In this document: one piece after another, positions 1 through 64,000 of the stretch
How positions within the stretch are numbered: position 1 is the stretch's first letter
Layout: each line of letters opens with the position of its first letter
Origin: Deroplatys truncata
Lineage: Eukaryota > Arthropoda > Insecta > Mantodea > Mantidae
NCBI GenBank assembly: GCA_030765065.1
Contig: CM060990.1
Location: 216,357,290-216,421,289 of the forward strand
Reading direction: 5' to 3'
Length of the DNA stretch: 64,000 nucleotides
Notes under the pieces: model-generated
Seen by the model: only the letters and a program-made list of their open reading frames with translations
What the model was told of the DNA's origin: nothing
The model's database searches: none
Program-made: the position numbers and the translations under genes

Positions 1-1
1 C

Positions 2-1032
2 CGCCCTGTCTCTCTCACCAGTTGCATTTGCAAGGTGAGGGAGCGCATGATCAACGGGCGGTTGACATGGCGGCTTGAGTCTCAGAAACTTCTAGCGAAC
101 GCTCAGTGCGTATTTCGTCGCTGTCGCTCTACCATCGACCATCTGGTGTCCCTGTCGACGCATATTATGAATGGATTTCTAGGAAAGTGTCAAACCGTGG
201 CTGTGTTTTTTGACCTGGAGAAAGCTTATGACACTTGTTGGAGGGGCGGCATTTTACGTACACTTCACGCATGGAATCTCCGCGGTCGTCTTCCCATATT
301 TCTTCGGGAGTTTATGACGGACCGCGTCTTTCGTGTACGTGTGGGCTCGTTTTTATCTAGTCGTATTATTCAAGAGAACGGAGTACCGCAGGACTCTGTA
401 CTCATTGTCACACTTCTTGCAATTGTTATCAACCCCATTGTTGATTGTATTCCACCTGGCATTTCATCGTCCCTTTTTGTTGACGATTTTGCCATTTATT
501 GCAGATCACGGCGGACGTGTCTACTCGAACGCCGTCTCCAAAACTGTATCGACCGTCTCTACGCCTGGAGTAACGCCAACGGCTTTAATTTCTCCCTCAA
601 CAAATCCATCTGTATCAATTTTTAGTGCCGGAAGGCTTTCCCTCCGCCCTCTCTCCATCTTGGGCCAGGGATACTTCCGTTTGCAGACGAGGCGAAATTT
701 TCGGTGTTGATCTTTGATAGGAAGCTGAGCTGGAATTCGCACATTTCCTTTTTAGAAGCAAAGTGTGACCGTTCTCTTAATCTTTTACGTGTTTTAAGTG
801 GCACATCCTGGGAAGCTGATCGGACGTACCTCTGCATCTTTATCGCTCTTTGGTCCGATCCAAGCTTGATTACGGGTGCATTGTCTATTCGTCGGCGCGT
901 CCATCTGTATTACGTCGATTGAATTTCATTCACAGTTGAGGCATAGGAGTCGATTCAGGGGCCTTTCCAACCAGCCCTGTACCTAGACTATATGCTGAAG
1001 CTGCAGAGCCTCCGCTGTACTTCAGGCGTGAG
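2..1032 (+). pseudogene. LINE reverse transcriptase domain (5'-truncated, broken)
   Basis: RNA-dependent DNA polymerase used for target-primed reverse transcription. The reading frame is open from the window edge to 625 and begins at the conserved RPVSLTS block. FFDLEKAYDT (block A, catalytic Asp) lies near residue 60, GVPQDSVL (block B) near 118 and LFVDDFAIY (block C, the catalytic VDD) near 148, so the polymerase centre is still recognisable. After the stop at about 623-625 similarity continues in other frames: KFSVLIFDRKLSWN and NLLRVLSGTSWEADRT around 700-830 are the typical thumb region of this group. Homology then runs, with another frame change near 922, into the RNase H segment. Inactive remnant. 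Confidence 0.88.
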
Positions 1033-2172
1033 ATGCTTTTGTGCAGCTATGCCTGTGGACTCTCAAGCTTGCCTGAACACCCGTCCTTCGCGATATTTTA
1101 CGAGGATTCGCTTGATCGGCAATATTTAGTTAGCTCCTCTGCATTGCCCTCTCCAGGGTTTCGATTTTGTCAACTTCTTCGGCATTTGGACATTACGCCA
1201 GCGCCGGTGCTTCCAAGGGGGGAAACGCGTTTTCCTCCATGGTTGCGCGCTGAGGCCCACTGTCACCTTGGGTTATCGTCGATGCCGAAGAATGAGACCC
1301 CTTCTTCAGTCTTTAGATCAGCATTATTAGAACGGAAGGCGCAATTGGGGGACTTGCCTTTTATATTTACTGATGGATCTAACACTGATAATGGAGTAGG
1401 GTGTGCCTTTGTTTTTGATCATCATAGTTTTTCCTTTAGTTTACCGGGTCAATGTGCGATTTTTACCGCCAAACTTTTTAGTATTTATCAATTGGTTTTA
1501 TACGTTCAGCGGCGCGACTTACGGCAGTGTGTTGTTTGTACGGACTCTCTGAGTGCCCTTCAGAGTATTAACGCGCTGTACAATTTGGTACAGCGCATAC
1601 ATGACCTGCTCCACTTGCTTGGTGCCTCTGGCATCAGCGTTTCCTTCCTGTGGACTCCAGGCCATGTGGGCATCTCAGGGAACGAGTCTGCCGACGCCGC
1701 TAACAAATCGGCGATTTTATTACCCAGATTTTTTACCTCTGTTGTTCCCTCGTCAGATTTGTGTGCTCTTTTACGTCGCCGCATCCTCTCGCTTTGGCGC
1801 TATGTGTGGACGGCCCTTCGGGGGAACAAGTTGCAGGAGGTTAAACCTCTTCCGTTAGTCTGGGGTACCTCTTCTCGTTCTTATCGTCGGGAAGAGGTAC
1901 TTTTAACCCGCCTACGAATCGGACATTGCCTTTTTAGTCATAGATAGCTGCTTAGTGGTGACCTCGCACCAGTATGCGAGCAGTGTGATGCGTCCTTAAC
2001 GGTGCGTCACATTTTAACAGAGTGTCAAGTTTTAGCTCCATTGCGCGGTCGTGTGTGTCTGCCCGTTGGCATAGCCAACGTTTTGGCAAACGACGCGCAT
2101 GCTGTAGAATTTTTGGTTTTATCGATGACAGTGATTTTAATCGGCGCACTTCTTGCGCTGAGCGCCTTTTAA
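1033..2172 (+). pseudogene. LINE RNase H and C-terminal zinc knuckle
   Basis: C-terminal part of the LINE ORF2. An open stretch to 1947 carries a type I RNase H domain: FTDGSN (first Asp, about residue 115), VCTDSLSAL (third carboxylate, about 178), and TPGHVGISGNESAD with its terminal Asp (about 218-230). The second carboxylate, normally Glu in a TAEL-type motif, reads FTAKLF here, so the active-site Glu is replaced by Lys. An in-frame TAG at 1945 interrupts the frame; beyond it CEQCDASLTVRHILTEC is the knuckle that usually closes such ORFs. RNase H removes the RNA strand from the cDNA hybrid. Clearly a dead copy, with fewer lesions than most elements in this window. Confidence 0.88.
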
Positions 2173-2401
2173 CATTGTGTTTTATATTGCCTTTTTAATG
2201 GGAGCTCTACTCCCCAGTAGACATATTGCGCTCATGTCCCATGCGTTCTACCGTTCTTGACACTTTTTACTATTGTATTGGATTGTTTAAGATGTTTTTT
2301 TTTGTGGTGGTTTTAACATTTGCTGACTTGGTTTAGAGTATTTTTGACTATGCGGTTTTATACTCCTATTTTATTTTTGGACTTTAGATTTTATACCGTG
2401 T

Positions 2402-2436
2402 AAGGACGCTGATGACCTTAACTGTTTAGCGTCCTT
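2402..2436 (+). other. 3' UTR stem-loop of the LINE
   Basis: AAGGACGCT and AGCGTCCTT form a perfect 9-bp stem around a 17-nt loop, about a dozen bases before the CAT-repeat tail. In several LINE groups a 3' UTR hairpin next to a simple-sequence tail is what the reverse transcriptase recognises; that role is inferred here. Confidence 0.6.
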
Positions 2437-2447
2437 AAACCGCATCT

Positions 2448-2470
2448 CATCATCATCATCATCATCATCA
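2448..2470 (+). repeat. (CAT)n tail of the LINE
   Basis: A run of CAT/ATC triplets closes the LINE. It marks the 3' end and replaces a poly(A) tail, as seen in LINE groups that end in short tandem repeats. Confidence 0.85.
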
Positions 2471-2471
2471 A

Positions 2472-2750
2472 TCCTCCGTGGTGTAGTGTTTACCATGCTA
2501 GCCTCTAGTTCCCGAGGTCGCGGATTCAAACCCGGCGGAGAGAGATGGATGTTTGGGCGTAAAAATCCCTAGCATGGCCCTCCTAGCAAGGGAAGTAAAG
2601 CCGCTAGTCCCATGTCAAATATTTACGGCACATAAAAGAACCTCAAATCCTGATAAAGTGGCCTCTGAGCAAAATTACTGGTCTTTCACGCCCAATATAG
2701 AATGGGACGCTAAGGACCACAGCAGCTAAAGAGGTATTTATCCATAAATA
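2472..2750 (+). mobile_element. tRNA-derived SINE, copy 1
   Basis: The head TCCTCCGTGGTGTAGTG contains an A-box-like motif, and ATTCAAACCCGG is a B-box-like motif; TCCTCCG and CGGAG can pair as an acceptor-like stem. Downstream lies a body with AGCATGG, GGGAAGTAAAG, TTTACGGCAC and TCTTTCACGCCCAATAT. The same head and body recur at 57,431-57,660, which establishes it as a dispersed repeat. It begins immediately after the LINE tail, so it may have inserted at the tail. It is not a functional tRNA: the anticodon arm is not clover-leaf compliant and it is followed by an unrelated body. Confidence 0.8.
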
Positions 2751-3739
2751 AAAACTCAATTTAATTTAATTTATTTAACATGTCCCCTTCTCCATAAATA
2801 CTAAAATCTTAGTTCTATGTCATTGATTTTATACCATGATGTTTTAGATAGTGGGGAGTTCCACATCAAGGATTTTTCTCGTGTATCTCTTCTTAGATAA
2901 TGTATGCGTATGCAGTTCTTTGGCTATAGGTGGCTTACATTTAAGGGGCGTGAACATTTTGCTACTTCCTAGCAAGTGTTTTTATTTTTGATTTCTTAAT
3001 TCAATTATTGTCATACGTACGTAAGCATGTATGTGTATTTTTTATCGTGCACGGAAGTACACACCTGAGGCGCTTTCTTTTGTCTGTGTGCACCTAGATC
3101 ACGTTTTCAGAGCTGGCTTCGTCGCTTCTTTCCCTCAGCATGTCCTTACACACCACTTGCTATGTATATTTCTAATAGTAAATTTCTACGTTGAGTTTAC
3201 TGGAGTGTGGACTTTATCATACAGGTGTAATTTTTCGAGTTTTTATTTCTTTGCATTAACTAGGTATCTGTCTCGCTTATAACAGTGTTATTTTTTATTT
3301 CTCTTGGATACTGAAGCATTGGGCATGATTTTCAGGCTTGAAGTAAACTATTGCCTGTGTTTATAAACAGTCTTAGCTGCGGGGTCGCTTTTGTATTACA
3401 TTTTGATATGATGAGATAACTGTGCAACTATCTCGAATATTAATAACTTAATTTAGACGTATGAAAGGCTTACATAGCTACATTTTTTTCTCTTGGATAT
3501 CGAAGCAACAAGCATCGATTTTCTGATTCTTAGAGGCATGCATTACTTTTAACTAGATACGAGGGCATGACAAAAGGTCTTAGCTCAGTTGCAGTATACT
3601 AGGGAGGGAGTTGCCACTACGTGCATCTGATAGCCTGATGTTTATTTAAGATGGCTCAGAAAAACAACTGCGATATCTGTAAGCGTTAAGTCATGAGGGG
3701 AGAGTACTACGTCATCTGTTGACCAGTGCGTTATAAAAG
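2751..3739. other. no gene recognised
   Basis: AT-rich sequence without a supported coding frame. A short open stretch at 3031-3282 has no recognisable domain. The last part (about 3560-3739) is probably the 5' flank or terminal part of the mariner that follows, but I could not define its terminal repeats. Confidence 0.4.
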
Positions 3740-4806
3740 ATGGAGCCGTCCAGACGTGACTTTCGAGCGATGATCTATTACGATTTCAAAAAAGGGGTTA
3801 GACAGCAAGCAGAGCCACCAAATTTTGTCAGAAACGTTTGTGGAACCTGCTGCTTTACTGGCCACAGTTAGAAACTGGTTTCGTGAATTTCAAAGGGGGA
3901 GAGAATCCTTAGAAAGTGAGCCTCGTGCAGGTAGGCCACAAACTGCAGTTACGCCCGAAAACATCGAAGCTGTGTAGAAAATGGTGAAAGAAGATCCGCA
4001 TATCTCCTTCCTTTGAGATAGAGAAGACATTAAAAATTGGATCAACAGCAGCACAAACAATTGTGCATAAACATCTTGGTCCCACCAAGAGATGTGCGCG
4101 TTGGGTCCCACATTCCCTCACAGATAATCAAAAAGCAGTCCGTGCGGATTGGTGCGAATTTATGCTAAAAATTTAATTCTGGTAAAAGTCGGAACGTATA
4201 TAACGTTGTTGGGCGATGAAACATAGGTATACCTTTATGATCCAGAAACTAAACAGCAGTCGCGTGTCTGGTGCTTTGAAGATGAACCACTTCTAACAAA
4301 ATTCAAGAGGGGCCGAAGTGTTGGAAAAAATGGTCTCCTCTTTTTCTCAAGAAAGTGTCCCATAGCAACCATTCCATTTGAGAGCCAACGCACAGTCACT
4401 GCGCTATGCTACACGAGTCCTGCCTTCCAAAGGTCATCAAGCGGTGGAAGGAGCACCACACAAGGTCACAGAAGGGACATCTCCTGCTGCACTATGACAG
4501 TGCCTCCTCTCACACTGCTTTCAGAAGGATGGATTTCCTGAATGAAGAGGGCATCAGGATGCTACCCCATCCACCTTACTCACCAGACTTGACCCCTGTG
4601 ACTTTTTTGTGTTTCCCAAAATTAAGAAACGGCCGCGGGGGCGCCGATTTACGTCAGATGGCGAAGCCATTAGTGCATATTTGGAGGCTGTGAACAGTGT
4701 CGAAGAAAAAGTGTGGCAAGAAATGTTTGCAAAGCGGTTTCTGCGAATGAATAAGTGTAGAGGTGTCGCAGGGGACTACTTTGAGCAAAATGTGAAAGAG
4801 TATTGA
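3740..4806 (+). pseudogene. mariner transposase (DD34D, mellifera-like), broken
   Basis: Cut-and-paste transposase of the Tc1/mariner superfamily. The start at 3740 gives MEPSRRDFRAMIYYDFKKG, the expected helix-turn-helix N-terminus. In other frames follow WFREFQRGRESLESEPRAGR and TAVTPENIEAV (second HTH and linker), then LLGDET around 4210 (first catalytic Asp, with the usual Trp codon now TAG), YDPETKQQSRVW, LLHYDSASSHTA (second Asp, about 4490) and HPPYSPDLTP. One base is missing just after this, so the expected third Asp reads in the shifted frame at about 4600, followed by a lysine-rich PKIKKRPRGRRF segment. At least five frameshifts or stops. Non-functional; its length is close to the ~345 residues usual for the family. 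Confidence 0.9.
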
Positions 4807-4814
4807 AATTTAGT

Positions 4815-5280
4815 TGTGTTTTTTGGGAACAATTCATCCTCACATGTCTGGGCCATAGCAACGATGTCGTTGAGGTAAATTCGGTAAGCGTCGCAGTGAG
4901 GCCATCAACGCAGACTGTGAGTCTCTGGAACGTTGCGGGAGCATTGCAGAGTCCGAAAGGCATTGTCGTGAACTGGCACAGTCCATATTCAATACAAAAC
5001 GTTGCCTTTACCTTATGTTTGGGGTGAACGTCCACTTGTCATTACCCCCACTTCAAGTTAAAGGTGGAAAACCACAGGGACCCCGCTAAATTCTCCAGAG
5101 TATCATCAGTATGTAACAGCGGAAAGCAGTGTTTCTTACTGACATCATTCAGCTTTCGGTGATCAACGCAGACCTGCAGATTCCCGCCCTATTTTACTAA
5201 AGTGTTTTTATTTTCATTAGTCTAAACAAGGTCATTTTCTCCGCTTTGCAATCGTCCCTCACTTCACACAGTTCCGCTCT
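4815..5280 (-). pseudogene. Ty3/gypsy reverse transcriptase fragment
   Basis: On the minus strand, reading from about 5240 down to 4820: NLQVCVDHRKLNDVSKKH, then an HTDDTLENLAGSLWFSTFNL-type segment, then FCIEYGLCQFTTMPFGLCN followed by APATFQRL. This is the RT palm of a Ty3/gypsy element. The catalytic box comes after a frame change and reads YLNDIVA instead of YLDD, so an active-site Asp is lost. Only about 140 residues remain. The fragment ends against the mariner 3' end at about 4806, suggesting the mariner or a deletion truncated it. With the Gag-like remnant at 6.4-7.2 kb on the same strand it may belong to one element. Confidence 0.82.
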
Positions 5281-5383
5281 TATAGTAGCAGTAGTATTGT
5301 TGAGGAAATAGAGTCTTGTTGTAACTCTGGTCTCAAGCTTTGAGGAAGGAAGGGATTGGAGGGGAAACTGTAGAAAGAGAGAG

Positions 5384-5384
<1 letters not shown>

Positions 5385-5426
<42 letters not shown>
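5385..5426. repeat. (TA)n microsatellite
   Basis: Uninterrupted TA dinucleotides, about 21 units. Open stretches running through it on the minus strand give Tyr-Ile runs and are not genes. Confidence 0.95.
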
Positions 5427-5427
<1 letters not shown>

Positions 5428-6399
5428 CTAGAGTTGAGATTACCACATGAAATTGGCTGGACAGGCCAAAATGTGACCACCATAGCCCTACGGTTGAGGA
5501 CCAAGGGCTTTCTGATTCGTATATTGCGTCTTTTCTCTTTATATTGACTATCTGGTTGTCTTTCTTCTTCCGCTTTTCTAGCGGGCCATGGCCAGTTTGC
5601 TGATTGACCGAGCATAGCTGGTTTCCATGCAATGTACCACTGTGCCAGTATGGTAAAGTTATCTTGGAATCCTGCTGGTAGTTTAAGGGCCTGTTTCTTC
5701 CTGCCTTGTGAAATGTTCCCAGCCAACCCCTGGAAAATGTTATTCAGACTACTATCCAAATTATTGGTGTTGGTTCGGCCCTCGGTGTCTCAGTTTTCAG
5801 CCATCATAAAGACGACCAGCTCACAATTCCCCGCAACACTCCCGCTAAGGAACTCCTGCTTCCAGTGGGTGGTAATTATTTGAAAAAAATTTGATCTAAT
5901 CTAAAATGTAAATGTGTTTGTGAGAATAAATGAAAAGTTTGAATTATGTCCCGGTGTAGTAACCAAGGTGCCGGGATAGTATATTCATATTTTATTTATT
6001 TATTTTAGTTGGTGGTAATAGGTACCCTTAACAGGCCGGAAGCAGCGCTGGGTCTTCCTTCTTGCCGAATAGTGTTCCTCGTTAGGGGCGTCCTTTGCCA
6101 CGCCGTCACCACCCTCTCGCTCCACGTCGAATCAGCTCTCGGTCTGCAAGTAAGAGCCTCACCGGCTACAACCTCACTTCAGGATGGTTCAGCAGTATTT
6201 TGTCGCGGCCTAAGTTCATATATGGCGTCCGACGTCCAACTTGGCATCATAGAACTTAATGGCGTTAAGCGGCGACAAAAACCCACAATTATTGTAGCCT
6301 GCTCCAGCGAAGGGTCAAATGTAGGTAAGCCTCCGCTATCACGGCCAGGGTTTTACTTGAGACCTCATGCCAGCCATTATAGTTTTCCTTATCCTCAGC
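5427..6399. other. probable internal part of the gypsy remnant, no clear domain
   Basis: Lies between the minus-strand RT and Gag fragments, where the nucleocapsid and protease of a gypsy element would be. I could not identify a CCHC knuckle or an aspartic protease motif with confidence. Several frames are open for 60-150 codons but without recognised motifs. Confidence 0.35.
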
Positions 6400-7235
6400 C
6401 CGGGTGCGTTCGTTGTTCTCACCTAGGTGTCCGGGCTATCCCCAACTCTAGGACGTAGGTCTCCCGTCCCAGTTCTATAACGTATAAGCTGTCCTGATTA
6501 GCGCAGTATATCGTATTCGTGGCTACCACAGCTCTGGTGGGTGGCTCTTTTGGCTTTTCCGGCCATCATCTCTCCGTTTCTGCTTGGAGGATAGTCCCCA
6601 GGGCGTCGTTAATTTTAAGGTGTTCCGTAATGGAAAAGCTAATTTTTCACCTCCCAGTCTCTTATGCCGCCAATATATTCGTGGGCTACCTCTCCCAAAA
6701 CAATGTCCGGTGATAAATCCGTCAGTGCCCGGTGAGCTAGCCGCTCTACCTCTATGAGGAATTCTTTTAAGGTCTCCTCCGGTTGTTGCAGTCTTGCCAT
6801 CAGCGAGACCTAGTAAGCTGCTGCCAGAAGATGTACCCCGTAGCGCCCCTCCAACAGTTTAATCATGTCTTCGGCCGAACCTCCGGTGGAGAAGGTACGA
6901 GGGTTCTCGGCTGCTTGTTCCTGCAGGGTGGCAAAAACGGTGTCGTCATCTCCGCCGGCGTCCATCCATTGTTGGTAACAATGGCTTCAAGCTGCCGCTT
7001 TAACACCACACACGACAAGGTGCGGTGAATATTAGGGAGTTTCGGTGTCTGCATTAGGCGGTGTCGTAATCGTGGAAGCTTCTATAACCTCGGCATGGAT
7101 GTTGGTTTCTAGATGGCGGCACATCTCCACTGCTGCGTCAATCATCGTCTTGCTCTGCTCCGCCTGTTGGTGTAATTTTTCTTTTCTTTTCTGCTGATAA
7201 AGGCGTTCTTCTACCGGATTAATCTTTCCTTCCAT
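6400..7235 (-). pseudogene. Ty3/gypsy Gag-like remnant
   Basis: On the minus strand from 7235: a coiled-coil-like start rich in Gln, Glu and Lys (EERLYQQKRKEKLHQQAEQS, about residues 9-28), then near 7020-6960 VVLKRQLEAIVTNNGWTPAE, matching the capsid segment of arthropod gypsy Gag proteins (family pattern YKRQFE...NGW...), then in shifted frames ALTDLSPDIVLGEVAHEYI around 6720-6660. The frame is broken several times. Gag forms the particle that houses reverse transcription. Orientation and order fit the minus-strand RT at 4.8-5.28 kb. I see no intact zinc knuckle. Confidence 0.65.
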
Positions 7236-9940
7236 GTCAGTTTTGGTTTATACTAAATTCTCAGCGATGTCGTGCTTCAAATCTGTTACCCTATTATTTA
7301 TCTCAGATTTTACACAGTCAATATCAGAACCTGTGGCGGTTTTGACGGAGTTCGGATTAGGTTTTCTCCATTTCATTCTTCATTTCACTCCCTATTTCCA
7401 ATTTTCCAGATTTCATTTCCCTCTCCATTTTCTGCATTCCGTATATCACTGTATTCATTTCTGCTTCCATCCTTACCATTTCAGATTTCGTTTCCGTCCC
7501 CATCTCCTCCATGTTTCAGTTATTCATTTCAGTAAATAATTGTTGAAGCACTTCTTCATTCTGGCGTTTTAAATCCCAATCCTGCAGCGGGTGTAACTTA
7601 ATTCTGTTTTCACCGTCACTTCAGTACTGTTTTCGTATCGCGTAGCGGTGTAATGGATCACGCGAGAAGCCTCTTCTTCCTTCCGCTTCATTGGAGTGCC
7701 GAGTATAGTGCTCACCTTCACTCTTCCGGATGCTCACTAGCTGCCGAACACAGGCTCCACTCTTCCGCACGCTTACTAAGTTTCGGATACAGAACTCGTC
7801 TTCTAGTTGCTCGCAGTATCGGAACTCACTGCAGGCAGCAAAAACCTCACTGACTCACTTGTGAGCACGCGCGCATATATGCAGAAGCAGAGGTTTCGTC
7901 GAGGGCAAGTGGCAGTTAGTTCTCGCAACTAAGCTCTTTTTCTGGTTTAGTCTTCCAGATGCTTCGAGAGCGGCCTCCATCGTTATCTCCAACCAATCGT
8001 GTTCCGACTAGCGCTGAAAGACAATCCAGCTATCGGCGTAGTGAATGTCGCAATCTCGTCAGAACATATAAATTCCTTGCGTAGGCTGCTTCTCCGCAGC
8101 TGATTACCTTTGGACACCCCCGAGCTCCTCCTGCACCCCAGTACAGTATCGTGATGCGGAGTGTCTCTCGTGACCTCTCAACCCGACATGTCTCCGTCGC
8201 TTCGCAGCAACGGCGATCCTCATTCATGAGAGCCACCGCATATGCTGCGACCGGGCCAACGCCGCTGATGATATAACTACTGGATTGTGCGGACTTCGAG
8301 AGCGTTTTGGCGACAGGATTGCCCTTGTTAGGCAAACTCTATCTCGCTGAGCCTACAGGAACGCCACCGACACTGCCGACGCTGCTGTTCCTCCGGGCAT
8401 AGTTCAGATGCCTGTACTTCGCCGTCGTTGTGCCATTATTGTGGCACCAAGGCACTCACCGCTGGTTTCATTTGGCACAATCTCAGCTTCCGTCGCCTTA
8501 CTGTACCACACGTGATAGCACAGACCGCTTCAACGGACAAGCCCGGTTCCTGTACTACCAGGAGCAGGCAACCTTCACGGTCAATACCGACAGACTAAAC
8601 GCAATAGCAATGAAACTTCGCCACAGACTCCAAAGCACCTGCATCCTCAACTGGCGCGGCGATGCGAGATGCCGTTCAAGACTTCCAAACGGAGATCCTG
8701 AACATCGTCGCCCTCTTAGCCGCTCTGGAGGAGATGTTTTCCAGTCTCTTAGACAAGAAACAGTAGAACTTGCAATATACCATCACCGCCACCAATATAC
8801 TTTACCAGAGCACCGACGCTGATCTGCCAGTCAGAATTGACAGTCTGCTGACCCATCCGCAGGCCCTGGGACACCAACCGTAACATCACTACTATAGCAT
8901 CACAACAATGCCTCCAACAAGAAACTACAAGACCACCACCATTTGAACTCTCCCCTGAACACTACCGCTACTTGGCAAAGTGCAGAGCACTAATCTAAGA
9001 AAACAAGAGAAAATGACGGTTAAGGGAGAAAGAATAGCACCATATTTACCTTTATTCATCCTTAGTGTTACCTTCCAATCTTTATGCTGCAGTCAGGGAA
9101 ACATTGGACGGCAGTTATATTTCACTTACTAAGGCAGGTGCTATGCGGGACCGTGCTACTTACACCATTGGTTTCCTTTCTTTCCAAAATCCTTTCCCTT
9201 TTCCTATGGGAGGGGTTTGGTGGCGATTCCCGGACTGCCAGCCTCACTGGAGTGAGCAAAATGCATTTCCCCTCCAAAGCAATATATATAGTACAAAGTA
9301 GTACGAAGGTCACTAAAAGCATATGCATTTGAATCCGCCATAACATGGACTTGCAAACGTTATCTAGTTTGTATGTACACACTGCGTTTTGTAAACTCTC
9401 AGCACAATTTATTGGCTTTCTTTTGTGTGAAATAGTTTTAAATGGTAAAATATTATTTAATGATGCCGTAAGTTTGTAAGTTATAATTACAATGTTATGT
9501 GTATTTATTTATGATGTTCATTACACCATATTCTAACAAGTAACAATTTGTATTTTAATGAAATCCACATAATTGAACTAATTAAGTGAAACGACACTTC
9601 CATGCCAAACTATCAGTTCTAGTTAAATTTACTAAACATAAGAAGTACCTTCAAGTGGCAGTAATTGAACCTGGGACCTTCATCACTGAAGGCCAACGCG
9701 CACACTGTTGCGATACGAGTGCAAGTCACTGCACGCACAGCGGTGCAAAACAGTCTTTTCGGTAGAAATTGATATGTATATATATACAGAGAAAGAGAGA
9801 GCCAAAAAACTACGAACCGGCTGCGCGATGTGTTTCCTGTCCACGTCCTCGGCGCTGGTTGCCGTCTGCCGCTATCAGAGATAGGCACGGATGAAACCAT
9901 ATAACATTTTTAAAACTATTTTTAAAGGCTTTACTTCCCA
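7236..9940. other. possible gypsy leader/LTR region, then unassigned sequence
   Basis: Upstream (on the minus strand) of the Gag remnant, so an LTR and leader are expected between roughly 7.6 and 8.4 kb; I could not find a matching second LTR, so this is only positional. A pyrimidine-rich run at 7360-7540 is low-complexity. Open stretches at 8030-8335 (minus) and 8430-8822 (plus) have no recognisable domain and are probably chance frames. From 8.9 to 9.9 kb I see nothing definable. Confidence 0.3.
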
Positions 9941-10330
9941 ACTTTATGATAGGAGATGCTGAAACTGGCCACCGTCATTGTCCAAACATTTTTGGCACCT
10001 CTTTAGTAAACTAGTAGTTTACGTTGAGAAATGCTGGCAATTTCCTGGCGGATAGTTTGTTTTAATTCTCCCAGGGTGTGTGGGTTTGTCTTGTACACTT
10101 TATGTTTTAAGTTATCCCAGAAATAGAAATCGCAGGGGGTTAGGTCGGGGGACCGAGGTGGCCACAAATTTTTACTAATAATTCTGTCCTCAAACACACT
10201 TTCAATTGTTCTCATCGAAATATTGGCAGTATGAGCTGTTGCAGAGTCTTGTTGTAAAGAGGCAAAATCACGCTCCCTATCTGTTAATTCTCTAAAAACA
10301 GGGGAAAATTATTTATTCACGTATGCACAC
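9941..10330 (-). pseudogene. mariner-type transposase, C-terminal fragment
   Basis: Minus strand, from about 10,320: DSATAHTA (second catalytic Asp), a short linker, then NLWPPRSPDLTPCDFYFWDN with the third catalytic Asp in CDF, then LKHKVYKTNPHTLGELKQTI and a last segment after a frame change near 10,003. This WPPRSPDLTPCDF type differs from the HPPYSPDL type at 4.5 kb, so it is a second mariner lineage. The first Asp and the DNA-binding domain are missing; truncated fossil of about 110 residues. Confidence 0.85.
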
Positions 10331-10852
10331 GCTTCAACCATTGACCCGAAAAACCATTGGCCCCCTCTCGTTTCTCTTTCTATTTTTCTAGCTACCTTGA
10401 CCTTCCAGGAACTGAGCCTCTATACTCATTCCGTCGTAAGAAACACACTTGTATAAACAATACCAGAAACAGCTCCACGCACGTGAACGCAGTTAATCCT
10501 CTTATTGGTTTGAGAACGAAGCACTCAACTTAAGGAGAGAAAATATATCCATTTTTCTTAATGTTATTGCTTTTAAAATGCACTAATCGATACCTTTAAT
10601 TGTAGAATTACAATGCGTTGTATATTTGCAGGTGTTTTGTAATAGAAATATGTCCTTTCACAAGAAATACGTAGTTACTGTGGCGGGAGAAAAACAAACG
10701 GAATGTCAGTGAGGAACATGGCGGCAAGCTTGTGGCTGGTGTAAATTTGGTAGTGGCAAAAATGAGTGTTTACTGTTATAAAAAGAACCCTAAAGGTAAA
10801 TTATTACAAAGCGGCGAGAAACCGATTATTTTATATGTGTTTCATAATATAA
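10331..10852. other. no gene recognised
   Basis: AT-rich spacer between the mariner fragment and the DDE-type remnant. No motif that I can support. Confidence 0.4.
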
Positions 10853-11341
10853 ATGAGCATAGTGGATATACCAGTGAACGAATTGTTTAAACAAAGCGGC
10901 AGGGTAAGCCGGCGTGTCAGAAGCTAGTGTTGTTCATGTTCGCAAGGAACTTAAGGTGGTGATGTTAAAACACCCAGCAGAAATGAAGAGGTCTAAAGCA
11001 GTTTTGGGACAAATAGACGACTTCGTTAAGTGTGCAAAGCGTTTTAAGGTGCATGGGTTTTCTTTCTTTCATTCTTTGTTTTTTACAACGAGCCACCGAA
11101 ATTAAACAAAGTGTTAAGTGGCGTCAATTGCGGCCCTGATTTACTAAATTTTAAGCGAAAGAGCTTCCATACATTGCTATTGGAAATTGGGTTTCCATTT
11201 GTGAAACGAAATAATGTTAATGCCATTGTAGATTGGGATGATATTGCTCTTTGGAGGCGTAAATACCTGAGAAACATTCGCCGGTATAGGAGGGACAGAA
11301 GAAAGACATGCTCGAGTGCATTCACGTTGATATGCTCTTGA
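10853..11341 (+). pseudogene. N-terminal part of a probable DDE (IS630/Tc1-like) transposase
   Basis: In pieces across frames I read MSIVDIPVNELFKQSGRVSR, a VSEASVVHVRKELK helix-turn-helix-like segment (from 10,914), IDDFVKCAKRFKVHGF, and from 11,111 FKRKSFHTLLLEIGFPFVKR followed by a WRRKYLRNIRRYRRDRRK stretch. These match by memory the HTH region and the segment just before the first catalytic Asp of a widespread arthropod transposon protein whose next motif would be YLDETW. The frame ends before that motif, so the catalytic domain is absent. At least two frameshifts. Confidence 0.5.
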
Positions 11342-13232
11342 TATTTCTCAGTATTAGCTTTAATAGGAAAAGCTTACTTATTGGAACAAAACGAACTCGT
11401 AAGCTACTATTGTGCATGCAATTTGCTTTCAATGTAATATGGCGTAACACATGGGCGATTGTGACATACTAGTCTGTCTTATATTGTACGTTTGTGCACG
11501 TGGGCGGAGTAATACAAAAAGTGTGTTTCTTGCAACGGATTCGGTATATCTCCATCTTTGTCTAACCTCAGACCTCTCTCTCTCTCTCTCTCTCTCTATT
11601 CTCTGTGACTTTGCCTAAAACCTGTGTGCATTAATGTGTGTGTGGCGGTGTCTTTTACCCTTGTTGCTAATTGCATTGTTGTTTACATGTTTGCTTCCTC
11701 GCTAATTATATTTTGTGGTACAAATTATTTCATAGTAAAGCCATTTCACAATATTATATAGGTTATTAGTTATTTGTTCTTATTATTTACAACAATTTAT
11801 CCTATCGGATATATGTCCCCTTAAAATCTCAATCTCAAGCACCTTCAAAGCTAGTTAATCCATGTCTGTGAATAATAGATTTTATTTAATTAGATTATTG
11901 ACACAGTATTTGAAGTACTGCGCTAATGTAACGTAATTTTAAATTTAGTTATACTATGTCTGTAAATAAGTGAATATTTAACGAAAACATGACAATTAAG
12001 TAATCCAATTAATATGAATTGGGTTCAAATTCATAGAAATTACAACGAAAAGGTGTGCGCTTTCACCTGACTTGATGTAGCAATACTAAATTGTGTCGCT
12101 TTATTGTGAACACGACATTTTGAGGAGCAATATCATGTAGTTTGTCGCTCTTGTCGCTCCATTGTAAATTGGGCATAAGGCTGTATGTTATTCACCCAGC
12201 TGGATGGATAGGAAATAGCGGCCAACACTCAGATTTAAGAGTTTTGGCTACGAATGTATGCTAAAATGTAGGAGAAAGATCGCTCTAAAATTAGTATCTG
12301 TCAAAATATTAAGGCTGGACGAGCCTTGTTCTTACTCTTTGGAGTATGAAGAATCATATTTGAATTACATACAATTAATCTTTGTTATTCATTATTTAAA
12401 GCTTAAAAACTGCATACTATAAATAATATTAAACATTGGTTCATATAAGCACATTTACGGCCTGAATAATGCAGCCAAATATCCAAATGTGCACTATTAA
12501 CTGTCTGAAACTAGTTTATTTGAAGATCAAAATATAGTTGCAGGACTTGTGTAAATAACTGTTTTAAGCATGTATGCAAAGTTTAGTGTGCATGGACCAA
12601 TTATTTTCTCGGAGAAAAGTGCATATAGAATTTGTATCTGTCATGATTTTTAAAAATTCATGTTTAAATCATATTGCATAATAACGAGATGTACATAGTT
12701 TCCTTTATTAAGCTGCGTTCTTCATAATATATAAACAAACAATTACAATAAAATTTGCTTCGACTGGTGTGGGTTTGAATCAGATCGTACGAGAATATTA
12801 TCTAAATATCCTTGCTGAAGAGTACGGGGCAGAATATCGAGTATAGCTCTTAACTTCACATTCGATGACGTCACACAGCAGGCGGACCGAAAGCAAAACA
12901 AGCGAAAGCGATGCTCGAAGAGACCCCCTGTCTTCAACCAAGCTTCTCTACGTTCCGTTAGTGGGATAACATCCACAGAACACAAAACACTGGACTGGAC
13001 CTGTCCTTCTCGAATAGAGCGTCCTTATTCTTTAAAGAAACTACCAACAACAGCAATAACAACAACAACAACAATATGCGCGGCCTGACGCTGCGGCTAG
13101 GGCTGAGGACGGTTCGGTACAAGTCGGTTCGGTTCTCTGACGTCATACAACTCGGTACAAAGAGTACGGAACCAGATTCTTTATTTCGCGGCAGGTTTGA
13201 AAACGTAGGAAGGATTATTGCATACAGCATAG
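11342..13232. other. no gene recognised; simple repeats only
   Basis: About 1.9 kb of AT-rich sequence without a supported coding frame. It contains a (CT)n run at 11,574-11,597 and an AAC-rich run near 13,043-13,075. Confidence 0.5.
11574..11597. repeat. (CT)n microsatellite
   Basis: Twelve CT units in a row. Confidence 0.9.
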
Positions 13233-13240
13233 GTCATTAC
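13233..13240. repeat. target site duplication of hAT-1, left copy
   Basis: GTCATTAC, repeated exactly at 16,290-16,297. Eight bases is the duplication length typical of hAT elements. Confidence 0.9.
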
Positions 13241-16200
13241 CAGGGTTAAGATTTTTAGGTGCGCACCTTTTTTCTTAGGGTAAATTAAGGCTGTGCGGAA
13301 AGATATCACAGTGTGAAATTTTGTTTCTAGTTGCGAAAAGAGGCATTTTTTCTCGCTCCTTTTTCCCATTTTTGGGACCTTTACCCCTTTTTGGCACCTT
13401 TATCCCATTTTCCCCCAACCATGCCCATAGTCCCCTTTCCTCCCTTTTTTCTTTTAACTTTTATTCCAATTTATTATTTAAATTTCAATTAACGTCTCCC
13501 CAGCTTGCTGTGTACGTGCGAATAATAAGCCTACCTCTTTCAGTAAACGCCGCGCGGGAATTGAAAGCACACCCGCAACAATGGAAAATAATTGTGTGTT
13601 CGACGAAAACCTCTTTCTCTCGCTTTACCCCTATAAAGTAGCCCGCAATAATGCAATTGACAATCCGTGATTTTATCCCACCAGAATCAGTAGCCTGCTG
13701 TTTGTGAATGTGAGTTTGTTACTGCGAGAGACGTCATCTGTTTGCGTGGAGGCGAAGGCTGGGCACGCAGAGACGACAGTAACCTCACCAGCGCAGTTCC
13801 GAGAATTATTAAGACTAGGTTCAGCTCGTAACTACTAGAAATCGATGAGACGATGTTCCAGCATGAATTAGAATATTCTGGTAATTGTCGCGGTGTTGTA
13901 AGAGAATGTGGACAGCGAATGGACGCAAGAGTGATTTGTGTGATAGTCGCATTGTGTTATCAAGTGAACTAGTGTTAGCAACGAGTGTACTAGTACCATA
14001 TTTTACCATGCCAAAGGTGTCCAGCGCTCGATTTATTGTTCTGGCTGAGGAATTCAAACAGGATTTCATAGACACCGATGGAACTGTTATGCGATGTACT
14101 ATTTGTGATTCAGGAATTTTGTTAGATGAAAAACACCAGCGAGATCGCATCACACAGCACATTTCCAGCTCTAAGCATCAAATGAACAAGATTCTTCAAG
14201 CAAACAAATCACGGCAACCTCTATTATGAAATGCGTTTCAACGAGTTCTTCAAAAAGCCAATATTTGAAGGAATTGAACATTGATTTGTGTGCAGCTCTT
14301 ACACAAGCAGGAATTCCACTCAATAAGGTGAACCATCCAGCCTTCAAGGGATTTCTTGAGACATACACAAAGATGTCAATGCCCGATAAGAGTACTTTAA
14401 GAAAAAACTACATGGAGCCTGTTTACCAAGAAACCATAGAAAGAATCAAGAGAAAGTGTCTGATTGCCTTGCGGAAATCATTGTGGATGGAACCATAGAC
14501 TCAATGGAACGATATGTTTGAACATTTTAGTTTTTCCCTTAGCAGGGAAGAAAGTTAAGCCCATGTTGTTAAAAATGTATGAACTGCAGAAAGCCAATGC
14601 CAGTACAGTAATGCAATCCATTATGCACTTCTGCCAAAAACTCTGGCCTACTGGTATCGAGTTTGAAAAACTTCTTCTTGTGGTTACGGACCAGGCTCCA
14701 TAGATGGTTTCAGCTCTTAATCAATTGAAACCTTTATTTCCTAACTTGAAGCATGTGACATGCTTGGCTCATGCCCTTCACAGGGTTTCTGAATCCATAA
14801 GGAACGAATACATCGCAAATACATTCATCTCTGCCCTGAAGAAGATTCTACTGAAAGCTCCGAGCCGTGTTGTTTACTACAGGGAAATCACTGGCCTGCC
14901 GCTTCCAAATTTCCCGGTCATTACTCGCTGGGGATCTTGGATTGAGTGTGCTGCTATGTTGTGTGAGAATGTTGATAAAATTAAAGAGTTTGTGCTTTCT
15001 TTGTATCCATCCGACGCAGGTGCAATTTTCAAGGCACAACAACTTCTGTTACCGGAGAAAATACATAATTTGCGGACAGAACTATATTGTGTCCATAGTT
15101 ACAAGTACCTGCCTGCAGCTATTAAACGATTGGAAGAACAAGGTCTGAAAAGGAAAAACAATGGGATATTTTTACTTCCGTGAGGGAGCAGTTAGATGGC
15201 TTTGCCAAAGACAAACTTGAATCTAGTCTTCAGAAGAATCCAGACATTGAGGAATTTGCCACATTTGTAGAGTGCCATTCGGAGTGAATACAAGGTTTGC
15301 CCCACTGGTTTCTAAGGATATTGAAAGAAGCTTTAGCATCTAAAAGACATTCTATCCCTTAATAGAAACTGACTTAATTTTAAGAATGTGGAGATGCTTA
15401 AGGTCTTGAAGTACAACAGCTTCATGTTTTTTCCTTCTTTTGATGAGTGATAATTTGATGTACTTGTTTATAGTTCAATAAATTAGAATAGAGGAAGGAG
15501 AAATCGTTGAATTAGTTAAGGGAATGCACAACTGAAATTAACCCAAAATCCCAAAAAATCTAAAAAAAAAAATATATATATGTTCCCAGAAAATTCTCCA
15601 TTGATTTTATGTTTGACCTAGCGAACGCTTCAGAATTGTTACGAGACTTTTTTAAATACCCTTGCGCATTTGGTTGCTAGCTGTTTATATTTTTAAAACT
15701 TCATTTTAAGGCGTTTCTTATTTTCAGCATTTCTGCATATTCAAAATGATCCACACGATGTAGTTTTCATCCATTCATATTGACATTTTTATGCTTTTTT
15801 CAAAAACCCAAATGAACAAAACTGTCATATAACTTTTCTGTGTAATGAATAGTTTTTGCGCTACTAATTTTGAAGATAATACTGTATACAGAAAAAACGA
15901 AAAAAAATGCAAATACAAAACTGCAAAGCTTTTTTTCTCTTAAACTAAGAATGGTAGAAACAAAATTATATGACGGATTTGTAGTTCCTTGACATAGAAG
16001 CAACATAAGATTTTTTTTGAGAAATGCATCATGTGTTGCATTTTGCATACACCCATAATTTTATATTTTGAAAATTAATAAATTGAAAACTAATTAAGAT
16101 TTTGGATTGAAATTCACAAAACGTGGTTAAAATTTCAGCCCACTTGAGTGTATAGTTTAGAAAATAGCAATTTCCGTTGTGCATCCCCTTAAATAAACCA

Positions 16201-16289
16201 GCACCTTATTGTCCCTTATTTCACCTTATTTGAGCACCTTTTCCCTTCCTTTTTTCCTCTGAAATTTGCACCTAAAAATCCTAACCCTG
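13241..16289 (+). mobile_element. hAT transposon, complete with ends (hAT-1)
   Basis: The element begins CAGGGTTAAGATTTTTAGG and ends with the complement of CAGGGTTAGGATTTTTAGG, giving a terminal inverted repeat of about 23 bp with one mismatch in the first 19. It is flanked by an exact 8-bp duplication. The interior holds one transposase pseudogene in the same orientation (14,008-15,450) and AT-rich non-coding sequence. A perfect duplication with a decayed gene suggests that it moved late in trans, or that eight bases simply escaped mutation. Confidence 0.93.
14008..15450 (+). pseudogene. hAT transposase (BED-like zinc finger, RNase H-like fold), broken
   Basis: Starts MPKVSSARFIVLAEEF. Residues about 30-60 contain CTICDSGILLDEKHQRDRI and HISSSKH, a C2H2/BED-type finger that binds the transposon ends. 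After a frame change near 14,226 comes LNKVNHPAFKGFLETYTKMS, then VDGTIDSMERY (the usual ET after the first catalytic Asp reads GT), VVTDQAP (second Asp region, followed by a TAG at 14,701), HVTCLAHALHRVSESIR and TRWGSWIECA. Near 15,300 the C-terminal hAT signature (APLV...DIERSFS) survives in another frame. A related, better-preserved protein is encoded at 53,283-54,766. About six disruptions; inactive. Similar to CGGBP1-like proteins of animals, which derive from this hAT group. Confidence 0.88.
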
Positions 16290-16297
16290 GTCATTAC
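16290..16297. repeat. target site duplication of hAT-1, right copy
   Basis: GTCATTAC, identical to 13,233-13,240. Confidence 0.9.
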
Positions 16298-17712
16298 ACT
16301 AGTTATTAGGTTTCCCTTTTTGTTTATGGGTAGCAGGAATTTCAGTAGTCAGTAGCTTGTCTTGTATATACTTAAAAGCACTATAGTTTGGCATCTTCTA
16401 TAATCTTCATTGTGACATCTTACGAAAGAGCCAAGTAGAGTATATTCTTTTGAAATTGATTCATGGCTTTAGATAATTATATTACCATTAATAATTGTAC
16501 AAAAGTTTACTATACTTTCCTTAATTACTACTACTGCGGTAAGCAATGTGTCATACTATTAAGGTAAGCAACGTATTCAACAATTTATTTTCTTGGTAAT
16601 GCAATGTTTTGTACGAGATGATGCAGTGAAGTTAGCAAGATTTTCCTATTTTTATTGCAAAACTGGCTGTATTTCACATTAAGCCTAAGGAAGGATACCA
16701 GAAAATCAGGAAGGGGTAAAATGCGGGTTTCTTTTGTGCCTATTTCCCATTTCAACAGAAGGAAAAATCAAGATACCTATTCTTGATGAGTTCTGGGTTA
16801 CGTGTCTAGCATGAACAACATATCAAATTGTTTCACATGCAATGAGAATAGAATATATTCTAGTATTTAATTTCGTTTTAATGTTGCATCAAAAAGTTTT
16901 CCTATAAGAGTTTCTGCTATTCTCTAGAATATCACATTATATGACTCTCGTTTAGAGCATATTTATTACACAATAGTTAAATTTTGGAGCTGAACTTGTT
17001 AACAAACCCCAGGATATGTATGCGGATTTCATAATTAATAAACTAAGATAAAAGCTAAATAGTGAGTTGGTGGGTTATTAAGAGCTAAAGGGCGTGCGGT
17101 AAGTGGATTAGTAGGCCTAGGATACTCCCATAAGTATCATCAGCTTATATATACACTTTATTAAATTTCATGTTTTAACCTTAAAAGACATGGCAACATG
17201 GCAAGCTTCGCTCGCTCGGTTAATAATTATCATACGAGCGTTTTAATCAGCATTATAGTCAAGTTTCATACGACTGTTTATGCTCGACCATCTATCTAAA
17301 TTAAAGGTTTCATAGGTATTCGTTTCTGGTTTGAGTAATGTATTACAATCGTTTTTCCCTTATCTATGTGTCAAACAAAGTTGCTAACCTTGTGAGACGT
17401 ATTACGTAGAATAATCGATACTTGCGCTTTCACAATGTTACGTGGCCACTTCTGATTTGTCGAATACCAATACTTTAATGAACGGGTGTACTTTAATGAG
17501 GCCCATTAAAGTACTGCTACCAGTCGAATAAATACTACATTTTGGCATGGTCGAGCATAAATCATTTTTCGTTCGCTCAGCTCCTGTACCTTAGCCAACA
17601 CTCTAGCCCTCCAACACTTGTAGCCAGCAACAACTAATCAGGTCGCCTAGGTCTAGCTGCACTGCATGTGTTCCTCGTGCCAAATGAAAGGTAGCACGCG
17701 CTCGGGCGATCG
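16298..17712. other. no gene recognised (left flank of the Polinton)
   Basis: AT-rich sequence, becoming more GC-balanced from 17.55 kb. No coding frame or repeat that I can support. Confidence 0.5.
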
Positions 17713-17718
17713 CTGGTG
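17713..17718. repeat. target site duplication of the Polinton, left copy
   Basis: CTGGTG immediately before the AGT terminus; repeated exactly at 50,498-50,503. Six bases is the known duplication length of Polintons/Mavericks. Confidence 0.9.
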
Positions 17719-18290
17719 AGTAGTGACGAGGCACCATTAACCCGCGTATCTAATTGCGGCATTTTGTCACCTGACTTCACCTCCGACCAATGAGATCTTT
17801 TGGCGGGAAAATTTTTAAATCTGAAGATAAGCGAAGAGATATTCAGCAGACCAAATCAGGCCCCTTTTTGCGGGAAATACAATTTAAACTTGAACATAAT
17901 AATTAACCTGACATGGAGTTATTTTCATGCAGGAAACAAGGGAAAGGATTATGAGGTAAAACCAGCAATTAAAACAACAATAATATTTAAATACTTTTAT
18001 TTTTCACCAAAATGTATAATTGATTACATAAAAATGTAATATATTTATTAAAATGTAGACTGGAAAAGACTGTTATCTCACAAAGTCGATAGACGATGTA
18101 TGTCATGCGTAAGTACTTGAACGATCCTCTGGTAGTTATTATTGCAACTGATCTTACTGATAAATGAATTATGTCTTTGACACAAAGACTTGTGAAAGTG
18201 ATATCTGTAGTAGCAATTGTAAGTGCATGTCCATAGTGTGATGGTTTATTTAATATGAATTGCAATTGCATGCACACGATCTTAGCAGGG
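17719..18290 (+). repeat. Polinton terminal inverted repeat, left
   Basis: Inverted match to about 49,930-50,497. Shared blocks include GCATTTTGTCAC, TTTGGCGGGAAAA, GATAAGCGAAGA, TTAACCTGACATGGAGTT, AAAATGTATA and TGTCGTGCGTAAGTA-type stretches. The match is interrupted by small indels and becomes weak beyond about 18,280. Confidence 0.9.
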
Positions 18291-18799
18291 TGTCTTAATG
18301 TAGATTATTTGTAATTTCTGTGTCAAAAATCATGTTAATATCTACTTATCGTAAATAAAGGCGTTTTACAATGAATACACCACATACTGGGTTTACTTAC
18401 AATATTTTTATACATCTCCTCATTTAGAATTCTGAAGTGTTTCACTTTATATCATACATCATCATCCTTTTTACAAGCTTTGTCATGAAAATATTTTCCT
18501 CCTGTTTTAAAGCAACACATACGTATTGCAGTAAAGGCCGGATCTAGAGGCATGATTTGTTCAATATATACATATATAGTAATTATTTATAGTTGAAATA
18601 AAGGTTTGGCGCGCTGTATTTGCGGTCATGTATGAATATATTTCTTCAAGGAATACCATATCTGAGGCCAACGATTTCAAAGCAGATACTGAACGAAAAG
18701 CTCAGTTTTCCTTTTAAATACTGTACTGGGGGACTAATTAGACGCTTCTCCTATGTGAAGAGGCAAAAGAGTGTCTTTATTTCAAATACCAGGGTCTTT
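18291..18799. other. Polinton leader between terminal repeat and polymerase
   Basis: AT-rich. One short open stretch at 18,620-18,817 has no recognised domain. A promoter for the polymerase would be expected here but none is evident. Confidence 0.4.
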
Positions 18800-19379
18800 G
18801 TTACCTTATCAAAGTAAATTCTCCTGCAGAAAATGAAAATCCTATGAATTATTTTGAAATCTATTGGAATTAATTAATCAAGTGCTAGAAAAAGCTAATC
18901 CAAGCAATATCATAGGTTTTACCATTAGAAGCCAAGATAATGTTCAGGATCCTCCTATAGGTATTAGTTTTCGACGCAAGGTTTAATTATCTCTAGAGGT
19001 GATAATGAACGTGATTCGAAACGTTTGTCAAAGTAACGCTAACTTTATGGCATCAGATAAATTATCACTGGAGATTGATCACGTTAGAAAGCATATAAGA
19101 ATCGGTAATGGTGTAAAACCAAAAGGAAGAGAATTATATTTTGACATATTTAAAAAAAGTATGTTAAGATAAAGGCAACACATCAATGCCTTGCCTACAA
19201 CTTAATCATTAGTATGACTCACCCATTTGGCGATCCTAACCACAAGGCTTACAGACAAAGTAGGAAAATTAAACCAAAGCTTGAGCAGATCATAGGAGAG
19301 GCAAACGTTGATTTGAGCATTGGTGCGGGCATTACAGAATTAATCAAATTCCAAAATTATCGTTTTGAATACCCCATTG

Positions 19380-19560
19380 TTGTTTATTCGGGATTAAGAT
19401 GTGAAAACATGATTTTTGATGGTGGGACAAATTCTGATAAAAGATTTAATTTACTGTCTGATTCTATCGAACGCCATTACAGCGTCATTATTAATCTAAC
19501 GGCAGCCATGGCTAAGAGACACGTGTGTAAAGGATGTAGTCAAGGTCTTTCTTGAAACGG
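19380..19560 (+). repeat. segment of polymerase, source-like copy of an inverted duplication
   Basis: The stretch around TTTATTCGGGATTAAGATGT through AAAGGATGTAG recurs in reverse complement at about 20,720-20,890, extending the duplicated part of the polymerase N-terminal region. Confidence 0.75.
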
Positions 19561-20249
19561 TATCTTTACTCACAAGTGCGAAGAAAGTTTTACAGCTTGA
19601 TCTAGGGGACCACCGTGTGCGTCAGAATTGAATCGCGTTTATTGCGATGAATGCCACAGGTACTTTAGAAGTAAACTCGGTTACAAAAGTCAAAAACAAA
19701 ATAAGGTTGGAAGCAAAACTGTATGCGAGAAGAAATGATTTTGTTAGCTTTATTATAAACTAATATTACCCACTCACGAATGCAATAAGGCTCGTAAAAA
19801 CTGTAGGAGTAACGAAATGCCTAGACATTTTTGCTCCATGCCTACCTTATCACCAAACATACCTTCTTTTGAAAATATGATGTTTGTTTCTTACGATATA
19901 GGGTGCACACAATCAATACCGTATGGGGAAACAGGTTTAATACATGTTCCCAACTTGCTGTGTCTCGAAAAATTTAGTTTTTTTTGTGAAAAGAAATGAA
20001 GTTATGGATGTTGACGTGTTCAACGTGGTAAACGGAAACATTCAGTTTGGAACGACGCTATTAAGGAATTTATGAACTACTTAAGAAAGGATATGCTATT
20101 TTGCGATAAAATTGTCATAGCTCACAATGCTAGGGCGTACGACCTTCAATTTAGTTTAGAATATACCATAAAAGCAGAGTGAATTCTAAATTTTGTTTTG
20201 AATGGGAATAGGATCCTGAGCATGAGAATGAGCATCTGGTGTTTTTGGA

Positions 20250-20525
20250 TAGTTTAAATTTTCTACCCATGAGCCTAAGAAGCCTGCTTAAGGCATTTGG
20301 AGTAAGTTCAGTCTCTAAGGGCTATTATCCTCATTCTTTGTAACACACCGGAGAATTTGGGTTACGTGCGACCATGTCCAGAATCTAGATACTATAGAAC
20401 AGACCAAATGAAATGAATTTCATAAATGGTACAGTGCCAAAAAGGACACTATTTTTAATAATAAACAACAATTAGAAAAATATTCTGACACTGATGTTTC
20501 GGTTTTAAAACCGGTTTGCTGTATT
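20250..20525 (+). repeat. direct duplication of polymerase exonuclease-region segment, first copy
   Basis: Matches 21,172-21,462 in the same orientation: CATGAGCCTAAGAAG, GGTTATTATCCTCATT-like, ACGGAGAATTTG-like, and TGATGTTTCGGTTTTAAA are shared. The copies differ by many substitutions, so the duplication is old or joins two diverged elements. Confidence 0.8.
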
Positions 20526-20589
20526 TTAGTAATTTATTTACTGAAACTGGGAAAATTGACATTTTTTTCCAAAATACTTTACTACACGC

Positions 20590-20900
20590 CGAAGCAGTCT
20601 TTCTTTGCAGTCATAAATTTGTAACCTTCTAGAGTACCTATGGCGTTGATCGGCATAAACGCGATTCCATTCTGACGTACACGGTAGCACGCTAGAACAC
20701 CCTGTGCAATCGTAATGGATTCCTTGGCTACATCCTTTACACACGTGTCTCTTAACCATGGCTGCCGTGAGATTAACAATGACGCTGTAATGGCGTTCGA
20801 TAGAATCAGACAGTAAATTAAATCTTTTATCAGAATTTGTCCCACCGTCAAAAATAATGTTTTCACATCTTAATCCCGAATAAACAACAATGGGATATTC
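20590..20900 (-). repeat. inverted duplication of polymerase N-terminal segment
   Basis: Reverse complement of the plus-strand segment around 19,380-19,560 plus a short part (about 20,590-20,720) that also matches 21,490-21,530 (CAGGAATCCATTACGATTG). It lies between the two direct copies, an arrangement best explained by a local fold-back or by recombination between two elements. Confidence 0.75.
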
Positions 20901-21171
20901 AAAACGATAATTTTGGATTTTGATTAATTTATGGCAAACCTGATAGTTGTGTGGTTGTGTAAAAGTAGTCTATTAGCCAATTTGTTTCTGTATGTACATA
21001 CCACAATTATATTTGCACAGAAACATTATGAGTTTACTGCTTAAAACTGTTCAAAATAATAAAAAAACATACTTTTGACGTGGAATTCTTTTTACTTCTT
21101 TCGTAGCCCATCCCTTAACGTGCCACATCATTTGATTGATAATTTACAAGATTTATAATAACTATGAATAA

Positions 21172-21462
21172 TAGTTTAAATGTTGTACTCATGAGCCTAA
21201 GAAGTCTACCTAAGGCATTTGAAGTAATTTCGGTCTCTAAGGGTTATTATCCTCATTTTTTTAACACATCGGAGAATTTGAATTACGTGGGACCGCACTC
21301 ATAATCTAAATATCATGGAAGAGATCAGATGACGGATAGCGAACGAAATGAATTTATAAAATGGTACAGTACCAAAAAGGATTTTATTATTAGTAATAAA
21401 CAAAAATTGGAAAAATATTGTCAGGCTGATGTTTCGGTTTTAAATCAGCCTTGCTGTGTTTT
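21172..21462 (+). repeat. direct duplication of polymerase segment, second copy
   Basis: Second copy of the segment at 20,250-20,525; this copy runs on into the rest of the polymerase and is the better preserved one. Confidence 0.8.
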
Positions 21463-23405
21463 CAGAACTGCATTTATGGGAATTGGGGAAATTGACGTGT
21501 TTCAGGAATCCATTACGATTGCTTCGACATGTAATAAAGTATATAGAAAAAAGTTTCTAAAATCAAACACGATATGATTGATTCCTCACGGGGGCTACAG
21601 AAAGGCAGACAAGCAGTCCAAAAAAGCTTTAATATGGACCATATACGAAGAAATTAAGAGAGACGTGATAAAGCATGCAGGAAACGGTGGAGAAGTTAGG
21701 CTGCCAGAGCTTCCCAACCTTAAGGTGGATGGGTTTTGTGAGCAGACAAAGGAAGTCTATTGCTTTAATGATTGTTGTTGCAACGGACGCGAGTGTCTTC
21801 CTAATAGGGATATTCTTACTATGGGCATTAACGAAACACTGGAGGACAGATATAACGCTACCATGTCTAGATTGGAACAAATTCTAGGAGTGGGATGCGT
21901 TGTTCACGTTATGTGGGAGTGCGAGAAAAGTTTCTAAAAAAATATCCAGCCTTACAAGATGATCCCATAGTCCAAAATGCATCTCTTGTACTTCGCGATT
22001 GCTTAATGGAGGTCGTACGGAAGCAACTCAGTTGTATAAGAAAACTGAAGAGGGTGACGCAATTGCATATTGCGATGTAATGTTTCTTTATCTTGGGTTT
22101 GCAAATATTACAAATTTCATAAGGGTGATCCTAAAATATACATTAAGCATGACTACATGGACACTGAAGACATTTAAAAAAAAGAAGGCGTCATTAAATG
22201 CAGCGTTCTACCAATTAAGACTGCTTACCATCCCATTCTTTCCTATCGTTGCCGCCAAAGGCTACTGTTCGTTCTTTGTCGTACCTGTGCTGAAATGGAT
22301 CAACAGGAAGCGTGTACCCACACTGACGAGGAACGGGAATTTATGGGAACTTCGGTTGTAGATGAAGTGAGGAAGGCTGTTGAAAAAGCTTATAAAGTGT
22401 GTGAAATTTACAAATTTTATGAATATAAAGTGAAAAAATATGATCCCGTGCAAAGTAGGGGGTTTGTAGAATATAAAGATACATTTTTAAAGCTGAGGGC
22501 GGAAGCTAGTGGCTATTCCGCTTGGGTTAAGACCGAACCAGATATAAAATGCATATATTAAACAATTTTTAAAAAGCGAAGGAATACTTTTGGACAAAAC
22601 TGCAATTTCTAAAAATCCTGGAGCTAGATCTATGTCTAAACTTTGTTTAAATGGCTTCTGGGACAAATTGGCGGAATATAAAAATAGATTGCTCACTAAA
22701 ATGATCAAAGATTGCAAAGAGTTGTACAAAATGTTATCTACTCCAGGTATTGAAATACAAAGATTGTTTTCCGGAGATAAAATTGTTTGGTTATCTTGGA
22801 AATATTTAGAGGAGGAAGCTCCTACTCTATCGCATACTAATGAGATTTTGAGAGCCTATGTGACAATGGGAGCAAGACTTAAACTCTATTTATACTTGGA
22901 ACCTTTGGACAGCTCGGTCCTTCACATGAACACTGATCCCACGTTCTAGTTGATTAAGAAAGGCGAGCAAAATCTCATAAAGTGTAGGGACAATCTCGGT
23001 GACATGACAGATGAACTCACAGAATATGGATGTGGAACTTACATTTCGGAATTTGTATCTGGAGATCCCACAAATTATGCATATAAAATATGATTGACAG
23101 ACAATAACACTAAGTCAGCTACCAAAGTTCAAGTTACAACTCTAAACTACGGTTCAATGCAGCTTGTCAATTTTGAATCTATAATAAATATGATTTTAAA
23201 TACGATTACATCTAGTATCACGCTTAGAACTTAAGAACATTAAGCGCGAGCGTGGAGTTCCTATAATTTTGGAAACCGAAGATAAGATGTATAGAATATG
23301 TTTTCACAATAGGCGCCGACTGGAAGATTCCTACGACTCCTTGCCCTTCGGCTACGGTTGACAGGATATATAAATAGGAGCGACTAGAGAGATCCGCAGC
23401 TCAGT

Positions 23406-23573
23406 ATGGACCCTGAAGCGTGGAAAATAGTGTTAAATTATCTCGAAAATCCGAGGCAGCTTCGAGCCCTAACGAATATTGAGCTGGCTCTGCTTCCTGC
23501 ACAAATTTTGGACAGTTATGCAGCCATTGACATAATGGCGTGTGGAATAAGTTACCTCAAAACCTTAAACTGA
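23406..23573 (+). CDS. short ORF between polymerase and ATPase, unknown
   Basis: A 55-codon frame, MDPEAWKIVLNYLENPRQL to ISYLKTLN, begins 45 bases after the polymerase stop and ends just before the ATPase. It is hydrophobic-helical, without a recognised domain. It may be the N-terminal part of the ATPase gene cut by a stop, or a small Polinton gene. Not recognised. Confidence 0.4.
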   Translation: MDPEAWKIVLNYLENPRQLRALTNIELALLPAQILDSYAAIDIMACGISYLKTLN

Positions 23574-23619
23574 ACAAATTTCGAAGATGCACGAATCATT
23601 GGAATAAAGATAGTACGCC

Positions 23620-24235
23620 GCCCATGATTTTCAGATGTCATGTGTGCAAAGCCTCCGATAATTAAGTTTCAGTTCCCTTCACTTCAATTATTAGCGGTAG
23701 TTCGGGTTCGGAAAAAACGTTTTCTGTGTAAATTTGATTAACAATCTGAAACGTTTATATACTGTATACGAATTTGGCAATATTGTGTGGTGTTACAGTG
23801 AAAAAGCAGCCGTTCCTTCGGAATTGACAGGAGTCAAGTTTCATGTAGGAGTGCCTGAATTTAAAAATACAAAAGGAGAACCAACATTAATTGTATTGGA
23901 TGAACTTTTAAACTCTGCTTACTATAAAGAGGTTTGTGATTTATTAACCAAAGGAAGTCACCATAGAATATAAGCGTTGTTTTGATTACTCAACATTTAT
24001 TTAATCAGGGAAAGTATTGCAGAGATATTTCGTTGCACGTCAAGTATATAGTTGTCTTTAAAATATTAGGAATAAAAGTCAAGTTACGCATCTGACTAGG
24101 CAGGTGTATCCCGAAGATTGGAGAGGCCTCTTTGAGGCGTACATGGACGCAACGGTAAAACCTCGTGGCTACCTTCTTTTCCATTTATGCCAAGAAACTA
24201 GCCAATTACTTAGGTTTAGAACCAACACATTTTGA
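23620..24235 (+). pseudogene. Polinton FtsK/HerA-type genome-packaging ATPase (A32-like), broken
   Basis: P-loop ATPase thought to pump DNA into the capsid. The Walker A region reads VPFTSIISGSSGSEKTFSV near 23,670, where the last Gly before Lys is replaced by Glu. The next stretch, 23,734-23,973, has GNIVWCYSEKAAVPSEL, then PTLIVLDELL (Walker B), then VCDLLTKGSHHR, a strongly conserved Polinton signature. After a frame change it ends at 24,235 with RQVYPEDWRGLFEAYMDAT, KPRGYLLFHL and LLRFRTNTF. Total length (about 200 residues) is near the family size. At least three disruptions. Confidence 0.9.
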
Positions 24236-24421
24236 ATGGTAATTGCAAGTTAAATAATTGCCCAATAGGAAAACTTGGGCAGTACAAAACGTATCAGGTT
24301 GATTAACGAAAAAGAGAAAGTTTCTGCTTAAACAAAACGTATAATACAAAAGGGTGGTTTTTTATTCCTTTGCTCTCAGCTGTCCTCGCGGAAATTTAAT
24401 TAAATTTAAATGTTGTAAAAA
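24236..24421. other. short intergenic segment of the Polinton
   Basis: AT-rich; no motif seen. Confidence 0.4.
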
Positions 24422-25098
24422 TTGTTATTGGCTTTCCCGGCATTTTTGAATGTAAATGCTTGTAAAAGAAAAAAAGAACGATTAGAAGAAAAAGCAAAGA
24501 TCTACAAGGAGTGGATTCAAAGAAGATCCAAGCTGCCGCTTGCGCTCCCGCCATCGCTGACGTCTCCCCCTGTCAGGAACAAATTGGTTTTCCCCTCCAA
24601 TAATGATGACGCCGCCGCCGCCGCCGCCCCAGTCGATTTAAGAAAGGAAGAGAAGCGGGAGGTTGAAAACTGTACAAAAGATAATTTCGGTCATCTTGCT
24701 GGATCCTATTTGGCGCCATATCTACACACACCTCGGGCTGCGGACAACGTTTTTTGGCATTTATAGAGATGAAGACGCAAGCTTTAAAATTGGGATTCTT
24801 TGATTAAAATAGAATTATTTATGTTAAAAATAAACATTTTAAGGGTATGAAAGGACTTTGGAAACTCTTAACGAGAAGAAATGTTCACATGTCTGCCGTA
24901 TTTTCAACACATATGAATAAATATAAACAAATTCCTCTGCTTACCAATGGACATTTGCAGAATAACGAACCTTTTAATCAGATCAAATCCAACAGGGGAA
25001 AGAAATACACGGATGTAATAGCAAAAGTATTTCCTTCGAAGGCCATCGGAGACGAACAGCAGCAGAGGTGGAGCACATATAAATGCGATAATGCATAA
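24422..25098 (+). pseudogene. conserved Polinton hypothetical protein (GLWELL type), frameshifted
   Basis: The first frame (24,422-24,766) starts with a charged helix (KRKKERLEEKAKIYKEWIQR, likely coiled coil), then a proline-rich and an alanine-rich linker (AAAAAAP from a GCC-repeat run) and ends RAADNVFWHL. After a frame change, 24,847-25,098 encodes KGLWKLLTRRNV, then YKQIPLLTNGHLQNNEP and NRGKKYTDVIAKVFPS. The pattern GLWELL...YKxIL...TN.HL...N.G.KY occurs in an uncharacterised protein common in arthropod Polintons, by memory of the family. Function unknown. It sits directly upstream of the integrase. Confidence 0.6.
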
Positions 25099-25119
25099 AA
25101 AAACATTTTCACGACCCAC

Positions 25120-25505
25120 GCTTTCTAAACATTCCACCAAATGCAATAAAAATGAACAAATACTGAAAGACTGGCTTTTGCAGTATGATGCCTACACTTA
25201 ACACGAACCTGCAAGAAAGCGATTTCAAAGAAATGTTTATACCGTAAACAACATGAATGATGTGTGGGAAGTTGATATGGCAGGTCTTCAGTGTTTGACC
25301 AAATGGAACGACGGCACCAAGTACATTTTGACGTGCGTGGACTGTTTCTCTAGATTCGCGTACGTATAGCCTTTAAAATCTAAGAGCAGTCGAGCCACCG
25401 CCGTTGCCTTCACCAAAATTCTAGCTGACGTCAGGCATCCTTTAGCCGTGAAATCTGGTAAGGAAAAATCATCTTTAAGATCCGATTTTCAAAATCTTTT
25501 GAAAT
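25120..25505 (+). pseudogene. Polinton retroviral-type integrase, N-terminal part (split by insert)
   Basis: Catalyses joining of Polinton ends to target DNA, leaving a 6-bp duplication. After one frame change near 25,200 the frame reads EPARKRFQRNVYTVNN, WEVDMAGLQCLTKWNDGTKY (first catalytic Asp) and LTCVDCFSRFAYV, followed by an in-frame TAG at about 25,368, then KSKSSRATAVAFTKIL. The region that should hold the second catalytic Asp (TDxGxEF in the family) reads VKSGKEKSS, so it is lost. Coding similarity runs up to LLKW at 25,505, where the nested element begins; it resumes at 44,390. Confidence 0.9.
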
Positions 25506-25511
25506 GGAGGG
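25506..25511. repeat. target site duplication of the nested palindromic element, left copy
   Basis: GGAGGG; the right copy at 44,384-44,389 is GGATGG (5 of 6 identical). Removing the insert and one copy brings the two integrase halves into the same frame, which confirms the boundary independently. Confidence 0.88.
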
Positions 25512-25544
25512 AGTAGCATATTATAGGGGAAGCTGGCACAGTGT

Positions 25545-26960
25545 TTTGCGTTTATATGGGAAAGGATAGGGAAAACGAGGGTATATGCTAGGTTCAGAGG
25601 CCCTTCAAGAGGGAAAAATGCGTTTATTTGGGGAAGATAGGGACTACGAGGATCGATGCTAGGCTAAGACAGGGGTTGAAGGACTGGGAATGTGCTTTAT
25701 ATGTGAAGGTAGGGAATACGAGAAGAAGTTCTATGCTAGACAGGGTTTGAGGTATGCAGAATGACTTTTTATGGGAAAGATAGGGAAAACGTGAACAGAT
25801 AATAGGCTAGACAGATGCTGAAGCAGGGGGAATATAGGCTTATACGGGAGAGATACGGAATGTAAGGAGAGGTACTCGACTAGACAGGGATTGAAGGGTA
25901 GAATATGACTTTTATATGGGAGAGGTATTAGGCTAGGAGGGTTTGAATGACAGAGTATGCGTTTATATGGAGAGACGAGGAAAACGAGGGGAGTAGCTAG
26001 GTTGGAGGAGCGTTCAAGGAGGAAAATGCGCTTATGTGGGAAAGGATAGGGAAAACGAGGGTAGATGCGACGGTTCAAGGAGGAAAATGCGTTTATAGGG
26101 GAGAGATAGGGAATACCAGGGCTGATGCTAGGCAAGTCAGATGCTAAAGGAGGGAGGGATACGCATTATACGAGATAGATAGGGAATACAAGGAAAGGTG
26201 CTATACTAAAACAGAACCTGAAGGGTGGAATATGGCGTTTTATATGGGAGAGATAGCGAGCCGAGGAGAGGTATTAGGCTAGGAGGTTTGAATGATAGAG
26301 TAGGCGTTGATATACGAGAGATAGGGAATACGAGGTCGATGCTAGGATAGACAGGGTTGAAGTAGGGGAATGTGCCTTATATGAGAGAGGTAGGGAATAT
26401 GAGGAGAATTGTTAGGCTAGACAGGGTTTGAGGTGTGGAATATGCGTTTATATGGGAAAGATAGGGAAAACGTGAGCAGATAATAGGCTAGACAGATGCT
26501 GAAGGAGGGGGATATAGGCTTATAGGGGAGAGAGATAGGGAATACGAGGAGAGGTGCTAGACTAGAGAGATGCTGACGGAGGAAGGGATACGCTTTATAC
26601 GGAAGAAATAGGGAATACGAGGAGAGGTACTAGACCATACAGAGGTTTAGAGTAGAGTATGCGTTTATATGTATGAGAGGTATAGGATCAGGAGGAGAGG
26701 TATTGGGCTAAGGAGGTTGAGTATGCGTTTATATGGAGAGACGAGGAAAACGAAGGTAGGTGCTAGGTTGAGAGAGTCTTCAAGGAGGAAAATGCATTTA
26801 TATGAGAGCGGTAGGGAATACGAGGAGAGGTGCTAGTCTTGACAAGGGTTGAGGAGTAGAGTATACGTTTATATGGGAGAAATATAGAAAACGGGTGTGG
26901 TACAAGGATAGACAGGGGTTGAAGGGGGAGGAGGAATGTAGGTTTATACGGTAATATAGA
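25545..26960 (+). repeat. 72-bp minisatellite at left terminus of palindrome 1
   Basis: About 20 diverged units of 70-74 bp with the core TTTATATGGGAAAGATAGGG, then AAAACGAGG or AATACGAGG, GTGCTAGGCTAGACAG and GGTTGAAGGA. The sequence is purine-rich on the plus strand. Long open frames across it (for example 25,731-26,135 minus) come from the missing stop codons in the repeat and are not genes. Confidence 0.9.
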
Positions 26961-27174
26961 GAGTAATTAGATTATAAAACATTTCTCATCCAACGTTACA
27001 ACACTTTTATATACTTTTTTTCTAAACCTTACAACATTTTTATATGTTAAACAGTAGTGCACGAGACGGAGAGGGACAAACTGTATATCGGTTCACAGTG
27101 AAGTATACGTCCTAACCTATCCCCACCTTGTATGCTCTATATCTTCTCATTGTCTATTCATTCCTATCATCATC

Positions 27175-27335
27175 TAACATAATCACGTAACAAGACGTAA
27201 CCAACAAACGTAACCAGTAACAAGACGTTACATCACGTGACATCTCGTAACCAGAAACGTCAGACGACGTAACAACACGTAGCAACCATTTAACCACGTA
27301 ACAAAACGTGAGAACAACACGTAACCAGCCCATTG
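27175..27335. repeat. ACGTAAC iteron cluster, left arm
   Basis: About a dozen copies of ACGTAAC or one-base variants (ACGTTAC, ACGTGAC, ACGTAGC) with irregular 3-12-base spacing in 150 bases. The mirrored cluster lies at about 42,575-42,725. Such iterons are typical of replication or transcription protein binding sites; no function is shown. Confidence 0.75.
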
Positions 27336-27783
27336 CTAAGGCAATCTAAACTAATCCATCCTTCATAACTTAGACAATAAGTACGAGGGCCTAGCCTAGA
27401 TTAACCTGACCAATCCCAAACGTTCCTCTCATCATCTGTTCTACTCAGTCATCGTCTAACCCAATCTAGCTATCCAGAGATAACCTCGACTTTCTTTTAG
27501 TGAAATTGCAATGTTTTATTCAGGTTTTAATATTCGAGAGTTTTAATTGAAAAGTTTACGTCAACATACCTTTATTTTAGTTCGTTGTAGGTGTCTCCCC
27601 CCTTTTTATCTAGGCTTGAGACTAGCACTAGGATTGCTCCTAATGGCAGGGTTACCACCTTCCCTTCCATCTTCTTCTTTCTTCATCAGTCGTCTGCTAG
27701 TTGCATACACAGCACACGGATAACCTTCATTTCTTTAAGATTGTAGACTCACGAGAAAATCTTTATCTTTGACTTACATTCTT
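27336..27783. other. spacer between iterons and polymerase 3' end, left arm
   Basis: No coding frame. Contains the block around GGGTTACCACCTTCCCTTCC that is mirrored in the right arm. It would be the 3' flank of the outward-reading polymerase gene. Confidence 0.4.
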
Positions 27784-30700
27784 TTAAGCGCTGGTTGTAA
27801 TGGTGTAATGTCCATACGCATATGTCATTATTTCATCCTCAGCAATAACTCTTTTATAATCAAAGGGACTCAATGTAATTTTATTCACTTGCACTGTGGT
27901 AACAGCGTGCTTTCGTGATAGGATTAGATTCATGGGTGTTCTGATGATTTCTCCGGTTTTAAGACAGTCAGCATAACTCTCAAATGTAATGTACTGATTA
28001 GTAGCACTACGTTTTATGCCTTTAATCTTTTTTATCATTGAGCGTTGGATATCTAGGGCGTACATCTTAGGTCGTAGTCCGACAAAGCGCAGGATGATTT
28101 TACCACTAGCCTCATCTTTAAATTTTCCCAACACCTTCTTGTTTAGAGCTGAATAGCATATATGGTTGACAGGGTAATCAGCTGTATCTAGGTGTTCGAG
28201 AAAACGTAGCTTGTCTACACATCTTCAGTCATCACACGATGAATGGACGCATCAGTGTCCATATACATCAGCTTCAGGTTTTCATATCCATAATATGGCA
28301 GCAACACATCATAATGATAGTGGTACATTAATGTCTTGGAGATGTCCAACACACTCATTCCAATGTATATAGGCTTGTTGAATACGATCTGACGAGAGGC
28401 CATATGCACAGCAGCTAGATTAGCAGCATATATTGTTCGATCGATAAACGTAGGCTTTGCAATTAACTTTTCCAGAGTTTTCTCGTTTGTCACCAACCGT
28501 ATATCCACACGATTACAAAGGTTTCCCATTGATTTTCCAAACATAGCATTGTTGAACAGTTTGTAGAGATCCTTCTCAAAATCATTTGCAGCCTTTTGTC
28601 GTAGTCTGTTGTTAAATTCCACATACGGTTTTAACCACTGTGACTGTCGGAACTGTAGCACACGATGGATTTTTGTTAACCGTAGTCCATGACTAAGAGC
28701 TTGCTTCAAAGTCATGTAATGTACTACATACTTCTTTCGTGATCCAAGATGAGGAATTAGCTTCTTTGTAGTCGAATCCTTTGGTTTCAGACACTCGGGC
28801 AGGAATGGTAAATCATTATGCAGATCATGGAAATCAGCAGGATACTCGATGTCAACTTCTAATATGTATCCATGAGGATCATCTTCTTCTAGTCTTTGTA
28901 AGTTTATTTCTTCAGGTGAAACCCACTGAAATCCACCAAACGGAAGGGCGTGACATATTTCCCAACCATATTGGTTATTAGCGTCCACGTATGTGATGAA
29001 TTCGGTTGGTCTCGACGGATCAAACTTGTCCATGTAAGTGTTATTAGCCTCTGCATACCGATGTGAAACTTGGCATAAACCTCCTCTTATGCCGGATTCC
29101 ACCATGAGTAGTTGGTCATAATCTTGCAACAGCTCCAGTGCGATTCCAGTATACAGTAACATGGCGTCCCATGTAAGTCCTGGAGAGGTAAAATAATGTG
29201 CTGGATCAACTTTGTGCGTTTTGAGGGTTTGATCTCTAAATGTCTCAAAGACATCAGCTAGAAGAAGTACATCAGATATTAAGCAGAGGTCGCTGTACTC
29301 ACCCAGGTTTCTTGCATTAAACAGCTCCCATACATTTCTAGCGTGATCGTAGTCAGCATCACTCTTCATTCAATTTATTGTAGAAAGAGTCCTTTGGAGG
29401 AAGGCAGGGTTTGTTCAAAACATCCCATGAAGTGACGTAATCATAGGGAAATACACCCTTACGTGTCAACAACTTCATCTTGTCTTCTCCGAAGTGTTTC
29501 AGTGTTTCAGGGTACGATATTAGATTCTTCACCAGCTTATCCAAGCTCGTACTGAGAAACCAAAAACTATCTACAAACCGAAGCTTTATATCTCCTACAT
29601 ACTTGGAGAATGATATATAGCTTTCTTCAGAGCTAGGAATTACTTCCACCCGCTCACTTGTACATCCCAGCTCCTTAACAATGAAGTGTGAGTCATATCC
29701 GCTGAGGTTGTGCATGAAGACTGGAATATATTTAGGTGTTTTGCAGGCTAAATTACATTCATTATGTAGACTTCCCCGATATTCACCACTGATGTGATCC
29801 TGGTCGCGTACTTTATAGTTCTCTTGAGTAAAGGTTTTTCCACACAAGTAGCATACTGTGGAGGCGATGAAATCCATCTGCTGTTGATCTGTAAGTTTCA
29901 GGGGCATGACAGATTTGTATATATTATTAATTTCCTTTGCAAGGAACGACAGATATTCCACAAACTTCTGAGAAGCATCAACACCACGATATACATAGGG
30001 ATGCTTAGGAAGACCAGTTTCGAGATGTTCAACGTTGGTTGATGGTTTAACATAAACGCAGAAACTCATGGGAACATGCTGCTGATAAGGGGATGTATAT
30101 GAAGTTTCAGGATTGGTTATGCATGTATGACATGGGGCGAGAATGCTTTCAAAGTCGGCGTAGATGACGTAAGGTAGTTTCAACATCCTTTCAAAATTTT
30201 TAAACTGTAGCCATAACTACCCTTGCAACACCATGCTGATTACAGATGGAGGCATGTTCTTGTAGTTTTTCCAGTCCACTTCGACCGCACTGATCATCAA
30301 AATGTGTAAAACAACGCTTACAGGTATAAACACGTTCTTTATGCATAGTTTTCTGACGTCGAATAAGTTTTTCAAAATTCTTTATATAGACGTAGTGATG
30401 TCTCCCACTACTGTCACTCAATAGCAGGAGGTCACGATGGTCAGGTAGTTCAATCTCAGCAACCTTTATCGGATACACTTCATGCTTATCAGCCAGACCG
30501 AAGACGTTGATAGACATCTTGTTAAGCTACTCAAATTTAGGTATTTGAGAAAGTGGCGTAGGGTAGGAAACACAGCTGAAGTCGTATTTATTTTGAAGTT
30601 CCACAGCAAGCAGAGCCCAATTGCTGCCCTTAAGCTGAGACTCCTCCATTTCAGTAACCATCTTCTTCATTTTCGTTTCCAACATAAAGTCCAGATCCGT

Positions 30701-31216
30701 TTCTAGGAAAACAGCTTGATTCCGTGTTTTAAATGTTTTGTCGCAGGTTTCTCCGACACTGTTAACAAATCTACACTCATCTAACAGATTAATTTTCACA
30801 CTTTTGTGAATACCAAGCTCTTTATGTACAGCCTGGATTATCCGCTGTTTCGCCTCATGCAGGTACATATTCAGGTCCTTAGCTGATTCACAACGTATAA
30901 AATATGATTTCAAGCGTCCATTGAACGAAGCTTCATATTCTTTCATGTCACAGTCGTCCAATGTAGAAAATAACTCATGCTTTGTCGATTCTAATCTACG
31001 TTTCTTCTCAGGTCTGTTTATTTCACACGCATCTTCGTGGCGGTGACCCTTATAACTGTCTTTGAAGGCTACATTACAATATTTACACTTGAAGAGCTTT
31101 CTACAACGTAGCTCATGTCGTCTTTTATCATATCCACGGAGGAACTTCTTACAGCATTTACCACAAGAATATCCTGAGGCACTAGGAATGATATCCTTAC
31201 ATGAGGACTTATTCAT
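27784..31216 (-). pseudogene. protein-primed-type DNA polymerase B with zinc fingers and endonuclease VII-like module, left-arm copy
   Basis: Reads outward, from 31,216 to 27,784, about 1,090 residues over five open pieces. Piece 1 (31,216-30,527): C2H2-like fingers, CGKCCKKFLRGYDKRRHELRC and CKYCNVAFKDSYKGHRHEDAC overlapping in tandem, then a basic linker. Piece 2: CKRCFTHFDD finger. Piece 3 (30,186-29,359): YADFES (exo I), CYLCGKTF with HISGEYRGSLHNECN (endonuclease VII-like), HNLSGYDSHF (exo II). Piece 4 (29,369-28,215): YSDLCLISDVLLLADVF (exo III), VDANNQYGWE (motif A), FNNAMFGKSMGNL (motif B), LMYMDTDA (motif C, Ser replaced by Ala). Piece 5: GKFKDE, GLRPKMYAL, TYAYGHY. Copy-specific lesions: TAG at about 30,526 and an 8-base deletion near 29,362. 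It differs strongly from the host Polinton polymerase. Confidence 0.93.
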
Positions 31217-31560
31217 TTTTCTTCTTGATATAATAAGGTATTAACCTTTCTTCAAGGAAATGTACGCCTCTTTACCTTGATAACGCTTTAGAAGTTTGAT
31301 TATTTTCTGAGAGAACAGCAATGTTAACACCTCAGAGATGATCAACAGATTGAAGTTCAATGCTAGAGGTCGCTCTATTTATAGAGGAAGCACGGACCTT
31401 TTTAGATCAATTATATCCTGATGATTAATACTAATAACGGTGATGAAGCGTGTAAGCTCTTATATTTAAATTCGTGTTACACTGATGTTCGAGCGTCTCC
31501 GTACAGTTTCGAGTGCTTAGAGAAAGTGTAATGTATTGCGAGGATGATGTATTGTTTGGC
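31217..31560. other. 5' flank of the left-arm polymerase
   Basis: Only the left arm has this segment. It holds the presumed promoter side of the gene; no TATA box that I would call. From 31,487 the sequence is homologous to 58,240-58,450 in palindrome 2. Confidence 0.45.
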
Positions 31561-31690
31561 TATAATCGTACAGATTCGGGGGCTTGACTCGTGAAGGTGA
31601 TGAACGATCCGTTGACCGAGCAAAAGGCAAGCATTCCCCCTGCGCAACGAAACCTAGAAGCAAAAAAGATGCGAATGAAAGTAAATCTGG
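31487..31690 (+). repeat. module shared between palindrome 1 and palindrome 2
   Basis: TTCGAGCGTCTCCGTA, ATGTATTGTTTGG, ATAATCGTACAGATTC and GCGCAACGAAACCTAGAAGC are shared with 58,240-58,450 (same orientation) and, in reverse complement, with 56,920-57,120. It links the two palindromes as relatives. Confidence 0.85.
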
Positions 31691-33425
31691 GCAGCATACG
31701 CCACGCAGGCATTCGCCTGCAGACCAGGGAAAACCACGAAAAATCCATAACCAGAGTGAGCGAACAATGGGAATCGAACCAGGGAGACCTTCAGATTGTT
31801 GATGTTAAAGATGTGAATTATATAGAATGGAAGGAAATCGTGACAGCATACACCTCTCAGGATTCGCCTGCAGCCCAAAGAAAACCATGAAAAATCCCAG
31901 GCTAGAGTGAGCGTCGAACGGGACCAGAACCAGGGACTCTAGAAGCATACCTGAAAGATATAAATGAAAAAGATTTAAAGGGAAAGGAAAACGGAATCAA
32001 CGAGAAACCGCCCATGCGTTCGCCTGCAGACCAAGGCAAACCATAAAAAATATGATGTAGGAGTGAGCAACCAATGGGTATCGAACTCCTGAACCCTAAA
32101 AGCACACGTAAAAGATGCAGATTATATAGAATAAGAGGAAATCGGAATCGATGACAAACCATTCAGACATTCGCCTACAGACCAGGGAAAACCACAAAAA
32201 TCTCATGCTAGACTGAGCGTCGAACGGGACTTGAACCAGGGACTCTAGAAGCATACGTGAAAGATATAAATGAAAAAGATTTAAAGGGAAAGGAAAACGG
32301 AATCAACGAGAAACCACCCAGGCGTTCGCCTGCAGACCAAGACAAGCCATAAAGAATATGATGTCGGAGTGAGAAACCAATGGGTATCGAACTCCTGAAC
32401 CCTAAAAGCACACGTAAAAGATGCAAATTATATAGAATGAAAGTAAATCGTGATAGATGAGAAACCACCCACACATTCGCCTACAGACCAGGCAAAATCA
32501 CGAAAAATATGATGTCAGAGTGAACAACCAACGGCAGTCGAACGAGGGAAACCTTCAGATTGTATACGTGAAAGATGTAAATCAAATAAAATGAAAGAAA
32601 ATCGTGATAGATGGGGTACCACTCAGGCATTCGCCTGCACACCAGGGAAAAACCATGAAAAATCCCAGGATAGAGCGAGCGACAGACGGGAACCCAAACA
32701 AAGGAGCCTAGAAGCACACGTGAAAGATGTAAATCAAATAAAATGAAAGAAAATCGTGATAGATGAGAAGCCACCCAGATATTCGCCTACAGACCGGGGA
32801 AAATCACGAAAAATATGATGTCAGAGTGAACAACCAACGGCAATCGAACGAGGGAAACCTTCGGATTGCACACGTGAAAGATGTAAATCAAATAAAATGA
32901 AAGAAAATCGTGATAATTGAGAAAACCAATCAGGCATACGCATGCACACCAGGGAAAACCATGAAAAATTCCAGAATAGAGCGAGCGACCGACAGGGAAA
33001 TCAAACAAAGGACTAGAAGCACACGCGAAAGATGTAAATCAAATAAAATGAAAGAAAATCGAAATCGATGAGAAACCACTCAGGCATTCGCTCGCAGACC
33101 AGGGAAATCGAAAAAATCTAATGTCAGAGTGAACATCCAACGGCAATCGAACCAGGGAGATCTTCAGATTGTACAGTGAAAGATGTAAATTATATGGAAT
33201 GAAAGGAAATCGCGATAGATGAGAACCCAGCCAGGCATTCGCCTGCAGACCAGCGAAACCCGCGAAAAATCTGAGGTCAGAGTGAACAGCCGATGGTAAT
33301 CGAACCAGGGAGACCATCGGATTATACACGTGAAAGATGTAAATGAAAGGAAAAATAAATCGCGATAGATGAGAAACCGCCCAGGCATTCGCAGGCAGAG
33401 CAGCGAAAACTGCGAGAAACCTAAG
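31690..33425 (-). repeat. ~155-bp tandem array with B-box-like motif per unit, left arm
   Basis: About 11-12 units, landmarks GCATTCGCCTGCAGACCAGG near 31,709, 32,018, 32,168, 32,324, 32,475, 32,629, 32,781, 32,936, 33,085, 33,236 and 33,389. On the minus strand each unit carries CCTGGTTCGATTCCC or a near variant, which fits the pol III B-box consensus (GGTTCGANTCC), followed by a TTTTTCGTGGTTTTCCCTGG stretch and AGGCGAATGCCTG. Long open frames here are chance products of the repeat. Confidence 0.88.
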
Positions 33426-33429
33426 GTCA

Positions 33430-33515
33430 GAGTGACCGTTCCTGCGGAAATCGAACCCACGACCTCGAATGCAAGTCATATACGTTATCGTCTGAACCAG
33501 ACCGTAAAAACAGGT
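33430..33515 (-). repeat. tRNA-like block at the inner end of the array, left arm
   Basis: Minus strand: GGTCTGGTTCAGACGATAAC (D-arm/A-box-like), GACTTGCATTCGAGGTCG (anticodon-arm-like) and GTGGGTTCGATTTCC (B-box). It resembles the head of a tRNA-derived SINE; a mirrored copy is at 36,705-36,790 and relatives occur in palindrome 2. The acceptor stem does not close, so it is not a tRNA gene. Confidence 0.7.
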
Positions 33516-34830
33516 TAATACCATACAACTCATAACAATAGAATGCCGTGCCAGATGACGTCATACCTGTAGACAGACTGTCGGGGGTCAGTCGACAGGC
33601 TGAAACGCGCTTGATCGTTCAGACAGATGTTTACATTCAATGCCTACCATACCAACACCTCAATCCATTTCACAGCAAAGTTAAAATGTTTTTATTATAA
33701 GACTTTCTCTCTTTATTTAATTAAATTCATGTATATACCCTATTATTTCACGTTTTTAGTACTTTCTTTCCCTCGTCCCTCTCATTCACCCTAAAGAATC
33801 AGTACACAATATGACATTTTTATTCGCTTAATGTCCATTTATCACAGAAAACCATGCTTAATTCGCAGTTATCACAGAAACCGCTCACGAGCAAAGTATT
33901 TTTTTCCAGAGTTACACGGATTTTAAGCTTGTAGGATCGTATTAGAAAATGTATCATATTTTATCAGTTCAAAGAGGGTAAACATTTTTAAAGTCATCGA
34001 TTCCAGCTATTTACACTTAGCGTAAAGATTATGATATTTCATTTTTAAAGCCGTCTTGTTAAATATAATGTCTCGCAATCCATTTTTAAAATTAAATCAT
34101 ACATGCGTTTAATGCATATAATGGATGTCTTCATATACCCAATATGGCTGCTTTGCACGTTAAACCATTCAATATGGCTGCTTCCTCACAGCTACTCGCG
34201 GTGAGTGGGACCGCGTGCTTTCGACTCTCTCCGCTAGAGTGAGCGTACTCTGTAGGTTGAGAGCTGTAGCGTGAGGGTAGCAGGGGGAGGCTACCGGTCC
34301 TAGCGAGAGTGGGGCGGGAATAACCAGGTCTAATTAGGGATGCAGTATAGAGGACACTTCACTATGCCCGAGAGGCTCGTCCAGGGAGGAAGTATAGCTG
34401 TCGCATTCATTTTAAGACGCGTCGACGTATCGCGTGTTCGTTACGTTATTTTTACCTCTTTTAGTCATGCATTCATCCAAGAGATGTAATTTCATCAGGA
34501 CGACAGTAGTCAAATATGCATTACAAAGAAAATAGTTTTATTTATAAACCTTTATTCGACGTCTTTATCTTAATTACTTTTTGATGTTATTCGAAGATGA
34601 ATTTATATTCATGTCACGCGATTCAGCCTAAGACCACCAGGTCAACTTGGAACAGCAGTCAATGACGCATCACATTCTAAAGATATAATCACCCTTTACC
34701 GCATATCGCTATCTCTTTCCATTCAGGAGATATACGCATTTAATGGTAATAATATATTTTGTGACACACCGCCAATTAAAATAGTCTGTAATCGAATTAA
34801 TTACCTCACAGTAGATAATATATGGCGACT
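33516..34830. other. inner, non-coding part of the left arm
   Basis: AT-rich up to 34.15 kb, then a GC-rich stretch at 34,190-34,330 (CCGCTAGAGTGAGC, GTCCTAGCGAGAGTGGGGCG), then AGTCATGCATTCATCCAAGA, whose relative AGTCATGAATTCATCTAAG stands at 62,377 in palindrome 2. No coding frame. Confidence 0.6.
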
Positions 34831-35394
34831 GGGGGCTTCAAAGAGATGTTGACGACTCCCACCCCCGCTTTGTATGCTATTCTGACGCCGCCATTAACGA
34901 TGAGAACAATAATGCATTGTCCTGCGTCTCTGATTTGCGGTGAAAGAATAGCACACAAAAGCAAAGGCGTGAAAACACTTAACCTTTGTGGTATCACCCT
35001 TAAAAGCTACTGGACCCCGATCCCCCTCCACTGTGCTCTACTCCAAAGCTGGCATAAGCGATGAGAACAATAGCCCATTGTTCTCCAATACCGAGGTCTG
35101 CATTAGGTCAGGCCACAAATAGGGGGAGTGGTCACACCCCCTCCGCAGAGAGGCCTGACAGTACAGCACAAAGAGAGGGCGTGCTCAGTGTACGGGGTAG
35201 GATCCGAAAGGCGAGGGGTGGGGTGTGCTCAGCTGTGCAAGGGAGAGGCCACGAGGGGAGGGGAGGGGGCGTGGTCTGCCGGCACGCGATGGGGCGGCAA
35301 ACAGTAGAGCACAAAGCAAGGAGGAGGAGCTGGCGGCTTTTAAGTGTGAGACCACAAAGGAAGGGGGTGGAGTCGGCGTATTCCTTTGTTCTCA
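34831..35394. other. central spacer of palindrome 1
   Basis: The only single-copy part of the element. Contains hairpin-prone blocks of the type ACAATAGCCCATTGTTC at about 34,905 (variant) and 35,068, each after GATGAGA, and blocks GGGGGAGTGGTC and GGGGGCGTGGTC with AGGCCACAA. The same set occurs at 62,800-63,140. No gene. In a palindromic element the spacer would form the loop of a hairpin or cruciform. Confidence 0.7.
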
Positions 35395-36704
35395 AGTCGC
35401 CACATAATATCTACTGTGAGGTAATTAATTCGATTACAGGCTATTTATTTGGCGGTGCGTCACAAAAAAAATATTATTACCGTTAAATGCTTATATCTCC
35501 TGAATGGAAAGAGATAGCGATATGCGGTAAAGGGTGATTATATCTTTAGAATGTGATGCGTCATTGACTGCTGTTCCAAGTTGACCTGGTGGTCTTGGGC
35601 TGAATCGCGTGACATGAATATAAATTCATCTTCGAATAACATCAAAAAGTAATTAAAATAAAGACGTCGAATAAAGGTTTATAAATAAAACTATTTTCTT
35701 TGTAATGCATATTTGACTACTGTCATCCTGATGAAATTACATCTCTTGGATGAATGCATGAAGAGGTAAAAATAACGTAACGAACACGCGATACGACGAC
35801 GCGTCTTAAAATGAATGCGAGAGCTATACTTCCTCCCTGGACGAGCCTCTCGGGCATACTGAAGTGTCCTCTATACTGCATCCCTAATTAGACATGGTTA
35901 TTCCCGCCCCACTCTCGCTAGGACCGGTAGCCTCCCCCCGCTACCCTCACGCTACAGCTCTCAACCTACAGAGCACGCTCACTCTAGCGGAGAGAGTCGA
36001 AAGCACGCGGTCCCACTCACCGCGAGTAGCTGTGAGGAAGCAGCCATATTGAATGGTTTAACGTGCATGGCAGCCATATTGGGTATATGAAGACATCCAT
36101 TATATGCATTAAACGCATGTATGATTTAATTTTAAAAATGGATTGCGAGACATTATATTAAACAAGACGGCTTTAAAAATGAAATATCATAATCTTTACG
36201 CTAAGTGTAAATAGCTGGAATCGATGACTTTAAAAATGTTTACCCACTTTGAACTGATAAAATATGATAAATTTTCTAATACGATCCTACAAGCTTAAAA
36301 TCCGTGTAACTCTGGAAAAAAATACTTTGCTCGTGAGCGGTTTTCTGTGATAACTGTGAATTAAGCATGGTTTTCTGTGATAAATGGACATTAAGTGTAT
36401 AAAAATGTCATATTGTGTACTGATTCTTTAGGGTGAAGAGAGGGACGAGGGAAAGAAAGTACTAAAAACGTGAAATAATAGGGTATATACATGAATTTAA
36501 TTAAATAAAGAGAGAAAGTCTTATAATAAAAACATTTTAACTTTGCTGTGAAATGGATTGAGGTGTTGGTATGGTAGGCATTGAATGTAAACATCTGTCT
36601 GAATGATCAAGCGCGTTTCAGCGTGTCGACTGACCCCGACAGTCTGTCTACAGGTATGACGTCATCTGGCACGGCATCCTATAGTTATGAGTTGTATGGT
36701 ATAA

Positions 36705-36790
36705 ACCTGTTTTTACGGTCTGGTTCAGACGATAACGTCTGTGACTTGCATTCGATCGTGGGTTCGATTTCCGTAGGAACGGTCACTCTG
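36705..36790 (+). repeat. tRNA-like block, right arm
   Basis: Mirror of 33,430-33,515, with TGGTTCAGACGATAACGTCT and GTGGGTTCGATTTCC on the plus strand. A single base change alters the middle arm (CATTCGATCG). Confidence 0.7.
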
Positions 36791-36799
36791 ACCTTAGGT

Positions 36800-38096
36800 T
36801 TTTCGCAGTTTTCGCTGCTCTGCCTGCGAATGCCTGGGGGTTTCTCATCTATCGCGATTAATTTTCCCTTTCATTTTACCGTTCACGTGTATAATCCGAT
36901 GGTCTCCCTGGTTCGATTACCATCGGCTGTTCACTCTGACCTCAGATTTTTCGCGGGTTTCGCTGGTCTGCAGGAGAATGCCTCTCATCTATCGCGGATT
37001 TCTTTTCATTCTATATAATTTACATCTTTCACTGTACAATCTGAAAATCTCCCTGGTTCGATTGCCGTTGGATGTTCACTCTGACTTTAGATTTTTCTCG
37101 ATTTCCCTGGTCCGCGGGCGAATGCCTGAGTGGTTTCTCATCGATGTCTATTTTCTTTCATTTTATTTGATTTACATCTTTCGCGTGTGCTTCTAGTCCT
37201 TTGTTTGATTTCCCTGTCGGTCGCTCACTCTATTCTGGGATTTTTCATGGTTTTCCCTGGTCTGCATGCGAATGCCTGAGTGGTTTTCCCATCTATCACG
37301 ATGTTCTTCCATTTTATTTGATTTACATCTTTCACGTGTGCTTCTAGGCTCCTTTGGTTGGGTTCACGTCTGTCGCTCGCTCTATCCTGGGATTTTATAT
37401 GGTTTTTCCATGGTGTGCAGGCGAATGCCTGAGTGGTACCCCATCTGTCACGATTTTCATTCATTTTATTTGATTTACATCTTTCATGTGTACAACCTGA
37501 AGGTTTCCCTCGTTCGATTGTCGTTGGTTGTTCACTCTGACATCATATTTTTCGTGATTTTCCCCGGTTTGTAGGTGAATGTCTGGGTGGTTTCTCATCT
37601 ATCACGATTTTCTTTCATTTTATTTGATTTACATCTTTCATGTGTACAATCTGAAGGTTTCCCTCGTTCGATTGCCGTTGGTTGTTCACTCTGTCATCAT
37701 ATTTTTCGTGATTTTGCCTGGTCTGTAGGCGAATGTCTGGGTGGTTTCTCATCTATCACGATTTACATTCATTCTATATAATTTGCATCTATTACGTGTG
37801 CTTTTGGGGTTCAGGAGTTCGATACCCATTGGTTGCTAACTCCTACATCATATTTTTTATGGCTTGTCTTGGTCTGCAGGCAAACGCCTGGGTGGTTTCT
37901 CATTGATTCCGTTTTCCTTTCTCTTTAAATATTTTTCATTTATATCTTTCACGTATGCTCCTAGAGTCCCTGGTTCGAGTCCCGTTCGACGCTCACTCTA
38001 GCCTGAGATTTTTCGTGGTTTTCCCTGGTCTGTAGGCGAATGTCTGAGTGGTTTCTCATCGATTCCGATTTCCTTTTATTCTATATAATCTGTTCG
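36800..38096 (+). repeat. ~155-bp tandem array, right arm
   Basis: Nine units, AGGCGAATGCCTG landmarks near 36,825, 36,970, 37,120, 37,268, 37,420, 37,575, 37,728, 37,880 and 38,035. B-box-like GGTTCGATTGCCGTTGG and relatives occur once per unit. The array stops at TCTATATAATCTG, where the left arm goes on with further units. Confidence 0.88.
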
Positions 38097-38275
38097 ACTT
38101 CGTATCCACAAGTACAATTCGTTACGAAGAAGTAGCTACATACCACTACCGCCATCTGTTGAAGCAAGAAAAGCCTGCGTAAATATCCAGAACTTTGCCG
38201 ACGAGAGCTGTTTCATGTACTCTATATTAGCTAAATTCATAGGGAAGAATGCACAGCGTGTGAACAAATACAAAC
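38097..38275. other. filler between array and polymerase in right arm
   Basis: About 180 bases without a counterpart in the left arm, standing in place of about 1.5 kb. It contains an open start (38,215) that runs into the polymerase frame, but this upstream part (YSILAKFIGKNAQR) is not part of the polymerase family as far as I can tell. Confidence 0.55.
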
Positions 38276-41200
38276 AAGTTCAAAATAAATACGACTTCAG
38301 CTGTGTTTCCTACCCTACGCCACTTTCTCAAATACCTAAATTTGAGAAGCTTAACAGGATGTCTATCAACGTCTTCGGTCTGGATGATAAGCATGAAGTG
38401 TATCCGATAAAGGTTGCTGAGACTGAACTACCTGACCACCGTGACCTCCTGCTATTGAGTGACAGTAGTGGGAGACATCACTACGTCTATGTAAAGAATT
38501 TTGAAAAACTTATTCGACGTCAGAAAACTATGCATAAAGAACGTGTTTATACCTGTAAGCGTTGTTTTACACATTTTGATGATCAGTGCGGTCGAAGTGG
38601 ACTGGAAAAACTACAAGAACATGCCTCCATCTGTAATCAGCATGGTGTTGCAAGGGTAGTTATGGCTACAGTTTAAAAATTTTGAAAGGATGTTGAAACT
38701 ACCTTACGTCATCTACGCCGACTTTGAAAGCATTCTCGCCCCATGTCATACATGCATAACCAATCCTGAAACTTCATATACATCCCCTTATCAGCAGCAT
38801 GTTCCCATGAGTTTCTGCGTTTATGTTAAACCATCAACCAACGTTGAACATCTCGAAACTGGTCTTCCTAAGCATCCCTATGTATATCGTGGTGTTGATG
38901 CTTCTCAGAAGTTTGTGGAATATCTGTCGTTCCTTGCAAAGGAAATTAATAATATATACAAATTTGTCATGCCCCTGAAACTTACAGATTAACAGCAGAT
39001 GGATTTCATCACCTCTACAGTATGCTACTGGTGTGGAAAAACCTTTACTGAAGAGAACTATAAAGTACGCGACCAGGATCACATCAGTGGTGAATATCGG
39101 GGAAGTCTACATAATGAATGTAATTTAGCCTGCAAAACACCTAAATATATTCCAGTCTTCATGCACAACCTCAGCGGATATGACTCACACTTCATTGTTA
39201 AGGAGCTGGGATGTACAAGTGAGCGGGTGGAAGTAATTCCTAGCTCTGAAGAAAGCTATATATCATTCTCCAAGTATGTAGGAGATATACAGCTTCGGTT
39301 TGTAGATAGTTTTCGGTTTCTCAGTACGAGCTTGGATAAGCTGGTGAAGAATCTAATATCGTACCCTGAAACACTGAAACACTTCGGAGAAGACAAGATG
39401 AAGTTGTTGACACGTAAGGGTGTATTTCCCTATGATTACGTCACTTCATGGGATGTTTTGAACAAACCCTGCCTTCCTCCAAAGGACTCTTTCTACAATA
39501 AATTGAATGAAGAAGAAATTAGTGATGCTGACTACGATCACGCTAGAAATGTATGGGAGCTGTTTAATGCAAGAAACCTGGGTGAGTACAGCGACCTCTG
39601 CTTAATATCTGATGTACTTCTTCTAGCTGATGTCTTTGAGACATTTAGAGATCAAACCCTCAAAACGCACAAAGTTGATCCAGCACATTATTTTACCTCT
39701 CCAGGACTTACATGGGACGCCATGTTACTGTATACTGGAATCGCACTGGAGCTGTTGCAAGATTATGACCAACTACTCATGGTGGAATCCGGCATAAGAG
39801 GAGGTTTATGCCAAGTTTCACATCGGTATGCAGAGGCTAATAACACTTACATGGACAAGTTTGATCCGTCGAGACCAACCCAATTCATCACATACGAGGA
39901 CGCTAATAACCAATATGGTTGGGAAATATGTCACGCCCTTCCTTTTGGTGGATTTCAGTGGGTTTCACCTGAAGAAATAAACTTACAAAGACTAGAAGAA
40001 GATGATCCTCATGGATACATATTAGAAGTGGACATCGAGTATCCTGCTGATTTCCATGATCTGCATAATGATTTACCATTCCTGCCCGAGTGTCTGAAAC
40101 CAAAGGATTCGACTACAAAGAAGCTAATTCCTCATCTTGGATCACGAAAGAAGTATGTAGTACATTACATGACTTTGAAGCAAGCTCTTAGTCATGGACT
40201 ACGGTTAACAAAAATCCATCGTGTGCTACAATTCCGACAGTCACAGTGGTTAAAACCGTATGTGGAATTTAACAACAGACTACGACAAAAGGCTGCAAGT
40301 GATTTTGAGAAGGATCTCTACAAACAGTTCAACAATGCTATGTTTGGAAAAACAATGGAAAACCTTTGTAATCTTGTGGATATTTAAGTAACATTATTTG
40401 TATATGTTTGTTTTTGTTAGCCCCACATTTGGGAGGCAATTTGCGAGTGTATTTCTTATAATGTTTGTGTATTTGTGTTTACTTCACGCGTTGAAGCCAT
40501 CTTGTGACGTGATTCATTTGTTAGGTTTGTTAGCTCCATCTGGTGTTACCAATTTGCGGTAGTATTAGTGTTTGAAAGAATGCGACTGTTATTTGTTTTA
40601 ATTTTTGTTTACTGTCCTCCGGCTAGCTATTATCTTTTCTTGGGTCGAGCACTTCTCTTTATACAGGTTGTGTAAACGGAAAGGAATCTTTTATCCAAAG
40701 ATAACACTAATGAAGAAATTTATTATACACTTTTATTGTCGAAACACAGTCACTATCACATTTACATATTGATCTTGACACTCGCCAAACTGTAACTGTT
40801 ATAATAACTTCATTACTGATAATTCTTAATTCGCGTACTTCAACTTTTTCTATAATTAGCTTTATAACACTTGAGATTTCATAACTCTGTTACGCGTAAC
40901 CTGCAAATTGATATCCGAAGTGTGCCGTACAAATACTTTCGACGAACTGACGGGAATGCGACGTGTAGTGTACAAAGAATTTTGATGAACTGGGGGCGAT
41001 CTACCTCTGACTTGGCTTTTTATACTCATACACCCAGATATGCCTAAAGATTATAACTGAACTGCAATTGGCTAATAAAACGCGCCAACATTAGCGTCTA
41101 TTTTAATATCCAATGAAAATTATGAATACATATGCTCTAGGGAAATGTTACAGAAGATTCTAAACGCGCCAACATTACGTAACTTCCTCGTTTCCAACAA

Positions 41201-42112
41201 TGATAAACAGCTCACCCCCTCGCTGCATTATTGCACGCTATTATTGTCAGTTTCAGTAAGGCAGTATAAACTTACTTCTCAACAATAATTACAATCAATA
41301 AACATCTCAAATCAATGTCACATAAAAATGCATATTCATATTACAATCGTTATTTACATTTAAGTAATTTGTGATACAAATTACTGCATCAATATACGGT
41401 TGGTGACAAACGAGAAAACTCTGGAAAAGTTAATTGCAAAGCCTACGTTTATCGGTCGAACAATATATGCTGCTAATCTAGCTGCTGTGCATATGGCCTC
41501 TCATCAGATCGTATTCAACAAGCCTATATACATTGGAATGAGTGTGTTGGACATCTCCAAGACATTAATGTACCACTATCATTATGATGTGTTGCTGCCA
41601 TATTATGGATCTGAAAACCTGAAGCTGATGTATATGGACACTGATGCGTTCATTCATCGTGTGATGACTGAAGATGTGTAGACAAGCTACGTTTTCTCGA
41701 ACACCTAGATACAGCTGATTACCCTGTCAACCATACATGCTATTCAGCTCTAAACAAGAAGGTGTTGGGAAAATTTAAAGATGAGGCTAGTGGTAAAATC
41801 ATCCAGCGCTTTGTCGGACTGCGACCTAAGATGTACGCCCTAGATATCCATGGCTCAATGATAAAAAAGATTAAAGGCATAAAACGTAGTGCTATTAATC
41901 AGTATATTACATTTGAGAGTTATGCTGACTGTCTTAAAACCGGAGAAATCATCAGAACACCCATGAATCTAATCCTATCACGAAAGCACGCTGTTACCAC
42001 AGTGCAAGTGAATAAAATTACATTGAGTCCCTTTGATTATAAAAGAGTTATTGCTGAGGATGAAATAACGACATATGCGTATGGACATTACGCCATTACA
42101 ACCAGCGCTTAA
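38276..42112 (+). pseudogene. DNA polymerase B, right-arm copy, N-terminally truncated and interrupted
   Basis: Near-identical to the left-arm polymerase from its second piece onward, reading outward on the plus strand. It lacks the first zinc-finger piece. Open pieces: 38,276-38,676 (CKRCFTHFDD finger), 38,690-38,992 (exo I YADFES), 38,999-40,387 (endonuclease VII-like HISGEYRGSLHNECN, exo II HNLSGYDSHF, exo III SDVLLLADVF, motif A DANNQYGWE, motif B FNNAMFGKTMENL), then a 1-kb insertion, 41,400-41,681 (motif C LMYMDTDAF) and 41,762-42,112 (C-terminus, YAYGHY). A TAA at 38,990 is specific to this copy, while the left copy's 8-base deletion and TAG are absent here. Two further breaks are shared with the left copy. 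Confidence 0.93.
40384..41391. mobile_element. 1.0-kb insertion in the right-arm polymerase, type unknown
   Basis: Absent from the left arm, where GGATATACGG is continuous; here it is split into GGATAT and ATATACGG, so a short ATAT duplication is possible. Both ends carry TTTAAGTAA (40,383 and 41,359), and the right end has an imperfect hairpin (AATTTGTGATACAAATT). No coding frame. It could be a solo LTR or a non-autonomous DNA transposon. Confidence 0.55.
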
Positions 42113-42574
42113 AAGAATGTAAGTCAAAGATAAAGATTTTCTCGTGAGTCTACAATCTTAAAAAAATGAAGGTTATCCGTGTGCTGTGTATGCAACTAGC
42201 AGACGACCGATGAAGAAAGAAGAAGATGGAAGGGAAGGTGGTAACCCTGCCTTTAGGAGCAATCCTAGTGCTAGTCTCAAGCCTAGATAAAAAGGGGGGA
42301 GACACCTACAACGAACTAAAATAAAGGTATGTTGACGTAAACTTTTCAATTAAAACTCTCGAATATTAAAACCTGAATAAAACATTGCAATTTCACTAAA
42401 AGAAAGTCGAGGTTATCTCTGGATAGCTAGATTAGGTTAGACGATGACTGAGTAGAATAGATGATGAGAGGAACGTTTGGGATTGGTCAGGTTAATCTAG
42501 GCTAGGCCCTCGTACTTATTGTCTAAGTTATGAAGGATGGATTAGTTTAGATTGCCTTAGCAATGGGCTGGTTA
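42113..42574. other. spacer between polymerase 3' end and iterons, right arm
   Basis: Mirror of 27,336-27,783; non-coding. Confidence 0.5.
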
Positions 42575-42725
42575 CGTGTTGTTCTCACGTTTTGTTACGT
42601 GGTTAAATGGTTGCTACGTGTTGTTACGTCGTCTGACGTTTCTGGTTACGAGATGTCACGTGATATAACGCCTTGTTACTGGTTACGTTTGTTGGTTACG
42701 TCTTGTTACGTGATTATGTTAGATG
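42575..42725. repeat. ACGTAAC (GTTACGT) iteron cluster, right arm
   Basis: Mirror of 27,175-27,335: repeated GTTACGT, GTTACGTC and GTCACGTG-type motifs. One unit differs from the left arm (ATAACGCC for ACGTTAC-type). Confidence 0.75.
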
Positions 42726-42939
42726 ATGATAGGAATGAATAGACAATGAGAAGATATAGAGCATACAAGGTGGGGATAGGTTAGGACGTATACTTCACTG
42801 TGAACCGATATACAGTTTGTCCCTCTCCGTCTCGTGCACTACTGTTTAACATATAAAAATGTTGTAAGGTTTAGAAAAAAAGTATATAAAAGTGTTGTAA
42901 CGTTGGATGAGAAATGTTTTATAATCTAATTACTCTCTA

Positions 42940-44345
42940 TATTACCGTATAAACCTACATTCCTCCTCCCCCTTCAACCCCTGTCTATCCTTGTACCACA
43001 CCCATTTTCTATATTTCTCCCATATAAACGTATACTCTACTCCTCAACCCATGTCAAGACTAGCACCTCTCCTCGTATTCCCTACCGCTCTCATATAAAT
43101 GCATTTTCCTCCTTGAAGACTCTCTCAACCTAGCACCTACCTTCGTTTTCCTCGTCTCTCCATATAAACGCATACTCAACCTCCTTTGCCCAATACCTCT
43201 CCTCCTGATCATATACTCTCATACATATAAACGCATACTCTACTCTAAACCTCTGTATGGTCTAGTACCTCTCCTCGTATTCCCTATCTCTTCCGTATAA
43301 AGCGTATCCCTTCCTCCGTCAGCATCTCTCTAGTCTAGCACCTCTCCTCGTATTCCCTATCTCTCTCCCCTATAAGCCTATATCCCCCTCCTTCAGCATC
43401 TGTCTAGCCTATTATCTGCTCACGTTTTCCCTATCTTTCCCATATAAACGCATATTCCACACCTCAAACCCTGTCTAGCCTAACAATTCTCCTCATATTC
43501 CCTACCTCTCTCATATAAGGCACATTCCCCTACTTCAACCCTGTCTATCCTAGCATCGACCTCGTATTCCCTATCTCTCGTATATAAACGCCTACTCTAT
43601 CATTCAAACCTCCTAGCCTAATACCTCTCCTCGGCTCGCTATCTCTCCCATATAAAACGCCATATTCCACCCTTCAAGTCCTGTTTTAGTATAGCACCTT
43701 TCCTTGTATTCCCTATCTATCTCGTATAATGCGTATCCCTCCCTCCTTTAGCATCTGACTTGCCTAGCATCAGCCCTGGTATTCCCTATCTCTCCCCTAT
43801 AAACGCATTTTCCTCCTTGAACCGTCGCATCTTCCCTCGTTTTCCCTATCCTTTCCCACATAAACGCATTTTCCTCCTTGAACGCTCCTCCAACCTAGCT
43901 ACTCCCCTCGTTTTCCTCGTCTCTCCATATAAACGCATACTCTGTCATTCAAACCCTCCTAGCCTAATACCTCTCCCATATAAAAGTCATATTCTACCCT
44001 TCAATCCCTGTCTAGTCGAGTACCTCTCCTCACATTCCGTATCTCTCCCGTATAAGCCTATATTCCCCCTGCTTCAGCATCTGTCTAGCCTATTATCTGT
44101 TCACGTTTTCCCTATCTTTCCCATAAAAAGTCATTCTGCATACCTCAAACCCTGTCTAGCATAGCACTTCTTCTCGTATTCCCTACCTTCACATATAAAG
44201 CACATTCCCAGTCCTTCAACCCCTGTCTTAGCCTAGCATCGATCCTCGTAGTCCCTATCTTCCCCAAATAAACGCATTTTTCCCTCTTGAAGGGCCTCTG
44301 AACCTAGCATATACCCTCGTTTTCCCTATCCTTTCCCATATAAAC
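42940..44345 (-). repeat. 72-bp minisatellite at right terminus of palindrome 1
   Basis: Mirror of 25,545-26,960 with the same order of unit variants, which shows that the whole array was copied as part of the arm and not independently amplified. Confidence 0.9.
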
Positions 44346-44383
44346 GCAAAACACTGTGCTAGCTTCCCCTATAATATGCTACT

Positions 44384-44389
44384 GGATGG
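44384..44389. repeat. target site duplication of the nested element, right copy
   Basis: GGATGG, directly after the ACT terminus; it carries the codon register of the integrase. Confidence 0.88.
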
Positions 44390-45020
44390 GCATCGAACAC
44401 CAGGTAAAATTTAAATCCAGACATAAAATGCCCCATGGTAGAACGATTCAATCGAACTTTAAAGACAGGCATTATAAATACTTCACATACAAAAGCTCGT
44501 ACCGCTATGTAGTTGCTTTAAGTAAATTTGTCAAGGCTTACAATGGCTCCGTTCATTCCTAAGTAGGAATTTTACCCCCAGACGTTAATGCTAGGAACAT
44601 TCTGCGAATGTGGAATAAATTAAAATTAAAGATGGATCAGGTGAGGAAAAGACCTGTTAAATTTACCGCGGGACTAACCGTCAGAATCGGCAAGGAAAAT
44701 GTGAAGTTTGACAAAGGTTATGAACAACACTATTCCACGGATTTTTTTTAATTTATCAAGGTTATTAAACATTCACCTCAACTAGTTTACAAATTGGAGG
44801 ATCTTAACAAAGCTCCTATAAAAGGACAATTTTACAGCTACGAGCTTACACCTGTTAAAATAACAGAAACACAGTTTTTAAAATAGATAAGGTATTAAAG
44901 ACCAGGGTGCGTAGGAGCATTAAAGTGCTTTTCGTCAGATGGAAAGGAAACGGACCTAAATTTGATAGTCGGATTAACGCTAATTGGATGAGTTCTTTGT
45001 TAGCTCCTAAGGGATGCTAG
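44390..45020 (+). pseudogene. Polinton integrase, C-terminal part with chromodomain-like tail
   Basis: Continues the integrase split at 25,505: GIEHQVKFKSRHKMPHGRTI, then HYKYFTYKSSYRYVVALSKF and VKAYNGSVHS, a stop at about 44,560, then in frame GILPPDVNARN. Following segments are KFTAGLTVRIGKENVKFDKG, YEQHYSTDFF, LVYKLEDLNKAPIKGQFY and SYELTPVKITETQFLK, typical of the Polinton integrase C-terminus, and finally VLFVRWKGNGPKFDSRINAN, which resembles a chromodomain and might guide target choice. The third catalytic residue, Glu, is not evident: HGRTIQ stands where KASxVE is usual. Several stops. Confidence 0.9.
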
Positions 45021-45846
45021 CGCTAATTTGTACCCTGACTATACTCTTGCAAGTTTTTAAATGACCTAGCATATCCCATTTATTTAGAGCGCATTAATGG
45101 GTGGTGGGTGTAGCCGAATTATCCTACTCTTAGGGTTATGAATCCTTAGAGCAAGACATTTTAAACGAAACTGGCGAACTAAACAAAAATGTAATTATAA
45201 CCACAGCGGGGGAGTTGCATTTGATAAGAACTTTAAAGGTTTTAAAGATTTATATACAACCATAAAGTATCAAGTTAACGATGATGATTTGTTATTAACA
45301 GAGTTTCAGTGATGTTTCATGTCGCATCAAAAAGAGACATCGGACTTAAATTCCAGTAAGAAAGAGTGGGTCCAACGCATTCGGTACCGGAGAGAGAAAC
45401 CAGTAAGGCAAATAGTATCCATCTGGTATTTGCAAAAAACAAGAAAGTAGTGTCTTACAATACAATTTATTTTCCAATAAGGATATACTTCGGTTTGGGG
45501 ACCTTGTACACTCCATAAGACATTCTCTGCCTAATTTAGAACATCAGAACCTCTATTAGTAGGTGACGCTTACGTTCGCTGTTTAAGAATAATTCGTTTT
45601 CCAACCTTCTCTAGTTAACACATTTTTAACAGAATATACTACGTACCTGTGGAAGAAAATCCTTTCAAACTATTTCCATAGAACTAGAAAATTAATTTGG
45701 CACGTTGGCTAGAATTAGCAGTAGCATAAAACCAACGGTGATGATACTACGTTTCCAGAAAGGTTTAGTTTGATTTTAGGTCTTATTCCATCAGATTTGA
45801 GGGCTTTTATGATACTAGGGATCAGGTATTCATTAAATAATGGGCC
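45021..45846 (+). other. unassigned Polinton segment, decayed coding likely
   Basis: Short codon-like stretches occur in several frames (ITTAGELHLIRTLKVLKIYI near 45,200; ERFSLILGLIPSDLRAFMIL near 45,770) but none is long or recognised. In related elements a penton-like minor capsid protein lies near here; I cannot confirm it. Confidence 0.35.
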
Positions 45847-46074
45847 GTGGCCACTGTGGAAGAGAATTCACAAGTAATCCTCCATGATTTAAATGCCCCA
45901 CCCTGCGCGTGGAATGAGCTCACCGAAAAGGCAAAGAAAACTAATATGTGGCTCCAAAATCGTTTCTACGGGATTCTGTGGGTGACCACTAGCTTTAACA
46001 TGACAATAGAGGAGGCACCTGAATGTACATATTTTGTGAAAGGCAATTCGCCTCAAAAGGCGCTTAAAATTTAA
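45847..46074 (+). CDS. conserved-looking hypothetical protein of the Polinton
   Basis: A 75-codon frame (starts ATVEENSQVILHDLNAPP; the printed Met is at 45,847). It contains KKTNMWLQNRFYGILW and CTYFVKGNSPQKAL. The pattern NxWLxxxxHGLxW...YVKG is one I associate with a small uncharacterised protein in arthropod Polinton-like elements; the match is weak. Function unknown. The next gene, the minor capsid protein, follows after 190 bases. Confidence 0.4.
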   Translation: MATVEENSQVILHDLNAPPCAWNELTEKAKKTNMWLQNRFYGILWVTTSFNMTIEEAPECTYFVKGNSPQKALKI

Positions 46075-46263
46075 ATATAGTTAATATCGAAACTCGCTGT
46101 TGTAAAAAATTGAATTTTGAAACTCCCATTTTAGATTTTCACTCATTTGGTGGCATTACACTGCGCTCGCTCGACGGCATTAGCTATCGCCGAGTGGGTG
46201 TGGGACAACAGATGGGATTTTTCTATTTATTAATGAGATCATTTCAAATATCAACATTTTACA

Positions 46264-46662
46264 ATGGATCCTCTGACAGAGTACTATGTCAATCAGAGCG
46301 GTGGAGCGCGTCTTGAACACTTCTATGGGCCCATGTACGTTGGGAGTCCTTACGTTCAACAAGGTCAAGGATTAGGCAGCTTTCTCGGAGGCCTCTTTAG
46401 AATTCTAAAACCTATTCTCTTCTCGGGGGCAAAATCTCTAGGCAAAACAACTTTATCTACGGGAGCCAATATACTCTCCGACATAGCTACCAAACAACCA
46501 GAAACCAGAATTAAAGGCATTGTAGTAAGGCGAATTACAGATTCTACAAAAGACGTTGCCAGGAAGTTGCAGAGAGGTAAAGGCAAAAGAAAAGAAAGAA
46601 AAACAAGAATGCGTAAAACCAAAAGAACCGCTAAAAATTCAGAAAGAGACATTTTCTCATAA
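46264..46662 (+). CDS. Polinton minor capsid (adenovirus pVI/pX-like, membrane-active) protein
   Basis: An intact frame of 132 codons. The N-terminal half has GQGLGSFLGGLFRILKPILF, a glycine-rich amphipathic helix followed by SGAKSLGKTTLSTGANILSD, the hallmark of the small capsid-associated proteins encoded just before the major capsid in Polintons and adintoviruses. The C-terminal third is very basic (RGKGKRKERKTRMRKTKRTA), suggesting DNA binding. Family members are compared with adenovirus proteins that disrupt membranes or condense DNA; this is by family knowledge. It is the only intact structural gene frame in this element, likely by chance as it is short. Confidence 0.8.
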   Translation: MDPLTEYYVNQSGGARLEHFYGPMYVGSPYVQQGQGLGSFLGGLFRILKPILFSGAKSLGKTTLSTGANILSDIATKQPETRIKGIVVRRITDSTKDVARKLQRGKGKRKERKTRMRKTKRTAKNSERDIFS

Positions 46663-46835
46663 ATGGACGTTGCTTAGAGACTGTTCATGTAGAAATTTAA
46701 GGGTGACATGATTAAATAAGAATTTAACATATTTGCTAGAAAACCGTTTCAAACGGCAGTAGTTTTAAATTTTTATAGTGTATAAAAACCCATTGCACCT
46801 GTAGAGCAATCAGTATTAGAATATGTTTTCCCGGC

Positions 46836-47976
46836 GATAATGAAAATTACATAGATTTAAATTGTTATTTGATAGTTAAGGGAAAATTCACGAAAATGGA
46901 TTTATCTGATGAAAAAGTTACAGGAGTAAATAATTTGCTACATTCGTTATTTAGTCAGTTAAGCATCTCTCTAAATGGAATTTCTATCACCCCTTCCGAA
47001 AATCTCTACCCTTATAGAAGCTATCTGGAAACAGCGTTAACCTATGGCCACGATGCCGACAAAAGTATCTCACAAATTGTTTTTGGTACTTAAATACCCA
47101 TCTTCATGGGCTTGCGGGAGAAGAGGCAGGCAAAAATGGAACTTTGGAGGAGATTCAAATTTTAGTTGGAAAGAGCGACGAAAAAAAAATCTAAAAAAAA
47201 TTGTCATGTATGGTAAACTCCATGGCGATTTGTTTAACGTATTTAAGTTTCTTCTTCAAGGCGTCAACGTTCAAATAAGATTAACAAAATCCAGATACTC
47301 ATTCTATTTGCTTAGTGAGGATACAAACCCAAACGCTAAATTTCAATTCCTAGATGCAGCATTATATGTTCGAAAAGTTAAAGCTTCGCGTAGCATCCTA
47401 GAATCTCGTTTGCGAACATTATCAAACTACGATTTAATTCGCGTGGATGCTAGATCCTTCACTTTTGGTCCCGGTCAGAGCACCATTTCCATAGATAATG
47501 CCATATTGGGACCTATTCCTAATAGAGTATTATTTGAAATGGTCAAAAATACAAATTTTACTGGAACTAATAATTTAAACCCATACGCGTTTCAACATTT
47601 CGGACTTACACATTTTGCCATGATCATAAATGGCCAACAATTTTCTTTAAAGGGTCTGTCAATAGATACAAGCCAAGTTCTACTATGGCCCAACAAACTC
47701 TGTTCTCATGTTCATATTCATCACAGAAATAACGGATTTCAAATCAACCACGACTTGTATATTATGGGGCATTTCTCGCTCCTCTACGATTTAACTCTGG
47801 CCAGCTCTGCTTTAGAAAGTCCTCTGCTTCAGAAGGTCATGCCAGTCTGCCCGTCAGCGGAAATGCTAGAATAGAGCTTAGATTTAGAGATAAATTAGCA
47901 GAGGCTATTACATGCATAATGTATTGAGAATATTACAATAATTTTCAAATTAATAAAGCTAGACGCATTTTTACCG
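46836..47976 (+). pseudogene. Polinton major capsid protein (double jelly-roll, F54H12.2-like), broken
   Basis: The capsid shell subunit. It starts across 46,836-47,093 with a conserved block: VNNLLHSLFSQLSISLNG then YPYRSYLETALTYG. After a frame change near 47,093-47,190, 47,200-47,874 reads MYGKLHGDLFNVFKFLLQGV, IRLTKSRYSFYLL, DAALYVRKVKASRSILESR, SFTFGPGQSTISIDNAILGP and NPYAFQHFGLTHFAMIINGQ. Similarity continues after another frame change (VSGNARIELRFRDKLAEAIT) to about 47,976. These blocks are the recognisable signature of the protein known in nematodes as F54H12.2. Total about 370 residues including breaks, slightly short because the segment around 47,700-47,800 is compressed. Confidence 0.9.
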
Positions 47977-47983
47977 GCTTCTA

Positions 47984-48430
47984 ATGAATAGTTTACAAAT
48001 TGAAAAGGCTTTGCACAACATTCCAAACTTTAAATGAGTATTTTCTTTTGACATGTTGCCTTTACATTTTAGTAAACCTGCCACCTTTGTTGTAACTTTA
48101 GACCCTCATATTCTGCCTGGTTCACATTCGGTAGCTGTTACTTTTGAAAACAACTTTTTGGTAAACTATTTTGATTAATATGGATTACCTCCCTTCATAT
48201 AATACTTAAGACCATTTATCTCATCACATGCATCACATTTAACCTATAACCAACGCCCGCTACAAAGTCTCTTCTCCAACGTGTGTGGCCAGCATGTATG
48301 CCTGTACACCCCTTACATCTGCACGAGAGGATACAACATGCCAATACAACAATTTGTTGCCATGCTAAACTCCGAGAATGCAGAACACCAAACACTGAAT
48401 TTGTTTCCCAAAGCGTTTGGTCCACAGAGG
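47984..48430 (+). pseudogene. Polinton cysteine protease (adenain-like, C5 family), broken
   Basis: Maturation protease for capsid proteins. Starts MNSLQIEKALHNIPNFK, where a TGA follows, then VFSFDMLPLHFSKPATFVV, DPHILPGSHSVAV (catalytic His in GSH; the Trp that normally follows is Ser), YFDxYG at about 48,175 (Asp/Asn position, with a TAA in place of Ser), and RPLQSLFSNVCGQHVCLYT with the catalytic Cys in NVCGQ near 48,290. The tail runs to FVAMLNSENAEHQ and on to about 48,430. The position after the major capsid is as in other Polintons. Three stops plus a frame shift near 48,190. Confidence 0.85.
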
Positions 48431-49265
48431 CTTTGCGATGGTGGTCAAACTTGAGGATGCAGTTCTACATCTACATTTCTTCGCAAAATGGTAAACTCAT
48501 CTCGAGAAGAAGACCTGCAAAGGCGCTACTACATCCGGAAACGGTCCTATATCGGCGGACATATTTCCTCTTTACGCAGCACTAAAATACTGCCAGGATG
48601 CATGGATTAAATTTATTAATTTTGTAGCATTGTCCTTGCGCTCAGTAGCGTTGGAAATTATTGCACCATAAAAAGGCCGACACGCGGAATATGTCCAAGC
48701 ACTCATTCGTTACTTGGCACCGAATCAGCTTACACACGTTGCATTATTATCGCTGACTAGGGTTAGGGCATTCGTCCAAGAGGTGAAGGACTGCTGAGGT
48801 AGCAGCAGTGCACCTTTAAAAAAACATGGCTTTTGCGACAAGGGGGCACTCCAGAGGTACTCCTACACGAACCTACGTCAGTCTGATTTCTGAAAGATTA
48901 TTATAAAGTCAAAGTACCTAACGACGAGATCGCCACCATGCATCGAGCCGCACCAGCAGTTCAGGTAAGCATGCCATCATCGAGCTAAACTATTTGTACC
49001 CCATAGATGGCCTCGAGCCATGTTGTAATAAATCTATAGTTTTGTAGACTTGTTGTGTCACTATGTAAATGTTTAGGACCATACTGGTCATACTGACACC
49101 TTCCACTCTTACCTGCATGTTAGATGCCAGATGCCCTTAAGGACATTCCCTTAGTCCGGGAAGTCCTTCCCGTGTGAGTTGCTCTACCCAGGTCGTCTCC
49201 AGCCACCCTCTTGAGATTCCTCTGAGCTACCCCTCCTTTATCCGTGGCATGTGTTGTAGTTGGCT
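48431..49265. other. unassigned Polinton segment
   Basis: No recognised domain. Short open stretches on both strands (48,283-48,585; 49,120-49,305 minus) lack motifs. Probably decayed coding or flanking sequence of the next gene. Confidence 0.35.
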
Positions 49266-49690
49266 GAGTCGTGATTGCCACACCCTCCTTACCCCTGCAA
49301 ATCAAACCGCGACAATATATCAGTCTGGGATATTTTCCTACAAGAAACTACGAACCTCATGTGGAGATTGGGGTGGCCAAAATGCAAGGAGTGATTCCTT
49401 CTTATTATTGCACCTCTTTGCTGCATCTTCTACCTAAACTGGCGGAACACATGTGCAAGACCAATCCTACAAGTGCGTAGAAGAGAATTTTCTTCTTAAG
49501 TGTAACGCAAAAAATATTCAAAATTGCACTAGAATTTAGGACTATGTGAAATCAATTATCTATTATGTAATAGTAACATTCTGCAGCATCAATTAGACAA
49601 GTATAATTTAGCAACAGATGATGTCTCAGCATTATGTACAATTAGATACTAATTCTAAAACATTTGTTATGCCTAAAGAACACTCATGAT
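49266..49690 (+). pseudogene. conserved Polinton hypothetical protein (fragment)
   Basis: The frame from 49,271 reads PRQYISLGYFPTRNYEPHVE and IGVAKMQGVIPSYYCT, then LLHLLPKLAEHMCKTNPTSA, then a stop and degraded pieces (SVTQKIFKIALEF, QLDKYNLATDDVSAL near 49,600). By memory, the pattern YISIGFYP..YxPxVEIGG...HLPxLxExxC occurs in an uncharacterised protein near the right end of arthropod Polinton-like elements. Function unknown. Early part lost or not recognised. Confidence 0.5.
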
Positions 49691-49929
49691 GTTTTGTTCT
49701 GTATGCTGTAATTAGCGATGAGTTGAATTCTACATTATTGTAAAATAAAATGTGAATAAAATTAATGTTCTGTGTTCTTCTTCTTACTTTCATAACCTCA
49801 TCCTACATCATCCACTTTCTAATAATTCATATTCAGCTAGGCATCAAGGTCGTATACTTGCAACATTGTAGTATGGTATTTGCATTCTGTATCACAAATA
49901 GCCTATTATGGCACACGACATATTATGCG
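49691..49929. other. Polinton segment before the right terminal repeat
   Basis: AT-rich. A 63-codon hydrophobic frame at 49,765-49,956 overlaps the terminal repeat and is not supported as a gene. Confidence 0.35.
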
Positions 49930-50497
49930 AGAGTGACGGGTGTAATTATTATTTAGCAAGTTTTACGATATCGTGAGATAATCGTTTTTCAGTCCATGTA
50001 ATTGCAATTGCAAACTTAGGAATCACTTTCAAATGTCTGTGTAAAACACATAGTTTATATTCATGTAAAGCCAATTGCAATAATAGGTGCCAAATACTTA
50101 CGCACGACATACACGTGTCATTCATCTTCTATTAACTTTGTGAGTTAACAATTTTTTTTAGTCGACGTGTTAATAAATACATTTAATTTTTATGTAATCA
50201 ACTATACATTTTAGTGAAAAAAGTATTTAAAAGTTATTGTTATTTTAATTGTTGGTTTTACTTTACGATATTTTCCCTTACTTCCTTCATGATAATTAAA
50301 ACTCCATGTCAGGTTAATTACTATCTTCAAGTTAAAGTTACATTTCCCGCAACGATCTGATTTGTTCAGTTGAATGTTTCTTCGCTTATCATCAGATTTT
50401 TAATTTTTCCCGCCAAACGATCTGATTGGTGGGAGGGGAGGTCACGTGACAAAATGCTGCATTTTGATTGGCGGGCTAAACGCGCCTCCTCACCACT
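49930..50497 (-). repeat. Polinton terminal inverted repeat, right
   Basis: Inverted match to 17,719-18,290, ending ...CTCCTCACCACT (AGTGGTGAGGAG on the other strand, compared with AGTAGTGACGAG on the left). Confidence 0.9.
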
Positions 50498-50503
50498 CTG
50501 GTG
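50498..50503. repeat. target site duplication of the Polinton, right copy
   Basis: CTGGTG, identical to 17,713-17,718. Confidence 0.9.
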
Positions 50504-51029
50504 AACAACTTCTGTGTATCCATTCTTGTTGGAAATAATATGTTAGTACGTTTATTGTTTTTGTGTATTATGAGTTAAAAATAGAAAGTGTGCCTGTTAA
50601 GTGTCACGCGGATTAAAGCAGTATTGTATGTTTAACGCTGTTTAGTATTCATAGAGACGGACTCGGTTCAGGATACAAGTCTTCTGCATCTCACATCAGC
50701 TCAAGTATCTCCAACGCATGTATCTTGATTGATTAATGTAATTAAACGCTACTCGTCGATCCGTGAATACGATTAAGTATTTTTGATTTATTAATGTAAA
50801 TAAGTGTATATGAATTGACTCGCACGCCTGGTCGTCATCGTATATGTGTGTGTTAAGGTGATTATTACGCGTGTATAATTATTATGACTAATAAAACATA
50901 TTTAATTCTTCTTTTGAGGGAATTTTTTTTGGGTTTATAACAATATTACATCACTTAGATGAATCCATGACTGAAAGGACAGAGTTATCGTAACGACACG
51001 TTAACGAGTGATTCTTTCGATGAAAACCC

Positions 51030-51260
51030 GAGGGCAGTCCATCCCGTTCACGCTGCTCCACTCGAGTGAGGGTCTCTCGCATGTGCTGGCAGAGACTAGC
51101 TAGTATCCCCTCCCTTCCCTCTCCATGCCACTCACGACCAGCCGTGCGCTCTCTCTAGGCGAGAGAGCCGAAGGCTCGCTCTTCCGTCCACCGATGAAGG
51201 CGCCGAAGTAGACATTTTAAGAGATTAAGAAGCTGGTGGCGGCCATTTTGGCTCCTGGGA
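51030..51260. other. GC-rich block of the left arm of palindrome 2
   Basis: Around GCGCTCTCTCTAGGCGAGAG and GCTCGCTCTTCCGTCCACCG, with a mirror copy at 62,110-62,330. The place in the arm and the character match 34,190-34,400 of palindrome 1, though base identity is low there. Confidence 0.6.
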
Positions 51261-51409
51261 AAAAGCAAGCATAAATCATTTGAAGGGTGATAAGGAACTT
51301 TGCGCTTCAAGATATTTTTCCAAGGTTTGTTTACACATAGAGCTGGCTCTGAAAAATAAATACGGTTAACATTATAGTTAAATATTACATAAGTTATTAA
51401 TAAATAAAT

Positions 51410-51700
51410 AATGAACTAAGTAAATAATGAAATATGGAGCGTACCCTAAACAAAACACCTTCCTTCTTACTCTTTTAATTAACTCTAGTTAAAGAACGCT
51501 CATAAATAAAACCAATACAAATATATCAAGACAGTCGATAAAGCACTCCATTCATCGCGCAATCACGTACATAAATAAATAAATAATGAAATACGGTGAG
51601 CGACCTAAACAAAACACCTTCCTTTTACTCTTTTAATTAACGCTATTTAAAGAACGCTCATAAATAAAACTCAATTGAAATATATAATGACAGTCGAAGA
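51410..51700 (+). repeat. ~170-bp tandem duplication
   Basis: ACAAAACACCTTCCTT and AAAGAACGCTCATAAATAAA occur in two consecutive copies (about 51,450 and 51,615). The mirror arm has the same pair at 61,660-61,900, so the duplication predates the inverted repeat. Confidence 0.8.
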
Positions 51701-52200
51701 AAAATACAGGGACTTTAAAACAGACGTTGTCGATAAAGTACCACACCCGCCAACGCAAGCACACGCGAGGGTTGGACTTTAAAACAGGCATTTTAGACAA
51801 AGTACCGCACTGCTAGCGCAAGCACACGCGTAGGCATGGATTTTAAAACAGGCATTGCCGATAAAGTACCACACCGCCAGCGCAACCACACGCGTACGCA
51901 GGGACTTTTAAACAATCATTGCGAGTAAAAAAACGCATCCATCACGCAAGCACACTCTTTCTGTCTCTCTCTCCTTTACAGGTAGGAACTTTAAAACAGA
52001 CGTTGGCGATAAAGCACTCCACGCGCATAGGCATGGGCTTTAAAACAGACGTTGTCGATAAAGTACCACACGCGCCAACGCAATCACGCGCATAGGCATG
52101 GACTTTAAATCAGGCATTTTCGATAAAGTACCGCACTGCCAACGCAAGCACACGCGTAGGCAGGGGCTTCAAAACAGTCATTCTCGGTAAAAAAACTGCA
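51700..52200 (+). repeat. ~65-bp minisatellite, left arm of palindrome 2
   Basis: Seven or so units with the core GACTTTAAAACAGGCATT, GATAAAGTACC, GCCAACGCAAGCACACGCG and TAGGCATG. Mirror at 61,190-61,640. Confidence 0.88.
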
Positions 52201-52667
52201 TCCATCACGCATGCACTGTCTCTCTCTCTCTGTCTCTCTCTCACTCTCTACATTACGCCAACGATTTATATAGCGGTTTACACACCCTTGCAAAAATATG
52301 TTGTACATCCTTGAAGAGGTTAAACCATGACGCTGCATTGTTTTTCCGCTGTACTTAGAATCTTAATGGATGGGATTCGAAAGGGGAACTAACATCTGTG
52401 CATGGAGGCCTCAAATTTAACGCTTGAGTGGATTTTAGCGATAGGTACACGTCTCCAAAAGAATTGTCCTGACTTATACACACGAAGGGATTTTTCCTAA
52501 GACATCGAGAGAAACAACGATAATTTATTTTTCATTACCAACGCTAAAATTATATTATCGTCAAGAAAGCTTATTTGTTTATTCCATTTAAACAGACTGG
52601 TGTTTCAGCCGCGATGTCTACAAATTATTCGATCCAACAGCATTCCAATGTAATAAATATCAGAATT

Positions 52668-52740
52668 CTCTGAGAGATATCGTGTCTATTCACATTCGAG
52701 AGGTCATAGGTTCGAATCTCGGTTAGATGATTTACGATGC
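52668..52740 (+). repeat. tRNA-like block in palindrome 2, left arm
   Basis: Contains ATTCGAGAGGTCATAGGTTCGAATC-type sequence, with GGTTCGAATCTC as a B-box-like motif. The mirror copy is at 60,612-60,680. Confidence 0.55.
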
Positions 52741-52766
52741 AAGGGTAAGCCCTCATATTAAAGATC

Positions 52767-52774
52767 TTCATAAC
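52767..52774. repeat. target site duplication of hAT-2, left copy
   Basis: TTCATAAC; the right copy at 55,061-55,068 is TTCACAAA (6 of 8 identical). The uninterrupted right arm of palindrome 2 (60,593-60,600) has the complementary TTCATAAG, which confirms the empty site. Confidence 0.7.
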
Positions 52775-55060
52775 TTGGGCTAGGATTTTTATGATAGGGC
52801 ATATATTTTTTGGTAGGACTGACATGCTCCTTAAATACATATAAATGCTTCTTATGAAACAGCGAAATGAATTAACCTAGTTTGCTAAGTCATATTTTTG
52901 CATATATGGCCACTTCTCTCTGATAGAGCATATTTTAGTAAGTAAATGGTCATATTCGTCATATTTTCACACTTTCAAGAAGAAAAGAACTTTCTCATGC
53001 AATTTATTTATTCCGTGTTACATTTCCCAGAATTGCGCACCTCACCTCATTTTGTTTCCTGGAAAATGGCAAGTATCTACATTCCTTCCCTGTTTGTTTT
53101 GAATTCACAATATGGACTTCACCCTTACGCATCAGTGAGTTTGTGTAAGCTATTGTTACTCTATGAACAGGTATCTGATTAAGTTATTCTGGACTCTGGA
53201 CTGCAGACAAGTGTCTAATTCACTCATTGTGTTATTCAGTCTTATTGAAGTCGTAAGCGTGTGCAGTACAGTTCAGAAAAAAATGCCTAAAGTGAAGCAA
53301 AATGTTCAAGTAAAACTAAAAAAGTTTGTGTCTCTATATGGTGAGAAAGTATTTTCAAGTGATGGTAAAATACTCTATTGTAAACTGTGCGACGTAAGAG
53401 TAACTGCGGAGAAGTCATTTAGTGTTCAGCAGCATGTGGTAACAGATAAACACAAACGTGGAGTACAACGGATTGAAAATGAAAAAACACTACAGCAAAT
53501 GTTCCTAGGGGAATCCCGCCAGTCTTATTCACCATTCTGCGAAGAACTTTGTACAGCTTTCCTTTGTGCTGATATTCCCTTAAGTAAACTAAACCATCCA
53601 AAATTTCGTGAATTCTTAGAAAAATACACAGGCAAACCTCTTCCTGATTCTTCCACATTAAGAAAGAACTTTGTCAGCCGAAGCTACGAAAAAACAATAC
53701 AACAAATCAGACAACAGCTCGTAAATAAAAAAAATTGGGTATCAATTGATGAAACTACAGACTCTATGGGAAGATATATATATCAAATGTCATTGTGGGA
53801 ACTTTGAAAGAAGATAATCCAGGCGAAAGGTTTCTAATAAACTGTGAACATTTAGAAAAGGTAAATTTTTCCACCATTTCTAAGTTGTTCGAAAGATCTA
53901 TGGGTGCCATATGGCCCGAAGGTGTTAAGCATGACAATGTACTTCCCTTCGTAACGGATGCTGCACCTTATATGGTGAAAGCTGCCGATTCTCTAAAAGC
54001 ATTGTACAGTAAAATGGTGCATGTGACTTGTTTAGCTCACGCCTTGCACCGAGTTGCAGAGGAGATTCGTAGTAAATTCAGTGAAGTTGACAAATTTATT
54101 GGATATGTCAAAAAGATATTTTTGAAAGCCCCTTCACGGGTTGTAGCATTTAAGATGTTAGCTCCAGACATTCCCTTGCCACCATCTCCCATTTTGACAA
54201 GATGGGGGTCCTGGGTTGATGCCTGCAACTATTACTGCCAGAACTTAAACGTTGTGAAAAGCATCATTGATTCATTCGATAGCAGTGAAGCTACTTCAAT
54301 TGGACTAGCTCAAGAATTAATGTCTAATGGTGAAATTTCAGGCAAACTTTCATACATAAAATCAAATTTTGGATTTATTCCAGCTGTTATAACTGCTTTG
54401 GAGGGATCAGAAGTGCCACTGGTGAAGCAGATAGAACAAGTGATAAAAGTTGTGAATTAATTAGAGGGTGTTTGTGGTAAAGTGGGAAAATATGTGTGAA
54501 AGAAAATGGAAAAGGTGTTAGAAAACGAAGGGTATCATACACTGTGTTCCATTTCAATGATTTTATTGGGTGAAAAGGTCTCTCTTAATCATTCAGATTT
54601 AGATTCAAATGATATTGTTCATTTTAAATATGCTCCTCTTGTGTCAGCTGAAGTAGAAAGGAGCTTTTCGAAGTACAAGGCTTTGTTGGCTGACAATAGG
54701 AAATCTGTTTCATTTGAAAATTTGCACAAGGTCTTCATTGTGTTTTGCAACTCAGAGCTTATATGAAGTAGAATGAGGATGTAAAAAGCACATAGGTTCC
54801 TATAATGTTAATAAAAATCATACTGGAATGTCAAATGGCATAGTTTAGCTTGCTTGTCATGTGCATTTTATTCTCAAATAAATAGTTCATTATCAAAATT
54901 GACTTACTAATTTATTTTACAGTAGAAATTTTACCTCATTTTAATACTGTTAGGTCATATTTATTATGTTATTGTGCATATTTTGGTAAATTCTTGGTCA
55001 TAACAGCATATTCCTTTGTGCATATTATGGTGATTTTAGGTCATAAATATCCTAGCCCTA
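52775..55060 (+). mobile_element. hAT transposon (hAT-2) inserted in the left arm of palindrome 2
   Basis: Ends TTGGGCTAGGATTTTTATGA and the complement of TAGGGCTAGGATATTTATGA (18 of 20 identical). The mirror arm of the palindrome runs straight through the insertion point and so gives the empty site. The element is 2.29 kb, holds one transposase and is shorter and less damaged than hAT-1, whose ends are similar in the GG(G/T)TAGGATTTTTA core. Confidence 0.9.
53283..54766 (+). pseudogene. hAT transposase (CGGBP1-like group), lightly broken
   Basis: About 494 codons with one frame change and two stops. MPKVKQNVQVKLKKFVSLYG starts it; residues 35-60 form a finger (CKLCDVRVTAEKSF...HVVTDKHKRG) for end recognition. 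SIDETTDSMGRYI near 53,745 has the first catalytic Asp-Glu-Thr; a frame change follows at about 53,790. PFVTDAAPYMVKA holds the second Asp region, then HVTCLAHALHRVAEEIR, APSRVVAFK and TRWGSWVDA. In-frame stops occur at 54,458 and 54,500. The C-terminus has KYAPLVSAEVERSFSKYKAL with the catalytic Glu in the hAT dimerisation signature. Same architecture as the hAT-1 protein, clearly diverged in sequence. Confidence 0.9.
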
Positions 55061-55068
55061 TTCACAAA

Positions 55069-55990
55069 CGTGGATGTAACATTTTCCTACGGGGTATGAT
55101 ATACAGATTCTGTACTTGCGCAATGATTATTCGCCTAACAAAACTGAAAAGATGACTGTAACAGACCCTTGATTATTTAGATGTGCAGCGTCTAAGGCGG
55201 TATTGAATACCAGAGGGAAATCAAACTCTGAAATCAAACTAAAAAATACAAGGACTTTCTAAAAATGCATTCTTCTCTTAATAAATATATAACATAGGAC
55301 GAGAACTTTTTAAACAGCCCTCCCTTCGAAAGATATTTTGAATATTCCAGTAGAGAGATCGAACCATTACGAAGACTTCAAATATAAATTTCATATTTGT
55401 TTAAAATCTTTTTCTAAAGACCCAACACCAGTGATCTTCGAGAAATTCGACAATGCGTTATTCAGTTGCACACCCCTTGCAAAATATGTTGTACATCCCT
55501 GAAGAGAGTATACCGGGGGTCTCGGGAAATTCCCGGTAGCTGGATACCGTCCTATAGCCCATTAACGGACAATGTCAAACCCTTTCCCATTAAGGCGTGT
55601 ATTGTGTTTTAAAACGATTTCTCATTCTCCTGAAAAGACCATACTTAGCGGAAAACCCTGCTCATATAGATGACGGTGTAAATATCCTAACTTGTTATTT
55701 ATATACTCCTCAAATACAAGAATTGTTTGCATATACCGATAATAAACCAATTTTATGGTATGCTAAACAAATAAATATGATATGGAGATGGTGATATGAA
55801 GAGTATCGTATTTAGAATTAAAATGGGAGAAAGAATTCAACTTAGCATTTGAGTGTATCTGATATTTTTCTTTATGTGTCTGAAACAAATCGTTTTACGT
55901 CTGCTTTATACATAAATGAAATCCTTGATGAATGACAGTCTTATTTAACATTGGTAAAAGGTGTTTAAAGCCTGTTTTGATAAAAACTAC
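55069..55990. other. non-coding part of the left arm of palindrome 2
   Basis: Mirror of 59,650-60,590. Contains the block TAGCTGGATACCGTCCTATA. The open frames at 55,597-55,794 and, in the mirror, 60,184-60,525 are not conserved between the arms as proteins and are rejected as genes. Confidence 0.6.
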
Positions 55991-56240
55991 TTCGTGGTAA
56001 CGTGTGAGGTTTGATTTCGAGAGGTCGCGGGTTCGATTCCCTGTGATCACGCCGTCTGACATTAGGATCTGCATGAAGGTCTACGAATACATAGATACAG
56101 TTTAAGCCCTCCCATTAACGGTTTTTATAAGCAGGGGTTCAGACTGTAACGTCTATGTACTGCATTCGGAAGTTGTGAGTTCAATTCCCAGCAGCTGACA
56201 CTTCTGACCCCCGGAATTTTTCGGGTTTCCCTGGTTGCTA
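55990..56240 (+). repeat. pair of tRNA-like blocks, left arm of palindrome 2
   Basis: The first has GGTCGCGGGTTCGATTCCC (B-box fit GGTTCGATTCC) at about 56,020; the second has GGGGTTCAGACTGTAACGTC and GTGAGTTCAATTCCCAG at about 56,140-56,200, followed by TTTTTCGGGTTTCCCTGG and AGGCGAATGC. They resemble the heads of tRNA-derived SINEs joined in tandem. Mirror copies at 59,440-59,640. Confidence 0.7.
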
Positions 56241-56510
56241 GGCGAATGCTGCGAAGGTTTATTACAACACCGAATATTTTACTCCACCGCGTTTCCCTAC
56301 ATTCTCCTTTTACTCAGGCTTTCATCTCTCCGGCTCTGACTGGTAATATTTAATGCTGAACATCGGCACTTATGCGATACAAATGCTTTATGAATAAAAA
56401 ACGTAGATGTATATTGCATGTAGCTAAAAGGACAGGGATGGCGTAGTGTTTAAAACAGAAATTTGTGCACCCTCGAGGTGAAATACAGTGAATACCTCAA
56501 AACATGCATT
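56240..56510. other. non-coding part of the left arm of palindrome 2
   Basis: Mirror of about 59,165-59,400; no other feature. Confidence 0.5.
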
Positions 56511-56700
56511 CTGAGCAGATAAGGTGTAAAGGTCCTGTATATAGAGTGCTATCCTTAAACAGACGCAGAATGAAAGGAAAGTCATACGAGTGTATGGCTT
56601 TTACTTCTCTTTTGATCTGACAGAATATACAGCTAGTAATTCCACATTCTTAAACATGTCGACCACTTACTCCGACCTCGGATTTTTCGTGATTTTCTCT
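56511..56700 (+). repeat. module repeated at the right edge of the window
   Basis: GCAGATAAGGTGTAAAGGTC and onward occurs here, in mirror at 58,990-59,160, and again in the same orientation at 63,815-64,000. Confidence 0.9.
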
Positions 56701-56935
56701 GATCTGCAGGCAAATGTCTGAGTGGCGTATGCTAGCACGATTTCCTCTTTTACATATGCTTCTAGGCTTCTTGGTTTGATTAACCGTCGCTCGCTCAATC
56801 TAGCCTCGGATTTTTTCATGGTTTGCTTGCTCTGCGTGCGAATCCTGGAGTGGTGTATGCTATCACGATTTACTTTCATTCTATATAATTTGCATCTTTC
56901 ATTTCATTCGCATCTTTTTTGCTTCTAGGTATCGT
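56680..56935 (+). repeat. short ~155-bp-type array, left arm of palindrome 2
   Basis: About two units with TTTTTCGTGATTTTC, TGCAGGCAAATGTCTGAGTGG and TTGGTTTGATTAACCGTCG, matching the array of palindrome 1 (31.7-33.4 kb). The mirror at 58,475-58,990 has about four units. Confidence 0.85.
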
Positions 56936-57152
56936 TGCGCATGGTGAATGCTTGCTCAAAGGATACTTGTCCCTTGCTCGGTTGACAAATCGTTCATCAC
57001 CCTCACGAGCTAAGCACCCGAATCTGTACGATTATACCCGAACAATACATACATCTGCACAATACTTTGCACTTGATCTAAGCATTCGAACGTGTACGGA
57101 GACGTCCGAACACCGCCGAACAATACATACATCATCGCAATACCTTGCTCAC

Positions 57153-58200
57153 TCCCCTTCGGCACTTTCAACCCTGAAACAGCCAAGAAGATAAAAAAGA
57201 AAACTGAGGATGGAGGTGAAATGATGAGAGGAAAAATTCAGAGGTAGAATGAACCTTTACAGCATTCGCCTAGCGAGCGGAAAACCTGGAAAACAACCCT
57301 CATGGGTCAGGGGGATGTAGGTTGCTGGGATTGAACCCTCGATTCGAATGCAAGCTACAGACATCGCCACCTGAGCCATTCCACTTGATTATTTAGAGTG
57401 TTAAACAAAAATGACCTTAGCTGTGTGTCGTCCTCCGTGGTGTAGTGTTTACCATGCTAGCCTCTAGTACCTGAGGACGCGGGTTCAAACCCGGCGGAGG
57501 GCAATGGTTTCGTTCGGACGTAAAAATTCTTAGCATGGCTTCCTTCGGAAGGGAAGTAAAGCTGGTGGTCCCGTGTCGTAGATTTACGGCACGTAAAAGA
57601 ACTTCAAGCCTGATAGAGGCCTCTGAGCAAAATTACTAGTCTTTCACGCCCAATATATATTTATCAAGCGTCTGAGGAATACCGTGAACAAATTAGTTGA
57701 TTGTCGGATACATGCATCTGAAGTCGCGAACTCGCAATTGTAAGCATATATAAGAATCATTATCTATCAAGTGTTGCATGTCATGCGTTCCTTTAAGAGA
57801 ATGCTCGACAGAATTATCTTAACTTTAAGAGCGACCTAAATTGCCTGCAGAATTTTTTCCGATATGTAAGTTTGGAAACTCTATTGAGTCTAAACAAGCG
57901 ATTAGCATACACAGCGTGTCTTAAAGAGAAAGTTTCTGTCTAAAACACTGTTTAGATGTGATGTGTTCTTGTTATGGTTGTAAATAAATATCTACATTAA
58001 AGCCTGTCACTACAATCTGTTTATGGGTTCTGGTAAGCACATGTCCGTAGGTCTTCGTGCATGTTACAGTGTTTAGAGAGTCGGGCAGCGATGTTTATGT
58101 GTGGTTGCATGCATTCATAGGTCTTCTCATACCTTCGGGTGCTTGGGAGAAGTGCACGCGTGTTTCTATGTCTTGGTATAGCTTCCAGTGCTTAGATTGG
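57153..58200. other. spacer of palindrome 2 with a SINE
   Basis: About 1.05 kb between the arms. It holds a SINE (57,431-57,660) and, near 57,240-57,390, a further tRNA-like segment (GGGATTGAACCCTCGATTCG). No polymerase or other gene. It occupies the position at which palindrome 1 has its polymerase and terminus side. Confidence 0.65.
57431..57660 (+). mobile_element. tRNA-derived SINE, copy 2
   Basis: TCCTCCGTGGTGTAGTGTTT at the start, GGGTTCAAACCCGGCGGAGG closing the tRNA-like head (full pairing with the first seven bases), body with AGCATGGCTTCC, GGGAAGTAAAG and TTTACGGCAC, end TCTTTCACGCCCAATAT. Better preserved than copy 1 at 2472. Confidence 0.85.
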
Positions 58201-58474
58201 GTGAGCAAAGTGTTGCGATGATGAATGTATTGTTCGGCGGTGTTCGGACGTCTCCGTAGAGGTTCGGATGCTTTGAAAAAGTGTAAAGTATTGTGAAAAT
58301 GTATGTATTGTTTGGATATAATCGAACAGATTCAGGTGCTTAGCTCGTGAGAGCGATGAACGATTTGTCAACCGAGCAAGGGATAAGTATGCTTTGAGCA
58401 AGCATTCACCATGCGCAACGAAACCTAGAAGCAAACAAGATGCGAATGAAATTAAACATGCAAATTATATAGAA

Positions 58475-58990
58475 TGAAAGTAAATTGTACTAGCATACAC
58501 CACACCAGCATTCAACCGCGGACCAAGGAATACAATGAAAATATCCGAGGCTAGAGTGAGCGAGCGACGAAATCAAACCAAGGACCCTAGAAGCATACGT
58601 GATAGAGGAAACCGTGCTAGCATGCGCCATTCAGGCATTCGCCTGCGGACCAGGGAAAATCACGAAAAAATCCGAGGTCAGAGTGAGCGACCGACGGGAA
58701 ATCGAACCAGGGACCTTATAAGCACACGTTAAAGATGTGAATGAAAGGGAAAGGAAATCGTGATAGATGAGAAACCATCCAGGCATTCGCCTGCAGACCA
58801 GGAAAAACCACGAAACATCCGGGGTTGGAGTAAGAGGCCGACGGTAATCGAAACAGGGGTCCTAGAAGCATACCTGAAAGATCCAAATTATATAGAATGA
58901 AAGGAAATCGCCCTAACATACACCACTCAGGCATTCGCCTGCAGACCAGGGAAAATCATGAAAAATCCGAGGTCGGAGTAAGCGGTTGAC
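58475..58990 (-). repeat. ~155-bp-type array, right arm of palindrome 2
   Basis: About four units with CAGGCATTCGCCTGCAGACC-type landmarks near 58,510, 58,632, 58,785 and 58,931 and TCGAACCAGGG or TCGAAACAGGG B-box complements. Confidence 0.85.
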
Positions 58991-59439
58991 ATGTTTAAGG
59001 ATGTGGAATTACTAGCTTATATGCTGTCACATCAAAAGAGAAGTAAAAGCCATACACTCGAATGACTTTCCTTTCATTCTGCGTCTGTTTAAGGATAGCA
59101 CTCTAAATACAGGACCTTTACACCTTATCTTCTCAGAATGCATGTTTTGAGGTATTCCCTGTATTTCACCTCGAGGGTGCGAAAATTTCTGTTTTAAACA
59201 CTACGCCATCCCTGTCCTTATAGCTACATGCAATATACATCTACGTTTCTTCATTCATAAAGCATTTGTATCGCATGAGTGCCGATGTTCAGTATTACAT
59301 ATTACCAGTCAGAGCCGGAGAGATGAAAGCATGAATAAAAGGAGAATGTAGGTGAAACGCGGTTAAGGAAAAAAATCGGTATTGTAACGAACATTCGCAA
59401 AATTCGGCGAGCAACCAGGGAAACCCAAAAAACCCAGGG

Positions 59440-59645
59440 GGTCAGGAGTGTCAGCTGCTGGGATTTGAACTCACAACCTCCGAATGCAGTCTATAGACGT
59501 TACCGTCTGAACCCTTGCTTATAAAAACAATTAATGGGAGGGCTTGCTCTATATCTATGTATTCGTGGACCATCATGCAGGTCCTAATGTCAGACGGTGT
59601 GATCACAGGGAATCGAACCCGCGACCTCTCGAATTCAAACCTCAC
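59440..59645 (-). repeat. pair of tRNA-like blocks, right arm of palindrome 2
   Basis: Mirror of 55,990-56,240. On the minus strand: GGGTTCAGACGGTAACGTCT with GTGAGTTCAAATCCCAGC, and GGTCGCGGGTTCGATTCCC. Confidence 0.7.
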
Positions 59646-60611
59646 ACGTTCCCACGAAGTAGTTTTTATCAAAACAGGCTTTAAACACCTTTTACCAATG
59701 TTAAATTAGACTGTCATTCATCAAGTATTTCATTTATGTATAAAGCAGACCGTAAAAACGGCTTGCTTCAAAGAACATAAAGAAAAATATCAGATACACT
59801 CGAATGCTTAAGTTGAATTCTTTCTCCCATTTTAATTCTAAATACGATACTCTTCATATCACTATATCCATATCATATTTATTTGTTTAGCATTGCATAA
59901 AATTGGTTTATTATCGGTATCATGCAAACAATTCTTGTATTTGAGGAGTATATAAATAACAAGTTAGGATATTTACACCGTCATCTATATGAGCAGGGTT
60001 TTCCGCTAAGGATGGTCTTTTCAAGAGAATGAGAAATCGTTTTAAAACACAATACACGCCTTAATGGGAAAGGGTTTGACATTGTCCATTAATGGGCTAT
60101 AGGACGGTATCCAGCTACCAGGAATTTCCTGAGACCCCCGCTATACTCTCTCCAGGGATGTACAACATATTTTTGCAAGGTGCGTGCAACTGAATAACTC
60201 AGTGTCAAATTTCTCAAAGATCACTGGTGTTGGGTCTTTAGAAAAAGATTTTAACAAATATGAAATTTATATTTGTGTCTTCGTAATGGTTCGATCTCTC
60301 TACTGGAATATTCTAAATATCTTTCGAACGGAGGGCTGTTTAAAAGTTCTCGTGCTATGTTATATATTTACTAAGAGAAAAATCCATGTTTTGAAAATCC
60401 GTGTATTTTTTAGTTTGAGTTCAGAGTTTTATTTGCCTCTGGTATTAAATACCGCTTTAGACGCTGCATATGTAAACAATCAAGGGTCTGTTACAGTCAT
60501 CTTCTCATTTTTGTTAGGGGAATAATCATTGCGCAAGTACAGAATCTATACATCATAACACGTAGGAAAATGTTACATCCACGCTTATGAAGATCGTTAA
60601 TATGAGGGCTT

Positions 60612-60680
60612 GCCCTTGCATCGTAAATCATCTAACCGAGACTCGAACCTATGACCTCTAGAATGTGAATAGACACGATA
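60612..60680 (-). repeat. tRNA-like block, right arm of palindrome 2
   Basis: Mirror of 52,668-52,740, with GGTTCGAGTCTCGGTTAG on the minus strand. Confidence 0.55.
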
Positions 60681-61189
60681 TCTCCCAGAGAATTCTGATA
60701 TTTATTACATTGGAATGATGTTGGATCGAATAATTTGTCGACATCGCGGCTAAAACACCAGTCTGTTTAAATGAAATAAACAAATAAGCTTTCTTGACGA
60801 TAATATAATTTTAGCGTTAGTAATGAAAAATAAATTATCGTTGTTTCTCTCGATCTCTTAGGAAAAATCCCTTCGTGTATATAAGTCAGGACAATTCTTT
60901 TGGAGACGTGTACCTATCGCTAAAATCCACTCAAGCGTTAAATTTGAGGCCTCCATGCACAGATGTTAGTTCCCCTTTCGAATCCCATCCACTAAGGCTC
61001 TAAGTACAGTGGAAAAACCATGCAGCGTCATGGTTTAACCTCTTCAAGGGTGTACAACATCTTTTTGCAAAGGTGTGTAAATTGCTATATAAGTCGTTGG
61101 CGTAATGTAGAGAGTGAGAGAGACAGAGAGAGAGAGGGAGAGTGCTTGCGTGATGGATGCGGTGTTTTTTTACCGAGAATGACTGTTTT

Positions 61190-61640
61190 GAAGCCCCTGC
61201 CTACGCGTGTGCTTGCGTTGGCAGTGCGGTACTTTATCGAAAATGCCTGTTTTAAAGTCCATGCCTATGCGCGTGATTGCATTGGTGGGTGTGGTACTTT
61301 ATCGACAACGTCTGTTTTAAAGTCCATGCCTATGCGCGTGGAGTGCTTTATCGCCAAAGTCTGTTTTAAATTTCCTACCTGCAAAGGAGAGAGAGAAAGA
61401 GTGTCCTTGCGTGATGGATGCGTTTCTTTACTGGCAATGACTGCTTTAAAGTCCCTGCCTACGCGTGTGCTTGCGCTGACAGTGCGGTACTTTATCGAAA
61501 ATGCCTGTTTTAAAGTCCATGCCTATGCCCATGTTTGCGTTGACGAGTGTGGTACCTTATCGACAACGTCTATTTTAAAGTCCATGCCTATGCGCGTGGA
61601 GTGCTTTATCGACAACGTCTGTTTTAAAGTCCCTGTATTT
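61190..61640 (-). repeat. ~65-bp minisatellite, right arm of palindrome 2
   Basis: Mirror of 51,700-52,200: CTGTTTTAAAGTCCATGCCT, ATGCGCGTG, TTTATCGACAACG. The 229-codon open frame across 61,020-61,709 is a by-product of the repeat (period close to a multiple of three) and not a gene. Confidence 0.88.
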
Positions 61641-62632
61641 TTCTTCGACTGTCGTTATATATTTCTATTGCGTTTTATTTATGAGCGTTCTTTAACTAGG
61701 GTTAATTAAAAGAGTAACAAGAAAGGTGGTTTGTTTGGGTCACTCACCATATTTCATTGTTTATTGATTTATTTATTTACGTGATTGCGCGGTGGATGGA
61801 ATGCTTTATCGACTGTCTTGATATATTTTTATTGGGTTTTATTTATGAGTGTTCTTTAACTAGAGTTAATTAAAAGAGCAACAAGGAAGGTGTTTTGATT
61901 AGTGTATTCTCCATATTGCATTATTTATTTAGTTCATTATTTATGTATTGATAACTTATGTAGTATTTAACTATAATTTTAACCGTATTTATTTTTCAGA
62001 GCCAGCCCTATGTGTAAACAAACCTTGGAAAAATATCTTGAAACGCGAAGTTCCTTATCACTCTTCAAATGATTTATGCTATCTTTTTCCCAGGAGCCAA
62101 AATGGCCACCACCAGCTTCTTAAACTCTTAAAATGTCTACTTCCGGCACCTTCATCGGTGGACGGAAGAGCCAGCCTTCGGCTCTCTCGCCTAGGGAGAG
62201 CGCACGGCAGGTCGTGAGTGGCACGGAGAGGGAAGTGAGGGGATACGAGCTAGTCTGTGCCAGCACATGCGTGAGACCCTCACTCGAGTAGAGCAGCGTG
62301 CACGGGATGGACTGCGCTCGGGTTTTCAGCGAAAGAATCACTCGTTAACGTGTCGTTACGATAACTCTACCCTTTCAGTCATGAATTCATCTAAGTGATG
62401 TAATATTCTTATAAACCCAAAAAATTCCCTCAAAAGAAGAATTAAATATGTGTTATTAGTCGTAATAATTATACACGCGTAATAATCACCTTAACACGCA
62501 CACATATACGATGGCGACCAGGTGCGCGAGTCAATTTATATACACTTATTTACATTAATCAATCAAAATACTTAATCATATTCATCGATTGGCGAGTAGC
62601 GTTTAATTACATTAATCAATCAAGATGCATGC

Positions 62633-63170
62633 GGTGGGGATGCTTCGGTTTGCGTCCAACTCTTTAGAGGCGCGATACCAGGACTTTAGTAGTATACACC
62701 CTTGATTCTTTTTCAATAATGTTAGACAATGTTATGCATGGACGAAAATTACCTGATTGATTGACACAATTATCACCTACATCAATTTGCGAAAGCGGCG
62801 ACACGCGACGAAAACAATAACCCATTGTTCGACGATCCCCGACTGTCGGCATCAGTAGCGCGCAAAGATCCACCGTCATTAGCGATGAGCACAATACCCC
62901 ATTTTTCTCCTATAGCCGGGTCGGAATTAGTTCAGGCCACAAAAAGACAATAGCCAATTGTTCTACACCTCTGTCGCGGGTATTCAGGTCAGGCTACAAA
63001 GAGGGGGCGTGGTCAGCGGCTTCTGAGGGTGAGGCCAAGAAGGGAAAATAGCCCATTTTTTACTCCTCTCCCTGGCGGTATGATAGTAGGCCATAAAGAG
63101 GGGGCGTGGTCGGCGGCTTCTCGGGTCAGGCCACAATGCAGGTGGCGGAGTCGGTGGCATAGAACAAAGG
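62633..63170. other. hairpin-rich spacer related to the centre of palindrome 1
   Basis: Blocks of the ACAATAGCCCATTGTTC type at about 62,813, 62,888 (variant), 62,948 and 63,045 (variant), and AGAGGGGGCGTGGTCNGCGGC twice (about 62,999 and 63,097), with AGGCCACAA. The same kinds of block fill 34,890-35,390. It stands at the centre-side end of the arm 58,201-62,632, exactly where the equivalence to palindrome 1 predicts. Confidence 0.75.
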
Positions 63171-63814
63171 GTATCACATTACATCTTATCGGTTGTCGGT
63201 ATCTCTTTTTGCTCTGGTTCTCTCATCTTTATACTACTTACGTCATTGCAAAATTGAATATTACAATTCATCAAAACGGCTAACTGCATGTAAATTAAGG
63301 AATAAATTACTTTGCTGGGATTGTATTCTTTTTTCAACCACTAGAAGAGTATGAAGCAGTGTAGATTTCTCTGATGTCACTTTCACAAAGCAGAGATTCG
63401 ACATGAGAAGACATAGTCACACGGTGTTGTTGCATTGCTCCGATGGTCAAAATCCATTAGGATCCGCCTAATGAGGGTCTTTAGGAAGGACCTGTCAATC
63501 ACCGCGGTTTAAGGAAAAATTGTTACTCAAATGGGACCAAAGGTACAAGAAAGAAGACAGGCTTTGGTACATCAGAATAAAGTTTAAAAGTTTATTTGCA
63601 GGAAAGGTATTCGTTAAAGTGTTAAATTTATATCCAACTTTTCCCTTGTCGAAAAACTTAAAAGTTAATTTGCAGGAAAGATTTTCGCCAACATTTTAAG
63701 TTTATATCCAACTAGGTATTGGTATTGCGCCGACAATCAAAATGTTCGCAGACTTCATATTGCTTTTTATACTGTGGTTTTTAATGAATATCTATTCCAT
63801 GTACAGCAAACGGA
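63171..63814. other. no gene recognised; a two-copy ~75-bp repeat
   Basis: TTTATTTGCAGGAAAG and TTATATCCAACT occur twice at 63,580-63,640 and 63,655-63,715. Otherwise nothing supported. Confidence 0.45.
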
Positions 63815-64000
63815 ACAGCAGATAAGGTGTAAAGGTCCTGTATATAGAGTGCTATCCTTAAACAGACGCAGAATGAAAGGAAAGTGATACGAGTGTATGG
63901 TTTTTACTTCTCTTTTGATCTGACAGAATATACAGCTAGTAATTCCACATTCTTAAACATGTCGACCACTTACTCCGACTTCGGATTTTTCGTGATTTTC
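63815..64000 (+). repeat. start of a third arm of the palindrome-2 family, cut by the window end
   Basis: Nearly identical to 56,513-56,700 in the same orientation, including the beginning of a 155-bp-type unit (TTCGGATTTTTCGTGATTTTC). It joins at GCAGATAAGG, so the outer two thirds of the arm are missing. Confidence 0.9.

What the first reader, a model, noticed from the sequence alone, without database searches (positions are those of the whole stretch)
25512..44383. An 18.9-kb near-perfect palindrome that carries only a DNA polymerase B, twice
Seen: two ~9-kb inverted arms around a 564-bp spacer, each with its own outward-reading polymerase B, bounded by AGT...ACT ends and a 6-bp duplication. 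I can find no integrase, ATPase or capsid gene in it. Known: Polintons carry integrase, capsid and ATPase genes and have short to moderate terminal repeats; bidnaviruses and linear plasmids use protein-primed polymerases with terminal repeats. Inference: this could be a distinct class of self-replicating palindromic element, or a satellite that brings its own polymerase but borrows integration functions. The arms being nearly complete fold-backs suggests replication through a hairpin or a dimer-like intermediate.
Basis: partly seen in the sequence, partly recalled or inferred. Interest (0 to 1): 0.92.

Follow-up and report, generated by a model that had tools for sequence, protein, structure and literature searches.

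The report
Palindromic polymerase-only satellite of Polintons
This animal genome holds many copies of a 15-20 kb mobile element that is one giant palindrome whose only recognised gene is a DNA polymerase, once in each half; it likely copies itself with that polymerase and would have to borrow the integrase of full virus-like elements (Polintons) to enter chromosomes.

Summary
The palindrome is real and is not a one-off. At 25512-44383 two inverted arms (about 98.9% alike outside, 98% in the unique inner part) flank a ~557-bp spacer. It has AGT...ACT tips, a 6-bp target duplication (5 of 6 bases) and splits the integrase gene of an older, degraded Polinton (17719-50497). In the same 4.29-Gb genome, 10 of 10 fetched copies (picked for a two-sided centre) are palindromes; 8 keep most of the PolB block in both arms. 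Six of six with both tips in view have perfect, different 6-bp duplications. Fifteen of 20 halves could be bounded and are at least 99.7% covered by the window element: no added genes. A PolB search not selected for palindromes gave 11 neighbouring pairs, all inverted. Both arms of a copy are nearest relatives. PolB pN/pS is 0.26 between copies, 0.82 within: constrained while mobile, decaying after insertion. So this is a Polinton-derived, palindromic, polymerase-only satellite family. Borrowed integration and fold-back replication are inferred; arm-to-arm gene conversion also occurs. One complementary 12.2-kb Polinton with integrase, ATPase and capsid genes but no PolB was read in the same genome; a split-genome reading could not be tested on further copies.

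The parts
25512..44383 (.). Palindromic PolB-only element (18,872 bp)
   Evidence: family copies
25506..25511 (.). Left copy of 6-bp target duplication (GGAGGG; native site reads GGATGG)
44384..44389 (.). Right copy of 6-bp target duplication (GGATGG)
25512..27000 (.). Left tip AGTAGC and subterminal ~70-bp tandem repeats
42895..44383 (.). Right tip and subterminal repeats, inverted copy
27784..31240 (-). Left-arm PolB in broken frames: 30530-31240 (N-terminal, contains ATG), 30203-30526, 29362-30216, 28218-29369, 27787-28224
   Evidence: (DNA_pol_B_2)
38089..42112 (+). Right-arm PolB in broken frames: 38089-38673, 38660-38992, 38993-40387, 41364-41678, 41672-42112; N-terminal ~1 kb missing
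   Evidence: (DNA_pol_B_2, E 1.4e-20)
40384..41395 (.). 1,012-bp insertion present only in the right arm, inside PolB, with a short A/T duplication
31486..33410 (.). Left inner ~150-bp tandem array and its base
36783..38084 (.). Right inner ~150-bp tandem array, inverted
33465..34835 (.). Left inner unique part of the palindrome
34836..35392 (.). Asymmetric centre (spacer)
   Evidence: about the same junction in the two-sided copies
35393..36755 (.). Right inner unique part
17719..50497 (+). Older host Polinton (13.9 kb without the palindrome), AGT..ACT ends, perfect TSD CTGGTG, TIR 77%
25214..25511 (+). Integrase gene of the host Polinton, left piece (rve E 9.9e-5 on 25214-25369)
44384..45000 (+). 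Integrase gene of the host Polinton, right piece (end approximate)

Best explanation
The feature is one copy of a multicopy mobile family whose whole genome is a 15-20 kb palindrome with a DNA polymerase B gene in each arm and no other recognised gene; it likely replicates by its own protein-primed polymerase and would integrate with an integrase supplied by full Polintons. Shown: at least 20 places with a palindrome or an inverted PolB pair; unit insertion with different 6-bp duplications and Polinton-type AGT tips; no added genes in the halves examined; purifying selection on PolB between copies and near-neutral decay within copies; arms of a copy nearest to each other. Inferred: since the two-sided copies of one search share the centre junction, the palindrome arose once for them, from the PolB end of a Polinton. 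Protein priming starts at either tip; the displaced single strand folds back on itself and one arm serves as template for the other, so each new copy starts nearly symmetric; Polinton integrase acting in trans inserts it, in this case into another Polinton's integrase gene. In the chromosome the arms then decay, with some arm-to-arm gene conversion.
For: Family: centre search 108 matches from 40 scored of 1,753 first-look candidates; PolB search 41 matches from 40 scored of 6,405, with 11 of 11 neighbouring pairs (within 15 kb, the window's own included) in the + then - arrangement. 10 of 10 fetched copies, picked for a two-sided centre, are palindromes; 8 keep at least 1.7 of 2.1 kb of the PolB block in both arms, in 2 one arm has lost most or all of it. 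6 of 6 copies with both tips in view have perfect 6-bp duplications, all different; 11 of 12 tips begin AGT. 15 of 20 halves have a defined end and are covered 99.7-100% by the window element. Nearest neighbour is the partner arm for each arm whose partner is in the alignment in the two outer blocks (24 of 25 rows; the odd row lacks its partner) and for 21 of 22 rows in the inner block. pN/pS 0.82 within (11 pairs, 69 syn, 216 nonsyn) and 0.26 between (314 non-independent pairs). PolB kinship: 6,360 homologues among 7,986 scored, best 70%; relative L001 has PolB plus rve integrase, A32-type ATPase and a weak capsid match. Polinton end motif and 6-bp TSD: PMC8097293, passages and section 7. Integrase-like genes, many with open frames of ~309 aa, are plentiful in the genome (129 scored of 9,144); one of them, L039, was checked and lies in a Polinton.
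Against: No unbroken PolB was seen: longest open frame 662 aa in the 20 halves and 906 aa in the six loci L033-L038, against 1,286 aa in relative L001, so activity today is not shown. Protein priming is by kinship only; the structure model of a relative's N-terminal part was poor (mean pLDDT 57). Arm differences are patchy in 8 of 12 copies tested, so gene conversion could make arms alike without fold-back replication. The PolB pairs are 1 bp to 8.2 kb apart, and for several the centre was not shown to be the same, so more than one origin is possible. Selection between copies could in part reflect non-palindromic relatives. 15 of 41 PolB matches were not resolved as paired. The window PolB has the same frame break in both arms, so this copy was probably not self-sufficient when its arms last matched.
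Confidence: 0.72

Rival explanations
1. The palindrome is mobile as a unit, but its arms stay alike through arm-to-arm gene conversion in the chromosome, not through fold-back copying during replication; replication is ordinary protein-primed strand displacement from both tips.
For: Arm differences cluster: heterogeneity p<0.05 in 8 of 12 copies tested, extreme in D11 and D327, where PolB is 0.3% and 0.2% different but the neighbouring block 3.1% and 1.3%.
Against: Other inverted repeats nearby are not kept alike: host Polinton TIRs 77%, second palindrome 90-91%, though these may be older. Four of the 12 copies show no significant clustering. None of this excludes both processes.
Confidence: 0.35
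2. Passive by-product: palindromes behave like defective-interfering genomes, copied by the polymerase of full Polintons, and their own PolB is cargo.
For: All PolB frames examined are broken; this copy's PolB has the same break in both arms.
Against: pN/pS 0.26 between copies against 0.82 within; the two-sided copies share the centre junction, so the selected lineage was probably already palindromic.
Confidence: 0.14
3. Each palindrome formed in place from a normal inserted Polinton, by repair copying of one half onto the other.
For: Would keep TSDs at both ends; the shared frame break in the window copy fits.
Against: About the same centre junction and spacer recur in copies with different target sites.
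Confidence: 0.03
4. Assembly artefact (false fold-back).
For: Large palindromes are a known assembly hazard (recalled); one pair in the genome has no spacer at all.
Against: Arms differ by substitutions, indels and a 1-kb insertion; TSDs; many independent loci.
Confidence: 0.01

Closest known systems
Polintons/Mavericks (polintoviruses, adintoviruses)
   Same: AGT-type tips, 6-bp target duplication, PolB of a lineage found with integrase and ATPase genes and a capsid-like gene in relative L001
   Different: No integrase, ATPase, protease or capsid gene recognised; two PolB genes; inverted arms of about 9 kb against TIRs of 46-1,447 bp in intact vertebrate Mavericks (PMC8097293, section 7)
Bidnaviruses
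   Same: PolB of Polinton origin used outside a Polinton, inverted terminal repeats (PMC4061559, passages); bipartite genomes (recalled)
   Different: Bidnaviruses carry a parvovirus-type capsid gene and helicase (PMC4061559, passages); neither was recognised here
Palindromic defective adenovirus genomes (recalled, not found in the papers searched)
   Same: Protein-primed linear genome with one end duplicated head to head
   Different: Here an integrated, multicopy family whose polymerase shows selection
Foldback transposons (recalled: FB, Galileo)
   Same: Very long inverted arms with internal tandem repeats
   Different: Polinton-type tips and 6-bp TSD; PolB instead of a cut-and-paste transposase
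Cytoplasmic linear plasmids
   Same: Polinton-derived PolB without the capsid module (PMC11071308, passages)
   Different: Chromosomal integration with TSD; palindromic; only PolB

Membership tests
Polinton/Maverick | 6-bp target site duplication | tested here: met
   6 of 6 assessable copies perfect; window copy 5 of 6 bases
Polinton/Maverick | AGT/AG-type end motif | tested here: met
   11 of 12 tips of six copies begin AGT; window AGTAGC at both ends; motif from PMC8097293
Polinton/Maverick | Family B DNA polymerase of the Polinton type | tested here: met
   DNA_pol_B_2; related to PolB of L001/L002; broken in the copies seen
Polinton/Maverick | Protein priming (terminal-protein domain) | tested here: inconclusive
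   An OTU-like Cys segment lines up with L001 and L002; structure model poor
Polinton/Maverick | Retroviral-type integrase in the element | tested here: not met
   No Pfam hit in 47 frames; no tblastn hit in the 20 halves of 10 copies with integrases of L001 and the host Polinton; no uncovered segment of 300 bp in 15 halves
Polinton/Maverick | Packaging ATPase and jelly-roll capsid genes | tested here: not met
Polinton/Maverick | Short to moderate terminal repeats around single-copy genes | tested here: not met
   Arms make up nearly the whole element
Bidnaviridae | Parvovirus-type capsid and helicase | tested here: not met
   No such Pfam family in the 47 frames scanned
Foldback transposon | Cut-and-paste transposase and its own length of target duplication (recalled) | tested here: not met
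   6-bp TSD with Polinton tips; no transposase family in 47 frames

The most novel reading that the evidence does not exclude
A split Polinton: one virus-like genome divided into two separately integrating elements, a palindrome that carries only the DNA polymerase and a 12.2-kb element that carries integrase, packaging ATPase, phospholipase and capsid but no polymerase (C5:65794451-65806673, AGTAGT tips, perfect TSD TGGCTC), each needing the other.
Probability: 0.2. Interest if true: 0.96.

Novelty: new variant of a known kind. Interest (0 to 1): 0.88.

Why it matters
Polintons are thought to bridge transposons, adenoviruses, bidnaviruses and linear plasmids. A lineage whose entire genome is a palindrome with the polymerase alone would show that the replication module can live as a satellite on Polinton integration. 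Its two arms carry an internal record of each copying cycle, so fold-back replication of Polintons, for which no direct evidence was found here, becomes testable from genome sequence. It also means that some of the many polymerase-like genes annotated in animal genomes could be satellites and not viruses.

Tried and rejected
Older inner hairpin: inner arms of the window copy are more diverged than outer arms (2.1% v 1.1%, p 0.009), which suggested a pre-existing inverted repeat that nucleated the fold-back. In the ten other copies the inner block is also more diverged, but so it is between copies, and inner arms cluster by copy too (21 of 22), so the idea was dropped. The tandem array shared with a second palindrome gave no mechanism. 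N-terminal PolB piece: no homologues at E 0.001. Host-Polinton capsid-like frame: 5 unnamed hits. Profile comparison of a host-Polinton fragment with the palindrome's PolB: no match; that this fragment is PolB rests on recalled motifs. PHROGs on L001/L002: packaging-ATPase matches and one weak unknown. First viral-contig scan with the PolB piece: no relative; scan with the exact tip: none. Rfam and tRNA scans of the window: none. PDB by sequence: nothing relevant. Literature searches for palindromic, non-autonomous or split Polintons (listings; passages of seven papers, and one section of PMC8097293) found no such element; Repbase and most subscription papers were not searched.
Full report
OBSERVATION. 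The palindrome exists at the stated place. Outer arms are 98.9% and 98.4% identical, the inner unique parts about 98%. The centre is an asymmetric ~557-bp spacer. Complementarity ends exactly at AGT/ACT. Arm-specific changes (an 8-bp and a ~1-kb deletion, a 1,012-bp insertion, array copy-number differences, 1-2% substitutions) argue against a false fold-back.

WHERE IT SITS. The left flank encodes part of a retroviral-type integrase (rve E 9.9e-5) and the right flank continues it; joined at the target, the frame runs across the GGATGG site. The split gene has further stops and frame breaks. It belongs to an older Polinton at 17719-50497 with AGT tips, 77% TIRs and a perfect CTGGTG duplication. 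Other frames lie at 46237-47874; their identity as capsid genes is not established.

CONTENT. PolB pieces match DNA_pol_B_2 and 6,360 proteins among 7,986 scored; the named ones in the 120 listed are mostly arthropod, and the best is 70% in a bee entry on a 2.2-kb contig. Relatives of this PolB lie in viral contigs L001 (with rve integrase, A32-type ATPase and a weak capsid match below cut-off) and L002. In the palindrome no other Polinton gene was found: 47 of 123 frames of 50 aa or more scanned with Pfam, tblastn with L001/L002 genes. In this copy both PolB genes are broken; one frame break is at the same place in both arms. In the 824 codons compared between the arms, 25 differ in sense (one of them a stop) and 7 are silent.

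FAMILY. The centre gave 108 matches from 40 scored of 1,753 candidates, with the second arm ending at about the same query position in the two-sided copies. The PolB block gave 41 matches from 40 scored of 6,405 candidates. These hold 11 neighbouring pairs, all + then -, with 1 bp to 8.2 kb between the blocks; of the 19 unpaired ones, 4 lie beside a centre match and 15 are unresolved. Candidate numbers are not copy numbers; pairs and fetched copies together make 20 distinct places, the window included. I fetched 10 centre copies, picked for a two-sided centre. All 10 are palindromes. Eight keep at least 1.7 of the 2.1 kb of the PolB block in both arms; in two copies (L015/L016 and L021/L022) one arm has lost most or all of it. 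In six both tips were found, with duplications CATAGC, AATATA, CGCAGT, AGCGGC, AACGGG and AACCAT, each perfect; lengths 15.3-19.8 kb. In the other four an end was not found or lay outside the stretch. Fifteen of the 20 halves have a defined end and are covered 99.7-100% by the window palindrome, so none of these brings extra genes.

EVOLUTION. In blocks 27001-28500 and 28501-30597, arms within copies differ by 1.27-3.10% and 0.24-2.83% (11 pairs in each) and arms of different copies by a median of 5.7% and 7.3% (314 pairs each; minima 3.01% and 2.84%, so the ranges just overlap in the first block). Each arm whose partner is present has the partner as nearest neighbour, 24 of 25 rows in each block; none groups by side. 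In the inner block 21 of 22 do. PolB pN/pS is 0.82 within copies and 0.26 between; pairs between copies are not independent. Arm differences are unevenly spread in 8 of 12 copies tested, so conversion between arms probably contributes.

MECHANISM. Shown: unit insertion, Polinton-type ends, polymerase only, selection while mobile, concerted arms. Inferred: protein priming at both tips, fold-back copying of one arm onto the other, integrase from Polintons in trans. The genome has plenty of integrase-like genes, many with open frames of ~309 aa (129 scored of 9,144 candidates); only one was looked at more closely.

A POSSIBLE PARTNER. That integrase locus was read in four stretches. It is a 12,223-bp element with identical 15-base tips AGTAGTAAAATAAAT, a perfect TGGCTC duplication and TIRs of about 0.75 kb at 91.8%. 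It carries integrase (rve 4.3e-9), A32-type ATPase (1.4e-4, just under the curated cut-off), a phospholipase/adenovirus-pX protein (1.1e-12 and 2.1e-7) and a double-jelly-roll protein (2.4e-78), but no PolB was found: of 25 PolB rows one (P0055) hits it, strongly with its last ~130 residues (E 3e-14), which I take to be a neighbouring gene fused in that prediction, and once weakly (E 0.012); all 25 hit the palindrome. If that fusion is real, PolB and this gene are neighbours in another insect, which would fit a unified ancestor. Against a two-part genome: the two elements share only the AGTAG tip, with no other terminal similarity at E 0.001, only one such element was read, and the host Polinton seems to have had its own PolB (recalled motifs).

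KNOWN CONTEXT. Vertebrate Mavericks have (AGT)2 ends, 6-bp duplications, TIRs of 46-1,447 bp and 12.7-24.6 kb length (PMC8097293, passages and section 7). Nine of the Polintons without a capsid gene in PMC4028283 also lacked protease and ATPase (passage). No palindromic, polymerase-only Polinton turned up in the searches listed under Tried and rejected.

Noticed in passing
window 50703-62645: A second palindrome (arms 90-91%, ~1-kb centre, a left-arm-only 2.3-kb insertion with a DUF659/hAT-like frame, weak match). No clear target duplication. Its outer arms are 72-76% similar to the terminal region of the integrase/capsid element, and its inner part shares the ~150-bp array with the PolB palindrome.
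   Followed up: partly
L040, L039, L041, L042 (G000:C5:65794451-65806673): Complete-looking Polinton with integrase, ATPase, phospholipase and double-jelly-roll genes but no PolB found, perfect TSD.
   Followed up: partly
G000:C16:517896746-517899809: Two PolB blocks meet head to head with no spacer (1 bp apart); either a new fold-back product or an assembly error.
   Followed up: no
G000:C72:159931-165772: Two integrase matches in inverted outward orientation about 5 kb apart; perhaps an integrase-bearing palindrome.
   Followed up: no
window 40384-41395: 1,012-bp A/T-rich insertion in the right-arm PolB with a short A/T duplication.
   Followed up: partly
window 19338-19671 and 20626-20929: Inverted pair (83%) of polymerase-like fragments inside the host Polinton; identity recalled from motifs.
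   Followed up: no
window 63817-64000: 98% copy of 56514-56697 at the window edge: palindrome 2 may belong to a repeat family.
   Followed up: no
window 31375-31400: TATA-box-like sequence upstream of the left-arm PolB start (read by eye).
   Followed up: no
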